From assembly GCF_003151255.1 (NCBI RefSeq), contig NZ_CP029481.1, forward strand, positions 3,572,501-3,636,500: a DNA stretch of 64,000 nucleotides, in the 5' to 3' direction. The position numbers were made by a program, and so were the translations under genes. This document shows, piece after piece, positions 1 through 64,000 of the stretch. The notes beneath the pieces are model-generated. The model did not search any database. It was not told the origin of the DNA and saw only the letters and a program-made list of their open reading frames with translations. Position 1 is the first letter of the stretch; each line of letters opens with the position of its first letter. The stretch is from Microvirga sp. 17 mud 1-3 (GTDB lineage: Bacteria; Pseudomonadota; Alphaproteobacteria; Rhizobiales; Beijerinckiaceae).

Positions 1-228
1 CGATCCAATTGTCAACTCCAATCCGCAACCAAAGTCGAACAACACGTCTCAGGCCAGCCAAGGGCCAGGGCGGTTCTGCGTGACGGTGAAGGAATAGAGG
101 ACGGTGCGGCTTCGAGCCGACGGCTCGGCCTCGCCTAGAGATATATGGGAAAACGATCCCGGCTCCGCAAGGAGGCGAGTTTCGGGAGCCAGCCGGCTCC
201 ATCCGGGTCTCTTCGTATAGGAGGAAAG
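1..228. other. Left edge without a recognised gene
   Basis: No convincing coding region was seen before the tRNA. A short inverted repeat (GAGCCG / CGGCTC around 114-128) is present. The only open frame here runs into the tRNA-Gly gene and is its shadow. Confidence 0.5.
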
Positions 229-303
229 TGGAGCGGGCGATGGGAATCGAACCCACGACATTCAGCTTGGGAAGCTGACGTTCTACCTCTGAACTACACC
301 CGC
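229..303 (-). tRNA. tRNA-Gly (anticodon CCC)
   Basis: Read on the minus strand from 303, the sequence folds as a cloverleaf. The 7-bp acceptor stem is GCGGGTG with CGCCCGC (one T-G pair). The anticodon stem TCAGC/GCTGA holds the 7-nt loop TTCCCAA, giving anticodon CCC. The T-loop is GTTCGATTC, and the 3' CCA is encoded (229-231). It reads GGN glycine codons, specifically GGG. Confidence 0.95.
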
Positions 304-440
304 GTCACACGCCCGACCTAATGCGGCCGGGACGGGGGGAACTTAGCAAAGGGGCACGGCCCCTGTCCATCGACTTCTATCGTGGTGGGCGCATATCCGT
401 CCGGGCGCGCCTTCGTGGCACGTGCCACAGGAGATTCCGG

Positions 441-713
441 ATGGGCTTCAATCTCGATCCTTTGGTCGCTCTTGGCGTCGTATTTGCCACCGCGGCGACC
501 GATGCGGCCTATGTCTTTTTCAATGCTGCCGTCGTGGCGCGCCGCCGGGTCCGCGCGGCAAACTGGAGCGGGATCTGGTATCTGCTCTCGGCCTTCGCGG
601 TGATCAGCTACACGGAACACGCCGTCTACGTGCTCTTCGCTGCACTTGGGTCCTGGATCGGCGCCTTCCTGTCCGTGACCTGGCTGGTGCGTGCGCCGCA
701 CCCGAGCCGGTGA
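441..713 (+). CDS. Small three-segment membrane protein, unknown function
   Basis: This 90-residue protein has hydrophobic stretches at about residues 7-31, 44-60 and 63-84, separated by a basic loop (RRRVRAANW), so it is probably an inner-membrane protein. The frame is open from 321, but the ATG at 441 is preceded by a GGAGA-type ribosome site (about 430) and starts exactly where the hydrophobic protein begins, so the shorter form is preferred. No family is recognised. It stops 12 bp before the end of the convergent dcd gene and stands alone. Confidence 0.6.
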   Translation: MGFNLDPLVALGVVFATAATDAAYVFFNAAVVARRRVRAANWSGIWYLLSAFAVISYTEHAVYVLFAALGSWIGAFLSVTWLVRAPHPSR

Positions 714-725
714 CCGGACCTCTTC

Positions 726-1817
726 CTATCGGAAGTGCTTCGACAGCTTCAACCCTTGTGCCTGATAGTTCGAGCCCACGCCCGATCCATAGAGAATGTC
801 GGGTCGCCCGGCCATGCGTTCATAGACGAGGCGCCCGACGATCTGGCCATCTTCCAGGATGAACGGCACGTCGCGCGAGCGCACCTCGAGCACGGCCCGG
901 GCCCCCTCCCCGCCTGCCGGCGCATGGCCGAAGCCGGGATCGAAGAAACCCGCATAATGGACCCGGAACTCTCCCACGAGCGGATCGAAGGGCACCATTT
1001 CGGCTGCGTAATCGGGCGGCACATGCACCGCTTCCTTCGAGGCAAGAATGTAGAACTGGCCCGGGTCGAGGATGAGCGTGCGGCTGGCATCCGCATAGAG
1101 CGGCTCCCAGAAATCGGCGATCCGGCAGGAGCCCGGCTTGTCCACATCCACGAGGCCCGTGTGGCGCTTGGCCCGATACCCGATGAGCCCGTCGGGCCCG
1201 AAGCCCGCGAGGTCCACGCTCACGGCCACGCCGTCCTGGATCGACGGCTCGGCCGACGTCACGACCCGGTCCCGGGCATGGAGGGCGTGGAGCTCCGCAT
1301 CGCTCAGGCGCACCTCGCCCCGGCGCAGCCGCAGTTGCGACAGGCGCGTGCCGGTCCGCACTAGAACCGGGAAGGTACGAGGGGAGATCTCCGCATAAAG
1401 AGGGCCGTGATAGCCGGCCCCGATAGTATCGAATTCCTGGCTACGGTCCGTGATGACCCGTGTGAACACGTCGATGCGGCCCGTGGAGCTTTTCGGGTTT
1501 GCGGCGGCCGACAGGTCGGGCGGCAGCGCGAGGCTCTCCTGGAGCTCTGCGATATAGACGCTGCCCGTCTCCAGAATGGCGCCGATGCCAAGGTCGATCT
1601 CGTGGAAGCTCAGCTGGGTCAGGCGGTCGCGGACCGTATGACGGCGCCCGGGCAGAAAGCTCGCCCGGACCCGGTAGGCCCGCCGCCCGAGCCTCAGATC
1701 GAGGCTCGCCGGCTGCACCTGATCCGCCGCAAAGGGCGTCTCGGGCCGGATCACCCCCTCGTCCGCAAGCTGTCTGATGGTTTCGGCCGATTGGATCCCG
1801 TCCCGCAACGCAACCAT
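726..1817 (-). CDS. dcd: dCTP deaminase, long alphaproteobacterial form
   Basis: It hydrolyses dCTP to dUTP and ammonia in the cytosol, feeding dTMP synthesis. The 363-residue product is about twice the length of the enterobacterial enzyme and appears to hold two dUTPase-like beta domains, the usual form in Rhizobiales. Visible motifs are QPASLDLRLG (35-44) and the active-site segment NPKSSTGRIDV (107-117). The frame extends upstream to 2495, but the ATG at 1817 begins the conserved MVALRDGI sequence and has AGGAAAG just upstream. It is transcribed divergently from apaG. Confidence 0.9.
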   Translation of the reverse strand: MVALRDGIQSAETIRQLADEGVIRPETPFAADQVQPASLDLRLGRRAYRVRASFLPGRRHTVRDRLTQLSFHEIDLGIGAILETGSVYIAELQESLALPPDLSAAANPKSSTGRIDVFTRVITDRSQEFDTIGAGYHGPLYAEISPRTFPVLVRTGTRLSQLRLRRGEVRLSDAELHALHARDRVVTSAEPSIQDGVAVSVDLAGFGPDGLIGYRAKRHTGLVDVDKPGSCRIADFWEPLYADASRTLILDPGQFYILASKEAVHVPPDYAAEMVPFDPLVGEFRVHYAGFFDPGFGHAPAGGEGARAVLEVRSRDVPFILEDGQIVGRLVYERMAGRPDILYGSGVGSNYQAQGLKLSKHFR

Positions 1818-2018
1818 GTCTTTCCTGACGGGCCCCGGCCCACTCCCCTGCTGAAATGCCGTTCTATCTCTAAGGGATGTGGCGAAATTCTCAAGGCAGG
1901 TCCGAGAGGCGTCGTCCCTTATGCCCGCTCTCGATTGACGGAGGCCGAGCCCCGCCTTACCACGTCTCCGGCGCTGCCTTCCGCCGATCTCCTGCGGCGG
2001 CGCCCGTGAGGAGGACCG

Positions 2019-2411
2019 ATGTACAAGGCTGTCACCCGAGGCATCAGCGTGACCGTGACGCCCCGCTACATGCCGGAAGAATCCTCTCCGTCCGACAGCC
2101 GCTATTTTTTCGCCTACACGGTGGAGATCATCAACACGGGCCTCGAGCGCGTGCAGCTTCGCGCCCGCTATTGGAAGATCATCGACGAGCGCGGTCACAC
2201 TCAGGAGGTCCGCGGCCCGGGCGTGGTGGGCGAACAGCCCGTTCTCGGCCCTGGGGAAAGCTATAGCTACACGAGCGGCTGCCCGTTGACGACGCCGAGC
2301 GGCACCATGCAGGGCTGCTACGTCATGGAGACGAGCGGCGGCGAAACCTTCAACGCCGAAATCCCGGCCTTCTCTCTCGACAGCCCCCACACGAAGCGCG
2401 TGGTTCACTGA
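2019..2411 (+). CDS. apaG: ApaG (DUF525) domain protein
   Basis: This 130-residue protein matches ApaG in length and in its core: FAYTVEIIN near residue 32, RYWKIIDE near 50, GPGVVGEQPVLGPGE near 66-80, and TPSGTMQGCYVM near 91-102. ApaG proteins have a fibronectin-III-like fold. Their bacterial role is unsettled, and old cobalt/magnesium-efflux annotations are weak. The ATG at 2019 follows a strong GAGGAGGA site. It lies 7 bp upstream of argE on the same strand, so the two may be cotranscribed. Confidence 0.92.
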   Translation: MYKAVTRGISVTVTPRYMPEESSPSDSRYFFAYTVEIINTGLERVQLRARYWKIIDERGHTQEVRGPGVVGEQPVLGPGESYSYTSGCPLTTPSGTMQGCYVMETSGGETFNAEIPAFSLDSPHTKRVVH

Positions 2412-2418
2412 GGTTTTC

Positions 2419-3591
2419 ATGTCCCCTAACGGCCAGCGGCTGACGCCGCTCGAAATGCTCGCGAAGCTTGTCTCCTTCGATACCGAAAGCTCCAAGTCGA
2501 ACCTGCCGCTGATCGATTTCGTCGAAAGCTACCTGAAAAGCTGGGACGTGCCCTTCATCCGCGTGCCGAACGCCTCCGGCGACAAGGCTGCGCTCTATGC
2601 GACCGTCGGGCCGCAGGACCGGAGCGGGATCGTCCTGTCGGGCCATACGGACGTGGTGCCGGTAACCGGCCAGGCCTGGACGTCGGACCCCTTCACGCTG
2701 CGCGTCGAGAACGGACGCGCCTACGGTCGCGGCGCCGTGGACATGAAGGCCTTCGATGCCCTGGCGCTGGCTCTCGTGCCGGATTTCCTGGCCGCGGGGC
2801 TGAAGACCCCCATCAACATCATGCTGTCCTATGACGAGGAAACGACCTGCCTCGGTGTGATCGACACGATCCGGCGCATGGGCCACGAGCTTCCCATGCC
2901 GAAGGCTGCCATCATCGGAGAGCCGACGCTCCTGGAAGTGGCGGATGCGCACAAGAGCGTCGTGACCTTCATCACTACGGTTCATGGCTTCGAGGCCCAT
3001 TCCTCGAAGCCCTATCTCGGCGCAAGCGCCGTGATGGCCGCGGCCGAGCTGATCTGCGAGCTCAACCGCATCGCCGACGAGATGATGGAGCGGGGCGATC
3101 CGAGCGGGCGCTTCGATCCTGCCTACACCACCGTCCATGTGGGCGTCGTCAATGGCGGTACGGCGCGCAACATCATGGCCAAGGAATGCAGGTTCCACTG
3201 GGAATTCCGCGGCCTGCCGAGCCTGGATCCTGCGGAGATTCCCCAGCGCCTCGAACGCTTCGGGCAGGAGGTTGTGCTCAAGCGGATGAACCGTTTCGGC
3301 ACCTTTGGCCGGATCGAGACCCAGCTCGAGGTGGCCGTCCCGGGCCTCGCCCCGGATCCGGGCTCCGCGGCCGAATCCCTGGCCCTGCGGCTCGTGGGCA
3401 AGAACCGGACCCAGACCGTTCCGTTCGGTACGGAAGCGGGGCATTTCCAGGCTGCCGGCATTCCCACGATCGTCTGCGGTCCGGGCTCCATCGACCAGGC
3501 CCATCAGCCGGACGAGTATATCACCCTGGAGCAGCTGAACGCGGGCGAAACCTTCATGCGCCGCCTCGCGACCGCCTGCGCCGAGGGCTGA
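2419..3591 (+). CDS. argE: Acetylornithine deacetylase (M20 metallopeptidase family)
   Basis: It is predicted to remove the acetyl group from N-acetylornithine, giving ornithine and acetate for arginine synthesis. The 390 residues are normal for the family. Metal-binding features are visible: GHTDVVP (75-81), D108 in GAVDMK, and the glutamate pair in YDEETT (140-141). GTEAGHF lies in the C-terminal catalytic part. It follows apaG by 7 bp. The nearby argD-argF operon on the other strand supports the arginine role. Succinyl-diaminopimelate desuccinylase is a related alternative, but less likely here. Confidence 0.88.
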   Translation: MSPNGQRLTPLEMLAKLVSFDTESSKSNLPLIDFVESYLKSWDVPFIRVPNASGDKAALYATVGPQDRSGIVLSGHTDVVPVTGQAWTSDPFTLRVENGRAYGRGAVDMKAFDALALALVPDFLAAGLKTPINIMLSYDEETTCLGVIDTIRRMGHELPMPKAAIIGEPTLLEVADAHKSVVTFITTVHGFEAHSSKPYLGASAVMAAAELICELNRIADEMMERGDPSGRFDPAYTTVHVGVVNGGTARNIMAKECRFHWEFRGLPSLDPAEIPQRLERFGQEVVLKRMNRFGTFGRIETQLEVAVPGLAPDPGSAAESLALRLVGKNRTQTVPFGTEAGHFQAAGIPTIVCGPGSIDQAHQPDEYITLEQLNAGETFMRRLATACAEG

Positions 3592-3619
3592 GCAGCTTCG
3601 CGCAGCTCAGCCCCGGCTT

Positions 3620-4609
3620 TCAGGTCTCGGCTTTGGCGATCTCGGCCTCCACATCGGCGGGGTCGAGATCGTAGAACCGCGAGCAGAACTCGCAGGTGAT
3701 GCCGATGCGGCCATTGTCGCCGACCATGTCGCGGCGGTCCTCTGACGAGAAGCGGCGCATCATGGACATGATGCGCTCTTCCGAGCAGCGGCACTCCTCA
3801 TGCACGCTCTGCCCCTCGAAGACGCGCACGCCGCGTTCGTGGAACAAGCGATAGAGCAGGCGCTCGCTCGAAACCGCGGGATCGATGAGCTCGTGATCCT
3901 CTACGGTTTCAACCAGAGCCTGCGCCTCGACCCAGGCGTCGTCCTCGCCGGGAACGGCCAAGTTCTCCGAAGGGTGTCCTTCTGGAATGTCCCCCGGCGA
4001 GAGATCAGCCTGGCGCATCCGCTCGGGAGAGCTCGGCAGGAACTGGATCATCAGCCCGCCGGCCCGATAAGTGTGCCGCCCCTCCTCGAACTGCTCCGCC
4101 ACCGCAAGGCGCACCCGGGTCGGGATCTGCTCCGACTGGCGGAAATACTGGTGCGCCGCCTCCTCGAAGCCCTGCCCTTCCAGGGCGACCACACCCTGGT
4201 AGCGGTTGCGGTCGGAGCCCTGGTCGATGGTCATGGCGAGATAGCCGGAGCCGAGCAGATCACCCGTCTGCGTGGCCCCGGAGCCGAGCGCCTCGATCCG
4301 CTCTTTGTCGAAACGCGCCGTCGCCCGCAGACGGTCCGGCGCGTCGAAATCCACCACCACCATTTCGATGGGCCCGTCCGTCTTGGTCTGGAGCTGGAAC
4401 CGCCCCTCGAACTTGAGGGAGGAGCCCAGCATGACCGTCAGGGCCGCGGCCTCGCCGATCACCCGGGCGACCGCGTCCGGGTAGCCGTGACGCATGAGGA
4501 TGGTGTCGATGGAAGGTCCCAGGCGAACGATCCGCCCGCGCACGTCGAGGGGCTCGACCGCAAACGGAAGGACGACGTCGTCGGCGCCTTCGAAGGATGC
4601 CGCCATCAT
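3620..4609 (-). CDS. hslO: Redox-regulated holdase chaperone Hsp33
   Basis: Hsp33 is a cytosolic chaperone switched on by oxidation of zinc-binding cysteines. The 329-residue protein shows the expected C-terminal cysteine cluster, although the first pair is CRC (C273, C275) and the second is CEFC (C306, C309). The N-terminal fold has [12 protein letters not shown] and [13 protein letters not shown] motifs. Its start overlaps the argF stop by 4 bp, and two adjacent ATGs (4609 and 4606) are possible. It is the last gene of argD-argF-hslO, a linkage common in alphaproteobacteria. Confidence 0.92.
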
Positions 4610-5532
4610 TCTTCAGCCGCTCCCAGGCACCAGGCCAGGATGCCCTTCTGTGCATGGAGACGGTTCTCGGCCTCATCGAAGACTACCGATTGCGGTCCGT
4701 CCATCACGTCGTCGGTTACCTCCTCGCCCCGGTGGGCCGGGAGGCAATGCATGAAGACAGCACCCTTGTCGGCCACACCCATCAGCCTGCTGTTGACCTG
4801 ATAGGGCTTGAGGAGGTTGTGACGGCGGAATTCGTCCTCGTCGCCCATGGAGACCCAGCAATCGGTCACGATTGCGTCCGCGCCGTCGGCGGCCTCGAAT
4901 GCGTCGGTCGTCACCACGATGTCCGCTCCTTCGCTCTTCGCCCATGTCAAAAGCTCGGGGCGGGGCGCGAGTTCCGGCGGCGAGGCGATCCGAAGCTTGA
5001 AATCAAGCCGGGCGGCCGCGTGGACCCAGGAGGCGAGGACGTTGTTGGCGTCGCCCGACCAGGCGATCGTCCGCCCCTTGATGGGGCCCCGATGCTCCTC
5101 GAACGTCATCACATCGGCCATGATCTGGCAAGGATGCGTCATCTTGGTCAGGCCGTTGATGACCGGAATCGCGGCGTTCTGGGCCAGCTCCGCTACCATG
5201 GCGTGGTCGAGGGTGCGGATCATGATGGCGTCGACATAGCGCGACAGGACGCGCGCCGTGTCCGCGATGGTCTCGCCGCGGCCGAGCTGCATCTCCTTGC
5301 CGGTGAGCATCAGGGTCTCGCCGCCGAGCTCCCGCATGCCCACGTCGAACGAGACACGGGTGCGCGTGGAGGGCTTGTCGAAGACCATGGCCAGGACCTT
5401 GCCCTCGAGAGGCCGCTCCTTAGCCCGCTCGCCCCGGCGACGCTTGGCCTTCAGGGCGGAGCCGATATTGAGGACGTTCCGGATTTCGTTACCGGACAAC
5501 TCGCTAAGATCGAGAAAGTGGCGGGGGGTCAT
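4606..5532 (-). CDS. argF: Ornithine carbamoyltransferase
   Basis: It joins carbamoyl phosphate and ornithine to make citrulline. The 308-residue product carries the carbamoyl-phosphate site KPSTRTR (53-59), HPCQ (133-136) and the ornithine-side HCLP (262-265). The open frame continues to 6048, but MTPRHFLDL at 5532 is the conserved start. That ATG overlaps the argD stop as ATGA, so translation is probably coupled. The downstream end overlaps hslO the same way. Confidence 0.95.
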
Positions 5533-6737
5533 TTGGCGGCTCCCTGCTGGGCAACGGCGGGCTGGCCGGCCTCGATGGCCGCACAGGTAGCGTCCAGACG
5601 CTCCATGGCCTCGGCGACATCCCCTTCGGTGATGATCAGGGGCGGCAGAAGCCGGGTGACGTTGTCGCCGGCGCCGATCAGAATGAGCTTGTTGCGGCGG
5701 GCGGCTGCGATGAATTCCGTGTTGGGAACATGGGTGCGAAGGCCCATGAGGAGCCCCTGCCCCCGTACCTCGGAGATCACGCCGGGGTGGCGGTCCATCA
5801 GCTCGGCCAGGCGCTGCTTCAGGAGGAGGCCCATCCGCTCCACGCGCTCCAGGAAGCCCGGCGCGAGGATAACGTCGAGCACTGCATTGCCGACGGCCAT
5901 CGCCAGCGGATTGCCGCCGAAGGTGGTGCCGTGGGTCCCGAGCGTCATGCCCTGGGCGGCCTCTGCGGTCGCCAGGCAGACGCCCATCGGGAAGCCGCCA
6001 CCGATGCCCTTGGCGACCGACATGATATCGGGCGTCACACCCGTCCACTCGTGGGCGAAGAGCTTTCCGGTTCGTCCGACCCCGGTCTGGATTTCGTCGA
6101 AGATCAGCAGCAGGCCATGGGTATCGGCAAGCTCGCGCAGGGTGCGCATGAAGGCGCCCGGCACGGGACGGACACCACCCTCGCCCTGGATCGGCTCGAT
6201 CATCAGAGCCGCCGTTTCCGGCCCGATGGCGGCCTTGAGGGCCTCGACGTCTCCGAAGGGAACCTGGTCGAACCCCTCCACCTTCGGGCCGAAGCCCTCC
6301 AGATACTTGGCTTGACCGCCGGCCGCGATGGTCGCGAGCGTCCGTCCGTGGAAGGCGCCCTCGAACGTGATGATGCGGAACCGCTCCGGATGGCCTTTGG
6401 CCGCGTGGTACTTCCGGGCCATCTTGATGGCCGCCTCGTTGGCCTCGGCGCCAGAATTAGAAAAGAAGGCCACGTCCGCGAAGGTGTTCTCCACAAGCCG
6501 CTGGGCGAGGCGCTCGCCTTCGGGGATCTGGAACAGGTTCGAGGTGTGCCAAAGCTTGGCCGCCTGATCCGTCAGGGCCTTGACCAGATGCGGATGGGCA
6601 TGCCCCAGGGCATTCACGGCAATGCCGGCCCCGAAATCCAGATATCGCTCGCCATCTCGGCCGAAGAGCCAGGGGCCCTCTCCTCTTTCAAAGGATATAT
6701 CGGCACGTGCATAGGTCGGCAGCAAAGGCGACGTCAC
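5529..6737 (-). CDS. argD: Acetylornithine aminotransferase
   Basis: This PLP enzyme of fold type I converts N-acetylglutamate semialdehyde to N-acetylornithine. The 402-residue protein carries [11 protein letters not shown] (93-103), the PLP-contacting DEIQTG (214-219) and the Schiff-base lysine K243 in [10 protein letters not shown] chose a GTG start at 6737 (VTSPLLPTY) because GGAGAA lies about 8 bp upstream and homologues start with this sequence. The longer frame to 6965 has a non-homologous-looking N-terminus. It is the first gene of argD-argF-hslO. Confidence 0.93.
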
Positions 6738-7117
6738 GGGATTATTCTCCGCTGGAAGGCCAGGATCAGACCATAAGGTCGCACCTGGGCCGGAAAAACA
6801 AAGCGCCGCCCCACAGGGACGGCAGCCCAGGAATTCTAATGAGCCCCGAGACCCTGTCAATTCAAGAGAAATGAACTCATTCATCACCGCGCTGGCGGGA
6901 AAAACGAGTTCCCTGGGGAAAACGGCAGGGCCTGTCCGGGGACTCTTGCGCCCGAGTCCACCCATCTAGTAACTTCGGGATCGTCGATTACGCATTCGAG
7001 CGGCGGCCCTCACCTCTCAGGAGTGATCCTCACAACGCGGTCGGACCTTCCATTCTGTCCGCGAAGCATGAGGGATTCGGTCCTAGGCAGAGCCGTCCCG
7101 ATGGAGGCCATATAAAA
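6738..7117. promoter_or_regulatory. Divergent argD/gcrA intergenic region with GANTC sites
   Basis: This 380-bp stretch has no gene. It must hold the argD operon promoter (minus) and the gcrA promoter (plus). Three GANTC sequences, the target of the CcrM adenine methyltransferase of alphaproteobacteria, lie on the gcrA side: GACTC 6941-6945, GAGTC 6954-6958 and GATTC 7074-7078. I could not assign -35/-10 boxes with confidence. Confidence 0.45.
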
Positions 7118-7651
7118 ATGACAGATGCGGGTGCAACCTGGACCGATGAAAGGGTCGAGCTTCTCAAAAAGCTCTGGGCCGACGGCTTGAGCGCGAGCCA
7201 AATCGCCTCCGAGCTTGGCAATGTGACCCGGAACGCCGTGATCGGGAAGGTTCATCGCCTTGGCCTGTCCGGACGGGCCAAGGATAAGGTCGCGGCGCCG
7301 GCCGCCCAGCGTCCCCGCAAGGTGGCGCGCCCGCCCAGCACCCCCACGCCAATTGTGCCGCAAAATCGGAACAATGTGGTGATTGCTCCCATTTCCCGTC
7401 CGCCCGTAGCGGAGGAGGAGCCGGTGACCATGGCTGAGGACGATATCGCGATCCCGATGTCCGAACGCGTGACCATCATGGATCTGCGGGAGTCCATGTG
7501 CCGTTGGCCCATGGGCGACCCGACCAAGCCTGAATTCCGCTTCTGCGGCGCACGCTCGATGGCCGGGCTGCCCTATTGCGGGCACCATGCCCGCATCGCC
7601 TACCAGCCCGTCGCCGACCGCAAGCGCGAGCGCAAGCTGGCCCGGGCGTAA
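7118..7651 (+). CDS. gcrA: Cell-cycle regulator GcrA
   Basis: GcrA binds RNA polymerase sigma-70 and stimulates promoters carrying methylated GANTC sites in alphaproteobacteria. The 177-residue protein has the N-terminal DNA-binding helix-turn-helix (TWTDERVELLKKLW, then SASQIASELG and TRNAVIGKVHRLGL, about residues 6-48). A variable Pro/Ala-rich linker follows. The C-terminal sigma-interaction domain contains CRWPMGDP, FCGA and YCGHH (about 128-155). The start follows GGAGG at about 7100. A rho-independent terminator lies directly downstream. Confidence 0.95.
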   Translation: MTDAGATWTDERVELLKKLWADGLSASQIASELGNVTRNAVIGKVHRLGLSGRAKDKVAAPAAQRPRKVARPPSTPTPIVPQNRNNVVIAPISRPPVAEEEPVTMAEDDIAIPMSERVTIMDLRESMCRWPMGDPTKPEFRFCGARSMAGLPYCGHHARIAYQPVADRKRERKLARA

Positions 7652-7674
7652 GGGACGCTCCCGATCAGACTTTC

Positions 7675-7701
7675 AAGGCAGGCCCTGCGCCTGCCTTTTT
7701 T
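7675..7701 (+). terminator. Rho-independent terminator of gcrA
   Basis: The stem GGCAGG (7677-7682) pairs with CCTGCC (7690-7695), extended by A-T pairs, around a 7-nt loop and followed by six T. It lies 24 bp after the gcrA stop. Confidence 0.85.
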
Positions 7702-7821
7702 ATTTTCGGCATGTGAGAAGAAGAGCGGCACCGGCACGCATCAAGAAAAAAGGCCGCCTTCCTGTTATGGAAAGCGGCTTCACGGACCGGGTCGACGCGA
7801 TGGCCTGGACCCGGCCGAAAC

Positions 7822-8523
7822 TCAACCTTCGCGGGCGAAGGTTTCGTCGAAAGAATAGCCGGTGCCGCGAACCGTCCTGATAGGGTCGGCCTTGTGCGGC
7901 ACCCGGATGGCCTTGCGCAGGCGGCCCACATGCACGTCGACGGTGCGCTCATCGATATAGACGTCGTGCCCCCAGACCGCGTTGAGCAGATGCTCGCGGG
8001 TGAAGACGCGGCCCGGGCTCGTCATCAGGAATTCGAGAAGGCGAAACTCGGTCGGCCCTAAGTGAAGCTCGTGGCCGCCACGCCGCACCCGATGGGTCTC
8101 ACGGTCGAGCTCCATGTCGCCGGCCGTCAGCAGCGTCGCGATATGGGCCGGCTTGGTACGGCGCAGGAGGGCGCGCACCCGGGCCAGCAGCTCGGGCACC
8201 GAGAACGGCTTGACGATGTAGTCGTCGGCGCCCGTGGAAAGTCCCCGGATCCGGTCTCCTTCCTCGCCCCGTGCGGTCAGCATGATGATCGGCATCCGCT
8301 CGGTCTCGGGCCTGACCCGAATGCGGCGGCAGAGCTCGATGCCCGACAGGCCGGGCAGCATCCAGTCGAGAAGCAGGAGATCGGGCACCTGCTCCCGCAG
8401 GCGGATTTCCGCCTCGTCGCCGCGCCCGACGCAATCAACGTCGTAACCCTCCGCCTCGAGATTGTAGCGCAGGAGGAGCGTCAAAGGCTCCTCATCCTCC
8501 ACGATCAGTACACGCGGTCCCAT
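7822..8523 (-). CDS. phoB: Phosphate regulon response regulator PhoB
   Basis: It is an OmpR-family regulator that binds Pho boxes when phosphorylated by PhoR. The 233 residues comprise a receiver domain with acidic residues E9, D10, E11 and phospho-acceptor D53 (LLLLDWMLPG), the VKPF lysine near 104, and a C-terminal winged helix (GPTEFRLLEFL, TREHLLNAVWG, DERTVDVHVGRLRKAI). It is the last gene of the pst-phoU-phoB series, starting 3 bp after the phoU stop. Confidence 0.95.
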   Translation of the reverse strand: MGPRVLIVEDEEPLTLLLRYNLEAEGYDVDCVGRGDEAEIRLREQVPDLLLLDWMLPGLSGIELCRRIRVRPETERMPIIMLTARGEEGDRIRGLSTGADDYIVKPFSVPELLARVRALLRRTKPAHIATLLTAGDMELDRETHRVRRGGHELHLGPTEFRLLEFLMTSPGRVFTREHLLNAVWGHDVYIDERTVDVHVGRLRKAIRVPHKADPIRTVRGTGYSFDETFAREG

Positions 8524-8526
8524 GCG

Positions 8527-9237
8527 TCAGGCTCCGGCCTTGGTCAGGTCGATGGAACGGTCGTTCTTGGGACGGTCGATCGCCAGGGTTTCGCCGGTCA
8601 CGAGATAGTACACCGTCTCGGCGATGTTGGTCGTGTGGTCCCCGATGCGCTCGATGTTCTTGGCGCAGAACAGGAGATGGGTGCAGAACGAGATGTTGCG
8701 CGGATCCTCCATCATGTAGGTCAGAAGCTCGCGGAACAGCGACGTATAGAGCGCGTCGATCCCTCCGTCGCGCTGCCAGACGTCGAGGGCGCGCGCCGTA
8801 TCCTTCTGCGCATAGGCATCGAGCACATCCTTGAGCTGTTCGAGCACGAGGTCGCTCATGTGCTGGACCCCCACGACGATCTTGTGGGCCTGGAACGGCC
8901 CGCCGATGGCCAGCGCACGTTTCGCGATGTTCTTCGCCAGATCCCCGATACGCTCCACATCGCCGGAAATGCGGATGGCCGAGATGGTCTCGCGCAGGTC
9001 GATCGCGAGCGGCTGGCGCCGGGCGATGGTGAAGATCGCGCTCTCCTCGACCTCGCGCTGGAGCAGATCCAGGCGGCTGTCCGACGAGATGACGGTCTGC
9101 GCCAGGGGCAGGTCGCTGCGCACGAGCGCCGCGATGGCGTCGACGAGCATCTTCTCGGCAATGCCGCCCATCTCCGAGATCCGGCGCCGAAGGCTCTGCA
9201 GGTCCTCGTCGTAAGAGCTGACGATATGCTCCGCCAT
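8527..9237 (-). CDS. phoU: Phosphate signalling protein PhoU
   Basis: PhoU is a cytosolic helical protein that links the Pst transporter to PhoR and represses signalling when phosphate is plentiful. The 236-residue sequence has the two-fold PhoU repeat, with the family's metal-ligand segments SGDVERIGDLAKNIA (about 98-112) and ERIGDHTTNIAE (about 202-213). AGGAGA precedes the start. It lies between pstB and phoB. Confidence 0.95.
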   Translation of the reverse strand: MAEHIVSSYDEDLQSLRRRISEMGGIAEKMLVDAIAALVRSDLPLAQTVISSDSRLDLLQREVEESAIFTIARRQPLAIDLRETISAIRISGDVERIGDLAKNIAKRALAIGGPFQAHKIVVGVQHMSDLVLEQLKDVLDAYAQKDTARALDVWQRDGGIDALYTSLFRELLTYMMEDPRNISFCTHLLFCAKNIERIGDHTTNIAETVYYLVTGETLAIDRPKNDRSIDLTKAGA

Positions 9238-9263
9238 GGAAGGGTCTCCTTGAGGCGCTCCGG

Positions 9264-10082
9264 TCAGCCGAAGCGGCCCGTGATGTAGTCCTGGGTCTGT
9301 TTCTTGTTGGGCGTCATGAACATCTTGCCGGTCGGCCCGAACTCGATGAGCTCGCCGAGATACATGAAGGCCGTGAACTGCGAGATACGCGCCGCCTGCT
9401 GCATGTTGTGCGTGACGATGACGATGGTGAACTCGGTCCTCAGCTGCTCGATCAGCTCCTCGATCTTACCGGTCGAGATCGGATCGAGGGCAGAGGTCGG
9501 CTCGTCCAGGAGGATGACCTCCGGGTGCTGCGCGATGGTGCGCGCGATGCACAGGCGCTGCTGCTGGCCGCCCGAAAGGCCCATGCCCGACTGGCGGAGC
9601 TTGTCCTTTACTTCGTCCCACAATGCAGCCTTGCGCAATGCCTGCTCGATGCGCTCGTCGAGCTCCGCCCTGGGCAGCCGCTCGTAGAGCCTGATCCCGA
9701 AAGCGATGTTGTCGTAGATCGACATGGGAAACGGCGTCGGCTTCTGGAACACCATGCCGACCCGGGCACGCAGCTCGTTCACGTCAACGGAGGGCGAAAG
9801 CACGTTCTGGCCGTCGAGCAGGATTTCGCCCTTGGCGCGCTGCTCGGGATAGAGGCTGTAAATGCGGTTGAACGTCCGCAGCAGCGTGGACTTGCCGCAG
9901 CCCGAGGGCCCGATCAGGGCCGTGACCTGACGGTCGTAGAAATCGAGCGAGATGTCCTTCAGGCTCTGGAAGTCGCCATAGAAGAAATCGAGGTTGCGCA
10001 CGGCGATCCGCACCGGCGCGGACGGATTGGCCGCAGCAGCCTTTCCGATGGCGCTGCTCGCTGTGACGGCGATCGAAGTCAT
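9264..10082 (-). CDS. pstB: Phosphate ABC transporter ATP-binding protein
   Basis: This ATPase powers high-affinity phosphate import. The 272-residue protein has Walker [10 protein letters not shown] (58-66), the signature LSGGQQQR, Walker [13 protein letters not shown] and the switch histidine in VIVTHNM. An N-terminal extension of about 25 residues precedes the usual PstB start. The start overlaps the pstA stop by 4 bp, so translation is probably coupled. Confidence 0.96.
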
Positions 10083-10972
10083 CGGGCGAGATCCTTCTTC
10101 AGCAGCAGGCGCGCCACCACCGACAGCGCCAGAATGGAAAGCGTGATGACCAGGGCTCCGGCCCAGGCGAGGGAGCGCCAGTTCTCATAGGGCGCCAGCG
10201 CGAACTGGTAGATCATCACGGGAAGGTTGGAGACGCCGCCCATCAGGTCCGGGCGGAACCAGAAATTGTTGTTGAGCGCTGTAAACAGCAGTGGCGCGGT
10301 CTCGCCGGCGATGCGGGCTGTGGCGAGTAGGATCCCGGTCACCATGCCGGCGCGGGCGGCACGCCAGCCGATATGGATGATGACGGTCGACATGGGAGCG
10401 CCCAGCGCCGCGCCTGCCTCGCGTAAGGAGCCTGGAACGAGGCGCAGCATGTCCTCGGTGGTGCGCACGATCACCGGCACGGCGATGATCGCGAGCGCGA
10501 CGCCGCCTGCCCAGCCGGAATAGCCGCCCAGCGGAGGCACCATGAGCGTATAGACGAACAGGCCGATGAGAATGCTGGGTGCCGCCAGCAGGATGTCGTT
10601 CACGAAGCGGATGACCTCGGCGAGTTTCGACCCCTTGCCGTATTCGGCCAGATAGGTCCCGGCGAGCACGCCGACCGGCGTCGCCACCACGATGCCGAGC
10701 AGGGTGAGGATGAAGCTGCCGACGATGGCATTGGCGATGCCGCCGCCTTCCGTGCCCGGACCGGGAGTTACGTGCGTGAAGACGTCCAGCGACAGGGCGC
10801 TGCCGCCCTCGTAAAGCAGCATCAGCAGGATCCAGCCGAGCACGAAGGCGCCGAGCGCCGTGAAGAGAGTGCAAACCACCTTGAGCGCCCGGTCCGCAAT
10901 CCGGCGGCCAGCGCGGACACGGCCCCAGGCCTGGGGCTGCTGCAGCGGAGCGTTCGGGGAAACGTCGTTCAT
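10079..10972 (-). CDS. pstA: Phosphate ABC transporter permease PstA
   Basis: This inner-membrane channel subunit pairs with PstC. It has 297 residues and about six membrane segments. The conserved cytoplasmic loop that contacts PstB is seen as [16 protein letters not shown] (about residues 180-195). I placed the start at 10972 (MNDVSP) because GAGGACG is 4-10 bp upstream; an ATG at 10987 is also in frame and overlaps the pstC stop. Confidence 0.93.
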
Positions 10973-10983
10973 TGTCCGTCCTC

Positions 10984-11955
10984 TCACCGGTTGCGGACCC
11001 GCGCGATCAGCAGGCGCGCCAGAACGAGAACCGCGAAGGTGACCAGGAAAAGAATGCAGCCGAGCGCCAGAAGCGCGTTGAAGTGCAGGTCCGACGCCTC
11101 GTTGAACTCGTTGGCGATCCGCGACGCGATGGTCGAGCTCGGATCGAACAGGGACAGCGAGAACCGGTTGGCGTTGCCGATCACGAAGGTCACCGCCATG
11201 GTCTCGCCGAGGGCCCGGCCGAGACCGAGCATGACGGCACCGATGATGCTGACCCCCGCCTGCGGCAGAAGCACGTGGCGCACCACTTCCCAGGTGGTGC
11301 AGCCGATTCCGTAAGCGCTCTCGCGCAGGATCGTGGGGATCTGGTCAAGGATGTCGCGGGTGATGGACGCGATGAACGGGATGATCATGATCGCCAGGAT
11401 GATCCCGGCCGTCAGCAGGCCGACCCCGGAGGGCACGCGGGCATAAAGGATCGTGCCCAGGATCGGCATCCCTTCCACGAGGGACGAGACCGGCATCTGG
11501 ACGAAGCGGGCGAAGAGGGGCGCGAAAACGAAGAGGCCCCACATGCCGTAGATGATGCTCGGCACGGCTGCCAGAAGCTCGATCACCGTCGAGACCGGGC
11601 GCTTAAGCCAGGCCGGGCAGAGCTGGGTCAGGAAGATCGCGATACCGATGGAGATCGGCACGCCGATGACGAGGGCGATCAGGGCCGAGGTCAGGGTTCC
11701 GGCAATCGCCACCCATGCGCCGAACTCGCCCTTGCCGACGCTCCACACGCTCGAGGTGATGAAGCCGAAGCCGAACTCGCGAAAGGCCGGCCAGCCGCCA
11801 TACACCATGGAACCGAGAATGCCGGCCAGCACGAGGAGGACCAGGAGGGCGGAGGCGCTGCTCGCCCAGCGGAACAGAGGGTCGAAGGTCGTCTTGGGAG
11901 CACGGCGGGTCGTCTGCATGGTCGAAAGGGACATCCGTTCAGACAAGGCAACCAT
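10984..11955 (-). CDS. pstC: Phosphate ABC transporter permease PstC
   Basis: This is the partner permease of PstA. It has 323 residues with about six hydrophobic segments. The EAA-like loop is visible as PTILRESAYGIGCTTWEV (about 229-246), followed by GLGRALGETMAV. In-frame ATGs exist at 11955, 11934 and 11919; the first has GGAG at a usable distance. It starts 35 bp after pstS, as in a standard pst operon. Confidence 0.94.
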   Translation of the reverse strand: MVALSERMSLSTMQTTRRAPKTTFDPLFRWASSASALLVLLVLAGILGSMVYGGWPAFREFGFGFITSSVWSVGKGEFGAWVAIAGTLTSALIALVIGVPISIGIAIFLTQLCPAWLKRPVSTVIELLAAVPSIIYGMWGLFVFAPLFARFVQMPVSSLVEGMPILGTILYARVPSGVGLLTAGIILAIMIIPFIASITRDILDQIPTILRESAYGIGCTTWEVVRHVLLPQAGVSIIGAVMLGLGRALGETMAVTFVIGNANRFSLSLFDPSSTIASRIANEFNEASDLHFNALLALGCILFLVTFAVLVLARLLIARVRNR

Positions 11956-11990
11956 CCGCCGTACTCCGTTTTGAAGAGAGTGTCAGCCGC

Positions 11991-13034
11991 TTACTGCTTG
12001 AACACGACTTGGCCGGACTTGTCCTTGACCTCCTTGGCCCAGGCGGCCTCGACGAGCTTCACCACGTTGTCCGGGAGCGGGACGTAGTCCAGGTCGCTCG
12101 CAAGCTTGTCGCCGCTCTTGTAGGCCCAGTCGAAGAACTTGAGCACCTCGGCGGTCTGCTCCGGCTTCTCGGCGGTCTTGTGGACGAGGATGAAGGTCGG
12201 GGCGGTGATCGGCCAAGCGTCGTCGCCGGCCTGATCGGTCAGGGAGATGCCGAAGCCCGGCGCGGCGGTCCAGTCGGCGTTCGCGGCAGCGGCCTGGAAC
12301 GACTTGTCGCCCGGAGCCGGGAATTTTCCGGCCTTGTTCTGCAGGAGCGCGAACGCGATGTCGTTCTGCTTGGCGTAGGCGTACTCCACATAGCCGATCG
12401 CATTCGGGACCTGCTTGACGGTCGCGGCGACGCCCTCGTTGCCCTTGCCGCCCTGGCCGACCGGCCAGCTTACGGCCGTGCCCGTGCCGAGATCCGCTTC
12501 CCAGGACTTGGAGACCTGGGCCAGATAGGTGGTGAAGACGTTGGTGGTGCCGGACGCGTCCGAGCGGTAGACCGGAGTGATCGGCGCGTCGGGCAGCTTC
12601 ACGCCCTCGTTCAGCTTGGCGATCCTGGCATCGCTCCACTTGGCGATCTTGCCCTGGAAGATGTCGGCCAGAACCTCGCCTGTCAGCTTCAGCTGGCCGG
12701 AACCGATGCTCGTGATGTTCACGACGGGCACGACGCCGCCCATCACGGTCGGGAACTGGAGAAGGCCGTGCTTGTCCAGATCAGCGCCCTTCAGGGGCGC
12801 GTCGGTCGCGCCGAAATCGACCGTCTTCGCCTGGATCTGCTTGATGCCGCCGCCGGAACCGATGGACTGATAGTTCAGGCCGTTGCCGGTCTCCTTCTTA
12901 TAGGCCTCGGCCCACTTGGCATAAACCGGGAACGGGAAAGTCGCGCCTGCGCCGGTGATGTCGACGGCAGCCGCCGGCGTCGTGAGGGCAGAGGCGGCAA
13001 GGCCAGCCGCAAAGGCGAAGGACAGGAACTTCAC
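11991..13034 (-). CDS. pstS: Periplasmic phosphate-binding protein PstS
   Basis: It captures phosphate in the periplasm and delivers it to PstCAB. The 347-residue protein has a signal peptide (about 1-23, ending AAA-VD). The phosphate-binding motifs GAGATFPFPVYAKW (28-41), IGSGGGIKQI, FGATDAPL and RSDASGTTN are typical of PstS. It is the first gene of the operon, about 90 bp downstream of the Pho box. Confidence 0.96.
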   Translation of the reverse strand: MKFLSFAFAAGLAASALTTPAAAVDITGAGATFPFPVYAKWAEAYKKETGNGLNYQSIGSGGGIKQIQAKTVDFGATDAPLKGADLDKHGLLQFPTVMGGVVPVVNITSIGSGQLKLTGEVLADIFQGKIAKWSDARIAKLNEGVKLPDAPITPVYRSDASGTTNVFTTYLAQVSKSWEADLGTGTAVSWPVGQGGKGNEGVAATVKQVPNAIGYVEYAYAKQNDIAFALLQNKAGKFPAPGDKSFQAAAANADWTAAPGFGISLTDQAGDDAWPITAPTFILVHKTAEKPEQTAEVLKFFDWAYKSGDKLASDLDYVPLPDNVVKLVEAAWAKEVKDKSGQVVFKQ

Positions 13035-13124
13035 GAGACGTCTCCATGTTCATACGAGCGCGGCCGTTTCCGCTGATGTGCGTGGGCCGCGCCGGACTGC
13101 TATGGCTTCCCCGTTACGGGTCTA

Positions 13125-13152
13125 AGACACTTGGATGACACTCACGTGACAA
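13125..13152 (-). promoter_or_regulatory. Pho box upstream of pstS (three 11-bp repeats)
   Basis: On the minus strand TGTCA, TGTCA and TGTCT occur in strict 11-bp register (forward-strand positions 13147-13151, 13136-13140 and 13125-13129). The classical Pho box is two direct repeats of CTGTCAT-like heptamers at 11-bp spacing, so this would be one and a half to two overlapping boxes. It lies about 90 bp upstream of the pstS start, where PhoB would activate the operon. Confidence 0.8.
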
Positions 13153-13285
13153 CGTCGAAGGCCGCTCCTGGATGCATATCAGACCTTCCGAGGGGTTCCG
13201 CGCTGGCCGGACCGCCCTATGGTGAAGGGGGAGCGGAGCACGGGCGTGAGAGGACATTCATGAACCCTAAGGATAGGGTCCCAGC

Positions 13286-16200
13286 GTGATCACCCGGTCG
13301 GATGTCTCTCTGGAAGAAGCAGCGCGCCGGATGCCGGATGCCTTTCCGGCGGGTGGGGGCGAAACCGGAGCCCTGATCAGGTCTTTCGACTGGTCAGGAA
13401 CGAGCCTCGGGCCCATCGCATCCTGGCCGCAGAGTCTCAGGACGGCGCTCAATCTCGTCCTCCAATCCCCGGTTCCCATGGTCATGCTCTGGGGTCCGGT
13501 GGGCGTCATGCTCTACAATGACGCCTATTCGGTCTTTGCCGGAGGCCGGCACCCCCGGGCCCTGGGAGCGCCCGTTCTTGAAGGCTGGCCGGAAGTGGCC
13601 GATTTCAATCGCAGGGTCATGGAGGCTGGCTTCCGGGGCGAAACCCTCTCTTTCAAAGACCAGCACCTGATCCTGTATCGGAATGGGGTGCCCGAGGATG
13701 TGTGGATGGACCTGAACTACAGTCCCGTCCTCGGGGAGGATCACCGGCCGGCGGGCGTTCTCGCCGTGGTAGTGGAGACCACGGAGCGGGTCCGGGCCCA
13801 GCTGAACCTCGAGCGCAGGGACGAGCAGCTGCGTCTCGCCCAGGAGGCAGGCGGGATCGGCATGTTCGACCTCGACATCGCCACCGACGTCCTGACGGTG
13901 ACGCCGGAATTCTGCCGCATCTACGGCCTGCCCCTGGCCGAGACCTATCTCTCACAGGCTCTCGAGCGCCTCGTCCTGTCGGAGGATGCCTCCGTCGTCT
14001 CCTCCAGCACGACGAGAACCACCGGTCAGGCGCAGACCGCCGTGGAATACCGCATCGTCCGGCCCGATACGGGGGAGCTGCGCTGGATCGGGCGCAAGGC
14101 CAAGTTCGTCAGGGACGAGGCGGGGCGCCCGGTGCGCTTCATCGGTGCCGTGCAGGACGTGACCGAACGCAAGGAGGCGGAGGAGGCCCTCCGGATCAGC
14201 AAGGAGCGCCTCCTTTATGCCCTCAGCGCCGCCGGCATGGTGGGCACGTGGGACTGGCACATCCCTCCCGACGTCATCTATGCGGATGCCAAATTTGCCG
14301 AAATGTTCTCGGTCGACCCGGCCCTTGCTGCCGAGGGAGTGAGCCGGACGGCTTTCCAGAGCCGCATTCACCCCGACGACGTCGATCGGGTGAACGACGC
14401 GACCCTGCGGGCCATCGAGACCGGCGAGAAATTCTCGCAGGAATACCGCCTGATCCTGCAGGACGGGACCCTGCGCTGGGTGCTGGCCCGGGGCGAGTGC
14501 CTTTATGACAACGACCGCAGGCCCCTGCGCTTCCCCGGCGCCGTGATCGACGTCACCGAGAGAAAGCGTACCGAGGAGGCGCTCCGGGAAAGCGAGGCCC
14601 GGTTCCGCCTCATGGCCAACAGCGCTCCCGCGTTCATCTGGGCCGTTGATGCCGAGGCAAGGCTGACTTTTCTCAACAGGCTCCATCAGAAGGAATTCGG
14701 CCTCACCCTTGAGAACATTCGCCGGGGTGGATGGCGGAAGGTGATCTTCGCCGAGGATGCCGACAGGTTCCGCCAGACTTTCCTGGAGGCTTTTCGGGCC
14801 CGCACGACCTTTAAGGCTGAAATTCGCGTCCAGGACAAGCGGGGACGTTTGCGTTGGCTGCGGTGCGAGGGCGTGCCCCGGCGCGACAGCACGGGCCAGT
14901 TCCTCGGCTATGTGGGATGCAACGTCGACATCACGGAAGCCCGGCTCGCGGCCGATGCCCTGGAAGCCCAGGTCGAGCAGCGCACCCGGGAGCTCAACTC
15001 CATCTGGCGGGTCTCGCACGATCTTTTCTGCATCTGCGGCTTCGATGGTTACTACCAGAGCGTCAATCCCGCCTGGACCGAGGCCCTGGGCTACGCGCCG
15101 CAGGAGCTGATCGGCCGTCAATGCCTGGAGCTCGTTCATCCTGAAGACGTCCCAACGGCCGAGAAGGAGTTCGCGCGGCTAAGAGATACCGCCATGGTCG
15201 AGACGGACCTGCGGGTGCGGGCACGCAACGGTACCTATCGCTGGTACAATTGGACCAGCGTGGCGGAGGGCGACGTGTTCTACGCCGCAGGGCGGGACAT
15301 CACGATGCGGAAGGAGCTCGAGGAGCAGCTCCGCCAATCCCAGAAGATGGAGGCCATCGGCCAGCTCACCGGCGGCATCGCGCACGATTTCAACAACCTT
15401 TTGACGGGCATCATCGGCTCCATGGAGATGCTCCAGAAGCGGGTCGCCCAGGGCCGCTACGAAAAGGTTGCACGCTATGCGGATGCCGCGATCGCGTCGG
15501 CCGATAAGGCCGCGGCCCTCACCCACCGCCTGCTGGCCTTCGCGCGCCGCCAGCCGCTCGATCCACGCCCCGTCAACGTCAACCAGCTCGTCACCTCCAT
15601 GGAAGATCTGTTCCGTCGCACCACGGGCGAGTCGATCCATGTCGAACTCGCCATGACGCCGGACCTGTGGTGGACGCGCTGCGACCCCAATCAGCTGGAA
15701 AACGCCCTCCTCAACCTCGTCATCAATGCACGTGACGCCATGCCGAACGGTGGAAGGCTGACCGTCGAGACATCCAATATCGGCCCCAACGACCGCGGGA
15801 TTGCAGCGCAGCGCGAGATCCCTCCCGGCCCGTATGTGGCCCTCAGCGTGACCGATACGGGCGTCGGCATGGCGCCCGATGTCAGAGCGCGGGCGTTCGA
15901 CCCCTTCTTCACGACAAAGCCCCTGGGGCAGGGAACGGGGCTCGGCCTGTCCATGATCTATGGCTTCGCCAGACAATCGGGAGGCTATGTGCAGATCCTC
16001 TCGGAGATAGGCCAGGGAACGACCGTGAGGATCTATCTTCCGCGCTATGACGGACCGGTTCAGGACGATCCCACGCCGGACCAACCGGAAGAGCCGCAGA
16101 CAGGCACGGGCGAGGTCGTGCTCGTGGTGGAGGACGACCCGACCGTGCGCAGCCTGATCATAGAGGTGCTCGCGGATCTCGGCTACGAAGCCCTTCAGGC

Positions 16201-16483
16201 CCATGACGGCCCGTCCGGTCTGACCTGTTTGGAATCCGACCGCCACATCGACCTTCTCGTGACCGATGTCGGCCTGCCGGGCATGAACGGCCGCCAGCTT
16301 GCCGATGCGGCGCGCGAAAGGCGGCCCGACCTGAAGATCCTGTTCATCACCGGCTATGCGGAGAGCGCCGCCCTTGCGACCGGGTTCCTGGACCCCGGGA
16401 TGGAGATGATCACGAAGCCTTTCGCGGTCGAGAGCCTGATGCAGCGCATCCGCGCCATGATCGAGTCGACCCCCGACCGCTAG
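13286..16483 (+). CDS. Multi-PAS hybrid sensor histidine kinase with receiver domain
   Basis: The 1065-residue protein shows about five PAS domains (roughly 25-165, 178-300, 305-430, 435-560, 565-690), several ending in the PAC motif DVTERK. A HisKA segment follows, with phospho-acceptor H700 in [14 protein letters not shown]. Next come a HATPase domain ([38 protein letters not shown]) and a receiver domain with D994 ([10 protein letters not shown]). No membrane segments were seen, so it is probably a cytosolic sensor. The start is GTG at 13286 after AAGGATAGGG. It lies between phoR and pstS on the opposite strand. The signal sensed is unknown. Confidence 0.88.
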
Positions 16484-16502
16484 GAACCACCCGAAGGAAG
16501 CC

Positions 16503-17798
16503 TCAGGTTTCGGCGCTCGCGGGGAGAGTGATCGTAAAGCGCGCGCCCTGCCCCGGCTCGCTCGCAATGTCGAAACGGCCACGATGGCGGTTGACGATGT
16601 GCTTGACGATGGCAAGGCCGAGACCCGTCCCGCCCTTGTCCCGACTCTGCGCTCCGTCCACGCGGTAGAACCGCTCCGTCAGGCGCGGCAGGTGCTCGGG
16701 CGGGATGCCCGGCCCGTAATCCTGCACGGCGAGCACGGCCAGAGGCTTGCCGTCGGGGCTCTCGGTGCGCGACAGCTCGACCTCGACCCTGCCGCCGCTC
16801 TCGCCGTATTTCACAGCATTCTCGATCAGGTTCTCGCAGACGCGCAGAAGCTCGTCCCGATCGCCGGGAACGACCAGAGGCCGGTCGGGCAGGCGCGCCT
16901 GAATGAGCGTGCCGCGCTCCTGCGCCAGGGGCGTGAGCATCTCGATCATGTGCGTCGTGACGGCCTTGAGATCGACCGGCTCCGTCGGCGGCACATGGGC
17001 GCGCATCTCGATGCGCGACAGGGACAGAAGGTTGTCGATCAGCCGCTTCATGCGCTGGGCCTGCTCCCGCATGATCTCGAGGAAGCGTTCCCGCGCGGCC
17101 GCATCGTTGCGGGCCGGGCCCTGGAGAGTCTCGACGAAGCCGAGCAGGGATGCGAGGGGCGTGCGCAGCTCGTGGCTGGCATTGGCCACGAAGTCCGCCC
17201 GCATGGCCTCAAGGCGCCGGGTGGAGGTCAGATCGCGGAAGAAGAGCACGACCCCCGAGCGGCCGCCGAGATCCGCCGGGTTGCCGCGCAGGAGACCGAT
17301 ATGGACCTCGAAGGTCCGCTCCGTCGGGACGCGCTCGGAATATTCGACCTTCAGGGGCCCCTCACCGCTCAGCGCCCCCTCGATGCCGTCCAGGATATCG
17401 GGGCTGCGCAGCGCGAAGGAGAGCGGGTGGCTCGTCTTGAGGCCCGGCAGCATCGCCCGGGCGGCCTTGTTCGCTTCGACGACCAGGGAGCGCTGGTCGA
17501 CGAGGATCACCGGATCGGGGATATGGGCCAGGACTGCTTCCGCAAGATTGGAATGGCGGGCCTCTTTCGCCTTCAGGCGCTCGCCGTCCCTCATGGCGCG
17601 TGGACGGCCGAGCACCAGGGTTGCGAAGATCGCCGTGACGACCGCAATGGCGAGAAGCCAGATATCCGCATGGCCTCGCACGGCCGTTGCGACGAGTATC
17701 GTCGCTCCCACCACGAGGGCGCCGCCCAGGGCGGCGCTCCGCTCCGGGCCCAGGCCGCCAAGGCCGGAGGGCTTCCGGGTCTCGTCAGGTTCGCTCAT
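16503..17798 (-). CDS. phoR: Phosphate regulon sensor kinase PhoR
   Basis: This inner-membrane histidine kinase phosphorylates PhoB. The 431 residues comprise two hydrophobic segments (about 22-41 and 46-63), a PAS domain (about 85-195), HisKA with H209 in NASHELRTPL, and a HATPase domain (NLIENAVKYG, DYGPGIPPEHL, GGTGLGLAIVKH). The architecture and Pho context identify it as PhoR. Unusually, it is separated from pstS by an opposite-strand hybrid kinase gene. Confidence 0.92.
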   Translation of the reverse strand: MSEPDETRKPSGLGGLGPERSAALGGALVVGATILVATAVRGHADIWLLAIAVVTAIFATLVLGRPRAMRDGERLKAKEARHSNLAEAVLAHIPDPVILVDQRSLVVEANKAARAMLPGLKTSHPLSFALRSPDILDGIEGALSGEGPLKVEYSERVPTERTFEVHIGLLRGNPADLGGRSGVVLFFRDLTSTRRLEAMRADFVANASHELRTPLASLLGFVETLQGPARNDAAARERFLEIMREQAQRMKRLIDNLLSLSRIEMRAHVPPTEPVDLKAVTTHMIEMLTPLAQERGTLIQARLPDRPLVVPGDRDELLRVCENLIENAVKYGESGGRVEVELSRTESPDGKPLAVLAVQDYGPGIPPEHLPRLTERFYRVDGAQSRDKGGTGLGLAIVKHIVNRHRGRFDIASEPGQGARFTITLPASAET

Positions 17799-17860
17799 GG
17801 TCAGCTCGGCAGGACGATGCCCGTCTTCTAGAGGATGGGGCCTGGAAAGTCACTCGCGGC

Positions 17861-18913
17861 TCATACGTCCGGAACAGGCTCCTCGTCGTCCTCGGGCTTG
17901 AACTTGTCGCGCATGGACTGGATCCGGTTGCGGATCTCGTAGGCTCCGAGCAGCGCCAGGGCGACCACGAAGGGCACGAGATAGTAGCACAGCCGGTACA
18001 GCAGGAGCGCGCCCAGGATCGGCTCGCGCGGATAGCTCGACAGGGCCAGCAGGATCGTGGCTTCGAATACGCCCAGCCCACCGGGCGCATGGCTGGCGAC
18101 GCCCAGCATGACGGCGAAGATGTAGATGGCCACGAAGGTCTCGAAGCCGATATTGTGCCCGCCCGGCAGCAGCACGAACAGGACCGCGGCCCCGGCGCAG
18201 ACGTCCACAGCCCCGATCAGCATCTGGGCGACCGTGAGACGGAAGCCCGGCAGGTCAAGGCGCCAGCCCTGGATCTTCACGGCCCGTCGCTTGAGCGAGA
18301 CCCAGACGAGATAGGCCACGACCAGGACGGCCGCGACGAGCCCGACAAGCTGGTTGATCCAGATATTGGTATAGATGAGGCTCGCCACCTCGTCGGCCCG
18401 CCGGATCATGCTCGAGGCCAGGACGAGGGCCATTCCGAGCCAGAAGGTCACGCCGGCGATGACCGTGAGGCTCGCGACGCGCCCGGCGCTGATCCCGCGC
18501 GAGGAATAAATCCAGTACCGGACCGTACCGGCCGTCAGCAGGGGGAACCCTAGGGTAAAGCTGACCGCATAGCTCGTGAACGACGCCAGGGCCGTGGTGC
18601 GGTAAGGGATCTGCAGCCGGAGCTGCCGCAGCGCGATGGCATCGTAGCAGGTCAGCAAGCTGTAGCTGACGGTCGTGAACAGGATGGCCAAGCCGATCTG
18701 GCGCAGGCTGGCGGCCGTGAACGCGGCCTTGAGCTCATTGACGTCGATACCCGAAACGATGTGCCAGAGAACCACGAGGGAGGCCCCGAACAGCAGCAGG
18801 CTCCCGGCCATCCCGATCCAGGCGAACCGGCGCGAGCGCCGTTCCTTGGGGTGCAGGGCCTCGGCCGATGCTATCTCCGGAGGGGGAGCCGGAAGAGGTC
18901 TCATCTCATTCAT
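17861..18913 (-). CDS. Lysylphosphatidylglycerol synthase transmembrane-domain family protein
   Basis: The 350-residue integral membrane protein has about eight hydrophobic segments. It resembles the UPF0104 / LPG-synthase transmembrane family (YbhN-like), with features such as YAVSFTLGFPLLTAGTVRYW and HAPGGLGVFEATILL. Only the membrane part is present; the aminoacyl-transferase domain of MprF is absent, so lipid aminoacylation should not be assumed. The start is uncertain (18970, 18913 or 18904), and no clear ribosome site decides it. It lies 62 bp upstream of phoR on the same strand. Confidence 0.78.
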   Translation of the reverse strand: MNEMRPLPAPPPEIASAEALHPKERRSRRFAWIGMAGSLLLFGASLVVLWHIVSGIDVNELKAAFTAASLRQIGLAILFTTVSYSLLTCYDAIALRQLRLQIPYRTTALASFTSYAVSFTLGFPLLTAGTVRYWIYSSRGISAGRVASLTVIAGVTFWLGMALVLASSMIRRADEVASLIYTNIWINQLVGLVAAVLVVAYLVWVSLKRRAVKIQGWRLDLPGFRLTVAQMLIGAVDVCAGAAVLFVLLPGGHNIGFETFVAIYIFAVMLGVASHAPGGLGVFEATILLALSSYPREPILGALLLYRLCYYLVPFVVALALLGAYEIRNRIQSMRDKFKPEDDEEPVPDV

Positions 18914-19142
18914 GAAAAGCGAAGCCAGCCTTGGGATGGGAATCTGTGTCGGTCGATGGCAGTCCTGCATCTAAGGGCTGCCGGCGCGAACCGCCAGGGG
19001 GCGAAGGCAGCTTAACAATATCTCGGCTCCGGCCGCCCAGTGTGGTATATAAGCGACAGGACCGGTTTGAAACGTGTTGCCAGGTTCAAAAAGGCCTACA
19101 ACAATGGCCATACTTTGGACGCTGCCCAGAGGGCACGAACAT

Positions 19143-20546
19143 ATGGGGGTCTTGGTGGCAACGACGGATAGCGACGACCAGCTCGTACTTCTGGCGGAGC
19201 GCTTGCCACAACTCGTCTGGTTTACCCGCCCGGACGGATATCATGACTACTTCAACCGCCGCTGGTACACCCTCACGGGCATGACGGCAGAAGAGTGCCG
19301 CGGGCAGGGCTGGAGGAGCGCCATCCACGCGGACGACCGCTCCCATGTGGACATGAGGTGGCGTGAGGCCCTCGCGGCCGGCGAGTCCTACGAGGCCCAG
19401 TACCGTCTCAGGCGAGCGGATGGGACCTATTGCTGGGTGCTCAGCCGCGGACTTGCCCATCGGGATCCGGAGGGACGGATCACCCGCTGGTTCGGCACCT
19501 GTACCAATATCGACGCCCAGAAGCGGGCCGAAGGCGCCCTCGCCCAGCTGGAGGAGCAGCACCGCCTCGCCCTGGAAGCCGCCAATCTCGGCACCTGGAG
19601 CATCGATCTGGCGACGGGGGTGACCACCTGCGACACCACCACCTGCGCGCTGATGCTCATCCCGCCGGAACGGAGAAACGGGATCCCCCTGGAGGAGATC
19701 TACGGGCAGATCCACCCGGACGACCGGGAAATCATGCGCAAGCGCATCGCGGAGGCGACCGCCCCCGATGCGGATGGCCATTACGAGGTGTTCTACCGGG
19801 TCACCCTCGCGGACGGGGCCCTGCGCTGGATCCGCTCCCGCGGCAAGGCCTTCTTCGAAGGGGAAGGCAGTGGCCGGAAAGCCGTGCGCCTGTCCGGCGT
19901 CCTCAGCGACAATACCCATCAGCATGTCCTGGAAGAGGCGCAGCAACTCCTGACGCGGGAGCTGAACCACCGGGTCAAGAACCTCTTCGCCATCGCCAAC
20001 GGCATGGTCTCGCTCACGGCCCGCACGGCCAAGGATCCCAAGGAGATGGCGACCGCCCTGCGGGGCCGGCTCAGCGCCCTGTCCCGGGCTCACGAGCTGG
20101 TACAGCCTCCTACGGTCGGCTCCCTTCACAGCGGGGGCGAACTCCTTCTCGGCTACCTGATCGAGGCCGTCCTCGCCCCATACTTCGAAACCCATAAGGA
20201 CCATATCCGCATCGACGGACCGCCGATCCGGGTCGGCTCCCAGACGACGACGGCCCTCGCCCTCGTTTTCCATGAGCTTGCCACCAACGCCGCCAAGCAT
20301 GGCTGTCTCTCGGTCCATGAGGGTCACCTCGTCATCCATTGGACTCTGGAGGGCGGTCAGGTCCGCCTGGACTGGACCGAGACGGGTGGACCACCCATCG
20401 AGACGCCACCCGATTTCCAGGGCTTCGGGCATCAACTCACCCAGCGGAGCATCGCCGGCCAGCTCGGCGGCACTCTCGAGCGGGAATGGCGGCACGAGGG
20501 ACTTTGCGCCCATATGACCTTCCCGCTCGATCGTCTGGCCGGCTGA
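19143..20546 (+). CDS. PAS-domain HWE-family sensor histidine kinase
   Basis: The protein is about 467 residues from the ATG at 19143. Two PAS domains (about 15-135 and 140-265) precede an HWE kinase core: phospho-acceptor H276 in LTRELNHRVKNLF, FHELATNAAKHG (N-box) and LDWTETGGP, the latter typical of HWE/HisKA_2 kinases. No membrane segments were seen, so it is probably soluble; many PAS-HWE proteins bind flavin, but a photosensor cysteine motif (NCRFLQ) is not visible. In-frame starts at 19074 (GTG) and 19104 remain possible. No response regulator is adjacent. Confidence 0.85.
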   Translation: MGVLVATTDSDDQLVLLAERLPQLVWFTRPDGYHDYFNRRWYTLTGMTAEECRGQGWRSAIHADDRSHVDMRWREALAAGESYEAQYRLRRADGTYCWVLSRGLAHRDPEGRITRWFGTCTNIDAQKRAEGALAQLEEQHRLALEAANLGTWSIDLATGVTTCDTTTCALMLIPPERRNGIPLEEIYGQIHPDDREIMRKRIAEATAPDADGHYEVFYRVTLADGALRWIRSRGKAFFEGEGSGRKAVRLSGVLSDNTHQHVLEEAQQLLTRELNHRVKNLFAIANGMVSLTARTAKDPKEMATALRGRLSALSRAHELVQPPTVGSLHSGGELLLGYLIEAVLAPYFETHKDHIRIDGPPIRVGSQTTTALALVFHELATNAAKHGCLSVHEGHLVIHWTLEGGQVRLDWTETGGPPIETPPDFQGFGHQLTQRSIAGQLGGTLEREWRHEGLCAHMTFPLDRLAG

Positions 20547-20574
20547 CCCCCCTCCTTCGAACCTGGATGATCCC

Positions 20575-21120
20575 ATGACGATCCACCGCCGGGCCCTGGT
20601 TCTGGGCGGCGCCCGCTCGGGCAAGAGCCGTACGGCCCAGGCCATCGCCGAGAAGACCGCGGGAGAGCGCCTCTTCGTCGCCACGGCCCAGCCCTTCGAC
20701 GACGAGATGCGCGAGCGCATCCGCCGGCATCGGGACGAGCGCCGCGATGGCTGGCGGACCTGCGAGGCCCCTCTTGAGCTTGCGCAGGCGATCCGGGAAG
20801 GCACGGGCCCCGGCCGGGTCGTGCTCGTGGATTGCCTCACCCTCTGGCTGTCGAACGTCCTTCTCGCCGGGCGGGATGTCGAGGACGAGACTGAGCGCCT
20901 CGCCGGCGCAGTCCGCGATGCGGGCGGCCCGGTCGTTCTGGTGTCGAACGAGGTAGGGCAGGGAATCGTGCCGGAGACGCCGCTGGGGCGCAGATTCCGC
21001 GACGCGCAGGGACGGCTGAACCAGCGCATGGCCGAGACCTGCGACGCGGTGATCCTCGTGGCGGCGGGGTGCCCGCTCCTCCTGAAGCCCGCCCCTTCCC
21101 TCGACCTGACCCTCGCATGA
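20575..21120 (+). CDS. cobP: Adenosylcobinamide kinase / adenosylcobinamide-phosphate guanylyltransferase
   Basis: It phosphorylates adenosylcobinamide and then adds GMP in the nucleotide-loop assembly of vitamin B12. The 181-residue protein has the P-loop GGARSGKS (11-18), [12 protein letters not shown] (about 83-94) and [17 protein letters not shown], all diagnostic of the CobU/CobP family. The stop overlaps the cobQ start as ATGA, so the two are translationally coupled. Confidence 0.95.
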
Positions 21121-22598
21121 GCCCGCGTACGAACCCGCGCACTCCTGCCGTGATGATCCAGGGCACCGGCTCGAATGTGGGCAAGTCCCTGCTGGTCGCC
21201 GGCCTGTGCCGGCTCTTCGCCCGACGCGGCCTTCGCGTGCTGCCCTTCAAGCCGCAGAACATGTCGAACAACGCGGCCGCCGTGGAGGGCGGCGAGATCG
21301 GCCGCGCCCAGGCGCTCCAGGCCCGCGCCGCACAGGTTCCGGCGAGCGTGCACATGAATCCCGTGCTCCTGAAGCCCGAGACCGACCGCCGCTCGCAGAT
21401 CGTCGTCCAGGGGCGGCGCTTCGGCCTTCTCGAATCCGGCGCCTTCGGGGAACGGCAGAGCCTCCTGCCCTGGGTCCTCGAAAGCTTCGCGCATCTGAGC
21501 CGCGAGGCCGACCTGATCGTCGTCGAGGGCGCAGGAAGCCCTGCGGAGACCAACCTGCGCAAGGGCGACATCGCCAATATGGGTTTTGCATCCGCCGCGC
21601 AGGTTCCGGTTGTCCTCGCCGGAGACATCGATCGCGGCGGCGTCATCGCGAGCCTCGTCGGGACCCATGCGGTGCTCGACGCGGATGACCGCAGGCTCGT
21701 GCGCGGCTTTCTCATCAACAAGTTCCGCGGCGACCCCGGGCTTTTCGACGAGGGACTTGCGACCATCGCGGGAATGACCGGCTGGCACTCCTTAGGGATC
21801 GCACCCTGGTTCGCCGAGGCCCACAAGCTTCCGGCCGAGGATGCGCTCGACATCACAACTGAGCGTAAGACCAATGCGCTTTTAAGGATCGCCGTGCCGA
21901 TCCTGCCGCGGATCGCGAATTTCGACGATCTCGATCCCCTGAAGCTCGAACCTGATGTGGATCTGACCATGGTGCCGCCCGGGGTGCCGCTTCCGGCGGA
22001 TGCGGATCTCGTCATCCTGCCGGGCTCCAAGGCCACAATTGCCGATCTCGCGTTCCTTCGCACTCAAGGCTGGGACATCGATCTTGCGGCCCATCTCCGG
22101 CGCGGCCGCAAGGTGCTCGGCCTGTGCGGCGGCTACCAGATGCTGGGGCGCACCATCGCGGATCCGGACGGACTGGAAGGCCCGCCCGGCACTATCGCGG
22201 GGTTGGGGCTTCTCGATGTCGACACCGTTCTGACGGGCGACAAGGCCGTGCGTCCGGTCCTTGCTCGCCACGCACAGAGCGGAGAGGCTCTCTCGGCCTA
22301 CGAGATCCACCTCGGCCGCACGACGGGTCCAGACGCCGCGCATGCGCCCTTTTCGGTGAAAGGCGAGCCGGAGGGCGCCGCCTCGGCGGAAGGCCTCGTC
22401 CTCGGCACCTACCTGCACGGTCTCTTCTCGGCGGACGGCTTCCGGCGCGCCTTCCTGAAGTCGCTTCATCCGCACGCCGGCGACAGCCCCCTGCACTACG
22501 AGGCCGAGATGGAGCGCATCCTGGATGCGCTCGCCAGTCACCTGGAAGACCATCTCGACACCGGGCGGATCCTGGCCATCGCGCAGGAGGGTGTCTGA
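21117..22598 (+). CDS. cobQ: Cobyric acid synthase
   Basis: It amidates four carboxyl groups of adenosyl-cobyrinic acid a,c-diamide using glutamine and ATP. The 493-residue product has an N-terminal ATPase-like domain ([22 protein letters not shown]) and a C-terminal class I glutamine amidotransferase domain with nucleophile C337 ([10 protein letters not shown]) and the late histidine in GTYLHGLF. The longer frame from 21069 is inside cobP. The true start is the ATG at 21117 overlapping the cobP stop. It ends directly against the convergent btuF-like stop. Confidence 0.96.
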
Positions 22599-23453
22599 TC
22601 AGCGGACCTTGGCGCGGATTTCGGCCGCCAGGGCATCGATCAGGATCGGGGTCGAGGGACCGCCGCAGATGGTCAGGCGTCCCGGGATCACGAGGCGCCG
22701 GGATGGCGGCACCACCTGTGCCAAGGCAGGATGACTGAGGAGCGCCGACCCGTTGTCGACGGTCCGGCTCGCATCCTCGTCCATCAACAGGTAATCCGGC
22801 GGCGTCTCGACAAGGGTTTCCAGCCGCGCGACGCCGCCCCTGTCGAGGCCCAGCGCCTCCTGATGCAGGGTGAAGCCCATGTGCCGCAGAAGCTCGCCGA
22901 CGAGCGAATCGGAGGCAGGCACCCATCCGCGCCGGTAATAGACGAGGATGCTGCGCCCGTTCGGCACGATGTCCTTTGTCCGCGCCAGCGCTGCGTCCAT
23001 GTCCTTGATCAGGGCCTCGCCCCGCTCCGGATGTCCGAGGCGGGCGGCCACCATCCTGATCTGCTCGCGCCCCTCCGCGAAGCTGCTCCAAGGCGCGAGG
23101 CTCAGAACGTCCAGCCCCTGCCGGGTAAGCAGGGCGGTGCGTGCCTGCTGGCCGAAGTTACCGGTGAGCACCAGGTCGGCGCCGCTGAACAGGATGCTCT
23201 CGCCCTTGCCGTCATTGGTGGGCAGACGCGACGCCGCCTGCGCGAACAGCGAGATCTCGGGATCACGCACGAGCGGGCTCAAGGATGCGATCTGACTGCG
23301 ATCCGCCAAAGCCAAAAGCAGCTGATCGGCACACAGGTTCAGGGACACGACCCTCTCGGGCACCTGCGCGACGGCCTCCGGTGCCGTCGCAATCCAGATC
23401 GCGGCGGCCAGCCAGATCCCTCTGGAAATCCGCCTGGGGCAGAGTTGCGGCAT
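22599..23453 (-). CDS. Periplasmic substrate-binding protein, cobalamin/ferric-siderophore type (BtuF-like)
   Basis: The 284-residue protein has a signal peptide (about 12-30, ending AVAQ) and the periplasmic binding fold of the BtuF/FecB family: RVVSLNLCADQLL, the region GADLVLTGNFG and RLTICGGPSTP. Its position beside a cobalamin riboswitch, a BtuB-type receptor and cob genes suggests corrinoid binding. No BtuC/BtuD permease or ATPase genes lie in the window, so they would be elsewhere. The start at 23453 is chosen because the signal peptide begins there; the frame stays open to 23654 through the riboswitch. Confidence 0.78.
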   Translation of the reverse strand: MPQLCPRRISRGIWLAAAIWIATAPEAVAQVPERVVSLNLCADQLLLALADRSQIASLSPLVRDPEISLFAQAASRLPTNDGKGESILFSGADLVLTGNFGQQARTALLTRQGLDVLSLAPWSSFAEGREQIRMVAARLGHPERGEALIKDMDAALARTKDIVPNGRSILVYYRRGWVPASDSLVGELLRHMGFTLHQEALGLDRGGVARLETLVETPPDYLLMDEDASRTVDNGSALLSHPALAQVVPPSRRLVIPGRLTICGGPSTPILIDALAAEIRAKVR

Positions 23454-23479
23454 GGGGAGCGACCGACTAAGAGAGGAAC

Positions 23480-23677
23480 CGGACGTTGGTCCTCGAGACA
23501 TCGAGGTGAAACGGGAACACGGTGCGGAATTTCCAATGCCGTGGCTGCCCCCGCAACTGTAAGCGGTGAGCGGCGGTCCTACATGCCACTGAATCTGCGG
23601 GCCCGACAAGCTCGAGATGATTTGGGAAGGCGGACCGTTCGCGATGACCCGCAAGCCAGGAGACCGGCCTGCGTCCG
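23480..23677 (+). promoter_or_regulatory. Cobalamin (B12) riboswitch upstream of btuB
   Basis: The plus strand carries the full signature. The closing stem is CGGACG (23480-23485) with CGTCCG (23672-23677). Also present are the GGTGAAACGGGAA region (about 23503-23515), the conserved GCCCCCGCAACTGTAAGCGG core (about 23546-23566) and the B12 box AGCCAGGAGACC (23654-23665). It ends about 45 bp before the btuB start, and the btuB ribosome site (GGAGGT) follows, so adenosylcobalamin would repress btuB expression. Confidence 0.95.
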
Positions 23678-23722
23678 AGCGTCAACTCGATTGTCCGCCG
23701 GTGGGGCGGGCAGGAGGTCTCC

Positions 23723-25690
23723 ATGCCCATGTCTTCACGCTGCCTGCTGGCGGCGTCCGTTTCCGTTTTCGCCCTCGTTCCGGGCGGAGTGCTGGCTCAA
23801 TCCGCAGCGCCGACCCTCGTTCCCGACATCGTCGTCACGGCGACGCGGTCGCCACAGGCAATCAGCCGGGCCGGCAGCGCCATTTCGGTAATCTCCGGAG
23901 AAGAGATCGCCAAGGAATCCCCGAAGAGCATCACGGACGTGCTGCGGCGCGTGCCTGGCTTGTCGGTCAACGAAGCCGGCGGACCCGGCGGGACCACCTC
24001 GGTGCGGATCCGCGGCGCAGAGGCGCGCCATACTCTCGTTCTGATCGACGGCATCCGCGTCAACGATCCGTCGGCGGGCGCAGGCGAGTTCGACTTCGCC
24101 AATCTCGAGGCGGTCGATATCGAGCGCATCGAGGTGCTGCGCGGCCCGCAATCGGCCCTCTACGGATCGGACGCGCTGGGCGGCGTCATCAACATCATCA
24201 CGCGCAAGGGCAGGTCACCGCGGGCCAGTCTCAGCCTGGAGGGTGGCTCCTACGGCACCAAGGCGGGCCGCGCGGCGGTCTCGGGCTCCTCGGGCCCGGT
24301 GAACTACGCCTTCTCAGCCACGGGCTTCGACAGTGCGGGCTTCTCGCGCTACGGCTACCGCATCGGACGGATCGAGCGCCTGTATGCCTGGCCCCTCGAG
24401 GCGGATTCGGCCGAGCGCCTGGGCGCCTCGGGCCGGGTCGGCATCGCCCTGTCGCCGGATGCGGAGCTCGAATTCGGCGGCTACACGAGCTACAACGGAG
24501 CCCAGTACGATGCTGCCTTCGGGGCAGCGCCCGACACACCCTCCCAATCGCAGCAGCGCCTCTTCGAGGGCCATACGCGCCTCACCGTCAATGCGTTCGA
24601 CGGCATCCTGCGCAACTCCTTCCTGATCTCGGGCAGCCGCACCAATCGGCATTATCGCGATGTCAGCTATTTCGGCTCGCCCCTCGTCACGAACTGGTCC
24701 AATTCCGGCTATGAGGGCGACCGCATCTCCGCCGAATACCAGGGCGACCTGAAGCTCGGCACCTTCGGCCTCCTCACCTTCGGGGCGAAATTCGAGCGTG
24801 AGCGCTTCCTGACCTCCGCACGGGACGTGCTGCCTTTCACGAGCCCCTGGCGCGAGACCAACGATGCCTCCCGCGATACGCGCTCGATCTACGCGCTGCA
24901 TCAGATCAGCCTGTTCGAGAACCTGCACCTGTCCTTCGGCGGCCGGCTCGACGCCGTCGAGAAAGAAGGCAGCTTCGGGACCTGGCGCGCGACCGCGGCC
25001 TATGAGGTGCCGAACTCGCGCACGACCCTGCGGGCCAGCATCGGCACCGGCGCCAAGGCGCCGAGCCTGTTCCAGCTTTACGATCCGCTCTACGGCACGC
25101 CCGGCCTGGAGCCGGAGCGCTCCATCGGGGCGGATATCGGCATCGACCAACGCCTGCTCGACGACAGGCTCATCCTGTCGGCCACCTTCTTCGCCAATCG
25201 CTTCCGCGACCTGATCGACTTCTCGTTCAGTCCCGGCGACTGCCCGCCCGGCAACCTCTACGGCTGCTACCTGAACGTGGCGCGGGCACGCACCTCGGGC
25301 GTCGAGCTCTCGGCTGAGGCCGACATTGTTCCTTCGCTCCTGCGGATCAAGGCAGTCTACACCCATACGGACGCTTTCGACCTTGCGACCCATCTGAGGC
25401 TCGCACGACGTCCGCAGGACGAAGGCCGGCTCGGGCTCATCATCACGCCGATGGCGGGGCTGTCCATCGAACCATCCGTCGTCTTCGTCGGCCGGCGCTT
25501 CTCCACGACAGGTGAGAGGGAAGAACTCGCGCCCTATGCGCGCCTCGACGTCTATGCGGATTACAAGATCGACGAGACGTTCAGCATGTATGTGCGGGCC
25601 GAGAACCTGACCGATGCCCGCTACCAGGACATCTACAATTACGGCACGGCCGGGCGCTCCTTCTATGCGGGCCTCCGCGCCACCTGGTAG
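23723..25690 (+). CDS. btuB: TonB-dependent outer-membrane receptor, vitamin B12 type
   Basis: It imports corrinoids across the outer membrane using TonB energy. The 655-residue protein has a signal peptide (about 1-26), a TonB-box-like segment DIVVTATRSP (about 35-44) and a plug domain (DVLRRVPGLSVNEAG, RIRGAEARHTLVLIDG, EVLRGPQSALYGSDALGGVINI). A 22-strand-type barrel follows, ending in an aromatic-rich C-terminus (AGLRATW). The cobalamin riboswitch in its leader strongly supports the B12 substrate. A GGAGGT site lies just upstream of the ATG at 23723. Confidence 0.93.
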   Translation: MPMSSRCLLAASVSVFALVPGGVLAQSAAPTLVPDIVVTATRSPQAISRAGSAISVISGEEIAKESPKSITDVLRRVPGLSVNEAGGPGGTTSVRIRGAEARHTLVLIDGIRVNDPSAGAGEFDFANLEAVDIERIEVLRGPQSALYGSDALGGVINIITRKGRSPRASLSLEGGSYGTKAGRAAVSGSSGPVNYAFSATGFDSAGFSRYGYRIGRIERLYAWPLEADSAERLGASGRVGIALSPDAELEFGGYTSYNGAQYDAAFGAAPDTPSQSQQRLFEGHTRLTVNAFDGILRNSFLISGSRTNRHYRDVSYFGSPLVTNWSNSGYEGDRISAEYQGDLKLGTFGLLTFGAKFERERFLTSARDVLPFTSPWRETNDASRDTRSIYALHQISLFENLHLSFGGRLDAVEKEGSFGTWRATAAYEVPNSRTTLRASIGTGAKAPSLFQLYDPLYGTPGLEPERSIGADIGIDQRLLDDRLILSATFFANRFRDLIDFSFSPGDCPPGNLYGCYLNVARARTSGVELSAEADIVPSLLRIKAVYTHTDAFDLATHLRLARRPQDEGRLGLIITPMAGLSIEPSVVFVGRRFSTTGEREELAPYARLDVYADYKIDETFSMYVRAENLTDARYQDIYNYGTAGRSFYAGLRATW

Positions 25691-25697
25691 GGACCGG

Positions 25698-26699
25698 TCA
25701 CACGGCCAGGATCGTCAGCAGGAGGGCCCACAGGCCTGCCTGCAGCAGGCAGGCGATCCGGTAGACACTCAGCGCCCGGCGGATGTCGCCGGGCGTCGCG
25801 GCAGGCGTGCCGTCTCCCATCCAATGGTCGGGGACGGTCACGCCGCCATAGGTCCGGGGTCCTGCGAGGCGCAGCGACAGGGCACCCGCCATGGCCGCCT
25901 CCGGCCAACCCGCATTGGGGGAGCGATGGCGGCGCGCATCCCGGAGCACCGCCCGGGCGGCTCCGGTCGCGCTGCATCCGGGAACGATGGCGGCCGCCAG
26001 GACCAGGAGGCCGGCGGAGAGCCGCGAGGCCGGAAGGTTGATCCCATCATCGAGCCGCGCCGCCGCCCAGCCATAGGCCTCGTGGCGCGGCGTCCGGTGA
26101 CCGACCATGCTGTCCGCCGTGTTGACGGCCTTGTAGGCGGCGCCGCCCGCAAGCCCGGCCAGCGCCGTGTAGAAGGCGGGAGCGACCACCCCGTCCGAGA
26201 AGTTCTCGGCCAGGCTCTCGATGGCCGCCCGTGCCACGGCCGGCTCGTCGAGGGATTGCGGATCCCGCCCGACGATATGGGCGACCGCGGCCCGGCCCTC
26301 GGCAAGGCTCCGGTCGAGCCCTTCGGCCACGCGGGCGACATGGTCGTGCAGGCTGCGCTGGGCGATCAGGCTGCCTGCGAGAAGGCCGACCGGAAGGAAG
26401 GCCCATCCGCCGAGAGCGATGCGGAAAGCGGCCTCTATTCCGGCCGCGACAAGGGCCACGGCCCCGACGGTTGCGGCCAATGTCGCGACCCCGCGACTGC
26501 GCCGGACGGATGCGGAACGGGCCGGATCGTTGAGGCGCTGCTCCAGGGCGGCGATCATCCGGCCGATCCAGGTGACCGGATGCCTGATGCGCGCGAAGAG
26601 CCAGGCCGGATAGCCGAAGCAGGCATCGGCCGTGAGGGCCGTCAGAAGGACGGGGAGTCCAGAGAGCATGACGAAGATGGGATCCGGCGAGACGGCCAT
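25698..26699 (-). CDS. cobD: Adenosylcobinamide-phosphate synthase (CobD/CbiB)
   Basis: This membrane enzyme attaches (R)-1-amino-2-propanol O-phosphate to cobyric acid. The 333-residue protein has several hydrophobic segments and the family motifs DACFGYPAWLFARIRHPVTW (about 25-44), ENFSDGVVAPAFY (about 174-186), KAVNTADSMVGH (about 200-211) and RDARRHRSPNAGWPEAAMAG. The start at 26699 overlaps that of cobC on the opposite strand; ATG 26669 is an alternative. It pairs functionally with CobC, whose product it uses. Confidence 0.93.
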   Translation of the reverse strand: MAVSPDPIFVMLSGLPVLLTALTADACFGYPAWLFARIRHPVTWIGRMIAALEQRLNDPARSASVRRSRGVATLAATVGAVALVAAGIEAAFRIALGGWAFLPVGLLAGSLIAQRSLHDHVARVAEGLDRSLAEGRAAVAHIVGRDPQSLDEPAVARAAIESLAENFSDGVVAPAFYTALAGLAGGAAYKAVNTADSMVGHRTPRHEAYGWAAARLDDGINLPASRLSAGLLVLAAAIVPGCSATGAARAVLRDARRHRSPNAGWPEAAMAGALSLRLAGPRTYGGVTVPDHWMGDGTPAATPGDIRRALSVYRIACLLQAGLWALLLTILAV

Positions 26700-27678
26700 G
26701 GAGCATGGCGGCGACCTTCATGACGCAAAAGCGCGCTTTCCGGAAGCGCCAGAGCCCTGGCTCGACCTCTCGACAGGGATCAACCCGACCTCCTATCCGG
26801 CCGGCCCCCTCGATGGGGAAATCTTCCGGCGCCTGCCCTCGCCCGGGGAGGTGCGGATTGTCGAGCGGATCGCCGCACGGGCCTATGGGGTCGCGGACCC
26901 TGACCGGCTCGTGGCGGCGGCAGGATCCCAGGCGCTGATCGCCCTCCTGCCACGCCTGCGGGCCAAGGGCCGGGTCGCGATCGTCGGGCCGACCTTTGAG
27001 GAGCACGCCCACCAATGGGCCCGCCAAGGACACAAGGTCGTCTCCGTCCCGGATCCGGAGGCGGCCTTGGCTGCGCGGGCGGACGTCATTGTGGTGGTCA
27101 ATCCCAACAACCCAGACGGGCGCATTGTCCCGGCGGAGCGGATGGCCGAGACCGCCGCCAGCCTCCGGGCCCGGGACGGCTGGCTCGTGGCGGACGAGGC
27201 CTTTGCGGATCTGGAAACCCGCATCTCGATTGCCAGCCTCGACCTGCCCAATGCCATCGTCTTGCGGTCGGTCGGCAAGGCCTATGGCCTCGCGGGCCTC
27301 CGCCTCGGCTTCGCGGTGGCATGGCCTGCCTTGGCCCGGGAGCTGCGGCAAGGCCTCGGCCCCTGGGCGGTCTCCGGCCCGGCCCTGGCGGTCGGCGCCC
27401 AGGCACTCGCGGATGAAGCGTGGCTTGCGGCACAAGGCGCGCTCCTCCGGGATGCGGCCGGACGCCTCGATACGCTCCTTGCCAAAGCAGGCTTTTGGGT
27501 GGAGGGCGGCACCAGCCTGTTTCGCCTTGCGCGGCACGAGGCGACGGCGCTCCGGTTCGAGCAACTTGCCCGGGCCGGAATCTGGGTCCGCGCCTTTTCC
27601 TGGGATTCAACTCTCCTTCGCTTTGGAATTCCGCAAGAAAAAGATTGGCCGCGCCTAGAGAAGGCTCTGATCTACTAA
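26698..27678 (+). CDS. cobC: Threonine-phosphate decarboxylase CobC
   Basis: This PLP enzyme makes (R)-1-amino-2-propanol O-phosphate from L-threonine phosphate for the B12 nucleotide loop. The 326 residues show the aminotransferase class I/II fold: LDLSTGINPTSYP (about 20-32), VVVNPNNPDGR (about 131-141) and the Schiff-base lysine K194 in RSVGKAYGLAGLRLG. The start at 26698 gives MEHGGDLHDA, the usual CobC beginning. Its ATG shares the palindrome CATG with the divergent cobD start. Confidence 0.92.
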   Translation: MEHGGDLHDAKARFPEAPEPWLDLSTGINPTSYPAGPLDGEIFRRLPSPGEVRIVERIAARAYGVADPDRLVAAAGSQALIALLPRLRAKGRVAIVGPTFEEHAHQWARQGHKVVSVPDPEAALAARADVIVVVNPNNPDGRIVPAERMAETAASLRARDGWLVADEAFADLETRISIASLDLPNAIVLRSVGKAYGLAGLRLGFAVAWPALARELRQGLGPWAVSGPALAVGAQALADEAWLAAQGALLRDAAGRLDTLLAKAGFWVEGGTSLFRLARHEATALRFEQLARAGIWVRAFSWDSTLLRFGIPQEKDWPRLEKALIY

Positions 27679-27863
27679 AGCATTACGGACTTCCTCTTTG
27701 TTCAAAGGGCGACCTGCCGCCGCAGGTGGAAATAAAATGGAACCGACAAGGCTAAGCTGACCTATTCTTGACATATCGGGAGGCCACGAAGCGCGTGTTC
27801 TAAGCAAATAAGGACCGCACACCGCCTTGCGGCGACGCGGCATTTCTTCGGGGGCTTCCCAGC

Positions 27864-29027
27864 ATGACTGTCGATCTGACAGCGTCTCGCGACGCTTGCC
27901 AGCCATTCAGCCTTTGCAATCACGACGAGCCGGTTTTCTGGCTCAACCCACGTGGCCAGGAGCGGCCGGGCAATGGTCCGGGCCTGCTGCGCTCGCTTCT
28001 CCGCCTGACGTCGAGTCTTGGGCTCGGAGCCTGCCTGACCGTCGCGACGGCCTCGGCGGCCATTGCGCCGGCCGTGGCGGCCGGCAAGGACACCCTGTCG
28101 GCGCCCGAGCCGCAGATCGTGCTCCCGCCTCCGGCCCCGGTCGACCTGCCGGATGCCGAGGTTACGGGCACGATCCGCATCGCCATGCTGCCTCCTGCAC
28201 GACCCGACCCGCTCGAAGACATCGTTCCGGTCCGGGCCGCCGATACCCGGGAGGCCCGCGCCGACATCATCACGTCGATGCCACTGACGACCGCTCCGGA
28301 CGTCCGGCCCCAGGACGAGAAGGACCGGACCGCCGCACGGGAGCAGGAACACGTCACGTTCGACACCATGCGCGTGCCGCGGTGGATCGTGGATACGATC
28401 CTGCGGGCCTCCGAGGAGACCGGGGTCGACCCGGTCTACATGATGGCCCTGGCCGACAAGGAATCGAGCTTCCTGCCGGAGAACCGGGCTGCCACCTCCT
28501 CGGCCGAAGGCCTGTTCCAGTTCATCTCGAGCACCTGGTTCGAGGCCATCCGGTCCTTCGGCACGAAGTACGGCTTCGACGTCGAGGCCAAGGCGATCCA
28601 GTCGAACGGCGGCCAGCTGTCGGTGCCGGAAGGTCCCATGCGCGAGCACATCCTGGGCCTCCGCCGCAACCCTTACGTCTCGGCCCTGATGGCAGCCGAG
28701 ATGATGAAGCGGGACAGGGCCAAGATCGAGGGCCGGCTGGGACGCAAGATCAAGCAGTCGGAATTCTACATGGCGCATTTCTTCGGCGTGGACAGCGCCA
28801 GCAAGTTCATCGCCCTTCTCGACGACAAGCCGAAGCAGAGCGCGACCCGCGTCTTCCCCGCGGCTGCCAAGGCCAACAAATCCCTGTTCTCCGCCAAGTC
28901 GGGCCGCAAGACCCGCCAGCTCTCGGTGGCCGAGGTCTACGGCAAGATCGACGAGATGATCGACAAGCGCCTCAGCCGCTACGAGGACGTGTCGACCACC
29001 GTGGCGGCGTCCGATCTGGACCTCTGA
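27864..29027 (+). CDS. Lytic transglycosylase (SLT domain) protein
   Basis: It is predicted to cleave peptidoglycan between MurNAc and GlcNAc, leaving a 1,6-anhydro end. The 387-residue protein has an N-terminal hydrophobic export segment (about 48-72), then a Pro/Ala-rich linker. The SLT domain starts near 176, with putative catalytic E200 in MALADKESSFLPE and AEGLFQFISSTWFE downstream. Acting site is the periplasm. No ribosome site was obvious before the ATG at 27864. The last 49 bp overlap the convergent MFS gene. Confidence 0.85.
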   Translation: MTVDLTASRDACQPFSLCNHDEPVFWLNPRGQERPGNGPGLLRSLLRLTSSLGLGACLTVATASAAIAPAVAAGKDTLSAPEPQIVLPPPAPVDLPDAEVTGTIRIAMLPPARPDPLEDIVPVRAADTREARADIITSMPLTTAPDVRPQDEKDRTAAREQEHVTFDTMRVPRWIVDTILRASEETGVDPVYMMALADKESSFLPENRAATSSAEGLFQFISSTWFEAIRSFGTKYGFDVEAKAIQSNGGQLSVPEGPMREHILGLRRNPYVSALMAAEMMKRDRAKIEGRLGRKIKQSEFYMAHFFGVDSASKFIALLDDKPKQSATRVFPAAAKANKSLFSAKSGRKTRQLSVAEVYGKIDEMIDKRLSRYEDVSTTVAASDLDL

Positions 29028-30310
29028 TCCGCGGGCCCCTGCTCGGGCGCGTCTTCGTCAGCGGCGCGCTCCTCGGCCTCTGCCGCAGCCAGGTCCTCGC
29101 GCGGCGCAAGGACGGCCGTGGGGGAACTCGTCGGGGACACGTCGACGAAGCCGCCCCTCGGGCGTTCGCGCTTCTGCTGACGGATGCGGACCACGACGAA
29201 GATCGCCAGGATGGAGCACACGGCAGCTGAATAGATGAACAGGCCGCCAGGCCCGAGGGACGTCATTGCCATCGCGCCGAAAAGCGGCCCGACGGTCACG
29301 CCGACCGCCCAGGAGAACAGGAGCGTGCCGATGGTCGAGACGATATGCTCGGGCTCGACGATGTCGCACGCATGGGCGACGCAGACCGAATAGATGCACA
29401 GGGCAAAGCCGCCCCAGGCCGCAAAGGCCCAGAGGATCACGGGGCCTGCCGCGCTCATGCTGGCGAGCAGGATGACGATGGACACCACGCTCGTGCCGGC
29501 CGCAAGCCCTGCGATCACATAACGGCGGTCATAGCGGTCCGACAGCCAGCCGAGGGGCCATTGCAGCAGGAGGCTTCCGGCCTGGAGCGCAAAGAGAAGA
29601 GCCGCCGCCTCGCCCTGGTTCAGGCCGATACTCACGCCGAAGACCGGCGTGATGGCGATGACGGGGCCGTTGACGAGACCGACGATGAAGGCGCCGACCA
29701 CTGCGGAGGGTGCCGCGACGAACAGGCTTCTCACGCGGATACGGACGCTGCGCGGCGCGGACGGCTCCTGGGTCGTCGTCGCCGCGATCGGAAGAAGCGA
29801 CAGGGAAACCAAGGCGCTCGCCGCCATGAAGAGCCCGTCAGACCGGATATCCCCCAGCGCGATGCCCAGCGGCGACAGCATCAGCGCGATCTTGGTGCAG
29901 ATCATGTAGAAGGCCAGGATGCGCCCGCGATGGCTCGAGGTCGCGCGGGCGCTGGTCCAGCTGTCCGTGGCCGTGAACACGCACGCGAAGGTGATGCCCG
30001 TCAGCCCGCGGAGAAGCGCCCAGGCGAGCGTGGTGTCGGCCTGGGTCATTGCCAGGATGACCACGGCCGCGATGGCCGCGAGGCTCGAGAAGGCCCGGAT
30101 ATAGCCCACGTGACGGATGAAGGCCGGAGCCAAAAAGCAGCCGGACGAGAAGCCGAGGCCGTAGGCCGCCGCGACGATGCCGATCGACGAGATCGACAGG
30201 CCCGCCGCCTCCATGCGCAGGGGCATGAGAGCCTGGAGCAGTCCGTTTCCGGTCTGCAGCAGCGTGGTTGCAGCCGTGATCGTCCAGATGAGGGAAAGGG
30301 GAGAGGTCAC
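28979..30310 (-). CDS. MFS transporter (YcaD-like)
   Basis: The 443-residue protein has about 12 membrane segments and a hydrophilic Glu/Asp-rich C-terminal tail (about 395-443). Visible motifs include AYGLGFSSGCFLAP, LRGLTGITFACVFTATDSW and the second-half loop WLSDRYDRRYVI (MFS motif A variant). The family is the YcaD-type major facilitator; substrate unknown. The 3' end overlaps the lytic transglycosylase gene by 49 bp in convergent orientation. Confidence 0.87.
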   Translation of the reverse strand: MTSPLSLIWTITAATTLLQTGNGLLQALMPLRMEAAGLSISSIGIVAAAYGLGFSSGCFLAPAFIRHVGYIRAFSSLAAIAAVVILAMTQADTTLAWALLRGLTGITFACVFTATDSWTSARATSSHRGRILAFYMICTKIALMLSPLGIALGDIRSDGLFMAASALVSLSLLPIAATTTQEPSAPRSVRIRVRSLFVAAPSAVVGAFIVGLVNGPVIAITPVFGVSIGLNQGEAAALLFALQAGSLLLQWPLGWLSDRYDRRYVIAGLAAGTSVVSIVILLASMSAAGPVILWAFAAWGGFALCIYSVCVAHACDIVEPEHIVSTIGTLLFSWAVGVTVGPLFGAMAMTSLGPGGLFIYSAAVCSILAIFVVVRIRQQKRERPRGGFVDVSPTSSPTAVLAPREDLAAAEAEERAADEDAPEQGPADQRSRSDAATVVDTSS

Positions 30311-30432
30311 AATGGGAGGCAGTGAGGAAGGCGCCTTGGCGCGGGATACCGGCTAAGAGACTCCACCCCTTCCGAGAGATCAAGAGTCGTTCTTGCCGGC
30401 CGGCCGTGTTTTTCGAAAGGCCGGCCGCCCCG

Positions 30433-30678
30433 TCAGGAGGCCTGGTGCATCCCCCGCGCTCCCTTCGAGAAGGCAGCGAAGAGATAGAAGCCGTTGAAGC
30501 GGACGCCGGTCGCGGCCGCCTTCTCGTCAAAACCGAGCGGCCTCGGGCGCTGGCTGTCGACCTTTCCGGCGAATTCCCAGCCCGGTGCCGTCACGAATCG
30601 CGGCACGGAGCGCTCTTCCGGAACGGCGCAGGAGAGCCCCTCGGGGCCTGTACTCCGAAAAAGATTGTAAGCACTCAT
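30433..30678 (-). CDS. Small conserved hypothetical protein (81 aa)
   Basis: The start ATG at 30678 is preceded by AGGAGGATC, an excellent ribosome site, which shows that the 81-residue frame is real; the upstream frame to 30744 is not needed. The sequence begins MSAYNLFRS and ends with a segment rich in Phe and Gly (VRFNGFYLFAAFSKGA). There is no signal peptide or membrane segment. I recall similar short proteins in Methylobacterium-type genomes, but no function is known. It is divergent from the gamma-glutamyltransferase gene. Confidence 0.7.
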   Translation of the reverse strand: MSAYNLFRSTGPEGLSCAVPEERSVPRFVTAPGWEFAGKVDSQRPRPLGFDEKAAATGVRFNGFYLFAAFSKGARGMHQAS

Positions 30679-30890
30679 GCGGATCCTCCTCGACGGTTGC
30701 TCGACGCGAATCGCAACACTTACCGGCCGGCACTGTGCCGGCATACCTGGGCCGGAATGTGTCCTTGTTGCGCCCGGGCAGGGGCGCCCGGATGGGAGAA
30801 ATCGGTGTGGCAGTGGCCCGCGTTTCCTTGTTAAGCTTCAGACTATTCCGGTCCCGGCCGGAGGAAAACACATCCGAGGGAGTAGGCCCC

Positions 30891-32654
30891 ATGGCAATTC
30901 GGGCATCGCGCTGGTTGAACCTCGCCGGCTTCGGCCTCCTGTCGCTGGCTTCCGTGTCCCTGACATCCGCGTCTCTCGCGCAGCCGGTCGCGCCCTCCCC
31001 CGAGGCTCCGACCGGCCGGATCGCCAAAGGGGCCGGCGCGGCCACGAAGGACATGGTCGCAGCCGCCAATCCCCTCGCGGCGCAGGCCGGGCGGGAGATC
31101 CTGGCAGCCGGCGGCAGCGCCGTCGATGCGGCGGTGGCGGTTCAGCTCGTCCTCAACCTCGTCGAGCCGCAGAGCTCCGGGATCGGCGGCGGCGCCTTCA
31201 TGGTGTTCTGGGACGGCAAGACCGTAACCACCCTCGACGGGCGCGAGACCGCTCCGGCAGCAGCCAAGCCTGAGCGGTTCCTCGGCGCCGACGGCAAGCC
31301 GATGAAATTCTACGAGGCCGTCGTCGGCGGGCGCTCGGTGGGCGTGCCGGGGACCGTGCGGCTCCTGGAGGAGGCGCATCGCCGCTGGGGCAAGCTGCCA
31401 TGGCGACAGGTCATCGAGCCCGCGATCCGGCTGGCCGAGGACGGTTTTTCCATCTCCCCGCGCCTCAACGGCCTCCTCTCCCAGGAGAAGTATCTGGCCG
31501 CGAACCCGGTCGCCCGCGCCTATTTCTTCGAGGCGGATGGGACACCGAAGGCGGTCGGCACAGTTTTGAAGAACCCGGCCCTCGCCCGGACCCTGCGGGC
31601 CATCGCCGAAAAGGGCGCGGACGCCTTCTATACGGGCGAGATTGCCGAGGACATCGTCGCGACCGTGACCGGACATCCGACCAATCCGGGCGACATGACC
31701 CTCGACGACCTGAAGAACTACAAGGTCGTGGAGCGGGAGGCCGTGTGCGGTCCCTACCGGGTCTACAAGGTCTGCGGGATGGCACCGCCGAGCTCGGGCG
31801 GAATCGCGGTCCAGCAGATCCTCGGCATCCTCGAAACACGGGACATGGCCGCCCTGAAGCCGGGGCCCGAGGCGGCGCACTGGATTGCCGAAGCCGGGCG
31901 CCTCGCCTTCGCAGACCGGGCGCTCTACGTGGCCGACCCTGCTTTCGTGAACGTGCCCGTGAAGGGGCTCATCGACCCCGGATACCTCAAGAGCCGCGCC
32001 GCCCTGATCGATCCCGACAAATCCATGGGCAAGGCCAAGCCGGGCGACCCGCCGTTCCAGAAGACCTTCCTGTTCGCTCCCTCCGAGGGCATCGAGTTCG
32101 GCACGAGCCACATGTCCATCGTCGACCGGGACGGCCGGGCGGTGTCCATGACCACGACCATCGAGGACGGTTTCGGCGCGCGCCTGATGACGAAGAGCGG
32201 CTTCCTGCTCAACAACGAGCTGACCGACTTCTCCTTCGCGCCGGAGGAGGACGGCAAACCCGTCGCCAACCGGGTAGAGGCGGGCAAGCGGCCCCGCAGC
32301 TCCATGGCGCCGACCATCGTGCTCGACCAGGGCGACAAGCTCTACGCGGTCGTCGGCTCGCCTGGCGGGAGCCTGATCATCAATTACGTCGCCAAGACCC
32401 TGGTCGCTCTCCTCGACTGGAAGCTCGATCCCCAGGTCGCGGCCGACCTCCCCAATCTCGGCAGCCGCAACGGCCCGACGGAGCTCGAGGCCGGAACCGA
32501 GGCGGAGGGCTGGAAGGCTGGGCTCGAGGCCAAGGGCCACGAGGTCAAGCTGATCGACCAGAATTCCGGCATCCACGCCATCGTGGTCACGCCGACGGGC
32601 CTTGTCGGCGGGGCGGACAGCCGGCGCGAGGGCGTTGCCATCGGCAATAACTGA
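30891..32654 (+). CDS. ggt: Gamma-glutamyltransferase (exported)
   Basis: It cleaves the gamma-glutamyl bond of glutathione in the periplasm. The 587-residue proenzyme has a signal peptide (about 1-31, ending SLAQ) and the N-nucleophile fold: AANPLAAQAGREIL, SGIGGGAFMVFW and APPSSGGIAVQQIL. The autoprocessing site is GTSHMSIVD, where T405 becomes the N-terminal nucleophile of the small subunit. RPRSSMAPT and GSPGGSLIINY are also conserved. The start at 30891 follows GAGGGAG; the frame is open upstream to 30585 but lacks homology-like content. Confidence 0.94.
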   Translation: MAIRASRWLNLAGFGLLSLASVSLTSASLAQPVAPSPEAPTGRIAKGAGAATKDMVAAANPLAAQAGREILAAGGSAVDAAVAVQLVLNLVEPQSSGIGGGAFMVFWDGKTVTTLDGRETAPAAAKPERFLGADGKPMKFYEAVVGGRSVGVPGTVRLLEEAHRRWGKLPWRQVIEPAIRLAEDGFSISPRLNGLLSQEKYLAANPVARAYFFEADGTPKAVGTVLKNPALARTLRAIAEKGADAFYTGEIAEDIVATVTGHPTNPGDMTLDDLKNYKVVEREAVCGPYRVYKVCGMAPPSSGGIAVQQILGILETRDMAALKPGPEAAHWIAEAGRLAFADRALYVADPAFVNVPVKGLIDPGYLKSRAALIDPDKSMGKAKPGDPPFQKTFLFAPSEGIEFGTSHMSIVDRDGRAVSMTTTIEDGFGARLMTKSGFLLNNELTDFSFAPEEDGKPVANRVEAGKRPRSSMAPTIVLDQGDKLYAVVGSPGGSLIINYVAKTLVALLDWKLDPQVAADLPNLGSRNGPTELEAGTEAEGWKAGLEAKGHEVKLIDQNSGIHAIVVTPTGLVGGADSRREGVAIGNN

Positions 32655-32684
32655 CGGTCCCGCTCCGGATCGATCCGAGGCGGC

Positions 32685-32706
32685 GCGGGCGAATTGTCCC
32701 GCCCGC
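32685..32706 (+). terminator. Hairpin after ggt (possible terminator)
   Basis: GCGGGCG (32685-32691) pairs with CGCCCGC (32700-32706) around an 8-nt loop, 30 bp after the ggt stop. There is no T-run, so intrinsic termination is uncertain. Confidence 0.4.
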
Positions 32707-32774
32707 CTCTGGACCCTGGACAAATCCTTCAAAGGGGACGATTGTTCTTTTTAGAGAACAACACCGATCGTCCC

Positions 32775-33965
32775 ATGACCCATTCACCTGTCACGCCCTA
32801 CCACCTCGACACCCGCCTCGTGCACGAGGGCCAGACCCGCACGCCCTATGGGGAAACCTCGGAAGCCCTCTTCCTGACCCAGGGCTTCATCTATGAGAAT
32901 GCCGAGACGGCGGAGCGGCGCTTCCTCAACGAGGAGCAGGGCTACAGCTACACGCGCTATACCAACCCGACCACCACCATGTTCGAGGAGCGGATGGCCG
33001 CGCTCGAAGGCGCCGAGGCCGCCCAGGCCACCGCGACCGGCATGGCGGCCGTGACGGTCGCCATGATGGGGCAGGTCCAGGCCGGTGATCACGTGGTGGC
33101 GGCCCGAGCCCTGTTCGGCTCCTGCCGGTGGATCGTCGAGGATCTCTTCCCCCGCTTCGGGGTCGGCAGCACCCTCGTGGACGGACCGGATCTCGACGCC
33201 TGGCGCCGGGCCGTCCGGCCCGAGACCAAGGCCTTCCTGCTCGAAACCCCGTCCAATCCGAGCCTGGAGATCATCGACATCGCCGGGGTCGCGGCCATCG
33301 CGCACCAGGCGGGCGCAACGCTGACCGTGGACAATGTCTTCGCGACGCCGCTCTTCCAGAAGCCCCTGGCGCTCGGGGCCGATTGCGTCGTCTATTCGGC
33401 CACCAAGCATATCGACGGGCAGGGCCGATGTCTCGGCGGCGTCATCCTCGGCTCGCGGGACTTCATCGAGACGAAGGTGCAGCAATTCCTGCGGATGACC
33501 GGCCCATCGATCTCGCCGTTCAATGCCTGGGTCCTGCTGAAGGGGCTTGAGACCCTGTCCCTGCGCGTGGAGCGCCAGACCGCGACGGCGGGCTTTCTCG
33601 CCGATACCCTTCACGACCACCCGAAGGTCCGGCGCCTGACCTATCCGGGCCGGCCGGATCACCCCCAGGCCGCGCTGATCGCCCGGCAGATGACCGGCGG
33701 TTCCACCATGATCGCCCTCGACGTGCAGAACGGCAAGGCCGGGGCTTTCCGCTTCATGAACGCCCTGAAGCTGATCCGCATCTCCAACAATCTGGGCGAC
33801 GCCAAGAGCCTCGTGACCCACCCGGCCACCACGACCCATCAGCGCTTCTCGCCGGAGCTGCGCGGCGAGATGGGCATCACGGACGGGCTCGTGCGCCTCT
33901 CCGTGGGGCTGGAGCACCGGGACGACCTGCTCGCAGACCTCGCCCGGGCCCTCGACGAAGTCTAG
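32775..33965 (+). CDS. metZ: O-succinylhomoserine sulfhydrylase
   Basis: This PLP enzyme of the Cys/Met metabolism family makes homocysteine from O-succinylhomoserine and sulfide. The 396-residue protein has YSYTRYTNPT (about 57-66), the PLP lysine K211 in YSATKHIDGQGRCLGG, and SLVTHPATTTHQ near the C-terminus. The GQGRCLGG context is typical of MetZ rather than cystathionine gamma-synthase. The start at 32775 fits MetZ length; the frame is open to 32694. A small stem-loop (GTTCT/AGAAC, about 32743-32758) lies in the leader. No SAM riboswitch was recognised. Confidence 0.92.
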   Translation: MTHSPVTPYHLDTRLVHEGQTRTPYGETSEALFLTQGFIYENAETAERRFLNEEQGYSYTRYTNPTTTMFEERMAALEGAEAAQATATGMAAVTVAMMGQVQAGDHVVAARALFGSCRWIVEDLFPRFGVGSTLVDGPDLDAWRRAVRPETKAFLLETPSNPSLEIIDIAGVAAIAHQAGATLTVDNVFATPLFQKPLALGADCVVYSATKHIDGQGRCLGGVILGSRDFIETKVQQFLRMTGPSISPFNAWVLLKGLETLSLRVERQTATAGFLADTLHDHPKVRRLTYPGRPDHPQAALIARQMTGGSTMIALDVQNGKAGAFRFMNALKLIRISNNLGDAKSLVTHPATTTHQRFSPELRGEMGITDGLVRLSVGLEHRDDLLADLARALDEV

Positions 33966-34040
33966 CTCTTCAGCCGGCGTTCATCCTCTCGCCACAGTTT
34001 GGCCCAAACCTGACCGTTCCACCGAAACGGAGGAGACGTC

Positions 34041-34208
34041 ATGAACGTACACGGACGCAGCTGGACCCTCGAAGATACCTGCACCCTCGTGTCCCTCGCC
34101 AAGGAAGGCATGCCCGTCTCGGTGATCAGCCTGAAGCTCAAACGCTCGCTGGCGGACGTCCTGGTCAAGCTGAACGATCTCGGCCTCGCGCCGCCCGTGG
34201 AAGCATAG
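34041..34208 (+). CDS. 55-residue helix-turn-helix-like small protein
   Basis: The ATG at 34041 is preceded by GGAGGAG (34029-34035), a strong ribosome site, and the frame runs 55 codons to TAG. The sequence SWTLEDTCTLVSLAKEGMPV followed by VISLKLKRSLADVLVKLND looks like a SANT/GcrA-type HTH: a W-T-x-E-D start, then a helix and a recognition-like helix. It may bind DNA, but it is shorter than a known regulator. It stands alone after metZ on the same strand. Confidence 0.65.
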   Translation: MNVHGRSWTLEDTCTLVSLAKEGMPVSVISLKLKRSLADVLVKLNDLGLAPPVEA

Positions 34209-34331
34209 AGGACGAGGCGCAACGCCCGTTACGCTCCGTTGCACATGGCCGCCCGGCGCGGCCGAAAAGCCGGAACCGGGCCCCTCCCCTCACGTTGGCC
34301 TCCCGATCCATCTCAGCAAGGAAGCTATCTC

Positions 34332-34505
34332 ATGATGTGCGCATTCTGCCGGCAGGACGTGATTAATCCCTGCCACACCGTCCAGGAAATGCAGCAGCGG
34401 GCCGAGCATCATATCGACCGCTGCGAGCGTGCCTTTGCGCAACAGGGCGGCAGCCATCCGCAGAGCGCTTCCTCGACCGAGAGCGGAACGGGCCGCCGCC
34501 GCTAA
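34332..34505 (+). CDS. 57-residue Cys/His-rich small protein
   Basis: The frame from ATG 34332 (or 34335) gives 57 residues, with AAGGAAG upstream. Cysteines C3, C6, C14 and C31 and histidines H15, H26 and H27 (CAFC, PCH, EHHIDRC) could hold a metal ion, and the basic, Ser-rich tail is probably disordered. Function unknown. The stop codon is the first base pairs of a palindromic repeat element. Confidence 0.55.
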   Translation: MMCAFCRQDVINPCHTVQEMQQRAEHHIDRCERAFAQQGGSHPQSASSTESGTGRRR

Positions 34506-34637
34506 AGCATCGGACCCAAAAGTGGATTTGCACTTTTGGGACCCATCCGATGCTTTCTCATTGGGTAAGGGCATGGTTGACGCGACCCGAATGGCCGCGT
34601 CAGCGAATAACCGGGTCCACTTTTCGCTGACGCGGCC
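34504..34637. repeat. Two adjacent large palindromic intergenic elements
   Basis: First hairpin 34504-34556: AAAGCATCGGA pairs with TCCGATGCTTT, and inside it CCCAAAAGTG pairs with CACTTTTGGG. Second hairpin 34593-34637: GGCCGCGTCAGCGAA (34593-34607) pairs perfectly with TTCGCTGACGCGGCC (34623-34637). Such elements are typical dispersed repeats of Rhizobiales genomes; this attribution is from memory, not a search. Confidence 0.75.
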
Positions 34638-34686
34638 CTCTGGGTCCGCACGATGCTCTAAGCAGCCGGACGGACCTCTTTCACGC

Positions 34687-34716
34687 CTGAAGCCGCGGCT
34701 CACACCGCGGCTTCAG
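34687..34716. repeat. Inverted repeat, possible terminator
   Basis: CTGAAGCCGCGG (34687-34698) pairs with CCGCGGCTTCAG (34705-34716) around a 6-nt loop. It lies at the 3' side of the minus-strand gene at 34743-35123 and may end its transcript. A CTGTCATTCCGG fragment, like the repeat at 52738, follows. Confidence 0.55.
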
Positions 34717-34742
34717 CACTGTCATTCCGGTTTTTCGTCGCG

Positions 34743-35123
34743 CTACTGGGGCGACGGCGTGGCAGGAGGCGTGGATGGTCCAGAGGAGCCCGTCGACCGC
34801 GGCTGCGACTGTACGCGATCGAAGAGGCGCAGGGCCGAGTCGATGCAGGATTGCGTGGATTCGCGGTCGCCGCACACGATCCGCATCTGCGCATCGCCGT
34901 TGCGGACGAAGAACCGGGCATTGCGGCCCGAGCGGTTGTCCTCATCATCGTCGCGCATCGACCGGCGCATGTCGTCCTTGCCCCGGTCCCTGTCCCACCG
35001 GTCGTAGCCGCCGTCGTACCAGTGCCCGCGCGAATAGTCGTCGCGGTCGCGCGAGGTGGACTGGCTCATGGCCGATGTACCGATCAGAGCGAAACCGGCT
35101 GCGAGTATCAGGACCTTGCGCAT
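34743..35123 (-). CDS. Secreted small protein, unknown function
   Basis: The 126-residue product begins MRKVLILAAGFALIGTSAMSQ, a clear signal peptide with cleavage near residue 19-21. A strongly charged Arg/Asp-rich region (about 22-60) follows, then a segment with two cysteines (MRIVCGDRE, SCIDSALRLFD, about 86-106), and a Ser/Pro-rich end. GGAGAT precedes the ATG at 35123; the frame is open to 35267. The protein is probably periplasmic. No family is recognised. Confidence 0.65.
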   Translation of the reverse strand: MRKVLILAAGFALIGTSAMSQSTSRDRDDYSRGHWYDGGYDRWDRDRGKDDMRRSMRDDDEDNRSGRNARFFVRNGDAQMRIVCGDRESTQSCIDSALRLFDRVQSQPRSTGSSGPSTPPATPSPQ

Positions 35124-35265
35124 GAGAATCTCCATGAAGGCGACGCGCAAAACGGACTTCGACGCGTCTTTGCTGGCGCTCGGTGAACCGGCAGCCGCCG
35201 CAGAGGTTCCAAGGAGAGGATGCATCGGGAGAGGATTACAGTTTCGCGCAGGAGCACGCAGAAAC

Positions 35266-35292
35266 AAAAAAGGCCCCGCATGCCGCGAGGCC
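35266..35292 (-). terminator. Rho-independent terminator, probably the original tRNA-Glu terminator
   Basis: Read on the minus strand, GGCCTCGC (35292-35285) pairs with GCGGGGCC (35279-35272), followed by six T (35271-35266). No gene now lies immediately upstream of it. If the 10.6 kb element is removed by joining the two 18-bp repeats, the tRNA-Glu 3' end would sit about 17 bp before this hairpin. Confidence 0.75.
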
Positions 35293-35308
35293 GATCCTGC
35301 AAAAGTCC

Positions 35309-35326
35309 TTGGCGCTCCCTAGGGGA
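35309..35326. repeat. Left attachment repeat (attL/attR partner)
   Basis: TTGGCGCTCCCTAGGGGA, identical to 45888-45905. It is the left border of the integrative element. Confidence 0.9.
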
Positions 35327-35414
35327 GCGGTTGCCAATTTCCTGTTTTCCTCAAATATCAGACATTTAGCCAAGCCTGACAGCATCGTTGTGTAGCAGAT
35401 TTGTGTGACGGCTG

Positions 35415-36890
35415 TCACGCTCCTTGAAATTGGGCTTGATTGTTTGTCTCCATCGTCTTCATGAGGTCGCCTAGCAGGGCGGCGGTATCGGTGTATTCCT
35501 GCTCGGTGAGTTCCCAGGCCGGGGTGACCGGGCTCGGCATGAGCGGCACGACGTTACGCCGCGCGTGGGGCTGGCGCAGCATCCGCTCGGTGCTGTCCTT
35601 GGTCAGCCGGGCCTCCTGGAGCATGGACGCGGCCCGCTTCTTGCCCGCCTCGATCTCGTCGCGCAGCCGGACCTGAGCCCGCTCCTCGGCGATCAGCAGG
35701 TTAGCCTCTTCCAGGGTCTTGCCCTGGCGCATCATCAGTTCGCGGCGGCGACGTTCCTCGCCGGAAAGCCCGTCGATGGCCTTGTCCACGGTGCGCCGGT
35801 TCCAGGCTTGGAAGAACCGATCCTTGAACGTCATCACGAAGCGGATCGACGGCAGGGACGGGGCCGGGTCGCGCTTCATCCAGGCGAAATGGGTGCCGAC
35901 GATGTTGGACCAGTCGGTGACGATCCATTCGAGGAAGCCGTGCAGGCTCGCGGCGTCCTGGGTCCATCTGGCGGCCAGGGCCGATTTGACCATGCCCATC
36001 TCGGTCTTGGTCCAGGCCGGGCAGACGGCACCGGGGACCTCGTCGAAGGCGCAGCCCCAGGCGGCGGTCCAGGTGCGCTGGAGGGCTCCGGGATTTTTCA
36101 GGGTCCTCGACGCCGTCTCGCGGGCGCTGGCGGCCGTTTGCGGGTTCGCCGGGGCCAGGGGACCCTTTGCCACCCGCTGGGCGTCTCCGAACGAAAATTC
36201 GCCATGATCGGCGATCCCGGTCCGTGGGCGATCTTGGCCGGACGGTTGAGCGGTAGGTTCCGGCTCGGGCTTGGCGAGAAGGTTTCCGGTTGGGCGCGAC
36301 CTGACCCGATAGGTGGCCTTCGGTTGTTCGGAAAGTTTGAGCGGATTATCCGACCCAGCGACGGCGGATGCCGGAGCTACTGTTCTTCTATCTGTTCCCC
36401 TAAAGTGTTCCTCTAAGAGGGGGGAGGGAAATCCCTCCCTCTGGGGGTTGGATTTCACTCCCTCGGAGGGTTGGTTTTCCGCTCCCCCTTGTAGACGCTT
36501 AGGTACGGCAAAGCTTGGTTTCCACCTCAGGTTCGGAGTGATGGTGAGGCCGTCCCGCTTGTTCGGCGCGATAGTGATTACTCCCAGCCGCTCCAAAGCC
36601 CGGAGTACCTCGGTGAGTTGCTTTTTCGTCTTGTTGAGCCCGGCCGGTGAAACAGAGGTGCCCTCGGACAGCGAACGGTAGGTGAACCGGTAGGTCTGGC
36701 GGCCCCAGCAAACCGTATGATCGATGATGTACGACAAGACCGCGTATTCACGGTCGGACAAGATGGCCCGCCACTCACGTGATAGGCGGCGCATCACGGT
36801 TAACTGGTGGACCGGGCTAGACAGGTCCTGGTTCGGCAGGTCCTTGGAGGCATCCAGACGCGGACGAGCAAATTCAACAATGTTGTTCAC
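35415..36890 (-). CDS. Putative replication initiator with winged-helix N-terminus
   Basis: The 491-residue protein has an N-terminal region (about 30-110) that looks like a winged helix of the phage replication-protein-O/RepA type: LSDREYAVLSYIIDHTVCWG, YRSLSEGTSV and LTEVLRALERLGVITI. A Pro/Ser-rich middle (about 140-250) and a charged helical C-terminal region follow. It starts at GTG 36890 with AAGGTGA upstream. Position at the element border, iterons and a candidate antisense RNA upstream support a replication role. This is inference; it could instead be a transcriptional regulator. Confidence 0.55.
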   Translation of the reverse strand: MNNIVEFARPRLDASKDLPNQDLSSPVHQLTVMRRLSREWRAILSDREYAVLSYIIDHTVCWGRQTYRFTYRSLSEGTSVSPAGLNKTKKQLTEVLRALERLGVITIAPNKRDGLTITPNLRWKPSFAVPKRLQGGAENQPSEGVKSNPQREGFPSPLLEEHFRGTDRRTVAPASAVAGSDNPLKLSEQPKATYRVRSRPTGNLLAKPEPEPTAQPSGQDRPRTGIADHGEFSFGDAQRVAKGPLAPANPQTAASARETASRTLKNPGALQRTWTAAWGCAFDEVPGAVCPAWTKTEMGMVKSALAARWTQDAASLHGFLEWIVTDWSNIVGTHFAWMKRDPAPSLPSIRFVMTFKDRFFQAWNRRTVDKAIDGLSGEERRRRELMMRQGKTLEEANLLIAEERAQVRLRDEIEAGKKRAASMLQEARLTKDSTERMLRQPHARRNVVPLMPSPVTPAWELTEQEYTDTAALLGDLMKTMETNNQAQFQGA

Positions 36891-36936
36891 TAGCTTTCAC
36901 CTTGACACTTCACCCTAGCAAGGCGGATAGTGACCC

Positions 36937-37017
36937 ACTTGCCCGATTATGGCAAGTCTACCTTGACAAAACTCAATGTAGAGCCCGCCGAACCCTAGCA
37001 CATTCGGCGGGCTTTTT
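36937..37017 (+). ncRNA. Candidate small antisense RNA divergent from the replication gene
   Basis: A TTGACA -35 (36902-36907), 18-bp spacer and GATAGT -10 (36926-36931) would start transcription near 36937. The product would be about 80 nt with two hairpins: ACTTGCC/GGCAAGT (36937-36943/36951-36957), then GCCCGCCGAA/TTCGGCGGGC (36983-36992/37003-37012) and five T. It contains no plausible ORF with a ribosome site. It would be antisense to any leader of the 35415-36890 gene. Plasmid copy-control RNAs have this layout. Confidence 0.4.
36983..37017 (+). terminator. Rho-independent terminator
   Basis: A perfect 10-bp stem GCCCGCCGAA/TTCGGCGGGC with a 10-nt loop is followed by TTTTT on the plus strand. 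There is no plus-strand protein gene upstream, which is why a small RNA is proposed. Confidence 0.85.
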
Positions 37018-37048
37018 CCATTTAGCATTGGATTGGCTCTTCGTTGAT

Positions 37049-37393
37049 GACAAAGACACTGTACTTTGCTTAACGATTACATAAAATCTGAAAATCGCTG
37101 CTGTCGCTGAAGCCAACGCCCTGACCAGCAAAGTTAAGTCGCCGTTAGATGTTCGCGGGCCGCGCTCTGAGTTCGAGCGGCCCAGCGGCACGTATGGCGC
37201 TCTACCTGATCCGCCCTCACTACCAAGCCCTCCGTTTTGCGCCTCTCCGACCTCGCTCCAGGCCGGGGATCGCCTTCGCTCGCCTGGACCTCGAAAATTA
37301 TTTCAGCACCTCCGCTATCCCTAAGTATTTGATATGTAACAATGTGAGACAAAGACAGTGTATGAGGCTAACTACGACAGTGTACGATGCTAA
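37049..37393. repeat. Three iteron-like repeats, consensus GACAnTGTAnnnnGCTnAA
   Basis: Copy 1 at 37049-37074 and copy 2 at 37348-37372 both begin GACAAAGACA, then (C/G)TGTA, and end GCT(T)AAC. Copy 3 at 37376-37393 reads GACAGTGTACGATGCTAA. All have the same orientation; copies 2 and 3 lie 22 bp apart. A nearby palindrome TGTCTGGACA is at 37401-37410. They fill the 567-bp gap between the replication-like gene and the RHH-like gene, where no other gene was found. Confidence 0.6.
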
Positions 37394-37457
37394 ATTTACT
37401 TGTCTGGACACATGTTTAGAGTTGTGCGAAGCACTATTAACTTTTGGAGAACGACGA

Positions 37458-37667
37458 ATGCACATGCGACAATCACAGACTATCTCGATGCGGGTTCAAT
37501 ACGCCTTCGTGCAGGCTCTCGACAAAGAAATTGATGCCAGAAAACTGGCAGGATGGCGGGGACATGCTTGCACGCGGTCCGCCGTGATCCAGGACATTGT
37601 TAGAGATGCTCTCGGAATTTTGAAACCGGGTGCAACAATTACATCAGGAAGAGGAACGAAACCATGA
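37458..37667 (+). CDS. Ribbon-helix-helix-like small protein
   Basis: The 69-residue protein starts at ATG 37458 after GGAGAA. The segment QTISMRVQYAFVQALDK followed by TRSAVIQDIVRDALG looks like a CopG/Arc-type ribbon-helix-helix: a beta strand, helix A, a turn and helix B. Such proteins bind DNA as dimers and often control plasmid copy number or partition. The open frame extends upstream to 37149 but lacks plausible protein content. The stop overlaps the next start as ATGA. Confidence 0.6.
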   Translation: MHMRQSQTISMRVQYAFVQALDKEIDARKLAGWRGHACTRSAVIQDIVRDALGILKPGATITSGRGTKP

Positions 37668-38185
37668 TCCCCTACGGCGACCCCAGAAAGACCCCACAAG
37701 CAGCCGGAGACACGGAACGCGCCCAGGTTGCCCGGAGACGCGCGAAGGAAGCCAAGGGCATCTTCGGCGGCCCGGCTTCGGAGCGGGGCCTTGGTCTCAA
37801 CTTCCGCGCCCCGGACAAGGCCCCGGCCTGGACCACGCCCGGCGGCACCACCACCATGAGCTTCTACGACACGGTTTCCCGGAGCGAGACCGCCCAGCAG
37901 GCCGAAGCCCATGACCGCCTCGCCCGGCTTCCCAAGTCCATCCAGCAGGCGGCCCAGGCCCAGGGCATCGCGGACCTCGCCTTGCTTGAGATCGCGGGAG
38001 CCATCCACCGCAAGAGTGAGATCATGGGTGGCGAGCGCGTCCAGGCTTTCGCCTCCGACCTCGCCAAGGCCACCGGCACCACGACCCAGCGGGCGGAGCA
38101 GTTGATAGACGAGGCGGTCCGGCGCGGCCTCATCGAACGCACGGCCCAGGTCCCCGGCGGCGGTTTCTTCCGGTCCCACCTCTGA
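37664..38185 (+). CDS. Hypothetical protein, coupled to the RHH-like gene
   Basis: The 173-residue protein starts in the ATGA overlap with the preceding gene. The N-terminal half is basic and Gly/Pro-rich. The C-terminal part (about 95-170) is helical, with ATGTTTQRAEQLIDEAVRRGLIER, which resembles a winged-helix recognition segment. GC content is high, unlike the dGTPase part of the element. No family is recognised. Confidence 0.55.
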   Translation: MIPYGDPRKTPQAAGDTERAQVARRRAKEAKGIFGGPASERGLGLNFRAPDKAPAWTTPGGTTTMSFYDTVSRSETAQQAEAHDRLARLPKSIQQAAQAQGIADLALLEIAGAIHRKSEIMGGERVQAFASDLAKATGTTTQRAEQLIDEAVRRGLIERTAQVPGGGFFRSHL

Positions 38186-38363
38186 TCCCCACCGGATGCG
38201 GCGTCCCCGATCCTCCGCCGCATCTGTCGCCCCCGGTCCGATTTGACGGCGGAGCCGGGGGCACCCTTTCGAGACTGTGCCATGCCTTCGACGCACCTCA
38301 TCGCCTGCACCGGCCTGGAGCCGGGTCAACAGCGCCTCGCCCTCTTATGTCCGGTGAACTGAC

Positions 38364-38681
38364 ATGAGCCCCCCCGACCATCTTGCCCGCGCCCAGGCAG
38401 TCCGATCCGACCTCGCCCCCGTGGCGGAAGCCCTGGAGCAATGCGGCGCGGCCGTCATCCTCGAAACCATCCCTGACCGCGCCCTTGCGGCCGTGCTCAT
38501 GTCCGCCACCTTCACCGGCTCCCCTGCCCTGGCGCACAAGCTCGTCCGCCGGATCGGAGACGCGGCCTACGCCCAGGGCATCGATCTACGCGGCATCGTC
38601 TGTGACCATGACGACCTCCGGCCGGATCAACAGCGCATCGGCTTCATGTGCCTCTGCCCGACCGGAAAACTGGCGGCCTGA
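38364..38681 (+). CDS. Hypothetical protein (105 aa)
   Basis: The 105-residue product reads as a well-composed globular protein, with ALEQCGAAVILETIPDRALAAVLM and DLRGIVCDHDDLRPDQQRIGFMCL. The ribosome site before ATG 38364 is weak; a 26-codon frame (38282-38362) ends one base before it and may be a leader or noise. It lies in a plus-strand run of element genes. Function unknown. Confidence 0.5.
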   Translation: MSPPDHLARAQAVRSDLAPVAEALEQCGAAVILETIPDRALAAVLMSATFTGSPALAHKLVRRIGDAAYAQGIDLRGIVCDHDDLRPDQQRIGFMCLCPTGKLAA

Positions 38682-38685
38682 TCCC

Positions 38686-39351
38686 ATGTCCTCCCGGTGT
38701 TCCTGTTGCTCGCACCCCGAACGGCCCGCCCTCGATGCGGCGTTGCGCTCCGGCGTGGCCCTGCGCACCGTGGCCGAAGGGTTCGGCGTGTCGAAAACCG
38801 CCCTGATCCGGCACCGCGACAACCACATGGACACCCAGGTCCCTCGTGTGCGCCATCGGGAGCGCCCGGCGGCCCTATCTGCGCCCCTCAATGTGCATGA
38901 GAAGATGCGTAGAGCCCTCTGGATGCGGGAGCAGGGGTTCACCCGCTCCGAGATCGCCGAGGCCCTGACCATCACCGAGGGCTATGTCTCGGAGCTTTTT
39001 GCCCGCGCCCGTGATGAAGCCCTAGCGGCCGTCAAGGAAGCCACGGCGGAGCAGCTTGTCACCGATCTGCGCACCACTCACGCCCTCCAGATGGCGAAGC
39101 TCGCGGCCCTCTATGACCAAGCGGAGAAGGTCGGGGACCGGAAAACCATGGTGGCCGTCCTCCGGGAGCGCCGTCACCACAACGAAAGCCTACGGGAACT
39201 GTATCGGACCCTCGGAGCCTTCGACCGCTTCACACGCCACAGCCAATCCGAGCCCACGAACCCCCTGGCGAAAGCCGCCATCGACTGGATGAACGAGGTT
39301 GCAGACCTCTTCAACGGCACAGGCGATATGCTTGACGCTGTGGAGCCCTAA
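38686..39351 (+). CDS. Double helix-turn-helix protein, unknown role
   Basis: The 221-residue protein has two HTH-like stretches: residues about 21-46 (GVALRTVAEGFGVSKTALIRH) and about 84-110 (GFTRSEIAEALTITEGYVSELF). An N-terminal CSCCSH cluster and a helical C-terminal half (about 111-200) complete it. It starts 4 bp after the previous stop. Phage small-terminase or transposase-accessory proteins can look like this, but no large terminase or transposase is adjacent, so it is left unnamed. Confidence 0.6.
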   Translation: MSSRCSCCSHPERPALDAALRSGVALRTVAEGFGVSKTALIRHRDNHMDTQVPRVRHRERPAALSAPLNVHEKMRRALWMREQGFTRSEIAEALTITEGYVSELFARARDEALAAVKEATAEQLVTDLRTTHALQMAKLAALYDQAEKVGDRKTMVAVLRERRHHNESLRELYRTLGAFDRFTRHSQSEPTNPLAKAAIDWMNEVADLFNGTGDMLDAVEP

Positions 39352-39370
39352 GCCTCATAGGCGGGGCCTA

Positions 39371-39521
39371 TGGTCCGTTGCGTGGTCCGCTTCCCGGCCT
39401 TGGTCCGGTCCGCTCGAAATCCCAGGAAATCAGGCCATTTCCCTCGACAATTCCAGCGGCGTGGTCCGCTTCGCCCCGTGGTCCGGTCCGCTTGGTCCGG
39501 TTGGTCCGCTTCCCTGGTCCG
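39371..39521 (+). repeat. Cluster of TGGTCCG heptamers
   Basis: Eight TGGTCCG copies in one orientation start at 39371, 39383, 39401, 39462, 39479, 39493, 39502 and 39515; two further GGTCCG copies start at 39407 and 39485. They fill the 214-bp gap between two plus-strand genes, where I see no coding sequence with a ribosome site. They could be protein-binding iterons; function unknown. Confidence 0.7.
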
Positions 39522-39565
39522 CCTCCCATGGCTAAGGCTCGATCCGGCCAAAGGGGGGCCAATCC

Positions 39566-39994
39566 ATGCACCGGACTATCTGCCTGTTCCTGGCCTTCGT
39601 GGTGGCCATCGCCTCGGCCCTGCCGTATGCGGGAGCCTTGCCGGTCCCTCCCCCTGATCTGCGGAGCCCCGTGACTTACGTGCTGGCAACCCTTTCTGGG
39701 AGCGCCGTAGGCATGTTTCGGGACCCCTTCGCATGGGTCTCCCTGGTCCTGATCGCGGCCATCAGCATCCGTCACCCCAGGCTAGGGCTCTTGGCCGCCG
39801 TCGCCGCTGCGATCTTAGGCGGGCTTATGGTCTGGTCCTGGCAGGATGAAATCGGCTTCCCCGTCTTCAGCCGTCTGGTTTCAGGGGCCCGAAAGGCTGC
39901 CCTCCTCTACCTGATCGCGGCTCCTATTGCGGGCATCATCGGGTTGTTTGTTCCCCGATCTGAACCGGAGCCTCCAGCTTCTCCGGCCACATAG
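39566..39994 (+). CDS. Small membrane protein (142 aa)
   Basis: The 142-residue protein has hydrophobic segments at about 3-25, 36-50, 56-90 (possibly two) and 111-130, so it is probably an inner-membrane protein with four or five helices. The first segment could be a signal peptide (ASALPYAGA). GGGG-rich sequence precedes ATG 39566. No family is recognised. It closes the plus-strand run of the element. Confidence 0.5.
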   Translation: MHRTICLFLAFVVAIASALPYAGALPVPPPDLRSPVTYVLATLSGSAVGMFRDPFAWVSLVLIAAISIRHPRLGLLAAVAAAILGGLMVWSWQDEIGFPVFSRLVSGARKAALLYLIAAPIAGIIGLFVPRSEPEPPASPAT

Positions 39995-40015
39995 GGACGC
40001 CTCGCGGCAGTCTGG

Positions 40016-40456
40016 TTAGCAACGTGCCAAGTGAACCACAGAGTAGAGATGCGCCCCCATCTCGACGATGGGCTCTGCCTTATACTTTGCTTTGAGCATG
40101 CCGAGCCGATGCAGTAGCAGAACCGCAAGCACGGAGTAGGATGCGGACACGTTGCCCACGAGGTGCTGGCTAGGAGGTTTGTTGCCGTAGGAGCCGATAT
40201 TTGCCAGCCGCGCGGCTGTCGTAAGGTGCTCGCGTGTCCCGGTCTCCAGGAGATCGAGGAAGGTGGAGTGCCAAGCCATGGCCTGCACTATCTCTCGCGA
40301 TGCGTCCCAGAGGGCATTCGCGATATTGTCTTGGGTATCCGTCGTTCCGTCGCTGAAATGACCAACGAGATTGGCGACGTTGTTCAAGTGCCAGTCTGCT
40401 ATCTCATCAAATCTGGACTTACCCTCCAGCGACCTAAGCCAACTAAACAGCCCCAT
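40016..40456 (-). CDS. Hypothetical protein (146 aa)
   Basis: The 146-residue protein begins MGLFSWLRSLEGKSRFDEIADWHLNNVANL. GGGGTGA lies before ATG 40456. The body is helical, with a hydrophobic stretch SYSVLAVLLLHRLGML (about 107-122). GC content is lower than that of the flanking core genes. It lies 42 bp downstream of the serine recombinase gene on the same strand and may be cotranscribed. Function unknown. Confidence 0.5.
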   Translation of the reverse strand: MGLFSWLRSLEGKSRFDEIADWHLNNVANLVGHFSDGTTDTQDNIANALWDASREIVQAMAWHSTFLDLLETGTREHLTTAARLANIGSYGNKPPSQHLVGNVSASYSVLAVLLLHRLGMLKAKYKAEPIVEMGAHLYSVVHLARC

Positions 40457-40498
40457 AATTCACCCCACAGTACTGGACCAAACGGGACAGTAAGGGGC

Positions 40499-41170
40499 TC
40501 ATGCAGCCCGCTCCATTAGCCGTCCGACTGATTTCGCATGCCACTGACCACCACGCGGCGTCTGCACTCCCCGCGCATTGAGAGCATCGGCGATCCTCCG
40601 GAGAGACGTGACCCCGGCGGCCTCAATGCTGCGCACGATGGGGAGAACATTCGCGGCGAAGGCATCGGCTGCCTGTGCATTGGCGGCCGCTCCGAGCTTC
40701 TGGGCCTCGCCTAGGTTCTTCCTGTTGCCGAGCTTTGTCCCGGCCGCTTTCTTCGCCTGGAGGGCGGCCTTGGTCCGGGAGGCAATCAACGCCCGCTCTT
40801 TCTCGGCAAGGGCCGCATAGAGGTGGAGCACGAAAGGGTCCGTATCGGCCCCAAGCTCCGCCACCAGGAACGGCACCCGCTGCGCCATCAGGCCAGAGAT
40901 GAAATGCACGTCACGGGACAGGCGGTCCAACTTCGCCACGATGACGGGGGCCTTAAGTTTCCGGGCCGTAGCGAGGGCCTTGGCAAGCTCCGGACGGCGA
41001 TCCAGGGCATCGGAGCCCTTGCCAGTCTCAACTTCGGTGAAGATCGCGGCGACCTCGATGCCTTCGGCGGCTGTGAAGCGCTCGATGGCCTCACGCTGCG
41101 CATCCATGCCCAGGCCGCTCTTGCCCTGCTTCGCGGTGCTGACCCGGATGTAAGCGACGGCCTGTTTCAT
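40499..41170 (-). CDS. Serine recombinase (resolvase/invertase family)
   Basis: The 223-residue protein has the resolvase catalytic domain: nucleophile S11 in [27 protein letters not shown], and [10 protein letters not shown] with catalytic Arg/Asp (about 79-87). Short helices and a C-terminal HTH-like end follow ([25 protein letters not shown]). It is a small resolvase-type enzyme, not a large serine integrase. GGGGATCACG precedes the start. It may resolve multimers of the element or invert DNA. Confidence 0.9.
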
Positions 41171-41328
41171 CGTGATCCCCTAGCCCGGAGCGCTCCCCAG
41201 CGCCTTCCGTGGCAACACAATATGAACGTTTAGAGTTGCCACGCAAGCGAAATTTTAAGGCATTTTCTGGGGCATACCCCCCAAATCTAGGTGGACGTAC
41301 CCTTCATATTTAGGTAGAGATCGCGGGT

Positions 41329-41363
41329 GGGGCCAAGCTGATCGCCAAACCTAACTTGGCCCC
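41329..41363. repeat. Inverted repeat upstream of the 129-residue gene
   Basis: GGGGCCAAG (41329-41337) is the inverse of CTTGGCCCC (41355-41363). It lies between the divergent serine recombinase and 129-residue genes and could be an operator or part of a recombination site. Confidence 0.4.
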
Positions 41364-41387
41364 TGCCAACCACGAAAGGATCGAGAC

Positions 41388-41777
41388 ATGCTCATTTCCG
41401 CAGCCGACGCCGCACTTCTTACCGCCTACAATCTCCACTTGAAAGGGTTGGAGATGGGCAAGCCGCTTAACCGCGCACGCGCTTCTGAAAAGTCCATCAA
41501 GCGCCTCGCCACTCGCCAACGCCTAGATGGTCGGTTCATGGAGGACTACATCACGGAGCTTCTAGCGCTGGGATGGGTAGCCTTCTGGAGTGGGGAAGTC
41601 TGGGGGTTCCAACGATGTAAGCCCGTCAACGGGTGGACGAATGTCAACTCGAAACGCGCAATCGATGCTGTGCGCACCGATGGGCTTAGTGTTGCCCTCG
41701 CAAGGGCGAGGAAGGCATTGGGCCTTTCAGACGACTTGGACTTTGATATCGATGACGAAAAAGAAAACGACGAATAA
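41388..41777 (+). CDS. Hypothetical protein (129 aa)
   Basis: The 129-residue protein starts at ATG 41388 after AAAGGA. It has a central segment EDYITELLALGWVAFWSGEVWGF (about 47-69) and a very acidic tail (SDDLDFDIDDEKENDE). No family is recognised. It is divergent from the serine recombinase and is followed by a strong terminator, so it is a single-gene unit. An acidic tail of this kind is sometimes seen in DNA-mimic or immunity-type proteins, but that is only a suggestion. Confidence 0.55.
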   Translation: MLISAADAALLTAYNLHLKGLEMGKPLNRARASEKSIKRLATRQRLDGRFMEDYITELLALGWVAFWSGEVWGFQRCKPVNGWTNVNSKRAIDAVRTDGLSVALARARKALGLSDDLDFDIDDEKENDE

Positions 41778-41795
41778 CCATTAGATTACATGGGC

Positions 41796-41827
41796 AGCGG
41801 GTCCGTTTGACGGACCCGCTATTTTTG
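41796..41827 (+). terminator. Rho-independent terminator
   Basis: AGCGGGTCCG/CGGACCCGCT form a perfect 10-bp stem with loop TTTGA, then A and five T. It lies 18 bp after the 129-residue gene. Confidence 0.9.
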
Positions 41828-41891
41828 TATCGGGCATGTGCGTCATTGACATACGCCCTGCTCCAGCGGAGGGCATATACTTAGGAGCAGG

Positions 41892-42056
41892 AGCGACTTT
41901 GACCGTCTGTTGGCTGGATTGACCGAGGCCCCTACCGAACCCGTACAGGAGACCTCTGGGCCGAACCCTACTTCCCGTCCCTCTATCCCGGACCGCATTG
42001 ACGTGGCGGCTATCCAGCGGCGGATTGGCCTCTCACAACCGGCCTTCGCCGCCTAG
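41892..42056 (+). pseudogene. Remnant of an HTH antitoxin/Xre-type regulator
   Basis: The plus-strand frame reads SDFDRLLAGLTEA, then a 20-residue linker, then IDVAAIQRRIGLSQPAFAA and a TAG stop. This is the start of the HTH found in HigA/Xre-type antitoxin proteins, which would continue with a recognition helix; here it ends after the first helix-turn. The sequence after the stop (RYAAQY) does not continue it. No in-frame ATG was found upstream. A hairpin GCCCT/AGGGC (41856-41874) lies just before it. Confidence 0.5.
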
Positions 42057-42101
42057 CGTTACGCTGCGCAATACTGAACCCCGATCGCGGAGCCCAAAGT
42101 G

Positions 42102-43571
42102 CTACAAAGGCTTGTGAACGGTTAAGCCCTGCGCCCCAAACAGGCGGCTATAAAATTCAATCGCGTATCTGTCAGTCATTCCCGCGATGAAGTCGCAAAC
42201 CGTCCTATACCGCTCCACTTCAGTGCAACCGCGATAGATCGCCCGGTAGTCGTCAGGCAACAACCTACCCTCTCTATCGCCAATCAGAGCATTGAAGATG
42301 CGCGATACAATGTCACGCCCTCTATATTCAACAACCTGTAGCGCAGGAGCACGAATGATTGCTTGATATGTGATGTTCTTCAGAACCTCGACCATGATAA
42401 ACGTAGAAACTTCCAGCCGAGCTTGATGCAACTGCGGATAGTCTGGATGTGCTACAACTTCAATGCCGTCTAGGAACGCACTAACAAGATCAGATGTGAA
42501 GTCAGTTCTATAATATCCGTTGTGCGCGAGCTTTCGAGACAATTCTTGCGCCTCTGCCGCGAAGAACATCTTCTTAGCTTCGGCTTCAATTTTACGGTTC
42601 TTCAGTAGAGCCTTCTGATCGTCACCAAATTCAAACACATCGTAGAAGATGTAAAGCAAGATTTCGCGCACGTCAGCGGTTGTCATCTTACTCACGCCGC
42701 TCGCTGTGCCGTAGTACTTTTCCAGGCGGCTGTTTATCGTCTCGACGGCGTTCTCGTATATTATCGGATCGAGAACAAAGAGATCGAGGGGGGTTAAAAA
42801 CCCACTCTTGAAGACGTCCTCTAGATCGTATGTCGAGTATGCAATATCATCCGCGATGTCCATAATAGAACATTCGATGGTTTTGAAATTGCCCTGATAC
42901 TTTTCATCTCCAAGGACGGCGGCTTTTACCCGCCGGACAAGATCGATGTCTTCACGATAATAACCTTTCATCGCCCCGTCCTTTTTCGGGCGATCGCCTT
43001 TCCTCTCAGGTATAGGGTCATCATATTTGAGTACAGATGCAAGCGATCTAAATGTTAAGTTTAATCCACATCTGAGATCGCGGCCATTCTCATCAAAAGG
43101 GACACGCTCGCCATTCGTTAGCGCAATGGTCTCTTTCTTCTCTAACCTCGATATAATCCTGAGAGTTTGCGCGTTGCCTTCGAAGCCGCCATGGCCTTGC
43201 ATGCACTCATCAAGCGCCTCCTCGCCATTATGGCCGAATGGCGGGTGCCCAAGATCGTGAGCCAGCCCTGCAAACTCTACGATTTCGGGCTCAAGCTTGT
43301 GGGTGGCAAAAAGCGGTTCCGTAGCGTTCAGCTTGATCGCAATTGACTTTGCAATCTGCGCCACCTCTAGAGAGTGGCTAAGCCTATTCCGAAAAAAGTC
43401 GCTCTCGTTCCCGGGGAAAACCTGTGTCTTTCCCTGAAGCCGACGAAAGCTCGCAGAGTGAACCAACCGAGCGTAGTCCTTACGCCAAGGACTACGATAG
43501 CTTTCGGTAGAAGATTGCTCGCTTAATGGCGCGACGCGCTCCCGATCTCGATCGGAATAGAGGCTTACCAT
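42102..43571 (-). CDS. HD-domain deoxyguanosine triphosphate triphosphohydrolase
   Basis: It is predicted to split dGTP (perhaps other dNTPs) to the nucleoside and triphosphate. The 489 residues match Dgt-type enzymes. HD motifs are H66 (LSHSLEVAQ), H105-D106 (AHDLGHPPFGH) with H109 and H114, followed by FEGNAQTLR and, later, DIADDIAYSTYDLEDVF. The gene is AT-richer than the core and is probably of foreign origin. It lies 42 bp downstream of the 83-residue gene. Some dGTPases protect bacteria against phage by depleting dNTPs. No strong ribosome site is visible at 43571. Confidence 0.87.
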   Translation of the reverse strand: MVSLYSDRDRERVAPLSEQSSTESYRSPWRKDYARLVHSASFRRLQGKTQVFPGNESDFFRNRLSHSLEVAQIAKSIAIKLNATEPLFATHKLEPEIVEFAGLAHDLGHPPFGHNGEEALDECMQGHGGFEGNAQTLRIISRLEKKETIALTNGERVPFDENGRDLRCGLNLTFRSLASVLKYDDPIPERKGDRPKKDGAMKGYYREDIDLVRRVKAAVLGDEKYQGNFKTIECSIMDIADDIAYSTYDLEDVFKSGFLTPLDLFVLDPIIYENAVETINSRLEKYYGTASGVSKMTTADVREILLYIFYDVFEFGDDQKALLKNRKIEAEAKKMFFAAEAQELSRKLAHNGYYRTDFTSDLVSAFLDGIEVVAHPDYPQLHQARLEVSTFIMVEVLKNITYQAIIRAPALQVVEYRGRDIVSRIFNALIGDREGRLLPDDYRAIYRGCTEVERYRTVCDFIAGMTDRYAIEFYSRLFGAQGLTVHKPL

Positions 43572-43613
43572 AATCTGATTACACTACTTACTAGCGAGAT
43601 CGGGAGGTCGTTA

Positions 43614-43865
43614 CTATTTCACTACAAGAGGCTTGCTCACTGTAACACGCACGACGCTTTTTCCTTTCGCGCGATGCTTCACAGTTTCCCACTTACCATT
43701 CTGAGTGTTTACCACAGCGTCTCGTAGGACCGTTAATTCCCGCCAGACAGATTTGCGGAGAGCGCGGCTATCGTCATCCGAACTGATCTGCTTGCCCATC
43801 CGCTTGGCTGCTGAGACAACTGCACTTTCAGGCATTTGAGAACTCCCCCTCGGTGGCACGGCCAT
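43614..43865 (-). CDS. Small basic protein upstream of the dGTPase
   Basis: The 83-residue protein (or 73 from ATG 43835, which has GGGGGAG upstream; ATG 43865 has GGAG) is basic, with a helical centre (RALRKSVWRELTVLRDAVV) and a Lys/Val-rich end. No family is recognised. It probably shares a transcript with the dGTPase. Whether it is a regulator, partner or DNA-binding protein cannot be told from sequence. Confidence 0.5.
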   Translation of the reverse strand: MAVPPRGSSQMPESAVVSAAKRMGKQISSDDDSRALRKSVWRELTVLRDAVVNTQNGKWETVKHRAKGKSVVRVTVSKPLVVK

Positions 43866-44010
43866 GTTAGCTCCAACACTCGTTACTGAGAAGACGCAAA
43901 CTTAGCAATAAGGCCTCCGCAGGCCGCGACAGCCCTTGCCCCAGGATAACCCTGGAACCCTCAAGTTTGTTTCTGTGAGTTCAGCCTTAAGCGAGGCGGT
44001 ACCTAATTAC

Positions 44011-45813
44011 CTATCCCCTGGGCTCCCTTGGGAGATGCGATAGGTCAACAGGAGCCACGACCTTGTTCAGTTCTGTGGCAAGACGAGCAACAGAGTGACC
44101 CGCCCCATATCTTCGTCCGACACTCGACCCAGCACCATGCCCTGTCAGAGCGTCATGAACATCCTCTGACAGCCCTGCATCCCGGCACATATCTTTGAAC
44201 AGATGCCGGAACGAATGGAACACCTTTCTAGGGTCCTGAATGCCAACAGCCTTGCTCCTGAGATAACCATTAAACCACTGTGAGAAGGCAGCCGATCGCG
44301 CTCTTCCCTTTGCAGATTGCACCTCTGGCCAGAGATCGCGGTTTTCGTTGCTGCTGGCCACTCGAACACCCTCGATGTATTCCAAAAAGCCAAGGCGACG
44401 AAGCTCCGAATGGATAGGCAGCTTCCTGATGCTGGTCCTGGTTTTCACGGTGCGCCCACCGGACGTGGCAATATCGAGATAAGCTAGACCTGATCTATCG
44501 ACATGGATGTCGCAAACGCGGAGTTGAGCTAACTCGGCGAGACGCGCTCCCGTGAACAAGGCTAGGAGGGGCAGCCAAAATTGCGCTTCGCCTTGGCCAC
44601 CTCGGAACCGCTTGCCCGATCCATGCACAGGCCCATTGACAAAGATCATGCGCAGTTCGTCGGAACTAAACGGAAGACGGCCCTCTTCGGCGGTGCTGTC
44701 AGATGCGATCTTGACGCTTGGGAAGTAGTTGGGCCAACCGGCTGCCTCTTCGAGATCGCTTTCCTTTTTTGCTGCCTCGATGATGGCTGAGAGCAACTGA
44801 AACGACTTATTGATGGTGCCCGCAGTACGGGGCGGGTAGACGCTCAGGTCTTGTTTGAGCAGTTCCGGCACCGTCAACTTTGCAAGTTTTGTGGGCAGAC
44901 GCGCTGGGATACGAACCAGGGCGTCACTGTATTCCTTCACCCGTCGCTTCGTCATTTCTCCGATATGGAGATCGCCATGAAGCTCGATGAATTGCCGGAC
45001 CGCAGTCTCAGCTTCCTTTGCGGTTAATTCGCGCGGGCGCTTACTACCCCGCGCCCCTGAGCCACTACGCCAAGACGCCAGTGCCTCTGAGAGGCGTGGG
45101 CCGTGCTGATCCTGCGCGGTTGGTCGAGAACCAGGAGCAAATAAGGGGTCCTGAGGGATGAAGGGCTGTCCGTTCAGTTCGCACAGGGCCAGACGGCTCC
45201 CCTCAATGGCGGCCCGCCTCACCAACCGAGTGAACTCACGATATTGATCGCTCGTCCTATCGACATCCACGGTTGGCAGCACCCGCTGAATGACACCCGC
45301 TTTCTCGAACTTCTTCGGCCACCCAGCCTGCATCAAGATATGATCGGCTGCCCCTTGGACGCTTTCCGCCCACTGCTCTTTATCCCGATCCTGTAGACGG
45401 GAGAGGGCGTCGGTCCACTCATCAATAAGCTCGCCTCTATCGATCTCTTCAGTTGGCCGATCAACAGCAATTGGCTCAAATACGTCCTTGAAATATCCGA
45501 CTGCCATCCGCTCAAGCTCGGTCTGAGAGACGCGTGAGAAGGCTTGTCTGGACAATTTGTCTTGAAGGCTCAGCTTGGCCTTTCCCGTCCGGCGCAACTC
45601 ATCGAAATGCGCCTCTAGTTCGGCAAGCCGCAGATTTCGCTGCCGCCGGGCTTCATCCCGATTGCGCGTGCCAAGGCTTACAAAGACCTTATCGCCGCCA
45701 TAGGCCGCGACAATGTCGGTTGGAACCCGCATGTTGAGATAATAGTTGCCGCCCTTTCCCCGCCGGTAAAGGTACGCGTCTTTCGGCATGAGTTCCCCGC
45801 TCATGTGTGACAC
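44011..45813 (-). CDS. Tyrosine recombinase (integrase) of the tRNA-Glu element
   Basis: It catalyses site-specific integration and excision between the 18-bp repeats. The 600-residue protein has an N-terminal arm-binding part (LYRRGKGGNYYLNMRVPTDI, about 15-34), a core-binding region (about 240-360) and the catalytic domain. Catalytic residues are R424 in TGARLAEL, H533 and R536 in HSFRHLF, H559 in TGHG, and Y569 in RRYG. Its start lies 75 bp from the right repeat and it is transcribed away from the tRNA. A spare ATG at residue 4 or 9 is possible. Confidence 0.95.
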   Translation of the reverse strand: MSHMSGELMPKDAYLYRRGKGGNYYLNMRVPTDIVAAYGGDKVFVSLGTRNRDEARRQRNLRLAELEAHFDELRRTGKAKLSLQDKLSRQAFSRVSQTELERMAVGYFKDVFEPIAVDRPTEEIDRGELIDEWTDALSRLQDRDKEQWAESVQGAADHILMQAGWPKKFEKAGVIQRVLPTVDVDRTSDQYREFTRLVRRAAIEGSRLALCELNGQPFIPQDPLFAPGSRPTAQDQHGPRLSEALASWRSGSGARGSKRPRELTAKEAETAVRQFIELHGDLHIGEMTKRRVKEYSDALVRIPARLPTKLAKLTVPELLKQDLSVYPPRTAGTINKSFQLLSAIIEAAKKESDLEEAAGWPNYFPSVKIASDSTAEEGRLPFSSDELRMIFVNGPVHGSGKRFRGGQGEAQFWLPLLALFTGARLAELAQLRVCDIHVDRSGLAYLDIATSGGRTVKTRTSIRKLPIHSELRRLGFLEYIEGVRVASSNENRDLWPEVQSAKGRARSAAFSQWFNGYLRSKAVGIQDPRKVFHSFRHLFKDMCRDAGLSEDVHDALTGHGAGSSVGRRYGAGHSVARLATELNKVVAPVDLSHLPREPRG

Positions 45814-45887
45814 CTTTGTGTGACAGGTTGAGCCGAGAATGCTTGATAACTGAGGAGGTTAAGGCAATCAAAGGCCTTATCGAACCT

Positions 45888-45905
45888 TTGGCGCTCCCTA
45901 GGGGA
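45888..45905. repeat. Right attachment repeat in the tRNA-Glu 3' end
   Basis: TTGGCGCTCCCTAGGGGA, identical to 35309-35326. On the minus strand it comprises the end of the T-arm, the 3' acceptor strand, the discriminator and CCA of tRNA-Glu plus one base. Confidence 0.9.
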
Positions 45906-45964
45906 CTCGAACCCCTGTTTTCGCCGTGAGAGGGCGACGTCCTAGACCGCTAGACGAAGGGAGC
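45889..45964 (-). tRNA. tRNA-Glu (anticodon CTC)
   Basis: Read from 45964 on the minus strand, GCTCCCT pairs with AGGGAGC. The anticodon stem TCGCC/GGCGA encloses the loop CTCTCAC, giving anticodon CTC. The T-loop is GTTCGAGTC, the discriminator is G, and CCA is encoded (45891-45889). The 3' 18 bp are duplicated at the far end of the integrated element, so the tRNA remains intact after integration. Confidence 0.95.
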
Positions 45965-46054
45965 TAGCAAGGCGAAGGCCGCTCGTATAACCAGCTCCGT
46001 GAAACCCTTCAAGCCCCTTCGTGCAAAAAAGCGAAGAGGAGGATCGATTAGGAC

Positions 46055-47062
46055 ATGGATGAGGATGCGGTGAGCGGCGAAACGCGAATGGAATGGGTCC
46101 GGGAGGACGGAGCGCCGGCCGAGCGGCTCGACCGGGTGCTGGCGCAGCTCGCCGGCGATCTGTCGCGCAGCCGCCTGCAGGCGCTCATCCGCGAGGGCCG
46201 GGTCGAGGTGGACGGAAAGCCCGTCCTCGACCCCAACCACCGGATCGCCGGCGGAGTGCGGATCGGCCTCGACGTCCCGCCTCCGGCTCCGGCGGAGCCG
46301 CAGGGTGAGAGCATTGCGCTGACGGTCGTCTATGAGGATGACGACCTCATCGTCATCGACAAGCCGGCCGGGCTCGTGGTCCATCCGGCGGCCGGCCATG
46401 AATCGGGCACCCTCGTCAATGCGCTCATCGCCCATTGCGGCGAGAGCCTGTCGGGCATCGGCGGCGTCCGGCGGCCCGGCATCGTCCACCGCCTCGACAA
46501 GGACACGTCGGGCCTGCTCGTGGTCGCCAAGAACGACCGGGCCCACCAGGGACTTGCGGCGCAATTCGCCGATCACGGCCGCACAGGTCCCCTGGAGCGG
46601 GCTTACCTCGCCCTCGCCTGGGGTCTGCCGGCCCGCCCGCACGGCACCGTGGAGGCGCCGCTGGCGCGCGGTGTTCACAATCGCGAGAAGATCGTCGTCG
46701 TGCCGGAGGAGCGCGGGCGCTACGCCATCACCCATTACGAGGTGCTGGAGACCCTGCCGGCCGGGGCCCCGGTTGCGTGCCTCCTGCGCTGCTACCTGGA
46801 GACCGGGCGCACCCATCAGATCCGGGTGCACATGGCCCATCTCGGCCATCCGCTCCTGGGCGACCAGCTTTACGGCTCCGGGTTCAAGACCAAGGCTAAC
46901 CGCCTGTCAGAGCCTCAGAAAGCGGCGCTGGAGGCCCTCGGACGCCAGGCTTTACACGCGGCCGTGCTCGGCTTCGAGCATCCCGTCACGGGCGAATTCC
47001 TGCGCTTCGAAAGCCCGCTCCCGGCCGAGATGGCGACGCTCCTGGAGGCTCTGCGGCACTAG
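46055..47062 (+). CDS. rluD: RluA-family 23S rRNA pseudouridine synthase
   Basis: It converts uridines in 23S rRNA (helix 69 for RluD) to pseudouridine. The 335-residue protein has an N-terminal S4 RNA-binding domain (RLDRVLAQLAGDLSRSRLQALI, about 24-45) and the RluA catalytic domain with D148 in HRLDKDTSGLLVVAK, then GRTHQIRVHMAHLGHPLLGD. The length and S4 domain fit RluD better than RluA; RluC is the alternative. AGGAGGATCGATTAGGAC precedes the start. It is the first core gene right of the element. Confidence 0.9.
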   Translation: MDEDAVSGETRMEWVREDGAPAERLDRVLAQLAGDLSRSRLQALIREGRVEVDGKPVLDPNHRIAGGVRIGLDVPPPAPAEPQGESIALTVVYEDDDLIVIDKPAGLVVHPAAGHESGTLVNALIAHCGESLSGIGGVRRPGIVHRLDKDTSGLLVVAKNDRAHQGLAAQFADHGRTGPLERAYLALAWGLPARPHGTVEAPLARGVHNREKIVVVPEERGRYAITHYEVLETLPAGAPVACLLRCYLETGRTHQIRVHMAHLGHPLLGDQLYGSGFKTKANRLSEPQKAALEALGRQALHAAVLGFEHPVTGEFLRFESPLPAEMATLLEALRH

Positions 47063-47281
47063 AAAAGCCTAGGCCAGGACGCGCCGGACAAGCGTCAATG
47101 CGTCGCAAAAATACGCCAGGGTGGCACCCTTGCGCCGGCCGCGCGTTGTCACCTCCTGAAACCCTACTGCCTCTGTTCTGACAAGGTTCGACCGTCTATA
47201 TAGCGATAGGCGGCCGGCTAACCATGGGGGCCGCTTCAGGTCTGCCTCGTCTTAAAAAGGGGACCAAAGAAGGAGATCGAT

Positions 47282-48169
47282 ATGGCTGCAGCGCTTCCAG
47301 TGCTTGCCAATGAAGGGGGCCTTTCGCGCTATCTCGACGAGATCCGCCGATTCCCCATGCTCGAGCCGCATGAGGAATACATGCTCGCCAAGCGCTGGCG
47401 CGAGCATGGCGACCGCGAAGCCGCTCACAAGCTCGTAACATCCCACCTGCGTCTCGTGGCGAAGATCGCCATGGGATACCGCGGCTACGGCCTGCCGATC
47501 AGCGAAGTCGTGTCCGAAGGCAATGTCGGCCTGATGCAGGCCGTCAAGCGCTTCGAGCCCGAGAAAGGCTTCCGCCTCGCCACATATGCCATGTGGTGGA
47601 TCAAAGCCGCGATTCAAGAATACATCCTGCGTTCCTGGTCCCTCGTGAAGATGGGCACCACGGCGAACCAGAAGAAGCTGTTCTTCAACCTGCGCAAGGC
47701 CAAGGGCCGCATCTCGGCCCTGGACGAGGGTGACCTGCATCCCGACCAGGTGAAGCAGATCGCCACCCAGCTCGGCGTCAACGAGCAGGACGTGGTGGAT
47801 ATGAACCGCCGCCTCGGCGGCGATGCCTCCCTCAACGCTCCCTTGCGCGAGGAAGGCGAAGGCGAGTGGCAGGACTGGCTCGTGGACAACAGCGAGAGCC
47901 AGGAGCAGCTGCTTGTGAAGGAAGAAGAGGGCCAGAACCGGCTCTCGGCCCTGCGCAGCGCGCTCTCGGTGCTCAATCCCCGCGAGCGTCGCATCTTCGA
48001 GGCCCGGCGCCTGTCCGACGACCCGATCACCCTGGAAGAGCTGTCGACCGAGTTCGGCGTCTCTCGGGAGCGTGTGCGCCAGATCGAGGTGCGCGCCTTC
48101 GAGAAGGTTCAGGAAGCCGTGAAGAAGAACCTGGCCAGGATCGAGGCGCCCACCGAGGAGGCGCACTGA
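47282..48169 (+). CDS. rpoH: Heat-shock sigma factor sigma-32
   Basis: It directs RNA polymerase to heat-shock promoters. The 295-residue protein has sigma-70 regions 1.2/2 (RYLDEIRRFPML, LRLVAKIAMGYRGYGLPISE, FRLATYAMWWIKAAIQEYILRSW), the RpoH-specific box QKKLFFNLR (about 125-133), and region 4 HTH (LEELSTEFGVSRERVRQIE). AAGGAGA precedes ATG 47282. The 219-bp upstream region contains a CTATATAG sequence (about 47195-47205), but I could not assign a promoter. Confidence 0.95.
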   Translation: MAAALPVLANEGGLSRYLDEIRRFPMLEPHEEYMLAKRWREHGDREAAHKLVTSHLRLVAKIAMGYRGYGLPISEVVSEGNVGLMQAVKRFEPEKGFRLATYAMWWIKAAIQEYILRSWSLVKMGTTANQKKLFFNLRKAKGRISALDEGDLHPDQVKQIATQLGVNEQDVVDMNRRLGGDASLNAPLREEGEGEWQDWLVDNSESQEQLLVKEEEGQNRLSALRSALSVLNPRERRIFEARRLSDDPITLEELSTEFGVSRERVRQIEVRAFEKVQEAVKKNLARIEAPTEEAH

Positions 48170-48193
48170 CGCTCTCCCGGCATGACGTAAAGG

Positions 48194-48219
48194 AGCCGCG
48201 GCATCACCGCGGCTTTTTT
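48194..48219 (+). terminator. Rho-independent terminator of rpoH
   Basis: AGCCGCGG (48194-48201) pairs with CCGCGGCT (48207-48214), then six T. It ends at the stop of the convergent gene. Confidence 0.88.
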
Positions 48220-49402
48220 ATTGCCACTGGCTGAAGGCGCTGTTGAGCACCTGGGCCCCGGAGGCGCCCTTCTCGAAGCTGAGGATGGCCCGCTGTCCGG
48301 ACGCCATCCGGACCGGCAGGTCGATCCAGTTGCGCCGCACGAAGAGCTCGGTGTTGCGCTCGACATCGCCCGACAGGTTCGAGAGGCCGATCAGGAAGAG
48401 GTTCTCCCGCACCGGTACCGGCAGGCCGGCCACCGGAGTTCCGCGCGCCGCCTCCTCGTCCTTGAACTGGAGCAGGCCCACGTCACGGATCACCCGGCCG
48501 CTGTCGCCCGCGCGGGTCGTGAAGGAAATCTCTACCGTGTGCGAGGCCGGAAGCGTCGCGTCGAGGTTGCGGCGCAGCACCATCTTCATGGTGAGCCCGG
48601 CATCGGGGATATCCACATTGGCCGTCACGGCCCGCTGAAGGGGCTGGCCCTGGCCGGGATTGATGTCCTCCAGGCGCCAGACGACGCGGCCCGTCTGCGC
48701 CTTCGGCGCCTGCGGATTGGCCGGATCCTCTTCATAGAGCACGGCGCGCTGGGCGACGCCGATCTCCTGCCGCGCCGGCGCCGGCGCCGGAGCAGGCGTC
48801 GCCGCGGGCGCACCGACGCGCTCGGTGTTCTTGGCGGCCTCAGGCTGGGACTGGGGCGCCTCCGCAACCGGGGTTTGAGGCGTCAGGTCCTCGGGCTTGT
48901 CCCGCCACAGGAACGCGAAGGCCGCAATGGCCGCGATGACGAGGGCCAGAACGGTGCCGAGGACGATCGTCCTGCCCCGCTTGCCGCCCTGCATGCCGGG
49001 ATGCGGACGGGTCTCGACCCGCGGCCGTGCCGCCGCGTCGGAAGCGGCACTCTCGGGCTCCGCGGGCTCGTCGCCGTCACGGGCGAAGGCGGCGGGCGCC
49101 GAGAGCGGCACCACCGCTGGAGGCTCGGGACGGTGCGGACCGCCCTCGTTCTGGGCGTCGGCCAAAGACGCGGGATCGAAGTCGAAATCCTTGGCGGAGA
49201 AATCAGCCTCCACCCGGAGGATGGCATCGTCGAGGGAGCGGCTTTCCTTTTGGATATCCGCGTCCGAGAGAGGCGGATCCAAGGAACGCAACTGGGCGAC
49301 CAGGGCCGTGCGTGCGCGCTCGTAGACGGCGCGCCGCATCTCGGGCGTCTGGTCCGACAAGCCTTCGACGGCTCGGGCAATCAGGGGGTAATAATCTGCC
49401 AT
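48218..49402 (-). CDS. Conserved hypothetical single-span membrane protein
   Basis: The 394-residue protein has an acidic cytosolic N-terminal half, one transmembrane helix (about 146-166, TIVLGTVLALVIAAIAAFAF), an Ala/Pro-rich linker (about 172-215) and a C-terminal periplasmic-type domain (about 230-394) with AVLYEEDP, GRVVWRLED and EISFTTRAGDSG. Rhizobiales genomes commonly carry such a protein near rpoH or purA, by recollection. Function unknown. It lies 33 bp downstream-ward of purA's direction... it begins 34 bp from the purA stop and is on the same strand. Confidence 0.7.
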   Translation of the reverse strand: MADYYPLIARAVEGLSDQTPEMRRAVYERARTALVAQLRSLDPPLSDADIQKESRSLDDAILRVEADFSAKDFDFDPASLADAQNEGGPHRPEPPAVVPLSAPAAFARDGDEPAEPESAASDAAARPRVETRPHPGMQGGKRGRTIVLGTVLALVIAAIAAFAFLWRDKPEDLTPQTPVAEAPQSQPEAAKNTERVGAPAATPAPAPAPARQEIGVAQRAVLYEEDPANPQAPKAQTGRVVWRLEDINPGQGQPLQRAVTANVDIPDAGLTMKMVLRRNLDATLPASHTVEISFTTRAGDSGRVIRDVGLLQFKDEEAARGTPVAGLPVPVRENLFLIGLSNLSGDVERNTELFVRRNWIDLPVRMASGQRAILSFEKGASGAQVLNSAFSQWQ

Positions 49403-49435
49403 TTGCCCTCGGAATGACCCGGAGCGCGCCCGCCG

Positions 49436-50728
<1,293 letters not shown>

Positions 50729-50747
50729 CGCTCTTAACCCTCGCATG

Positions 50748-50775
50748 AAAAAACCCCGGCGCAAGGCCAGGGTTT
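50748..50775 (-). terminator. Rho-independent terminator of the glutamine amidotransferase gene
   Basis: On the minus strand AAACCC-t-GGC pairs with GCC-g-GGGTTT (50775-50766 / 50760-50751, one mismatch), continuing into a run of six T ending at 50748. It lies between the amidotransferase gene and purA. Confidence 0.7.
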
Positions 50776-50861
50776 GGGGTGGAAAAACCTTGCAAACTCT
50801 CATGGTGGATCGAGGCCGCGAGGTCAAGCCGGAATGAGGCCCTCCGCCCTTTTCGGGCCGC

Positions 50862-51725
50862 TCACGCCCGGCCGCGGGCGCTTTTCTCGGGGCGGACCCG
50901 GTGGGTGATGAAGTTGCGGATCTCGCGGGTGCGGCGTTCGGGGTCGAGCACCTCCTGGTCCAGGCCGTGTCGCCAGGCCAGGTCGAGCCGGTCCGGCTGC
51001 GCCTCGAGGGCCTTGAGGTCGGCCACGTAGGCGGCCGCCTCCTCTGCCGTGCGGCAGAACCCCTCCCCGACCAGGATCCCGGTGCGCCGCCCGAGGATGA
51101 CGGCCAGTTCGCCTAAGCTGAATTCCGGGTGGTACTGGACGCCCCAGAACGTGCCGCCCCCGGCGGTGATCTCGGCCGCCTGGACGAACGACACCGCGTT
51201 GGAGGCCAGGATCGTGCATCCGGCCGGCGGGGCCGTCACCATGTCGAGGTGGATCGCCGGCGCGTCATAGGCTGCCGGCCGGCCCGCGAGCATGGGGTGC
51301 CCCTGGCCTGCCTGGGTCGGCACCAGCCTGCGGGCGAAGCCGACCTCGCGGCCGGACGGGTTGGGGCGGACATCCCCCTCGGCCGCGACGGCCGCCACCT
51401 GGAGGCCCCAGCAGGACCCGAAGCTCGGCGTGCCCGAGGCATAGATCGCCCGCATGAGGTCGATCTGGCGCAGGATGTCGGGGGTGCGGTCGTAGATGTT
51501 GAGATGGGAGCCCGTCAGAACGACGCCGTCATAGGATTCGAGGCCTGCGGCATCCGGAAGGTTCGCGCCTTCGTCCGCCGGGAAGGCCAGGTCGCAGACC
51601 GAATCGGGCGCGATGCCCTGCAGCACGGCCGCATAGGACTCGGAAGGCATGAGTCCATAGGTTTCCCGGTGGGTCTGCCTTGCGTCCCGCGTATTGCCCT
51701 CGACGACCAGAAATCTTAAGCCCAT
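50862..51725 (-). CDS. Class I glutamine amidotransferase-like protein
   Basis: The 287-residue protein has the triad of a class I glutamine amidotransferase: C105 in GSCWGLQ, H199 and E201 in VQYHPEF. No synthetase domain is attached, and no partner gene is adjacent, so the acceptor is unknown; it may be a stand-alone GATase (YfbR/GuaA-like paralogues or gamma-glutamyl-type hydrolases). It is transcribed divergently from the EamA gene and toward purA. Confidence 0.82.
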
Positions 51726-51802
51726 GACTTGACGAAGCCTCCCTGCCGCGCCGGTTTAGCCGAATGGTGCATGGCGGCAAGCGCCCGGAGGGACTGCGCC
51801 CC

Positions 51803-52708
51803 ATGAAATTCCTGCAATCCCTCTGGAAGGGGCTCTTCGGGCAGGCCTATCTGCTCCTGGCCATCACGGCCCTGTTCTGGGGCGGCAACGCCATCGCGGG
51901 GCGCCTCGCGGTGGGCGAGGTCTCGCCCATGGTGCTGACCTGCCTGCGCTGGGTGCTGGTGGTCTGCATCCTGTTCCCCCTTTTCGGCCGCAGGCTCGTT
52001 ACCGAGTGGCCCGTGATCCGGCGAAGCTGGCTCTTCGTTATCCTCATGGGGGTCTTCGGCTTCACGGCCTTCAACGCCCTGTTCTATGCGGCCGCCCATC
52101 ACACAAGCGCCGTCAACCTCACGATTTTCCAGGGGGCGATCCCGGTCCTGGTGCTGCTGGGCACCGTCCTGTTCTTCCGTGCGCCCATCCTGCCCCTTCA
52201 GATCCTCGGCATGATCGTGACGGTGGTCGGCGTGATCATCGTCTCGGTGAAGGCGGATTTCGAGATCCTGCGGACCCTGGCGCTGAACATCGGTGACGTC
52301 TGGATGCTGATCGCCTGCCTGTTCTATGCGGGCTACACCCTGGGGCTGAGGCATCGCCCCGCCGTGCCGGGGCTGGTGTTCTTCACGGCGCTCGCCATCG
52401 TGGCGTTCCTGAGCACCCTGCCCCTTTTGGCAATCGAGATCGCCAGCGGCACCGTTCAGTGGCCGACCCTCAAGGGCTGGCTGGTGCTGGCCTATGTGGC
52501 CTTCCTGCCATCGCTCCTCGCCCAGCTCTTCTTCATCCGCGGCGTGGAACTGATCGGCCCGGCCCGGGCGGGCCTGTTCGTGAACCTTGTGCCGGTCTTT
52601 GGCGCCCTGCTGGCGGTCCTTCTCCTCGGCGAGCCCTTCGCGTTCTACCACGCACTCGGCCTCATCCTCGTGCTCGGCGGCATCTGGCTCGCGGAGCGGA
52701 AGTCCTAG
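51803..52708 (+). CDS. EamA/DMT-family transporter
   Basis: The 301-residue membrane protein has about ten hydrophobic segments in two EamA halves (about 15-140 and 155-300). FWGGNAIAGRLAV is the typical first-half start, and LGEPFAFYHALGLILVLGGIWLAE the typical end. Substrate unknown: such proteins export amino acids or metabolites. ATG 51803 follows GGAGGGAC; the frame is open to 51764. Confidence 0.88.
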   Translation: MKFLQSLWKGLFGQAYLLLAITALFWGGNAIAGRLAVGEVSPMVLTCLRWVLVVCILFPLFGRRLVTEWPVIRRSWLFVILMGVFGFTAFNALFYAAAHHTSAVNLTIFQGAIPVLVLLGTVLFFRAPILPLQILGMIVTVVGVIIVSVKADFEILRTLALNIGDVWMLIACLFYAGYTLGLRHRPAVPGLVFFTALAIVAFLSTLPLLAIEIASGTVQWPTLKGWLVLAYVAFLPSLLAQLFFIRGVELIGPARAGLFVNLVPVFGALLAVLLLGEPFAFYHALGLILVLGGIWLAERKS

Positions 52709-52737
52709 GCACGACGCTGCCGTTACGGGACATTCCT

Positions 52738-52887
52738 CCGTCATTCCGGGGCCGCGTCAGCGGAGCCCGGAACCCATAAACACTAGTGGTTCAGAATAGG
52801 GCGTTGCGGAAGCCGCTCCGCATTGTCCTGCATCGTTAGCGGTTCTGGGTTCCGGGCCCGGCCCCAAAGGCCGTCCCGGAATGACGG
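52738..52887. repeat. 150-bp palindromic intergenic repeat
   Basis: CCGTCATTCCGGG (52738-52750) is the inverse of CCCGGAATGACGG (52875-52887). Inside, further partial complementarity exists (GAACCCATAAACA region against TGGGTTCCGG). Similar TCATTCCGGG-ended elements are dispersed in Bradyrhizobium and Methylobacterium-type genomes, by recollection. It fills the gap between the EamA gene and serA. Confidence 0.7.
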
Positions 52888-52894
52888 TGTGGCT

Positions 52895-54487
52895 TCAGAA
52901 CCGCACGGAGCGGGCGCGCTTGACCTGAGGGATCTCCTCGATCTTGCGCAGGAGCTCGTCGCTGACCGGCTGGTCAACCGAGACGAAGCAGATGGCATCG
53001 CCGCCCGGCTTGTCGCGGCCGAGCGCGAACGTCGCCACGTTGACGCCGGACTCGCCGAGCAGCGTCCCGAAGCGGCCGATGAAGCCGGGCTTGTCGTCGT
53101 TGCGCACATAGATCATGTGCGGCGCGAATTCCGCATCCACGGCGATGTCGCGGATCTCCGTGACGCGGGGCTTGCCGTCCTGGAACACGGTGCCGCCCGC
53201 ATGGCGCGACGTATCCTCCGCGACGACCACGATGCGTACGAAGCTCTCGTAATCACGCACGGCGTTCTCGCGCTTGACCTCTTCCACCGTGATGCCGCGC
53301 TCGCGGGCCACGACGGGGGCCGACACCATGTTGATGTCCTGCAGGAAGGGACGCAGCACGCCGGTGACCGCCGCCGAGGTGAGCGCGCGGGTGTTCATCT
53401 CCGCCACGTCGCCCTCGTATTCGATGCGGATGCCCTTGATGGGCGCTTCCGTGAGCTGGCCCAGGAACGAGCCGAGCTTCTCGGCAAGCGCCACGAAGGG
53501 CTTCAGGCGCGGCGCCTCCTCGGCCGTGATCGACGGGAAGTTCACGGCGTTCTGGATCGCGCCCTGGAGCAGGTAGTCGGACATCTGCTCGGCGACCTGG
53601 AGCGCCACGTTCTCCTGCGCCTCTGTGGTGGCGGCGCCGAGATGCGGCGTGCAGACCACGTTCGGATGCCCGAAGAGCGGGTTCTCGGTCGCCGGTTCCT
53701 GCGTGAACACATCGAAGGCGGCACCGGCCACGTGGCCGGAATCGAGTGCAGCGCGCAGGGCCACCTCGTCCACGAGGCCGCCGCGGGCGCAGTTGATGAT
53801 GCGCACGCCCTTCTTGGTCTTGGCGATGTTCTCGGCCGAGAGGATGTTCTTCGTCTTCTCCGTCATCGGCACGTGCAGGGTGATCACGTCGGCACGGCGC
53901 AGAAGGTCGTCGAGCTCGACCTTCTCGACTCCGAGCTCCACAGCGCGCTCCGGCGACAGGAACGGATCGTAGGCGATGACTCGCATGCGCAGGCCGATGC
54001 CGCGCTCCGCCACGATGGAGCCGATATTGCCGCAGCCGATGACGCCGAGCACCTTGCCGGTGAGCTCCACGCCCATGAAGCGGTTCTTCTCCCACTTGCC
54101 GGCCTGGGTCGAAACGTCGGCCTGCGGGATCTGGCGTGCGAGCGCGAACATCATCGCGATGGCGTGCTCGGCCGTGGTGATCGAATTGCCGAAGGGCGTG
54201 TTCATGACGATGATGCCCTTCGCGGTCGCGGCGGGAATCTCGACATTGTCGACGCCGATGCCGGCGCGGCCGATCACCTTCAGGTTCTTGGCCTGCTCGA
54301 GGATCTTGGCCGTGACCTTGGTGGCGGAGCGGATCGCAAGGCCGTCATACTCGCCGATCACGGCGGCGAGCTTGTCCTTGTCCTTGCCGAGATCCGGCTG
54401 GAAATCCACCTCGATGCCGCGATCCTTGAAGATCTGCACGGCGGCGGGCGAGAGGGCATCGGAAATGAGTACGCGGGGTTTGGTCAT
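52895..54487 (-). CDS. serA: D-3-phosphoglycerate dehydrogenase
   Basis: It oxidises 3-phosphoglycerate with NAD, the first step to serine. The 530-residue long form has the substrate domain, NAD-binding GCGNIGSIVAERG (about 149-161), catalytic NCARGGLVDE (about 235-244) and HLGAAT (about 287-292). The extra ASB domain and the C-terminal ACT domain (about 450-530, MIYVRNDDKPGFIGRFG) complete it. It follows serC on the same strand, separated by a 100-bp repeat element. Confidence 0.95.
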   Translation of the reverse strand: MTKPRVLISDALSPAAVQIFKDRGIEVDFQPDLGKDKDKLAAVIGEYDGLAIRSATKVTAKILEQAKNLKVIGRAGIGVDNVEIPAATAKGIIVMNTPFGNSITTAEHAIAMMFALARQIPQADVSTQAGKWEKNRFMGVELTGKVLGVIGCGNIGSIVAERGIGLRMRVIAYDPFLSPERAVELGVEKVELDDLLRRADVITLHVPMTEKTKNILSAENIAKTKKGVRIINCARGGLVDEVALRAALDSGHVAGAAFDVFTQEPATENPLFGHPNVVCTPHLGAATTEAQENVALQVAEQMSDYLLQGAIQNAVNFPSITAEEAPRLKPFVALAEKLGSFLGQLTEAPIKGIRIEYEGDVAEMNTRALTSAAVTGVLRPFLQDINMVSAPVVARERGITVEEVKRENAVRDYESFVRIVVVAEDTSRHAGGTVFQDGKPRVTEIRDIAVDAEFAPHMIYVRNDDKPGFIGRFGTLLGESGVNVATFALGRDKPGGDAICFVSVDQPVSDELLRKIEEIPQVKRARSVRF

Positions 54488-54503
54488 GGGATTGCACCGG
54501 TCA

Positions 54504-54603
54504 CGTCATCCCGGGAAAAGCGCAGCGCGAGCCGGGATCGTTGAAATGAGTCTGGCTGGGAAGAGCGATCCCGGATCGCGGCTTTGCCGCATCCGGGATG
54601 ACG
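54504..54603. repeat. 100-bp palindromic repeat between serC and serA
   Basis: CGTCATCCCGG (54504-54514) is the inverse of CCGGGATGACG (54593-54603). Within it GATCCCGG/CCGGGATC repeats occur. The ends resemble those of the element at 52738-52887, so the two may be members of one repeat family. Confidence 0.7.
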
Positions 54604-54609
54604 CATGAA

Positions 54610-55782
54610 TCAAGCCGCTTTCGCGAGCTTTGCCTTTTCCTGCGCGAAGGCCCAGTCGAGCCAGGGCGTCAGGGCCTGGAGGTCGGAGGCTTCCACGGTC
54701 GCGCCGCACCAGATGCGGAGGCCGGGAGGTGCATCGCGATAGGCGCCGATGTCGAAGGCGACGCCCTCCTTGTCGAGCGCGGCCGCGATGCCCTTGGCGA
54801 CCTGCGCCACGGCCTCGGGGCCTTGTCCGACCACGTCCGGATCGGATACGACGAGGCACACGCTGGTGTTAGAGGCTGTGGCCGGGACCTTGGCGAGATT
54901 GGCGATCCAGGGCGTGCGGGCGACCCAGTCGAGGATCACCTTCGCGTTGGAATCGGCCTTGGCCACAAGGCCGTTCAGGCCGCCGACGCCCTTCGCCCAT
55001 TCGAGCGCGTCGATATAATCCTCCACGCAGAGCATGGACGGGGTGTTGATGGTCTCGCCCTCGAAGATGCCCTCGATGAGCTTGCCGCCCTTGGTCATGC
55101 GGAAGATCTTCGGCAGCGGCCAGGCGGGCTTATAGGTTTCGAGCCGCTCGACCGCGCGGGGCGAGAGGATCAGCATGCCGTGTGCCGCCTCGCCGCCGAG
55201 CACCTTCTGCCAGGAGAAGGTGACCACGTCGAGCTTGGCGAAATCGAGCTTCTGGGCGAAGGCCGCCGAGGTGGCGTCGCAGATGGTCAGGCCCTCGCGG
55301 TCCGCCGCGATCCAGTCCGCATTCGGCACGCGCACGCCGGAGGTGGTGCCGTTCCAGGTGAAGACCACGTCGCGGGTCCGGGTGTCGACCGTCGCGAGAT
55401 CGGGAAGTTCGCCGTAAGGCGCCGTGATGACGCGGGCATCGTCCAGCTTGAGCTGCTTGACCACATCCGTGACCCAGCCCTCGCCGAAGCTTTCCCAGGC
55501 CAGCATGTCCACCGGCCGGGCGCCGAGGAGCGACCACAGGGCCATCTCGACCGCGCCCGTGTCGGAGGCGGGGACGATGCCGATGCGGTAATCGGCCGGG
55601 ACCTCCAGCACTTCGCGGGTCAGATCGATGGCACGCTTCAGGCGCGCCTTGCCGATCTTGGCGCGATGCGAGCGGCCGAGAGCGTCGGTGTTCAGATTTT
55701 GGAGGGACCATCCGGGGCGCTTCGCGCACGGGCCGGACGAAAAGAAAGGCGCGCGAGGGCGCGCGGCGGGCAGATCTGTCAT
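54610..55782 (-). CDS. serC: Phosphoserine aminotransferase
   Basis: This PLP enzyme makes phosphoserine in the second step of serine synthesis. The 390-residue protein starts with the alphaproteobacterial [21 protein letters not shown], and the PLP lysine is K193 in [26 protein letters not shown] and DATSAAFA are conserved. Followed by serA on the same strand, forming a likely serCA transcript interrupted by a repeat element. Confidence 0.95.
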
Positions 55783-55931
55783 GTCATTCCATCCTTACAG
55801 ATGGGCGCCTCTCGTTGGGGAGAGGTGTCCCGCCGACAGGTATGGGGGAGCGGGCCCGGCCCGTCAAGACAATTCGGCGCCACCCCGGACGGACGATCAT
55901 CCCGGCCTGCCGCGAAAGACCGGCCGCACCA

Positions 55932-56276
55932 TCACTTCCAGCGCGTCTCGCACATGCGGGGCAGCGCGAACCACAGGCCGCCGGGATCCTCGTCCTTGGC
56001 ACCGTTGGCGAGCCACTCGCGCACCACATTCTCGATGATCTCGTCCGGCTTCGATCCATATTGCGGCTGGGCGATCCATTCATGCTCGCCCTCCAGGCCG
56101 CCACCCACGACCGGCACCGCGCCGCGCGACAGCAGCTCGGCGATGCAGCGCCGGACATAGTCGGTCAGCGCCTCACCTTCGAAGCCGAAGCCATGGCGAC
56201 CGCCCGGCACGATCTGCCACATACCGACCGCATCGATCGGCAATTCGTTGGCCACCATCTTGATCCATTCGCTCAT
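55932..56276 (-). CDS. Possible immunity-type protein downstream of a toxin-like ORF
   Basis: From ATG 56276 (MSEWIK) the protein has 114 residues; an ATG at 56315 gives 127. It contains VGGGLEGEHEWIAQP and DEIIENVVREWLANG, is rich in Asp/Glu/Trp, and has no signal or membrane segment. It lies just after (15-53 bp) the toxin-like ORF on the same strand, as immunity genes do. No family is recognised; the immunity role is inference from position. Confidence 0.5.
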   Translation of the reverse strand: MSEWIKMVANELPIDAVGMWQIVPGGRHGFGFEGEALTDYVRRCIAELLSRGAVPVVGGGLEGEHEWIAQPQYGSKPDEIIENVVREWLANGAKDEDPGGLWFALPRMCETRWK

Positions 56277-56329
56277 AGGGTGGCCATACCGCAAGTGTCT
56301 AGGTTCCGTCGTCATTTCTGATGTAACTT

Positions 56330-56698
56330 CTATCCATTGCGAATATCGGGATGCTCATTCTGAATGACATCAATCGTGATGCCATGGTTCTCGCTTCGTC
56401 TCACACCAAAGATGTTTCCGTCCGGGCGCCGATACCAAAGACCTCTATATCCCACAGGCGGCTGAAGGCTCTGCGAGCCCGGTGTCAGAGCCTCGAGCAG
56501 GTTGTTGAATTCCGCAGGAGACACCGTACGTGTCGTTTCGTCTGTGCTCCTGTGCTGCATCCCGACATGCTGTCCGTTGGGCATAAGGATTTCCTCCATC
56601 GGGCCCCGGACAGGCTCCGGCCTGTTCAATTCCCTCAGCCGGGCCGCTGCCTGTGAGGCTGCGGATTCGTTCGCCAGGATCTCTCCCTCGACACCCTC
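56330..56698 (-). pseudogene. C-terminal toxin-like fragment, in frame with the upstream ORF past a TAA
   Basis: The frame is open from the TAA of the upstream ORF (56699-56701) to TAG at 56330. It may restart at ATG 56584, preceded by GGAGGAA, which would give 84 residues. The C-terminal part (GYRGLWYRRPDG, NIFGVRRSENHGITIDVI) is compact and reminds me of C-terminal toxin domains in rhizobial polymorphic toxins. Either this is a separate small gene or the second half of a protein interrupted by one stop codon. Confidence 0.45.
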
Positions 56699-57061
56699 TT
56701 AGATGCTCGGCCTCGGGCGCCAGCTCGGATCGTGTCTCTGCACTTCCTGCACCAGCGCGCGGGCTCGGGCCGACGAAACATCGAGGCGCACTTCCTGCGC
56801 CGGCGTCGTTTCGTAAGCCTGGCCGCGGATGACGCGGGTTCCGCCACTTCTCGGACGACGGGCTGATATCCGCGCGATGCGGGCCGAGCCCCCATCCGTC
56901 CATTGGCCGCCACCGGGCCGCCCTGCCGGAACGCGGGCTTGCGCCGGGTTGAACCGCCGTAAAGCCAGGATGACGCGAAGGGATCTCAGCTCCAGCCGGG
57001 CGGCGTCGAGCGCATAGCGGGCTTTCAGGATTTCCTGCGTCCGCGAGGGGATGAAAGACAT
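56699..57061 (-). CDS. N-terminal part of a toxin-like protein with PAGRPGGGQWT motif
   Basis: From ATG 57061 (MSFIPSRTQEI) the ORF has 120 residues. An N-terminal helix (RYALDAARLELRSLRVILALRRFNPAQAR) leads to RVPAGRPGGGQWTDGG (about residues 43-58), a linker motif I know from Rhizobiales polymorphic-toxin and phage-head-related proteins. A TAA stops it, but the same frame continues 123 codons. A palindrome ACGTTAGAACGT (57094-57105) lies upstream and could be an operator. Confidence 0.45.
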   Translation of the reverse strand: MSFIPSRTQEILKARYALDAARLELRSLRVILALRRFNPAQARVPAGRPGGGQWTDGGSARIARISARRPRSGGTRVIRGQAYETTPAQEVRLDVSSARARALVQEVQRHDPSWRPRPSI

Positions 57062-57082
57062 AAAGCAATTCCAACACTCCAA

Positions 57083-57279
57083 AATATGCTATAACGTTAG
57101 AACGTATCAGGAACATTGTCAAGCTTGTGCTGGCGGCAGGCTGGGCGGGCAACAGACTTTCGGGGGAGCGTCAGATTACGAAATCGTAATACAAAATCTC
57201 GTGCGGCCTGCGGTATGTTCGCTTTGTCTGGCCTAATTTGTGCTAGGAACTCCGACACAAAAAGTTTCAAGGAGCGAGC
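57083..57279. promoter_or_regulatory. AT-rich divergent intergenic region
   Basis: This stretch separates the toxin-like ORF (minus) from the efflux pair (plus). On the minus strand TTGACA (57123-57118) lies 18 bp from TAACGT, which overlaps the perfect inverted repeat ACGTT-AG-AACGT (57094-57105). Promoter assignment is weak. Confidence 0.3.
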
Positions 57280-58551
57280 ATGCGTGTGTCACGTCAGCTC
57301 GCCGTCATCGCCGTGCTGGGGGCAGCGGGTTATGGCGGCTGGTACGCCTATCAGGGCGGCCACCTCGCGAAGGCGCCGGTCATCGGCGGCTATTTCGCGA
57401 AAGCCGGAGAGCCGGCGGGGCCGGCCGGGCGTGGCAGGCGCGGTCCCTCGGGCCCGCCGACGGTCGATGTGGGCACGGTGCAAACCGGCCGGATCGTCGA
57501 GACTCGCGAGTCGGTCGGCACGGTGCGTGCCTATGAATCCATCACGGTCACGGCCAAGATCGCCGGCGTGATCAGCGAGATCGGCTTCGAGGAAGGCCAG
57601 AAGGTCAAGGCCGGCGACATGCTGGTCCAGCTGGATGCGGCCGAGCGCAAGGCCGAGATCGAGCAGGCCGTCGCCGAGGCAAACCGGGCCGTGGCGCTCC
57701 GCAACGAGATCGCGATCAAGCTCGAGCGTGCTCAGGCGCTCAACCGCACCGGCGCCGGCACCACGGCCCAGGTGGAGGACCTGACGGCCCAGTCCAAATC
57801 CCTGGAAGGCTCCATCGCCTCCGCCCAGGCCCAGCGGAAGGCTGCGGAAGCCCGGCTCGAGGATCTGACGATCCGCGCCCCCTTCGCGGGCCGCGTCGGC
57901 ACCCGCGCCGTGTCGCTCGGGGCCTATATCTCGCCCGGCACCCGCATCACGTCCCTGGACGACCTGTCCCGCATCCGGCTGGATTTCGCGGTTCCGGAGA
58001 ACCTCCTCGGGCGCCTCAAGCCCGGCCAGACCGTGAACGCCACCTCGGCCGCTTATAGGGACCGGGTCTTCAAGGGCACCGTCTCGACCATCGACACGAG
58101 GATCGACCAGACCACCCGCACGGTGCGGCTGACGGCCGAGTTCGACAATCCCGACGAGGCGCTCAAGCCCGGCATGTTCCTGGCCGTCGCGCTGGAAGTC
58201 ACCGTCAAGGACGACGCCGTCGTCGTGCCCGAGGAAGCCATCGTCAGCGAGGGCCTGCGCCAGATCGTCTATCCGGTGAAGGACGGCAAGGTGGAGCGTC
58301 GGGTCATCAAGCTCGGCCAGCGCCAGAACGGCAAGGCCGAAATCCTGGAGGGCCTGCAGGCCGGCGAGACCATCGTGGTCCTCGGCGTCCAGCGCGTGCG
58401 CCCGGGCCTCGAGGTGATCGCCCGCCCTCTCGGTTCGGCGCCCCAGCAGCCGGCCGACCAGGCGCCGGCGGCGAACCGTGAACAGCCGTCGCGCAGCTCG
58501 CTCAACCTGCCGACCGCCATCAGCAGCGCGTCAGCCGCCGAGCGGAACTGA
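57280..58551 (+). CDS. RND efflux periplasmic adaptor (membrane-fusion protein)
   Basis: It links the RND pump to an outer-membrane channel. The 423-residue protein has an N-terminal membrane anchor (about 6-24), a Gly/Pro-rich linker, the lipoyl/barrel-sandwich motifs (GFEEGQKVKAGDMLVQLDA, about 99-117, and DLTIRAPFAGRVGTRAV, about 196-212), a coiled-coil hairpin (about 120-195) and beta-barrel and membrane-proximal domains. GGAG precedes ATG 57280. It is followed 79 bp later by the RND permease gene. Confidence 0.93.
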   Translation: MRVSRQLAVIAVLGAAGYGGWYAYQGGHLAKAPVIGGYFAKAGEPAGPAGRGRRGPSGPPTVDVGTVQTGRIVETRESVGTVRAYESITVTAKIAGVISEIGFEEGQKVKAGDMLVQLDAAERKAEIEQAVAEANRAVALRNEIAIKLERAQALNRTGAGTTAQVEDLTAQSKSLEGSIASAQAQRKAAEARLEDLTIRAPFAGRVGTRAVSLGAYISPGTRITSLDDLSRIRLDFAVPENLLGRLKPGQTVNATSAAYRDRVFKGTVSTIDTRIDQTTRTVRLTAEFDNPDEALKPGMFLAVALEVTVKDDAVVVPEEAIVSEGLRQIVYPVKDGKVERRVIKLGQRQNGKAEILEGLQAGETIVVLGVQRVRPGLEVIARPLGSAPQQPADQAPAANREQPSRSSLNLPTAISSASAAERN

Positions 58552-58630
58552 TCGGACCCGGCCGCCCCGTACCTCGGGGCGACCCATTCACGTTTGAGTG
58601 GCCCCGGCCCTCTTCGGACCTCGTAGGACC

Positions 58631-61600
58631 ATGCAGGTTTCAGACCTTTTCATCCGTCGCCCCGTCTTCGCCATCGTGGTCAGCATGCTGCTCGTCGTCG
58701 GCGGCCTCGCGTCGCTGATGAACTTGCCGGTGCGCGAATATCCGAGCGTGGACAAGCCGATCGTCTCGGTCTCGACGATCTATCGCGGCGCGTCGAACGA
58801 GGTCATCGAAAGCCGCGTCACCGAGGTGATCGAAGGGGCGGTGGCGGGCATCGAGGGCATTACCCAGATCCGCTCGCAGAGCCGGAACGACCGCTCCTCC
58901 GTCTCCATCGAGTTCGCCGTGTCCCGCGACCCCGAAGGCGCGACCTCGGACGTGCGCGACGCCGTGTTCCGCGTCGTGGGGCGCCTGCCGGACGGCGCCG
59001 AGCAGCCGGTCATCCGCAAGGTCGACGACGATGCGTCCGCGATCATGTGGATCAGCGTCATATCCTCGACCTACGATGCCCTGGAGCTGAGCGACTTCCT
59101 GAAGCGGGTCTATGTGGACCGCCTCTCCACCGTGCCCGGCGTCGCCAACGTCTATATCGCGGGCGAGCGGCGCTATGCGATGCGCCTTTGGATCGACCGG
59201 GCCGCCCTCGCGGCCCGCGGGCTCACGGCGCAGGATCTCGAAGCCGCCATCAAGCGCCAGAACGTGGAGCTGCCCGGCGGGCGCATCGAGTCGGAGCAGC
59301 GTGAATTCACCGTGAAGACGGATTCCCGCCTCTCCACTCCGCAGGAATTCGAGCAGCTCATCGTCTCGAACAAGAACGGCTATCTGGTGCGCCTCGGCGA
59401 GGTCGCCCGGGTCGAGGTCGGTGCGCAGGATACGCGCTTCGAGTTCTACGAGAGCGGCAAGACCGCCATGGGCCTCGGCATCGTGCGCCAATCCACCGCC
59501 AACACCCTCTCGGTGGCGGACAGCGTGCGCGCCGAACTCGAGGAGCTGAAGAGCTCCCTGCCGCCCGGCACCACGACGGCGATTTCCTACGACGAGAGCC
59601 GCTTCATCAGCGCCTCCATCGAGGGCGTGCTGCACACCCTCGTCGAGGGCCTTATCCTCGTGATCCTGGTGATCCTGCTCTTCCTGCGCGACTGGCGCTC
59701 CACCATCGTCGCCATGGTGGCGATCCCGGTCTCGATCATCGCGGCCTTCATGGTGATGAGCTTCTTCAACGCGTCCGTGAACGTTCTCACCCTGCTCGCC
59801 GTCGTGCTCGCCATCGGCATCGTGGTGGACGACGCCATCGTCGAGATCGAGAATGTCCACCGCCGCATCGAGGAGGGCCAGCCGCCGCTTCTCGCCTCCT
59901 TCGACGGCGCGCGGGAAATCGGCTTCGCGGTGATCGCCACCACGGCGACCCTCATGGCCGTGTTCGTGCCGCTCGCCTTCATGACCGGCAACACCGGCAA
60001 GCTCTTCCGCGAATTCGCCATCACGCTCGCGGCCGCGATCTTCTTCTCGGGCGTCGTGGCACGGACGCTCACGCCCATGCTCTGCTCCAAGCTGATGGTG
60101 CCGGCCCATGGGCGCATCCAGCTCATGACCGAGCCCTTCTTCACGGGCATGAACAACGTCTACCGGCGCCTGCTGTCCGGCGCCCTGAAGGCGCCGCTCG
60201 TCATCCTGGCCATGGGCGTCGCCGTGTCCCTGTCGGCCTATGGCCTGTTCAAGATGATCCCGCAGGAATTCGCCCCCACGGAGGATCGCGGCGCGATCAT
60301 CGTGCGCATCAGCGCGCCCGAGGGAGCGAGCCTCGACTACACCCGCGAGCGCGTGAAGGAAGTGGAGCGCGAGCTCCTGCCCTATCAGGAGAAGGGCATC
60401 ATCGCGTCGATCACGAGCCAGGTCGCGCCCGGCTATGCGCGCCCCTCGCCCGTGAACGAGGGCATCATCATTGTCCGCCTCGCGCCCTGGGACGAGCGCT
60501 CGTTCAAGCAGCAGGAGCTGACGCAGGAACTCTCCCGGAAGATCACGAACTTCCCGGGCGCCCGCGCCTTCCCGGTCAATCCCGGCTCCCTCGGCCAGCG
60601 CGGCACTGCGCAGCCGATCCAGTTCGTGCTCGGCGGACCGGATTACAGCACCCTGCGCGATTGGCGAGACATCGTGATCCAGAAGGCGCAGGAGACCGGC
60701 CTCTTCCTCAACATGGATTCCGACTACAAGGAATCCCAGCCCGATATCCGCGTGCAGATCGACCGGTCCCGCGCGGCCGACCTCGGCGTGTCGGTGCAGG
60801 ATATCGGCCGCACGCTGGAGCTCGTCTTCGGCGAGACGGAAATCTCGACCTTCATCAGCCGCGGCGAGGAATATCCGGTGATCATGCGGGGCCGCCCGCA
60901 GGACCGCGCCACGCCGAACGACCTGACGAACACCTTCATCCGGGCCGCGAACGGCGATCTCGTTCCCCTCTCGTCCTTCGTATCGCTGACCGAATCGGCC
61001 GCGCCGCAGACCCTCAACCGGTTCGACCGCCTGCGCTCGATCACCATCCAGTCGGCCCTGCGGCCCGGCACGTCCATCGGGGAGGCGCTTGCGGTCCTCG
61101 AGCAGATCGTCCACGACAACCTGCCGGCGGAGGCGCGCATCGGCTATGCGGGCCAGTCCAAGGATTTCCGGGAATCTTCCAGCGCCATCTATGTCACGTT
61201 CGGCATGGCGCTGCTGGTGGTGTTCCTGGTGCTGGCAGCCCAGTTCGAGAGCTGGATCAACCCGTTCATCATCATGCTGACCGTGCCGCTCGCCGTCACG
61301 GGCGGTTTGGCGGCGCTCGCGCTGACGGGTCAGTCCCTCAACATCTACAGCCAGATCGGCATGATCCTGCTCATCGGCCTGATGACCAAGAACGGCATCC
61401 TGATCGTCGAGTTCTCGAACCAGCTGCGCGAGCGCGGCTACTCGGTGCGGGACGCGGTGATCGAGGCCTCCGTGCTGCGCCTGCGCCCGATCCTGATGAC
61501 CTCCATCGCCATGATCGGCGGCGCGATCCCGCTGGCCTGGTCATCGGGCGCCGGTGCGGAGGCCCGCAATGCCATCGGCACTGTGATCGTGGGCGGCGTC

Positions 61601-61786
61601 ACCCTGTCGACCCTGCTCACGGTCCTCGTGGTGCCGGCGATCTACCTGCTCCTCGGCGGCTACACCAAGCCCGCCACCTATGTGAGCGAGCTGATCGACA
61701 AGCTGCGCGAACAGACCGGCCTGAAGGCCCATGGGGAGGATATCGGCCCGGCCGAACCGCGCCCGCCCGCGCATCCGGCCGAGTGA
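58631..61786 (+). CDS. RND multidrug efflux permease (AcrB/MexF-type)
   Basis: It exports drugs or other substrates from the periplasm using the proton gradient. The 1051-residue protein has the family start SDLFIRRPVFAIVVSMLLVVGG, twelve membrane helices in two halves, two large periplasmic loops, and proton-relay acids in the IGIVVDDAIVEIENV helix (about 405-420). The late motif is LIGLMTKNGILIVEFSN. Substrate cannot be told from sequence. The frame is open to 58598, but ATG 58631 is at the conserved start. Confidence 0.95.
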   Translation: MQVSDLFIRRPVFAIVVSMLLVVGGLASLMNLPVREYPSVDKPIVSVSTIYRGASNEVIESRVTEVIEGAVAGIEGITQIRSQSRNDRSSVSIEFAVSRDPEGATSDVRDAVFRVVGRLPDGAEQPVIRKVDDDASAIMWISVISSTYDALELSDFLKRVYVDRLSTVPGVANVYIAGERRYAMRLWIDRAALAARGLTAQDLEAAIKRQNVELPGGRIESEQREFTVKTDSRLSTPQEFEQLIVSNKNGYLVRLGEVARVEVGAQDTRFEFYESGKTAMGLGIVRQSTANTLSVADSVRAELEELKSSLPPGTTTAISYDESRFISASIEGVLHTLVEGLILVILVILLFLRDWRSTIVAMVAIPVSIIAAFMVMSFFNASVNVLTLLAVVLAIGIVVDDAIVEIENVHRRIEEGQPPLLASFDGAREIGFAVIATTATLMAVFVPLAFMTGNTGKLFREFAITLAAAIFFSGVVARTLTPMLCSKLMVPAHGRIQLMTEPFFTGMNNVYRRLLSGALKAPLVILAMGVAVSLSAYGLFKMIPQEFAPTEDRGAIIVRISAPEGASLDYTRERVKEVERELLPYQEKGIIASITSQVAPGYARPSPVNEGIIIVRLAPWDERSFKQQELTQELSRKITNFPGARAFPVNPGSLGQRGTAQPIQFVLGGPDYSTLRDWRDIVIQKAQETGLFLNMDSDYKESQPDIRVQIDRSRAADLGVSVQDIGRTLELVFGETEISTFISRGEEYPVIMRGRPQDRATPNDLTNTFIRAANGDLVPLSSFVSLTESAAPQTLNRFDRLRSITIQSALRPGTSIGEALAVLEQIVHDNLPAEARIGYAGQSKDFRESSSAIYVTFGMALLVVFLVLAAQFESWINPFIIMLTVPLAVTGGLAALALTGQSLNIYSQIGMILLIGLMTKNGILIVEFSNQLRERGYSVRDAVIEASVLRLRPILMTSIAMIGGAIPLAWSSGAGAEARNAIGTVIVGGVTLSTLLTVLVVPAIYLLLGGYTKPATYVSELIDKLREQTGLKAHGEDIGPAEPRPPAHPAE

Positions 61787-61850
61787 GGCTTCCGCCTCCG
61801 GTCTTACGCGAGGCGCAGGAGCGTATGCCCCTCGCCTGCGCGGCGTGTGT

Positions 61851-62588
61851 CTAGTTGAAAGTGTAGCGAGCCCCCAGGCGCAGCTCGTGAGTGCCGATGC
61901 TGCGGGCCCGTAAGGGGGGGGCGAATCCGTCCGGCTCGCTGCGCGCCCAGCCCAGATGCGTGTAGCGATAGGCGAGATCGAGCTTGAGGTGGTCCGTCAG
62001 GTCGAACGCGACACCGCCCGTGAGCGCCCAGGCGAGAGCGGATTTCGTGTGAGAGGCCAGCGGAACCGCATCGGCCGGGAAGAGGCGCTGCGCCTCCTCG
62101 AACCGGTTGAGACTGACGCCTATGCCGGCCCCGAGATAAGGGGTCACGCGACTCCACAGGGGCAGGTCGATATAGGCGTTGAGGAGAAAGGTCGTGGCCT
62201 GGAAATCCGCCCGGTCGAAGGCAAGGTTCGAGGCGCCGAAGCGGCTGCCTTTGTAGGATCCACCGAACCGGTGATCGACCGTGATGTCGGTCCGCAGCCA
62301 GGGCGCCATGTGATAGCCGATTCCGGCGCCGATGCTCCCTTCCCGCTCGAAGCGGGCCTTCGCGAGGGGCGGTGTGGCCGCCGTTCCCAGATCGCGCCCA
62401 TGGCGCAGCACAGGCTCGTCGAGGCCGATATCGCCGCGCAGGTACCAGCCGGCGCTGACGGGCTCGTCGGAATCGTCCAGGATGGGCGCCGGCGGAAGGT
62501 CGGCGGCGCGGGCCTCCGCGGCCGCGAGGCCGAGGGCGAGGCCGCCTGCCACCATGATCGTCACTCGACGCAATCCGCCACTCCGCAC
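61851..62588 (-). CDS. Omp25/Omp31-like outer-membrane beta-barrel protein
   Basis: The 245-residue protein starts at GTG 62588, preceded by GGAGGAA. It has a signal peptide (about 1-29, ending ARA-A), then an eight-strand-type barrel: alternating hydrophobic strands, GWYLRGDIGLD near residue 47, PYLGAGIGVSLNRF and a C-terminal strand ending in YTFN. This matches the Omp25/31-type porin-like family of Rhizobiales, which is structural or surface-exposed. The downstream flank of the efflux pair. Confidence 0.85.
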   Translation of the reverse strand: MRSGGLRRVTIMVAGGLALGLAAAEARAADLPPAPILDDSDEPVSAGWYLRGDIGLDEPVLRHGRDLGTAATPPLAKARFEREGSIGAGIGYHMAPWLRTDITVDHRFGGSYKGSRFGASNLAFDRADFQATTFLLNAYIDLPLWSRVTPYLGAGIGVSLNRFEEAQRLFPADAVPLASHTKSALAWALTGGVAFDLTDHLKLDLAYRYTHLGWARSEPDGFAPPLRARSIGTHELRLGARYTFN

Positions 62589-62748
62589 GTGTTCCTCCGG
62601 TCCCGGCCATGCGGCGGGCTCTGAAGGCCGAACGTTAAAGGGCAGTGGTTAAGGGGCGATTAACCTTAATTTTCGGTCTATGGACAAAGCCCGACACAGG
62701 CGCGGAGGCGCGAATGTTCATGCGGCAGCCATCGAATGGAGACGCACA

Positions 62749-63030
62749 ATGATCCGATCCAGCGCAAGGGTTTCGACCGCGAATGCCAGCCGCTACCTGC
62801 AGCAGCTCAGCAAGCATTGGGCGCACAAGTTCGACGTGACCTATAGCGAGACGCAGAGCACCATCCCGTTCGCCGAGGACCGGAAGGCCGAGTTGACGGC
62901 CGGGCCAGATCATCTCGAGATCGTCCTCACGGTCCCGGACGAGGAGAGCCGGAACCGGATGCAGAAGATCATCGAGGACCATCTGAACCGCTTCGCGTTC
63001 AGGGAGGCGCTTGTCTACGACTGGAGCTGA
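62749..63030 (+). CDS. DUF2218 protein
   Basis: The 93-residue protein begins MIRSSARVSTANASRYLQQLSKHWAHKF, the signature of DUF2218 proteins, a cytosolic family of unknown function often near iron or siderophore genes. GGAG precedes ATG 62749. The frame is open to 62680, but the shorter start fits the family. Confidence 0.9.
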   Translation: MIRSSARVSTANASRYLQQLSKHWAHKFDVTYSETQSTIPFAEDRKAELTAGPDHLEIVLTVPDEESRNRMQKIIEDHLNRFAFREALVYDWS

Positions 63031-63104
63031 GCGACAGGCGTCGAGCGTCCTTGCCTCCAAGCCCGCCCCTCACGAAAGGGGCCGGGCTCCAGGGAGAGTG
63101 CAGC

Positions 63105-64000
63105 TCAGGCCGCACCCTTGACGGGAGTATCGGCCAGGGAGGCCGCGCGGCTGACAGCGTCGACCACGTCGTCCACCACGCGGGCGACGAGATCGCTGTC
63201 GTCCCCCTCGGCCATGACCCGGATGACGGGCTCGGTGCCCGAAGGACGGATGACAAGGCGGCCCGTCGCGCCCAGGCGCTCGCGGCCGGCCTCGATGGCC
63301 TTGACCACGGTTTCGGACTGGAGAGGCTTGCCGGACTTGTAGCGCACGTTCTTCAGGATCTGCGGCAGCGGCTCGAAGCAGTGGCAGACCTCGGAGACCG
63401 GGCGGCCAAGCCGCTTGACCACCGCCAGGAGCTGGAGCGCCGCAATGAGGCCATCGCCCGTGGTGGTGTAGTCCGACATGATGATATGGCCGGATTGCTC
63501 GCCGCCCAGGTTGAAGCCATGGGCCCGCATGTGCTCGAGCACGTAGCGGTCGCCGACCGCGGTGCGGACGAGGCTGAGGCCGAGATCGCCGAGATAGCGC
63601 TCGAGGCCGAGATTCGACATGATGGTGGCCACGATGCCGCCCTGGGTCAGGCGCCCATCCTCGTGCCAGGACCGGGCGACGACGCCCATGAGCTGGTCGC
63701 CGTCAACCTTCTGGCCCTTCTCGTCGACGATGAGAACCCGGTCGGCGTCGCCGTCGAGGGCGATGCCCACATCCGCGCGCAGCTCGCGCACCTTGTGGAC
63801 CAGGGCCTCGGGAGCCGTGGAGCCGACCTCGTGGTTGATGTTGAAGCCGTTCGGCTCGACGCCGATGGACATGACTTCGGCACCCAGCTCCCACAAGGCC
63901 TCCGGAGCGACCTTGTAGCCGGCCCCGTTGGCACAGTCGATCACGACCCGCATTCCTTCGAGGTCGAGCTGACGCGGCAGGGTGCGCTTGGCGAATTCGA
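63105..64000 (-). CDS. glmM: Phosphoglucosamine mutase, 5' end cut by the window
   Basis: It interconverts glucosamine-6-phosphate and glucosamine-1-phosphate for UDP-GlcNAc synthesis. The visible 298 residues are the C-terminal two thirds. They begin [10 protein letters not shown] at the window edge, and contain [14 protein letters not shown], the metal-binding loop [24 protein letters not shown] and the phosphate-binding [15 protein letters not shown]. The phosphoserine loop and start lie outside the window. Confidence 0.95.

Follow-up and report, generated by a model that had tools for sequence, protein, structure and literature searches.

An insertion in the tRNA-Glu gene of Microvirga sp. 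17 mud 1-3 is likely a non-conjugative integrative replicon whose anti-phage cargo slot is exchangeable

An insertion of 10,579 bp lies in the tRNA-Glu(CTC) gene of Microvirga sp. 17 mud 1-3, and its two ends encode a tyrosine integrase and a replication initiator, respectively, which leads to the question as to what kind of element it is and whether it has relatives. The insertion is likely a non-conjugative replicon that integrates site-specifically and carries anti-phage cargo in an exchangeable slot, and it would belong to a tRNA-borne family in Microvirga and related genera. The basis of this reading was taken from the sequence, i.e., the arrangement of integrase and tRNA, the exact borders, the intact junctions in relatives, a sister element at the same site, and the cargo and initiator that differ between the sisters. 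No description of such a family was found in the literature searched.

A preliminary description of this locus had reported identical 18-bp repeats at the two ends, one of them in the tRNA 3' end, and both were recovered as exact 18-mers (Table 1), with no further copy, even when 2 mismatches were allowed, on either strand of the window, the whole 64 kb stretch of DNA that was analysed. The final 17 nt of tRNA-Glu plus one base make up the 18-mer. The chance expectation for exact 18-mer matches is ~2e-6, and of 300 random 76-nt stretches taken from these loci as a control, a single one (1/300) gave a repeat of at least 18 bp. Since the matching flank follows directly after tRNA-Glu in some relatives, the hairpin beyond the distal repeat is probably the tRNA's own terminator, displaced by 10.6 kb. 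Comparison with relatives, proposed earlier as a search for an empty site, revealed that the native tRNA junction runs on unbroken for 40-65 bp past the 18-mer in 11 of 34 relatives under lenient scoring; under stricter scoring, alignments of 58-68 bp ran through the 18-mer in four relatives. At the remaining tRNA loci among the 34, the flank differs or the site is occupied, and the site is used by other elements too. Thus, the block is not shared by all relatives, and empty sites exist.

Table 1. Features of the tRNA-Glu insertion and its borders (positions in the window)
Feature	Position	Strand	Evidence or remark
Terminator-like hairpin	35272-35292	-	beyond distal repeat
Distal att repeat, 18 bp	35309-35326		exact 18-mer; overlapped by 17-bp palindrome CGCTCCCCTAGGGAGCG (minus strand)
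Rep, 491 aa, O-like initiator	35415-36890	-	weak O-like HMM matches; firmer tblastn matches to Rhizobium phages
Candidate antisense RNA to rep leader	36902-37022	+	promoter-like 36902-36931; RNA ~36938-37022; terminator-like hairpin at end
Two adjacent 22-bp repeats, iteron-like	37349-37392	+	18/22 identical; 0/1000 shuffles as good
69-aa ORF, RHH-like by eye	37458-37667	+	no family match
o173, winged-helix-like	37664-38185	+	MarR_2 below cut-off; 40% identical homologue in sister
o105, backbone gene	38364-38681	+	79% identical in sister
o221, backbone gene	38686-39351	+	model with two HTHs and a long helical hairpin; ~80% identical in sister
142-aa hydrophobic protein, second variable slot	39566-39994	+	slot by sister comparison
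146-aa protein, second variable slot	40016-40456	-	no family match
Small serine recombinase	40499-41170	-	family matches (Pfam, PHROGs, NCBIfam); 92% identical in sister
o129, PHROG 26231 (unknown function), variable cargo slot	41388-41777	+	PHROGs
dGTPase, second genome copy, candidate anti-phage effector	42102-43571	-	Pfam, NCBIfam; HD motif present
83-aa ORF upstream of dGTPase	43614-43865	-	no family match
Tyrosine integrase, DUF6538 N-terminus	44011-45813	-	DUF6538; Phage_integrase below Pfam cut-off; PHROG integrase E 5e-22
Att repeat within tRNA-Glu 3' end	45888-45905		exact 18-mer
tRNA-Glu(CTC), complete, adjoins insertion	45889-45964	-	tRNA gene

The closest counterpart is a sister element of 9,589 bp in M. 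makkahensis, which sits in the same tRNA gene between identical 18-bp repeats (344-361 and 9933-9950 of locus L133) and, together with the intact junctions in relatives, bears out the earlier view of an integrative element whose borders are exact. The two share an integrase, a serine recombinase and two backbone genes at 79-92% identity, with the integrase at 85%. DNA similarity between them breaks off in three variable slots, namely the cargo (41248-44032), a second slot (39512-40496) and the greater part of the replication module (35408-38188), and it resumes on both sides of each. The cargo of the sister is a PARIS system, with the AriA ATPase and AriB DUF4435 genes side by side, in place of the dGTPase pair, and its initiator is an unrelated, rolling-circle-like protein in place of Rep. 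Two R. ruizarguesonis plasmids match this initiator partially at 27%, and the family to which it belongs has no Pfam match other than single stray ones. Two elements at one att site with different replication initiators constitute a clean case.

Such a backbone, shared with another species, suggests movement and argues against a static genomic island left by a prophage or plasmid, a reading that we regard as improbable. The exact repeats and the open frames of the integrase, serine recombinase, Rep and dGTPase also count against it, as do the motifs recognized by eye in the integrase, serine recombinase and dGTPase, whereas the three slots that vary with respect to the sister, the small orphan ORFs and the short or stray copies of the integrase found in relatives speak in its favor. 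One such copy, in G017, has 67 residues only. Another, 83-84% identical, is found in M. aerophila beside a single 17/18 att copy with no tRNA directly adjoining, the nearest one found being tRNA-Ser ~2.4 kb off; no second att copy at up to 3 mismatches was found in the 39.8 kb read, and none of nine other element proteins was found in that genome. Because the M. aerophila integrase stands without an adjoining tRNA and without these proteins, integrase copies can apparently be stray or decayed.

The tyrosine recombinase next to the tRNA and the serine recombinase, both named in the preliminary description, were recognized by family models, the latter being too widespread to inform (234 viral relatives). 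Its further statement that neither phage structural nor conjugation genes are present agrees with our scan, in which no ORF matched a family of phage structural proteins, relaxases or type IV secretion components (11 ORFs against Pfam and 10 each against PHROGs and NCBIfam, with some small ORFs outside the scan). This bears on the reading of an integrative mobilizable element, moved by the conjugation machinery of another element via an unrecognised oriT or relaxase, which we consider quite unlikely: the scanned ORFs of the window matched no relaxase family, the genome of the window lacks the rolling-circle-like initiator, and for this sister-type initiator TATA-binding proteins score higher. 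A transposon was rejected, as no terminal inverted repeats occurred among the 25 longest pairs and the integrase is of the tRNA-site type.

The replication-initiator-like gene reported at the element end was likewise recovered. Rep is 25-31% identical to initiators of the Rhizobium phages L338C, RHph_I4 and P11VFA and of the R. bangladeshense plasmid p7, ~109 kb replicons that have only the initiator in common with the window element, as found. In the three loci opened, the relatives are encoded near helicase and polymerase genes, and in the ~109 kb Rhizobium phages the gene for a DnaB-like helicase lies two genes downstream of the relative. Rep is otherwise an orphan: from 5.8 billion proteins, 7,997 candidates with shared words were scored without a relative at E<=0.001, and of 297 genomes of the order one had a match, its own genome. 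A single-sequence search of IMG/VR with Rep yielded no relatives; a four-row profile (A3) yielded one contig of the same length as the phage L338C genome. Three other features in the preliminary description fared differently, the iterons and the RHH-like protein being weaker points. The iterons come down to the two adjacent copies, equalled in none of 1000 shuffles, and a third copy (37050-37071) that is distant and weaker, with 16/22 identities. The antisense RNA is a good candidate, with a promoter-like sequence (TTGACA-18-GATAGT) followed by 85 nt with three hairpins, a T run after the last of them and a fold z of -6.0; its only Rfam match was sub-threshold (20.6 bits vs 49), which supports no known family. 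The small protein looks RHH-like by eye and, scanned within a longer frame, has no family match in Pfam, PHROGs or NCBIfam. pSAM2 is an integrative replicating plasmid that combines tRNA integration with its own replication initiator, as does the window element, which differs in having defence cargo and no transfer gene found.

The dGTPase had been described as foreign-looking; family models confirmed it as a dGTPase, and GC is 0.48-0.53 in its region vs 0.60-0.73 in the chromosomal flanks profiled. It scores 373.6 bits against the NCBIfam antiphage_dGTPase model, under its cut-off of 400, and passes the broader TIGR01353 model (357 vs 152). A housekeeping dGTPase island was rejected, as a further dGTPase, 41% identical, is encoded separately in the genome. 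All 48 genomes of the genus examined contain a dGTPase match, and a match of at least 64% occurs only in the genome of the window and in G015. The 142-aa and 129-aa window proteins were matched in G027 and G007, in contexts in which tblastn found no other element protein. Taken as a replicon, the element would recombine its 18-bp attP with the tRNA-Glu 3' end by means of the integrase, and the excised circle would replicate via the phage-type initiator with the antisense RNA as limiter; the serine recombinase may resolve multimers, the dGTPase may lower dGTP upon phage infection, and candidate routes between cells are a helper phage, mobilisation or transformation.

Defence-carrying satellites are known mostly from enterobacteria, vibrios and Gram-positives. 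A phage satellite of PICI-like type is plausible and, in our view, less likely than not; a helper phage would induce it and supply the capsids, the phage-type initiator would replicate it, and o221 would serve as its own small terminase in packaging. The predicted o221 model gives a small-terminase-like fold match that is suggestive only, and its distant relatives sit near phage terminase genes; neither is decisive. With o221 and the integrase as queries, no locus was found in viral contigs, and plasmid records gave no match for o221, o173, an o221-like protein (G153) or two sister-type initiators (P0015, G153). Phage-inducible chromosomal islands have a stated size of 12-15 kb (PMC6092414), above both the window element and its sister; they resemble the window element in integrase, replication module, specific att site and absence of structural genes found. 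Their attachment sites are described as never occupied by prophages (PMC6092414), while the window element shares its att site with other elements. No phage lytic gene, whose absence is a PICI criterion, was matched among the element ORFs scanned, and besides the integrase and replication module, which PICIs combine with a master regulator of AlpA or Stl type, there are HTH proteins, none matching AlpA in Pfam. PICMI satellites of Vibrionaceae (PMC10803314) are likewise small, with an integrase and a replication gene, without capsid genes and with a defence hotspot that includes PARIS, as seen here in the family. In contrast to these, which use fis, the window element uses tRNA-Glu and, of the set of integrase, alpA and DUF3987/DUF5906 primase, gave a match for the integrase only (11 ORFs against Pfam, some small ORFs outside the scan; PMC10803314). 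P4-like satellites share an anti-phage hotspot, here beside the integrase, with systems that vary by copy and include PARIS; they differ in that no psu or P4-type primase was matched in the window ORFs scanned and in the initiators, O-like in the window element and rolling-circle-like in the sister (PMC9122126).

Further elements were sought via the initiator of the sister and via o221, not via defence genes. The initiator was matched in 6 of 397 genomes, one match being weak with stops, and o221 in 28 of 397, most matches being short and weak; of the latter, outside the initiator set, G580 and G575 were opened and the short loci of G601, G395 and G660 viewed. Four bordered elements emerged via the initiator, two in tRNA-Met (9,525 and 21,508 bp) and two in tRNA-Ala (23,565 and 16,563 bp), each bounded by an exact 18-20 bp copy of the tRNA 3' end. 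Together with the window element and its sister, this makes six bordered elements with exact borders of 18-23 bp; G604, which runs into a contig end, and G575, in which neither tRNA nor integrase was seen, were left out of the count, and G580 was counted as unbordered only. The six fit a family with a related backbone and different cargo, in line with the earlier suggestion of a new integrative plasmid or satellite family. That they form a new alphaproteobacterial phage-satellite group is a more specific proposal, which we hold as rather unlikely: tRNA-integrated replicons would keep integrase, serine recombinase and a small-terminase-like o221, swap whole initiators (phage O-like or rolling-circle-like) and rotate an anti-phage stock of dGTPase, PARIS, CBASS, RT-based and DISARM systems. 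In this group the borders are exact and the att sites predictable, and its cargo slot is a place to seek new defence genes, such as o129, the 83-aa ORF upstream of the dGTPase and a DUF4238 protein of 348 aa. PADLOC, run on chosen ORFs without a genome-wide background, labelled defence genes in 5 of the 6 bordered elements, the window element included; as a control, 1 of 9 proteins outside the elements matched a model (a sigma factor), a tenth, the HsdS inside the G232 element, being kept out of the nine. Among the tRNA-Met and tRNA-Ala elements, three of four were labelled, one with RT/HEPN/HTH type IX and a type I specificity subunit, another with a CBASS cyclase with 2TM effector and a GmrSD-type nuclease, and the third with a type II methyltransferase; the single cargo ORF scanned (DUF4238) in the 9,525-bp tRNA-Met element had no PADLOC match. 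A seventh element, found in G580 via o221 with no exact repeat or border in the stretch fetched, adjoins DISARM and ZacB/ZacC genes.

The element is an integrative element with exact borders, a reading we hold to be near certain. As first proposed, identical 18-bp repeats enclose it: the match is exact, no further copy occurs within the window, and the right copy forms the 3' end of tRNA-Glu(CTC), with 10,579 bp from repeat start to repeat start. The block is single-copy in the host genome (4.40 Mb, one contig), and GC content over the dGTPase gene is 0.48–0.53 versus 0.60–0.73 in the profiled chromosomal flanks. The preliminary description expected an empty site in relatives, and the joined flanks of the element were aligned to 34 loci from relatives within the genus (36 relatives with the tRNA locus, two near contig ends being left out). 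Under lenient scoring the left flank continues 40–65 bp past the 18-mer, directly after the tRNA, in 11 of 34 loci, as expected of an empty site; stricter scoring gave alignments of 58–68 bp through the 18-mer at 74–76% identity in four loci (L073, L082, L090 and L091). In the remaining loci, likeness to the window flank stops 0–9 bp from the 18-mer. A terminator-like hairpin in the window's left flank is taken here as the tRNA-Glu's own terminator, which the insertion would have displaced by 10.6 kb. In relative G001 metZ is 1.6 kb away from the tRNA, and in G005 0.13 kb, which leaves no room for the element. Three others carry insertions at this site that differ from the window element and have tRNA-end repeats of 18–48 bp; the site is used repeatedly.

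Coordinates of features in the window, host genome and related loci
Feature	Sequence	Position	Strand	Remarks
Cobalamin riboswitch	window	23470-23686	plus	132.6 bits, exceeds Rfam gathering score
Terminator-like hairpin	window	35272-35292		
Distal att core	window	~35309-35328	minus	within perfect 17-bp palindrome CGCTCCCCTAGGGAGCG, here and in the M. makkahensis sister alike; tRNA att copy without palindrome over that length
Block unlike sister	window	35408-38188 (most)		rep and control region
Block unlike sister	window	39512-40496		
Block unlike sister (first slot)	window	41248-44032		dGTPase, 83-aa ORF, o129
tRNA-Glu(CTC)	window	45889-45964	minus	
serC leader	window	55784-55835	minus	72.1 bits, exceeds Rfam gathering score
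Insertion in tRNA-Glu(CTC)	L086 (G002)	6131-18754		12.6 kb
Insertion in tRNA-Glu(CTC)	L074 (G035)	729-18777		18.0 kb; by eye, ORFs resembling Vsr, a methylase and a helicase
Insertion in tRNA-Glu(CTC)	L093 (G007)	8499-18843	reverse complement	10.3 kb
Integrase copy	L095 (M. aerophila)	13385-17149		83–84% identical; conserved attP arm, 17-of-18 att copy, no directly adjoining tRNA; partial AriA-like ATPase after integrase
Small RHH-like ORF, then o173-like gene	L248 (G395)	282-1030		by eye
o105-like ORF, then o221-like gene	L247 (G601)	1172-2229		by eye
Large-terminase-like gene beside portal-like ORF	host C1 (L239)	2992032-2995133 (6033-9134)		

Reading from the tRNA, the element encodes a tyrosine integrase whose N-terminus is DUF6538, an 83-aa ORF, the dGTPase, o129 (matching PHROG 26231, function not assigned in PHROGs), a small serine recombinase and unknowns of 146 and 142 aa, followed by o221, o105, o173 and a 69-aa ORF (plus strand), and then the 491-aa initiator (minus strand), ending near the distal repeat. 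Family models support the serine recombinase and dGTPase identities, and the expected motifs were seen by eye in both and in the integrase. None of the ORFs scanned against Pfam, PHROGs or NCBIfam matched a family of structural or lytic proteins, relaxases or secretion components, in agreement with the proposed lack of phage structural and conjugation genes. By sequence likeness the initiator is of phage type: its HMM matches are weak and O-like, and tblastn matched Rhizobium phages RHph_I4 (2e-25), L338C (two records) and P11VFA (1e-15). Plasmid p7 of R. bangladeshense also matched (7e-23), as did, weakly, an Aeromonas phage (1e-3). All matching Rhizobium records are 108–110 kb, and in the three loci opened (p7, RHph_I4 and L338C) the initiator gene lies two genes upstream of a DnaB-like helicase, with a DNA polymerase after. 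Ahead of rep, an 85-nt candidate antisense RNA folds into three hairpins (z -6.0; 0 of 200 shuffles equally stable); the iterons proposed earlier come down to a pair of adjacent 22-bp repeats in the same intergenic region. Replication after excision is likely, as predicted from gene content; the element may be a satellite or may be mobilisable.

A sister element of 9,589 bp in Microvirga makkahensis KCTC 23863 occupies the same tRNA gene with identical 18-bp repeats. Its proteins share 85% (integrase), 92% (serine recombinase), 79% (o105), about 80% (o221) and 40% (o173-like) identity with those of the window; DNA adjoining the distal repeat is 74% identical over 99 bp including the repeat, and repeat-to-integrase DNA is almost identical across the window, M. 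makkahensis and M. aerophila. We read the M. aerophila integrase copy as a secondary or decayed insertion. The sister's first slot carries AriA/AriB, i.e., PARIS, and its 441-aa distal product had no match in Pfam, PHROGs or PADLOC. M. makkahensis carries a second element of the family: besides the one in tRNA-Glu (L133) there is one in tRNA-Ala (L230), with different cargo.

PADLOC labelled the dGTPase in the window; AriA/AriB in the sister; type IX RT, HEPN and HTH components together with a type I specificity subunit in G232; a GmrSD-type nuclease, CBASS cyclase and 2TM effector in G341; a type II methyltransferase, accompanied by a GmrSD_N protein, on M. makkahensis contig 34; and DISARM and ZacB/ZacC in the unbordered element of G580. 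The G153 cargo, a DUF4238 protein alone, had no PADLOC match. Labelled cargo thus occurs in 6 of 7 elements (5 of 6 bordered), and one of nine proteins outside elements matched, a sigma factor; cargo ORFs were picked by eye, and these counts are no formal enrichment test. A dGTPase can act as a defence by itself; one from Shewanella, for example, inhibits phage T7 (PMC12265719). G015 is the only other member of the genus in which an element-type dGTPase was found (64%).

The window element likely belongs to a family with exchangeable defence cargo; titles and abstract openings of the open-licence literature searched (integrative elements with tRNA-Glu, satellites and serine recombinases, Microvirga islands, dGTPase/PARIS and alphaproteobacterial satellites, P4-like hotspots, DUF6538, Methylobacterium elements and integrative plasmids) held no description of it. 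The tRNA hot spots of S. meliloti are described in PMC11476347. The RHH-like/o173-like and o105-like/o221-like pairs in other genera give these genes the look of an old shared module. Relatives of o221 and the sister-type initiator lie on same-size contigs (P0002/P0010 and P0006/P0012; lengths near 6.7 kb and 75.9 kb), a hint that metagenomes may contain further elements or small plasmid forms. Elsewhere in the host genome, the terminase-portal cluster looks by eye like a gene transfer agent.
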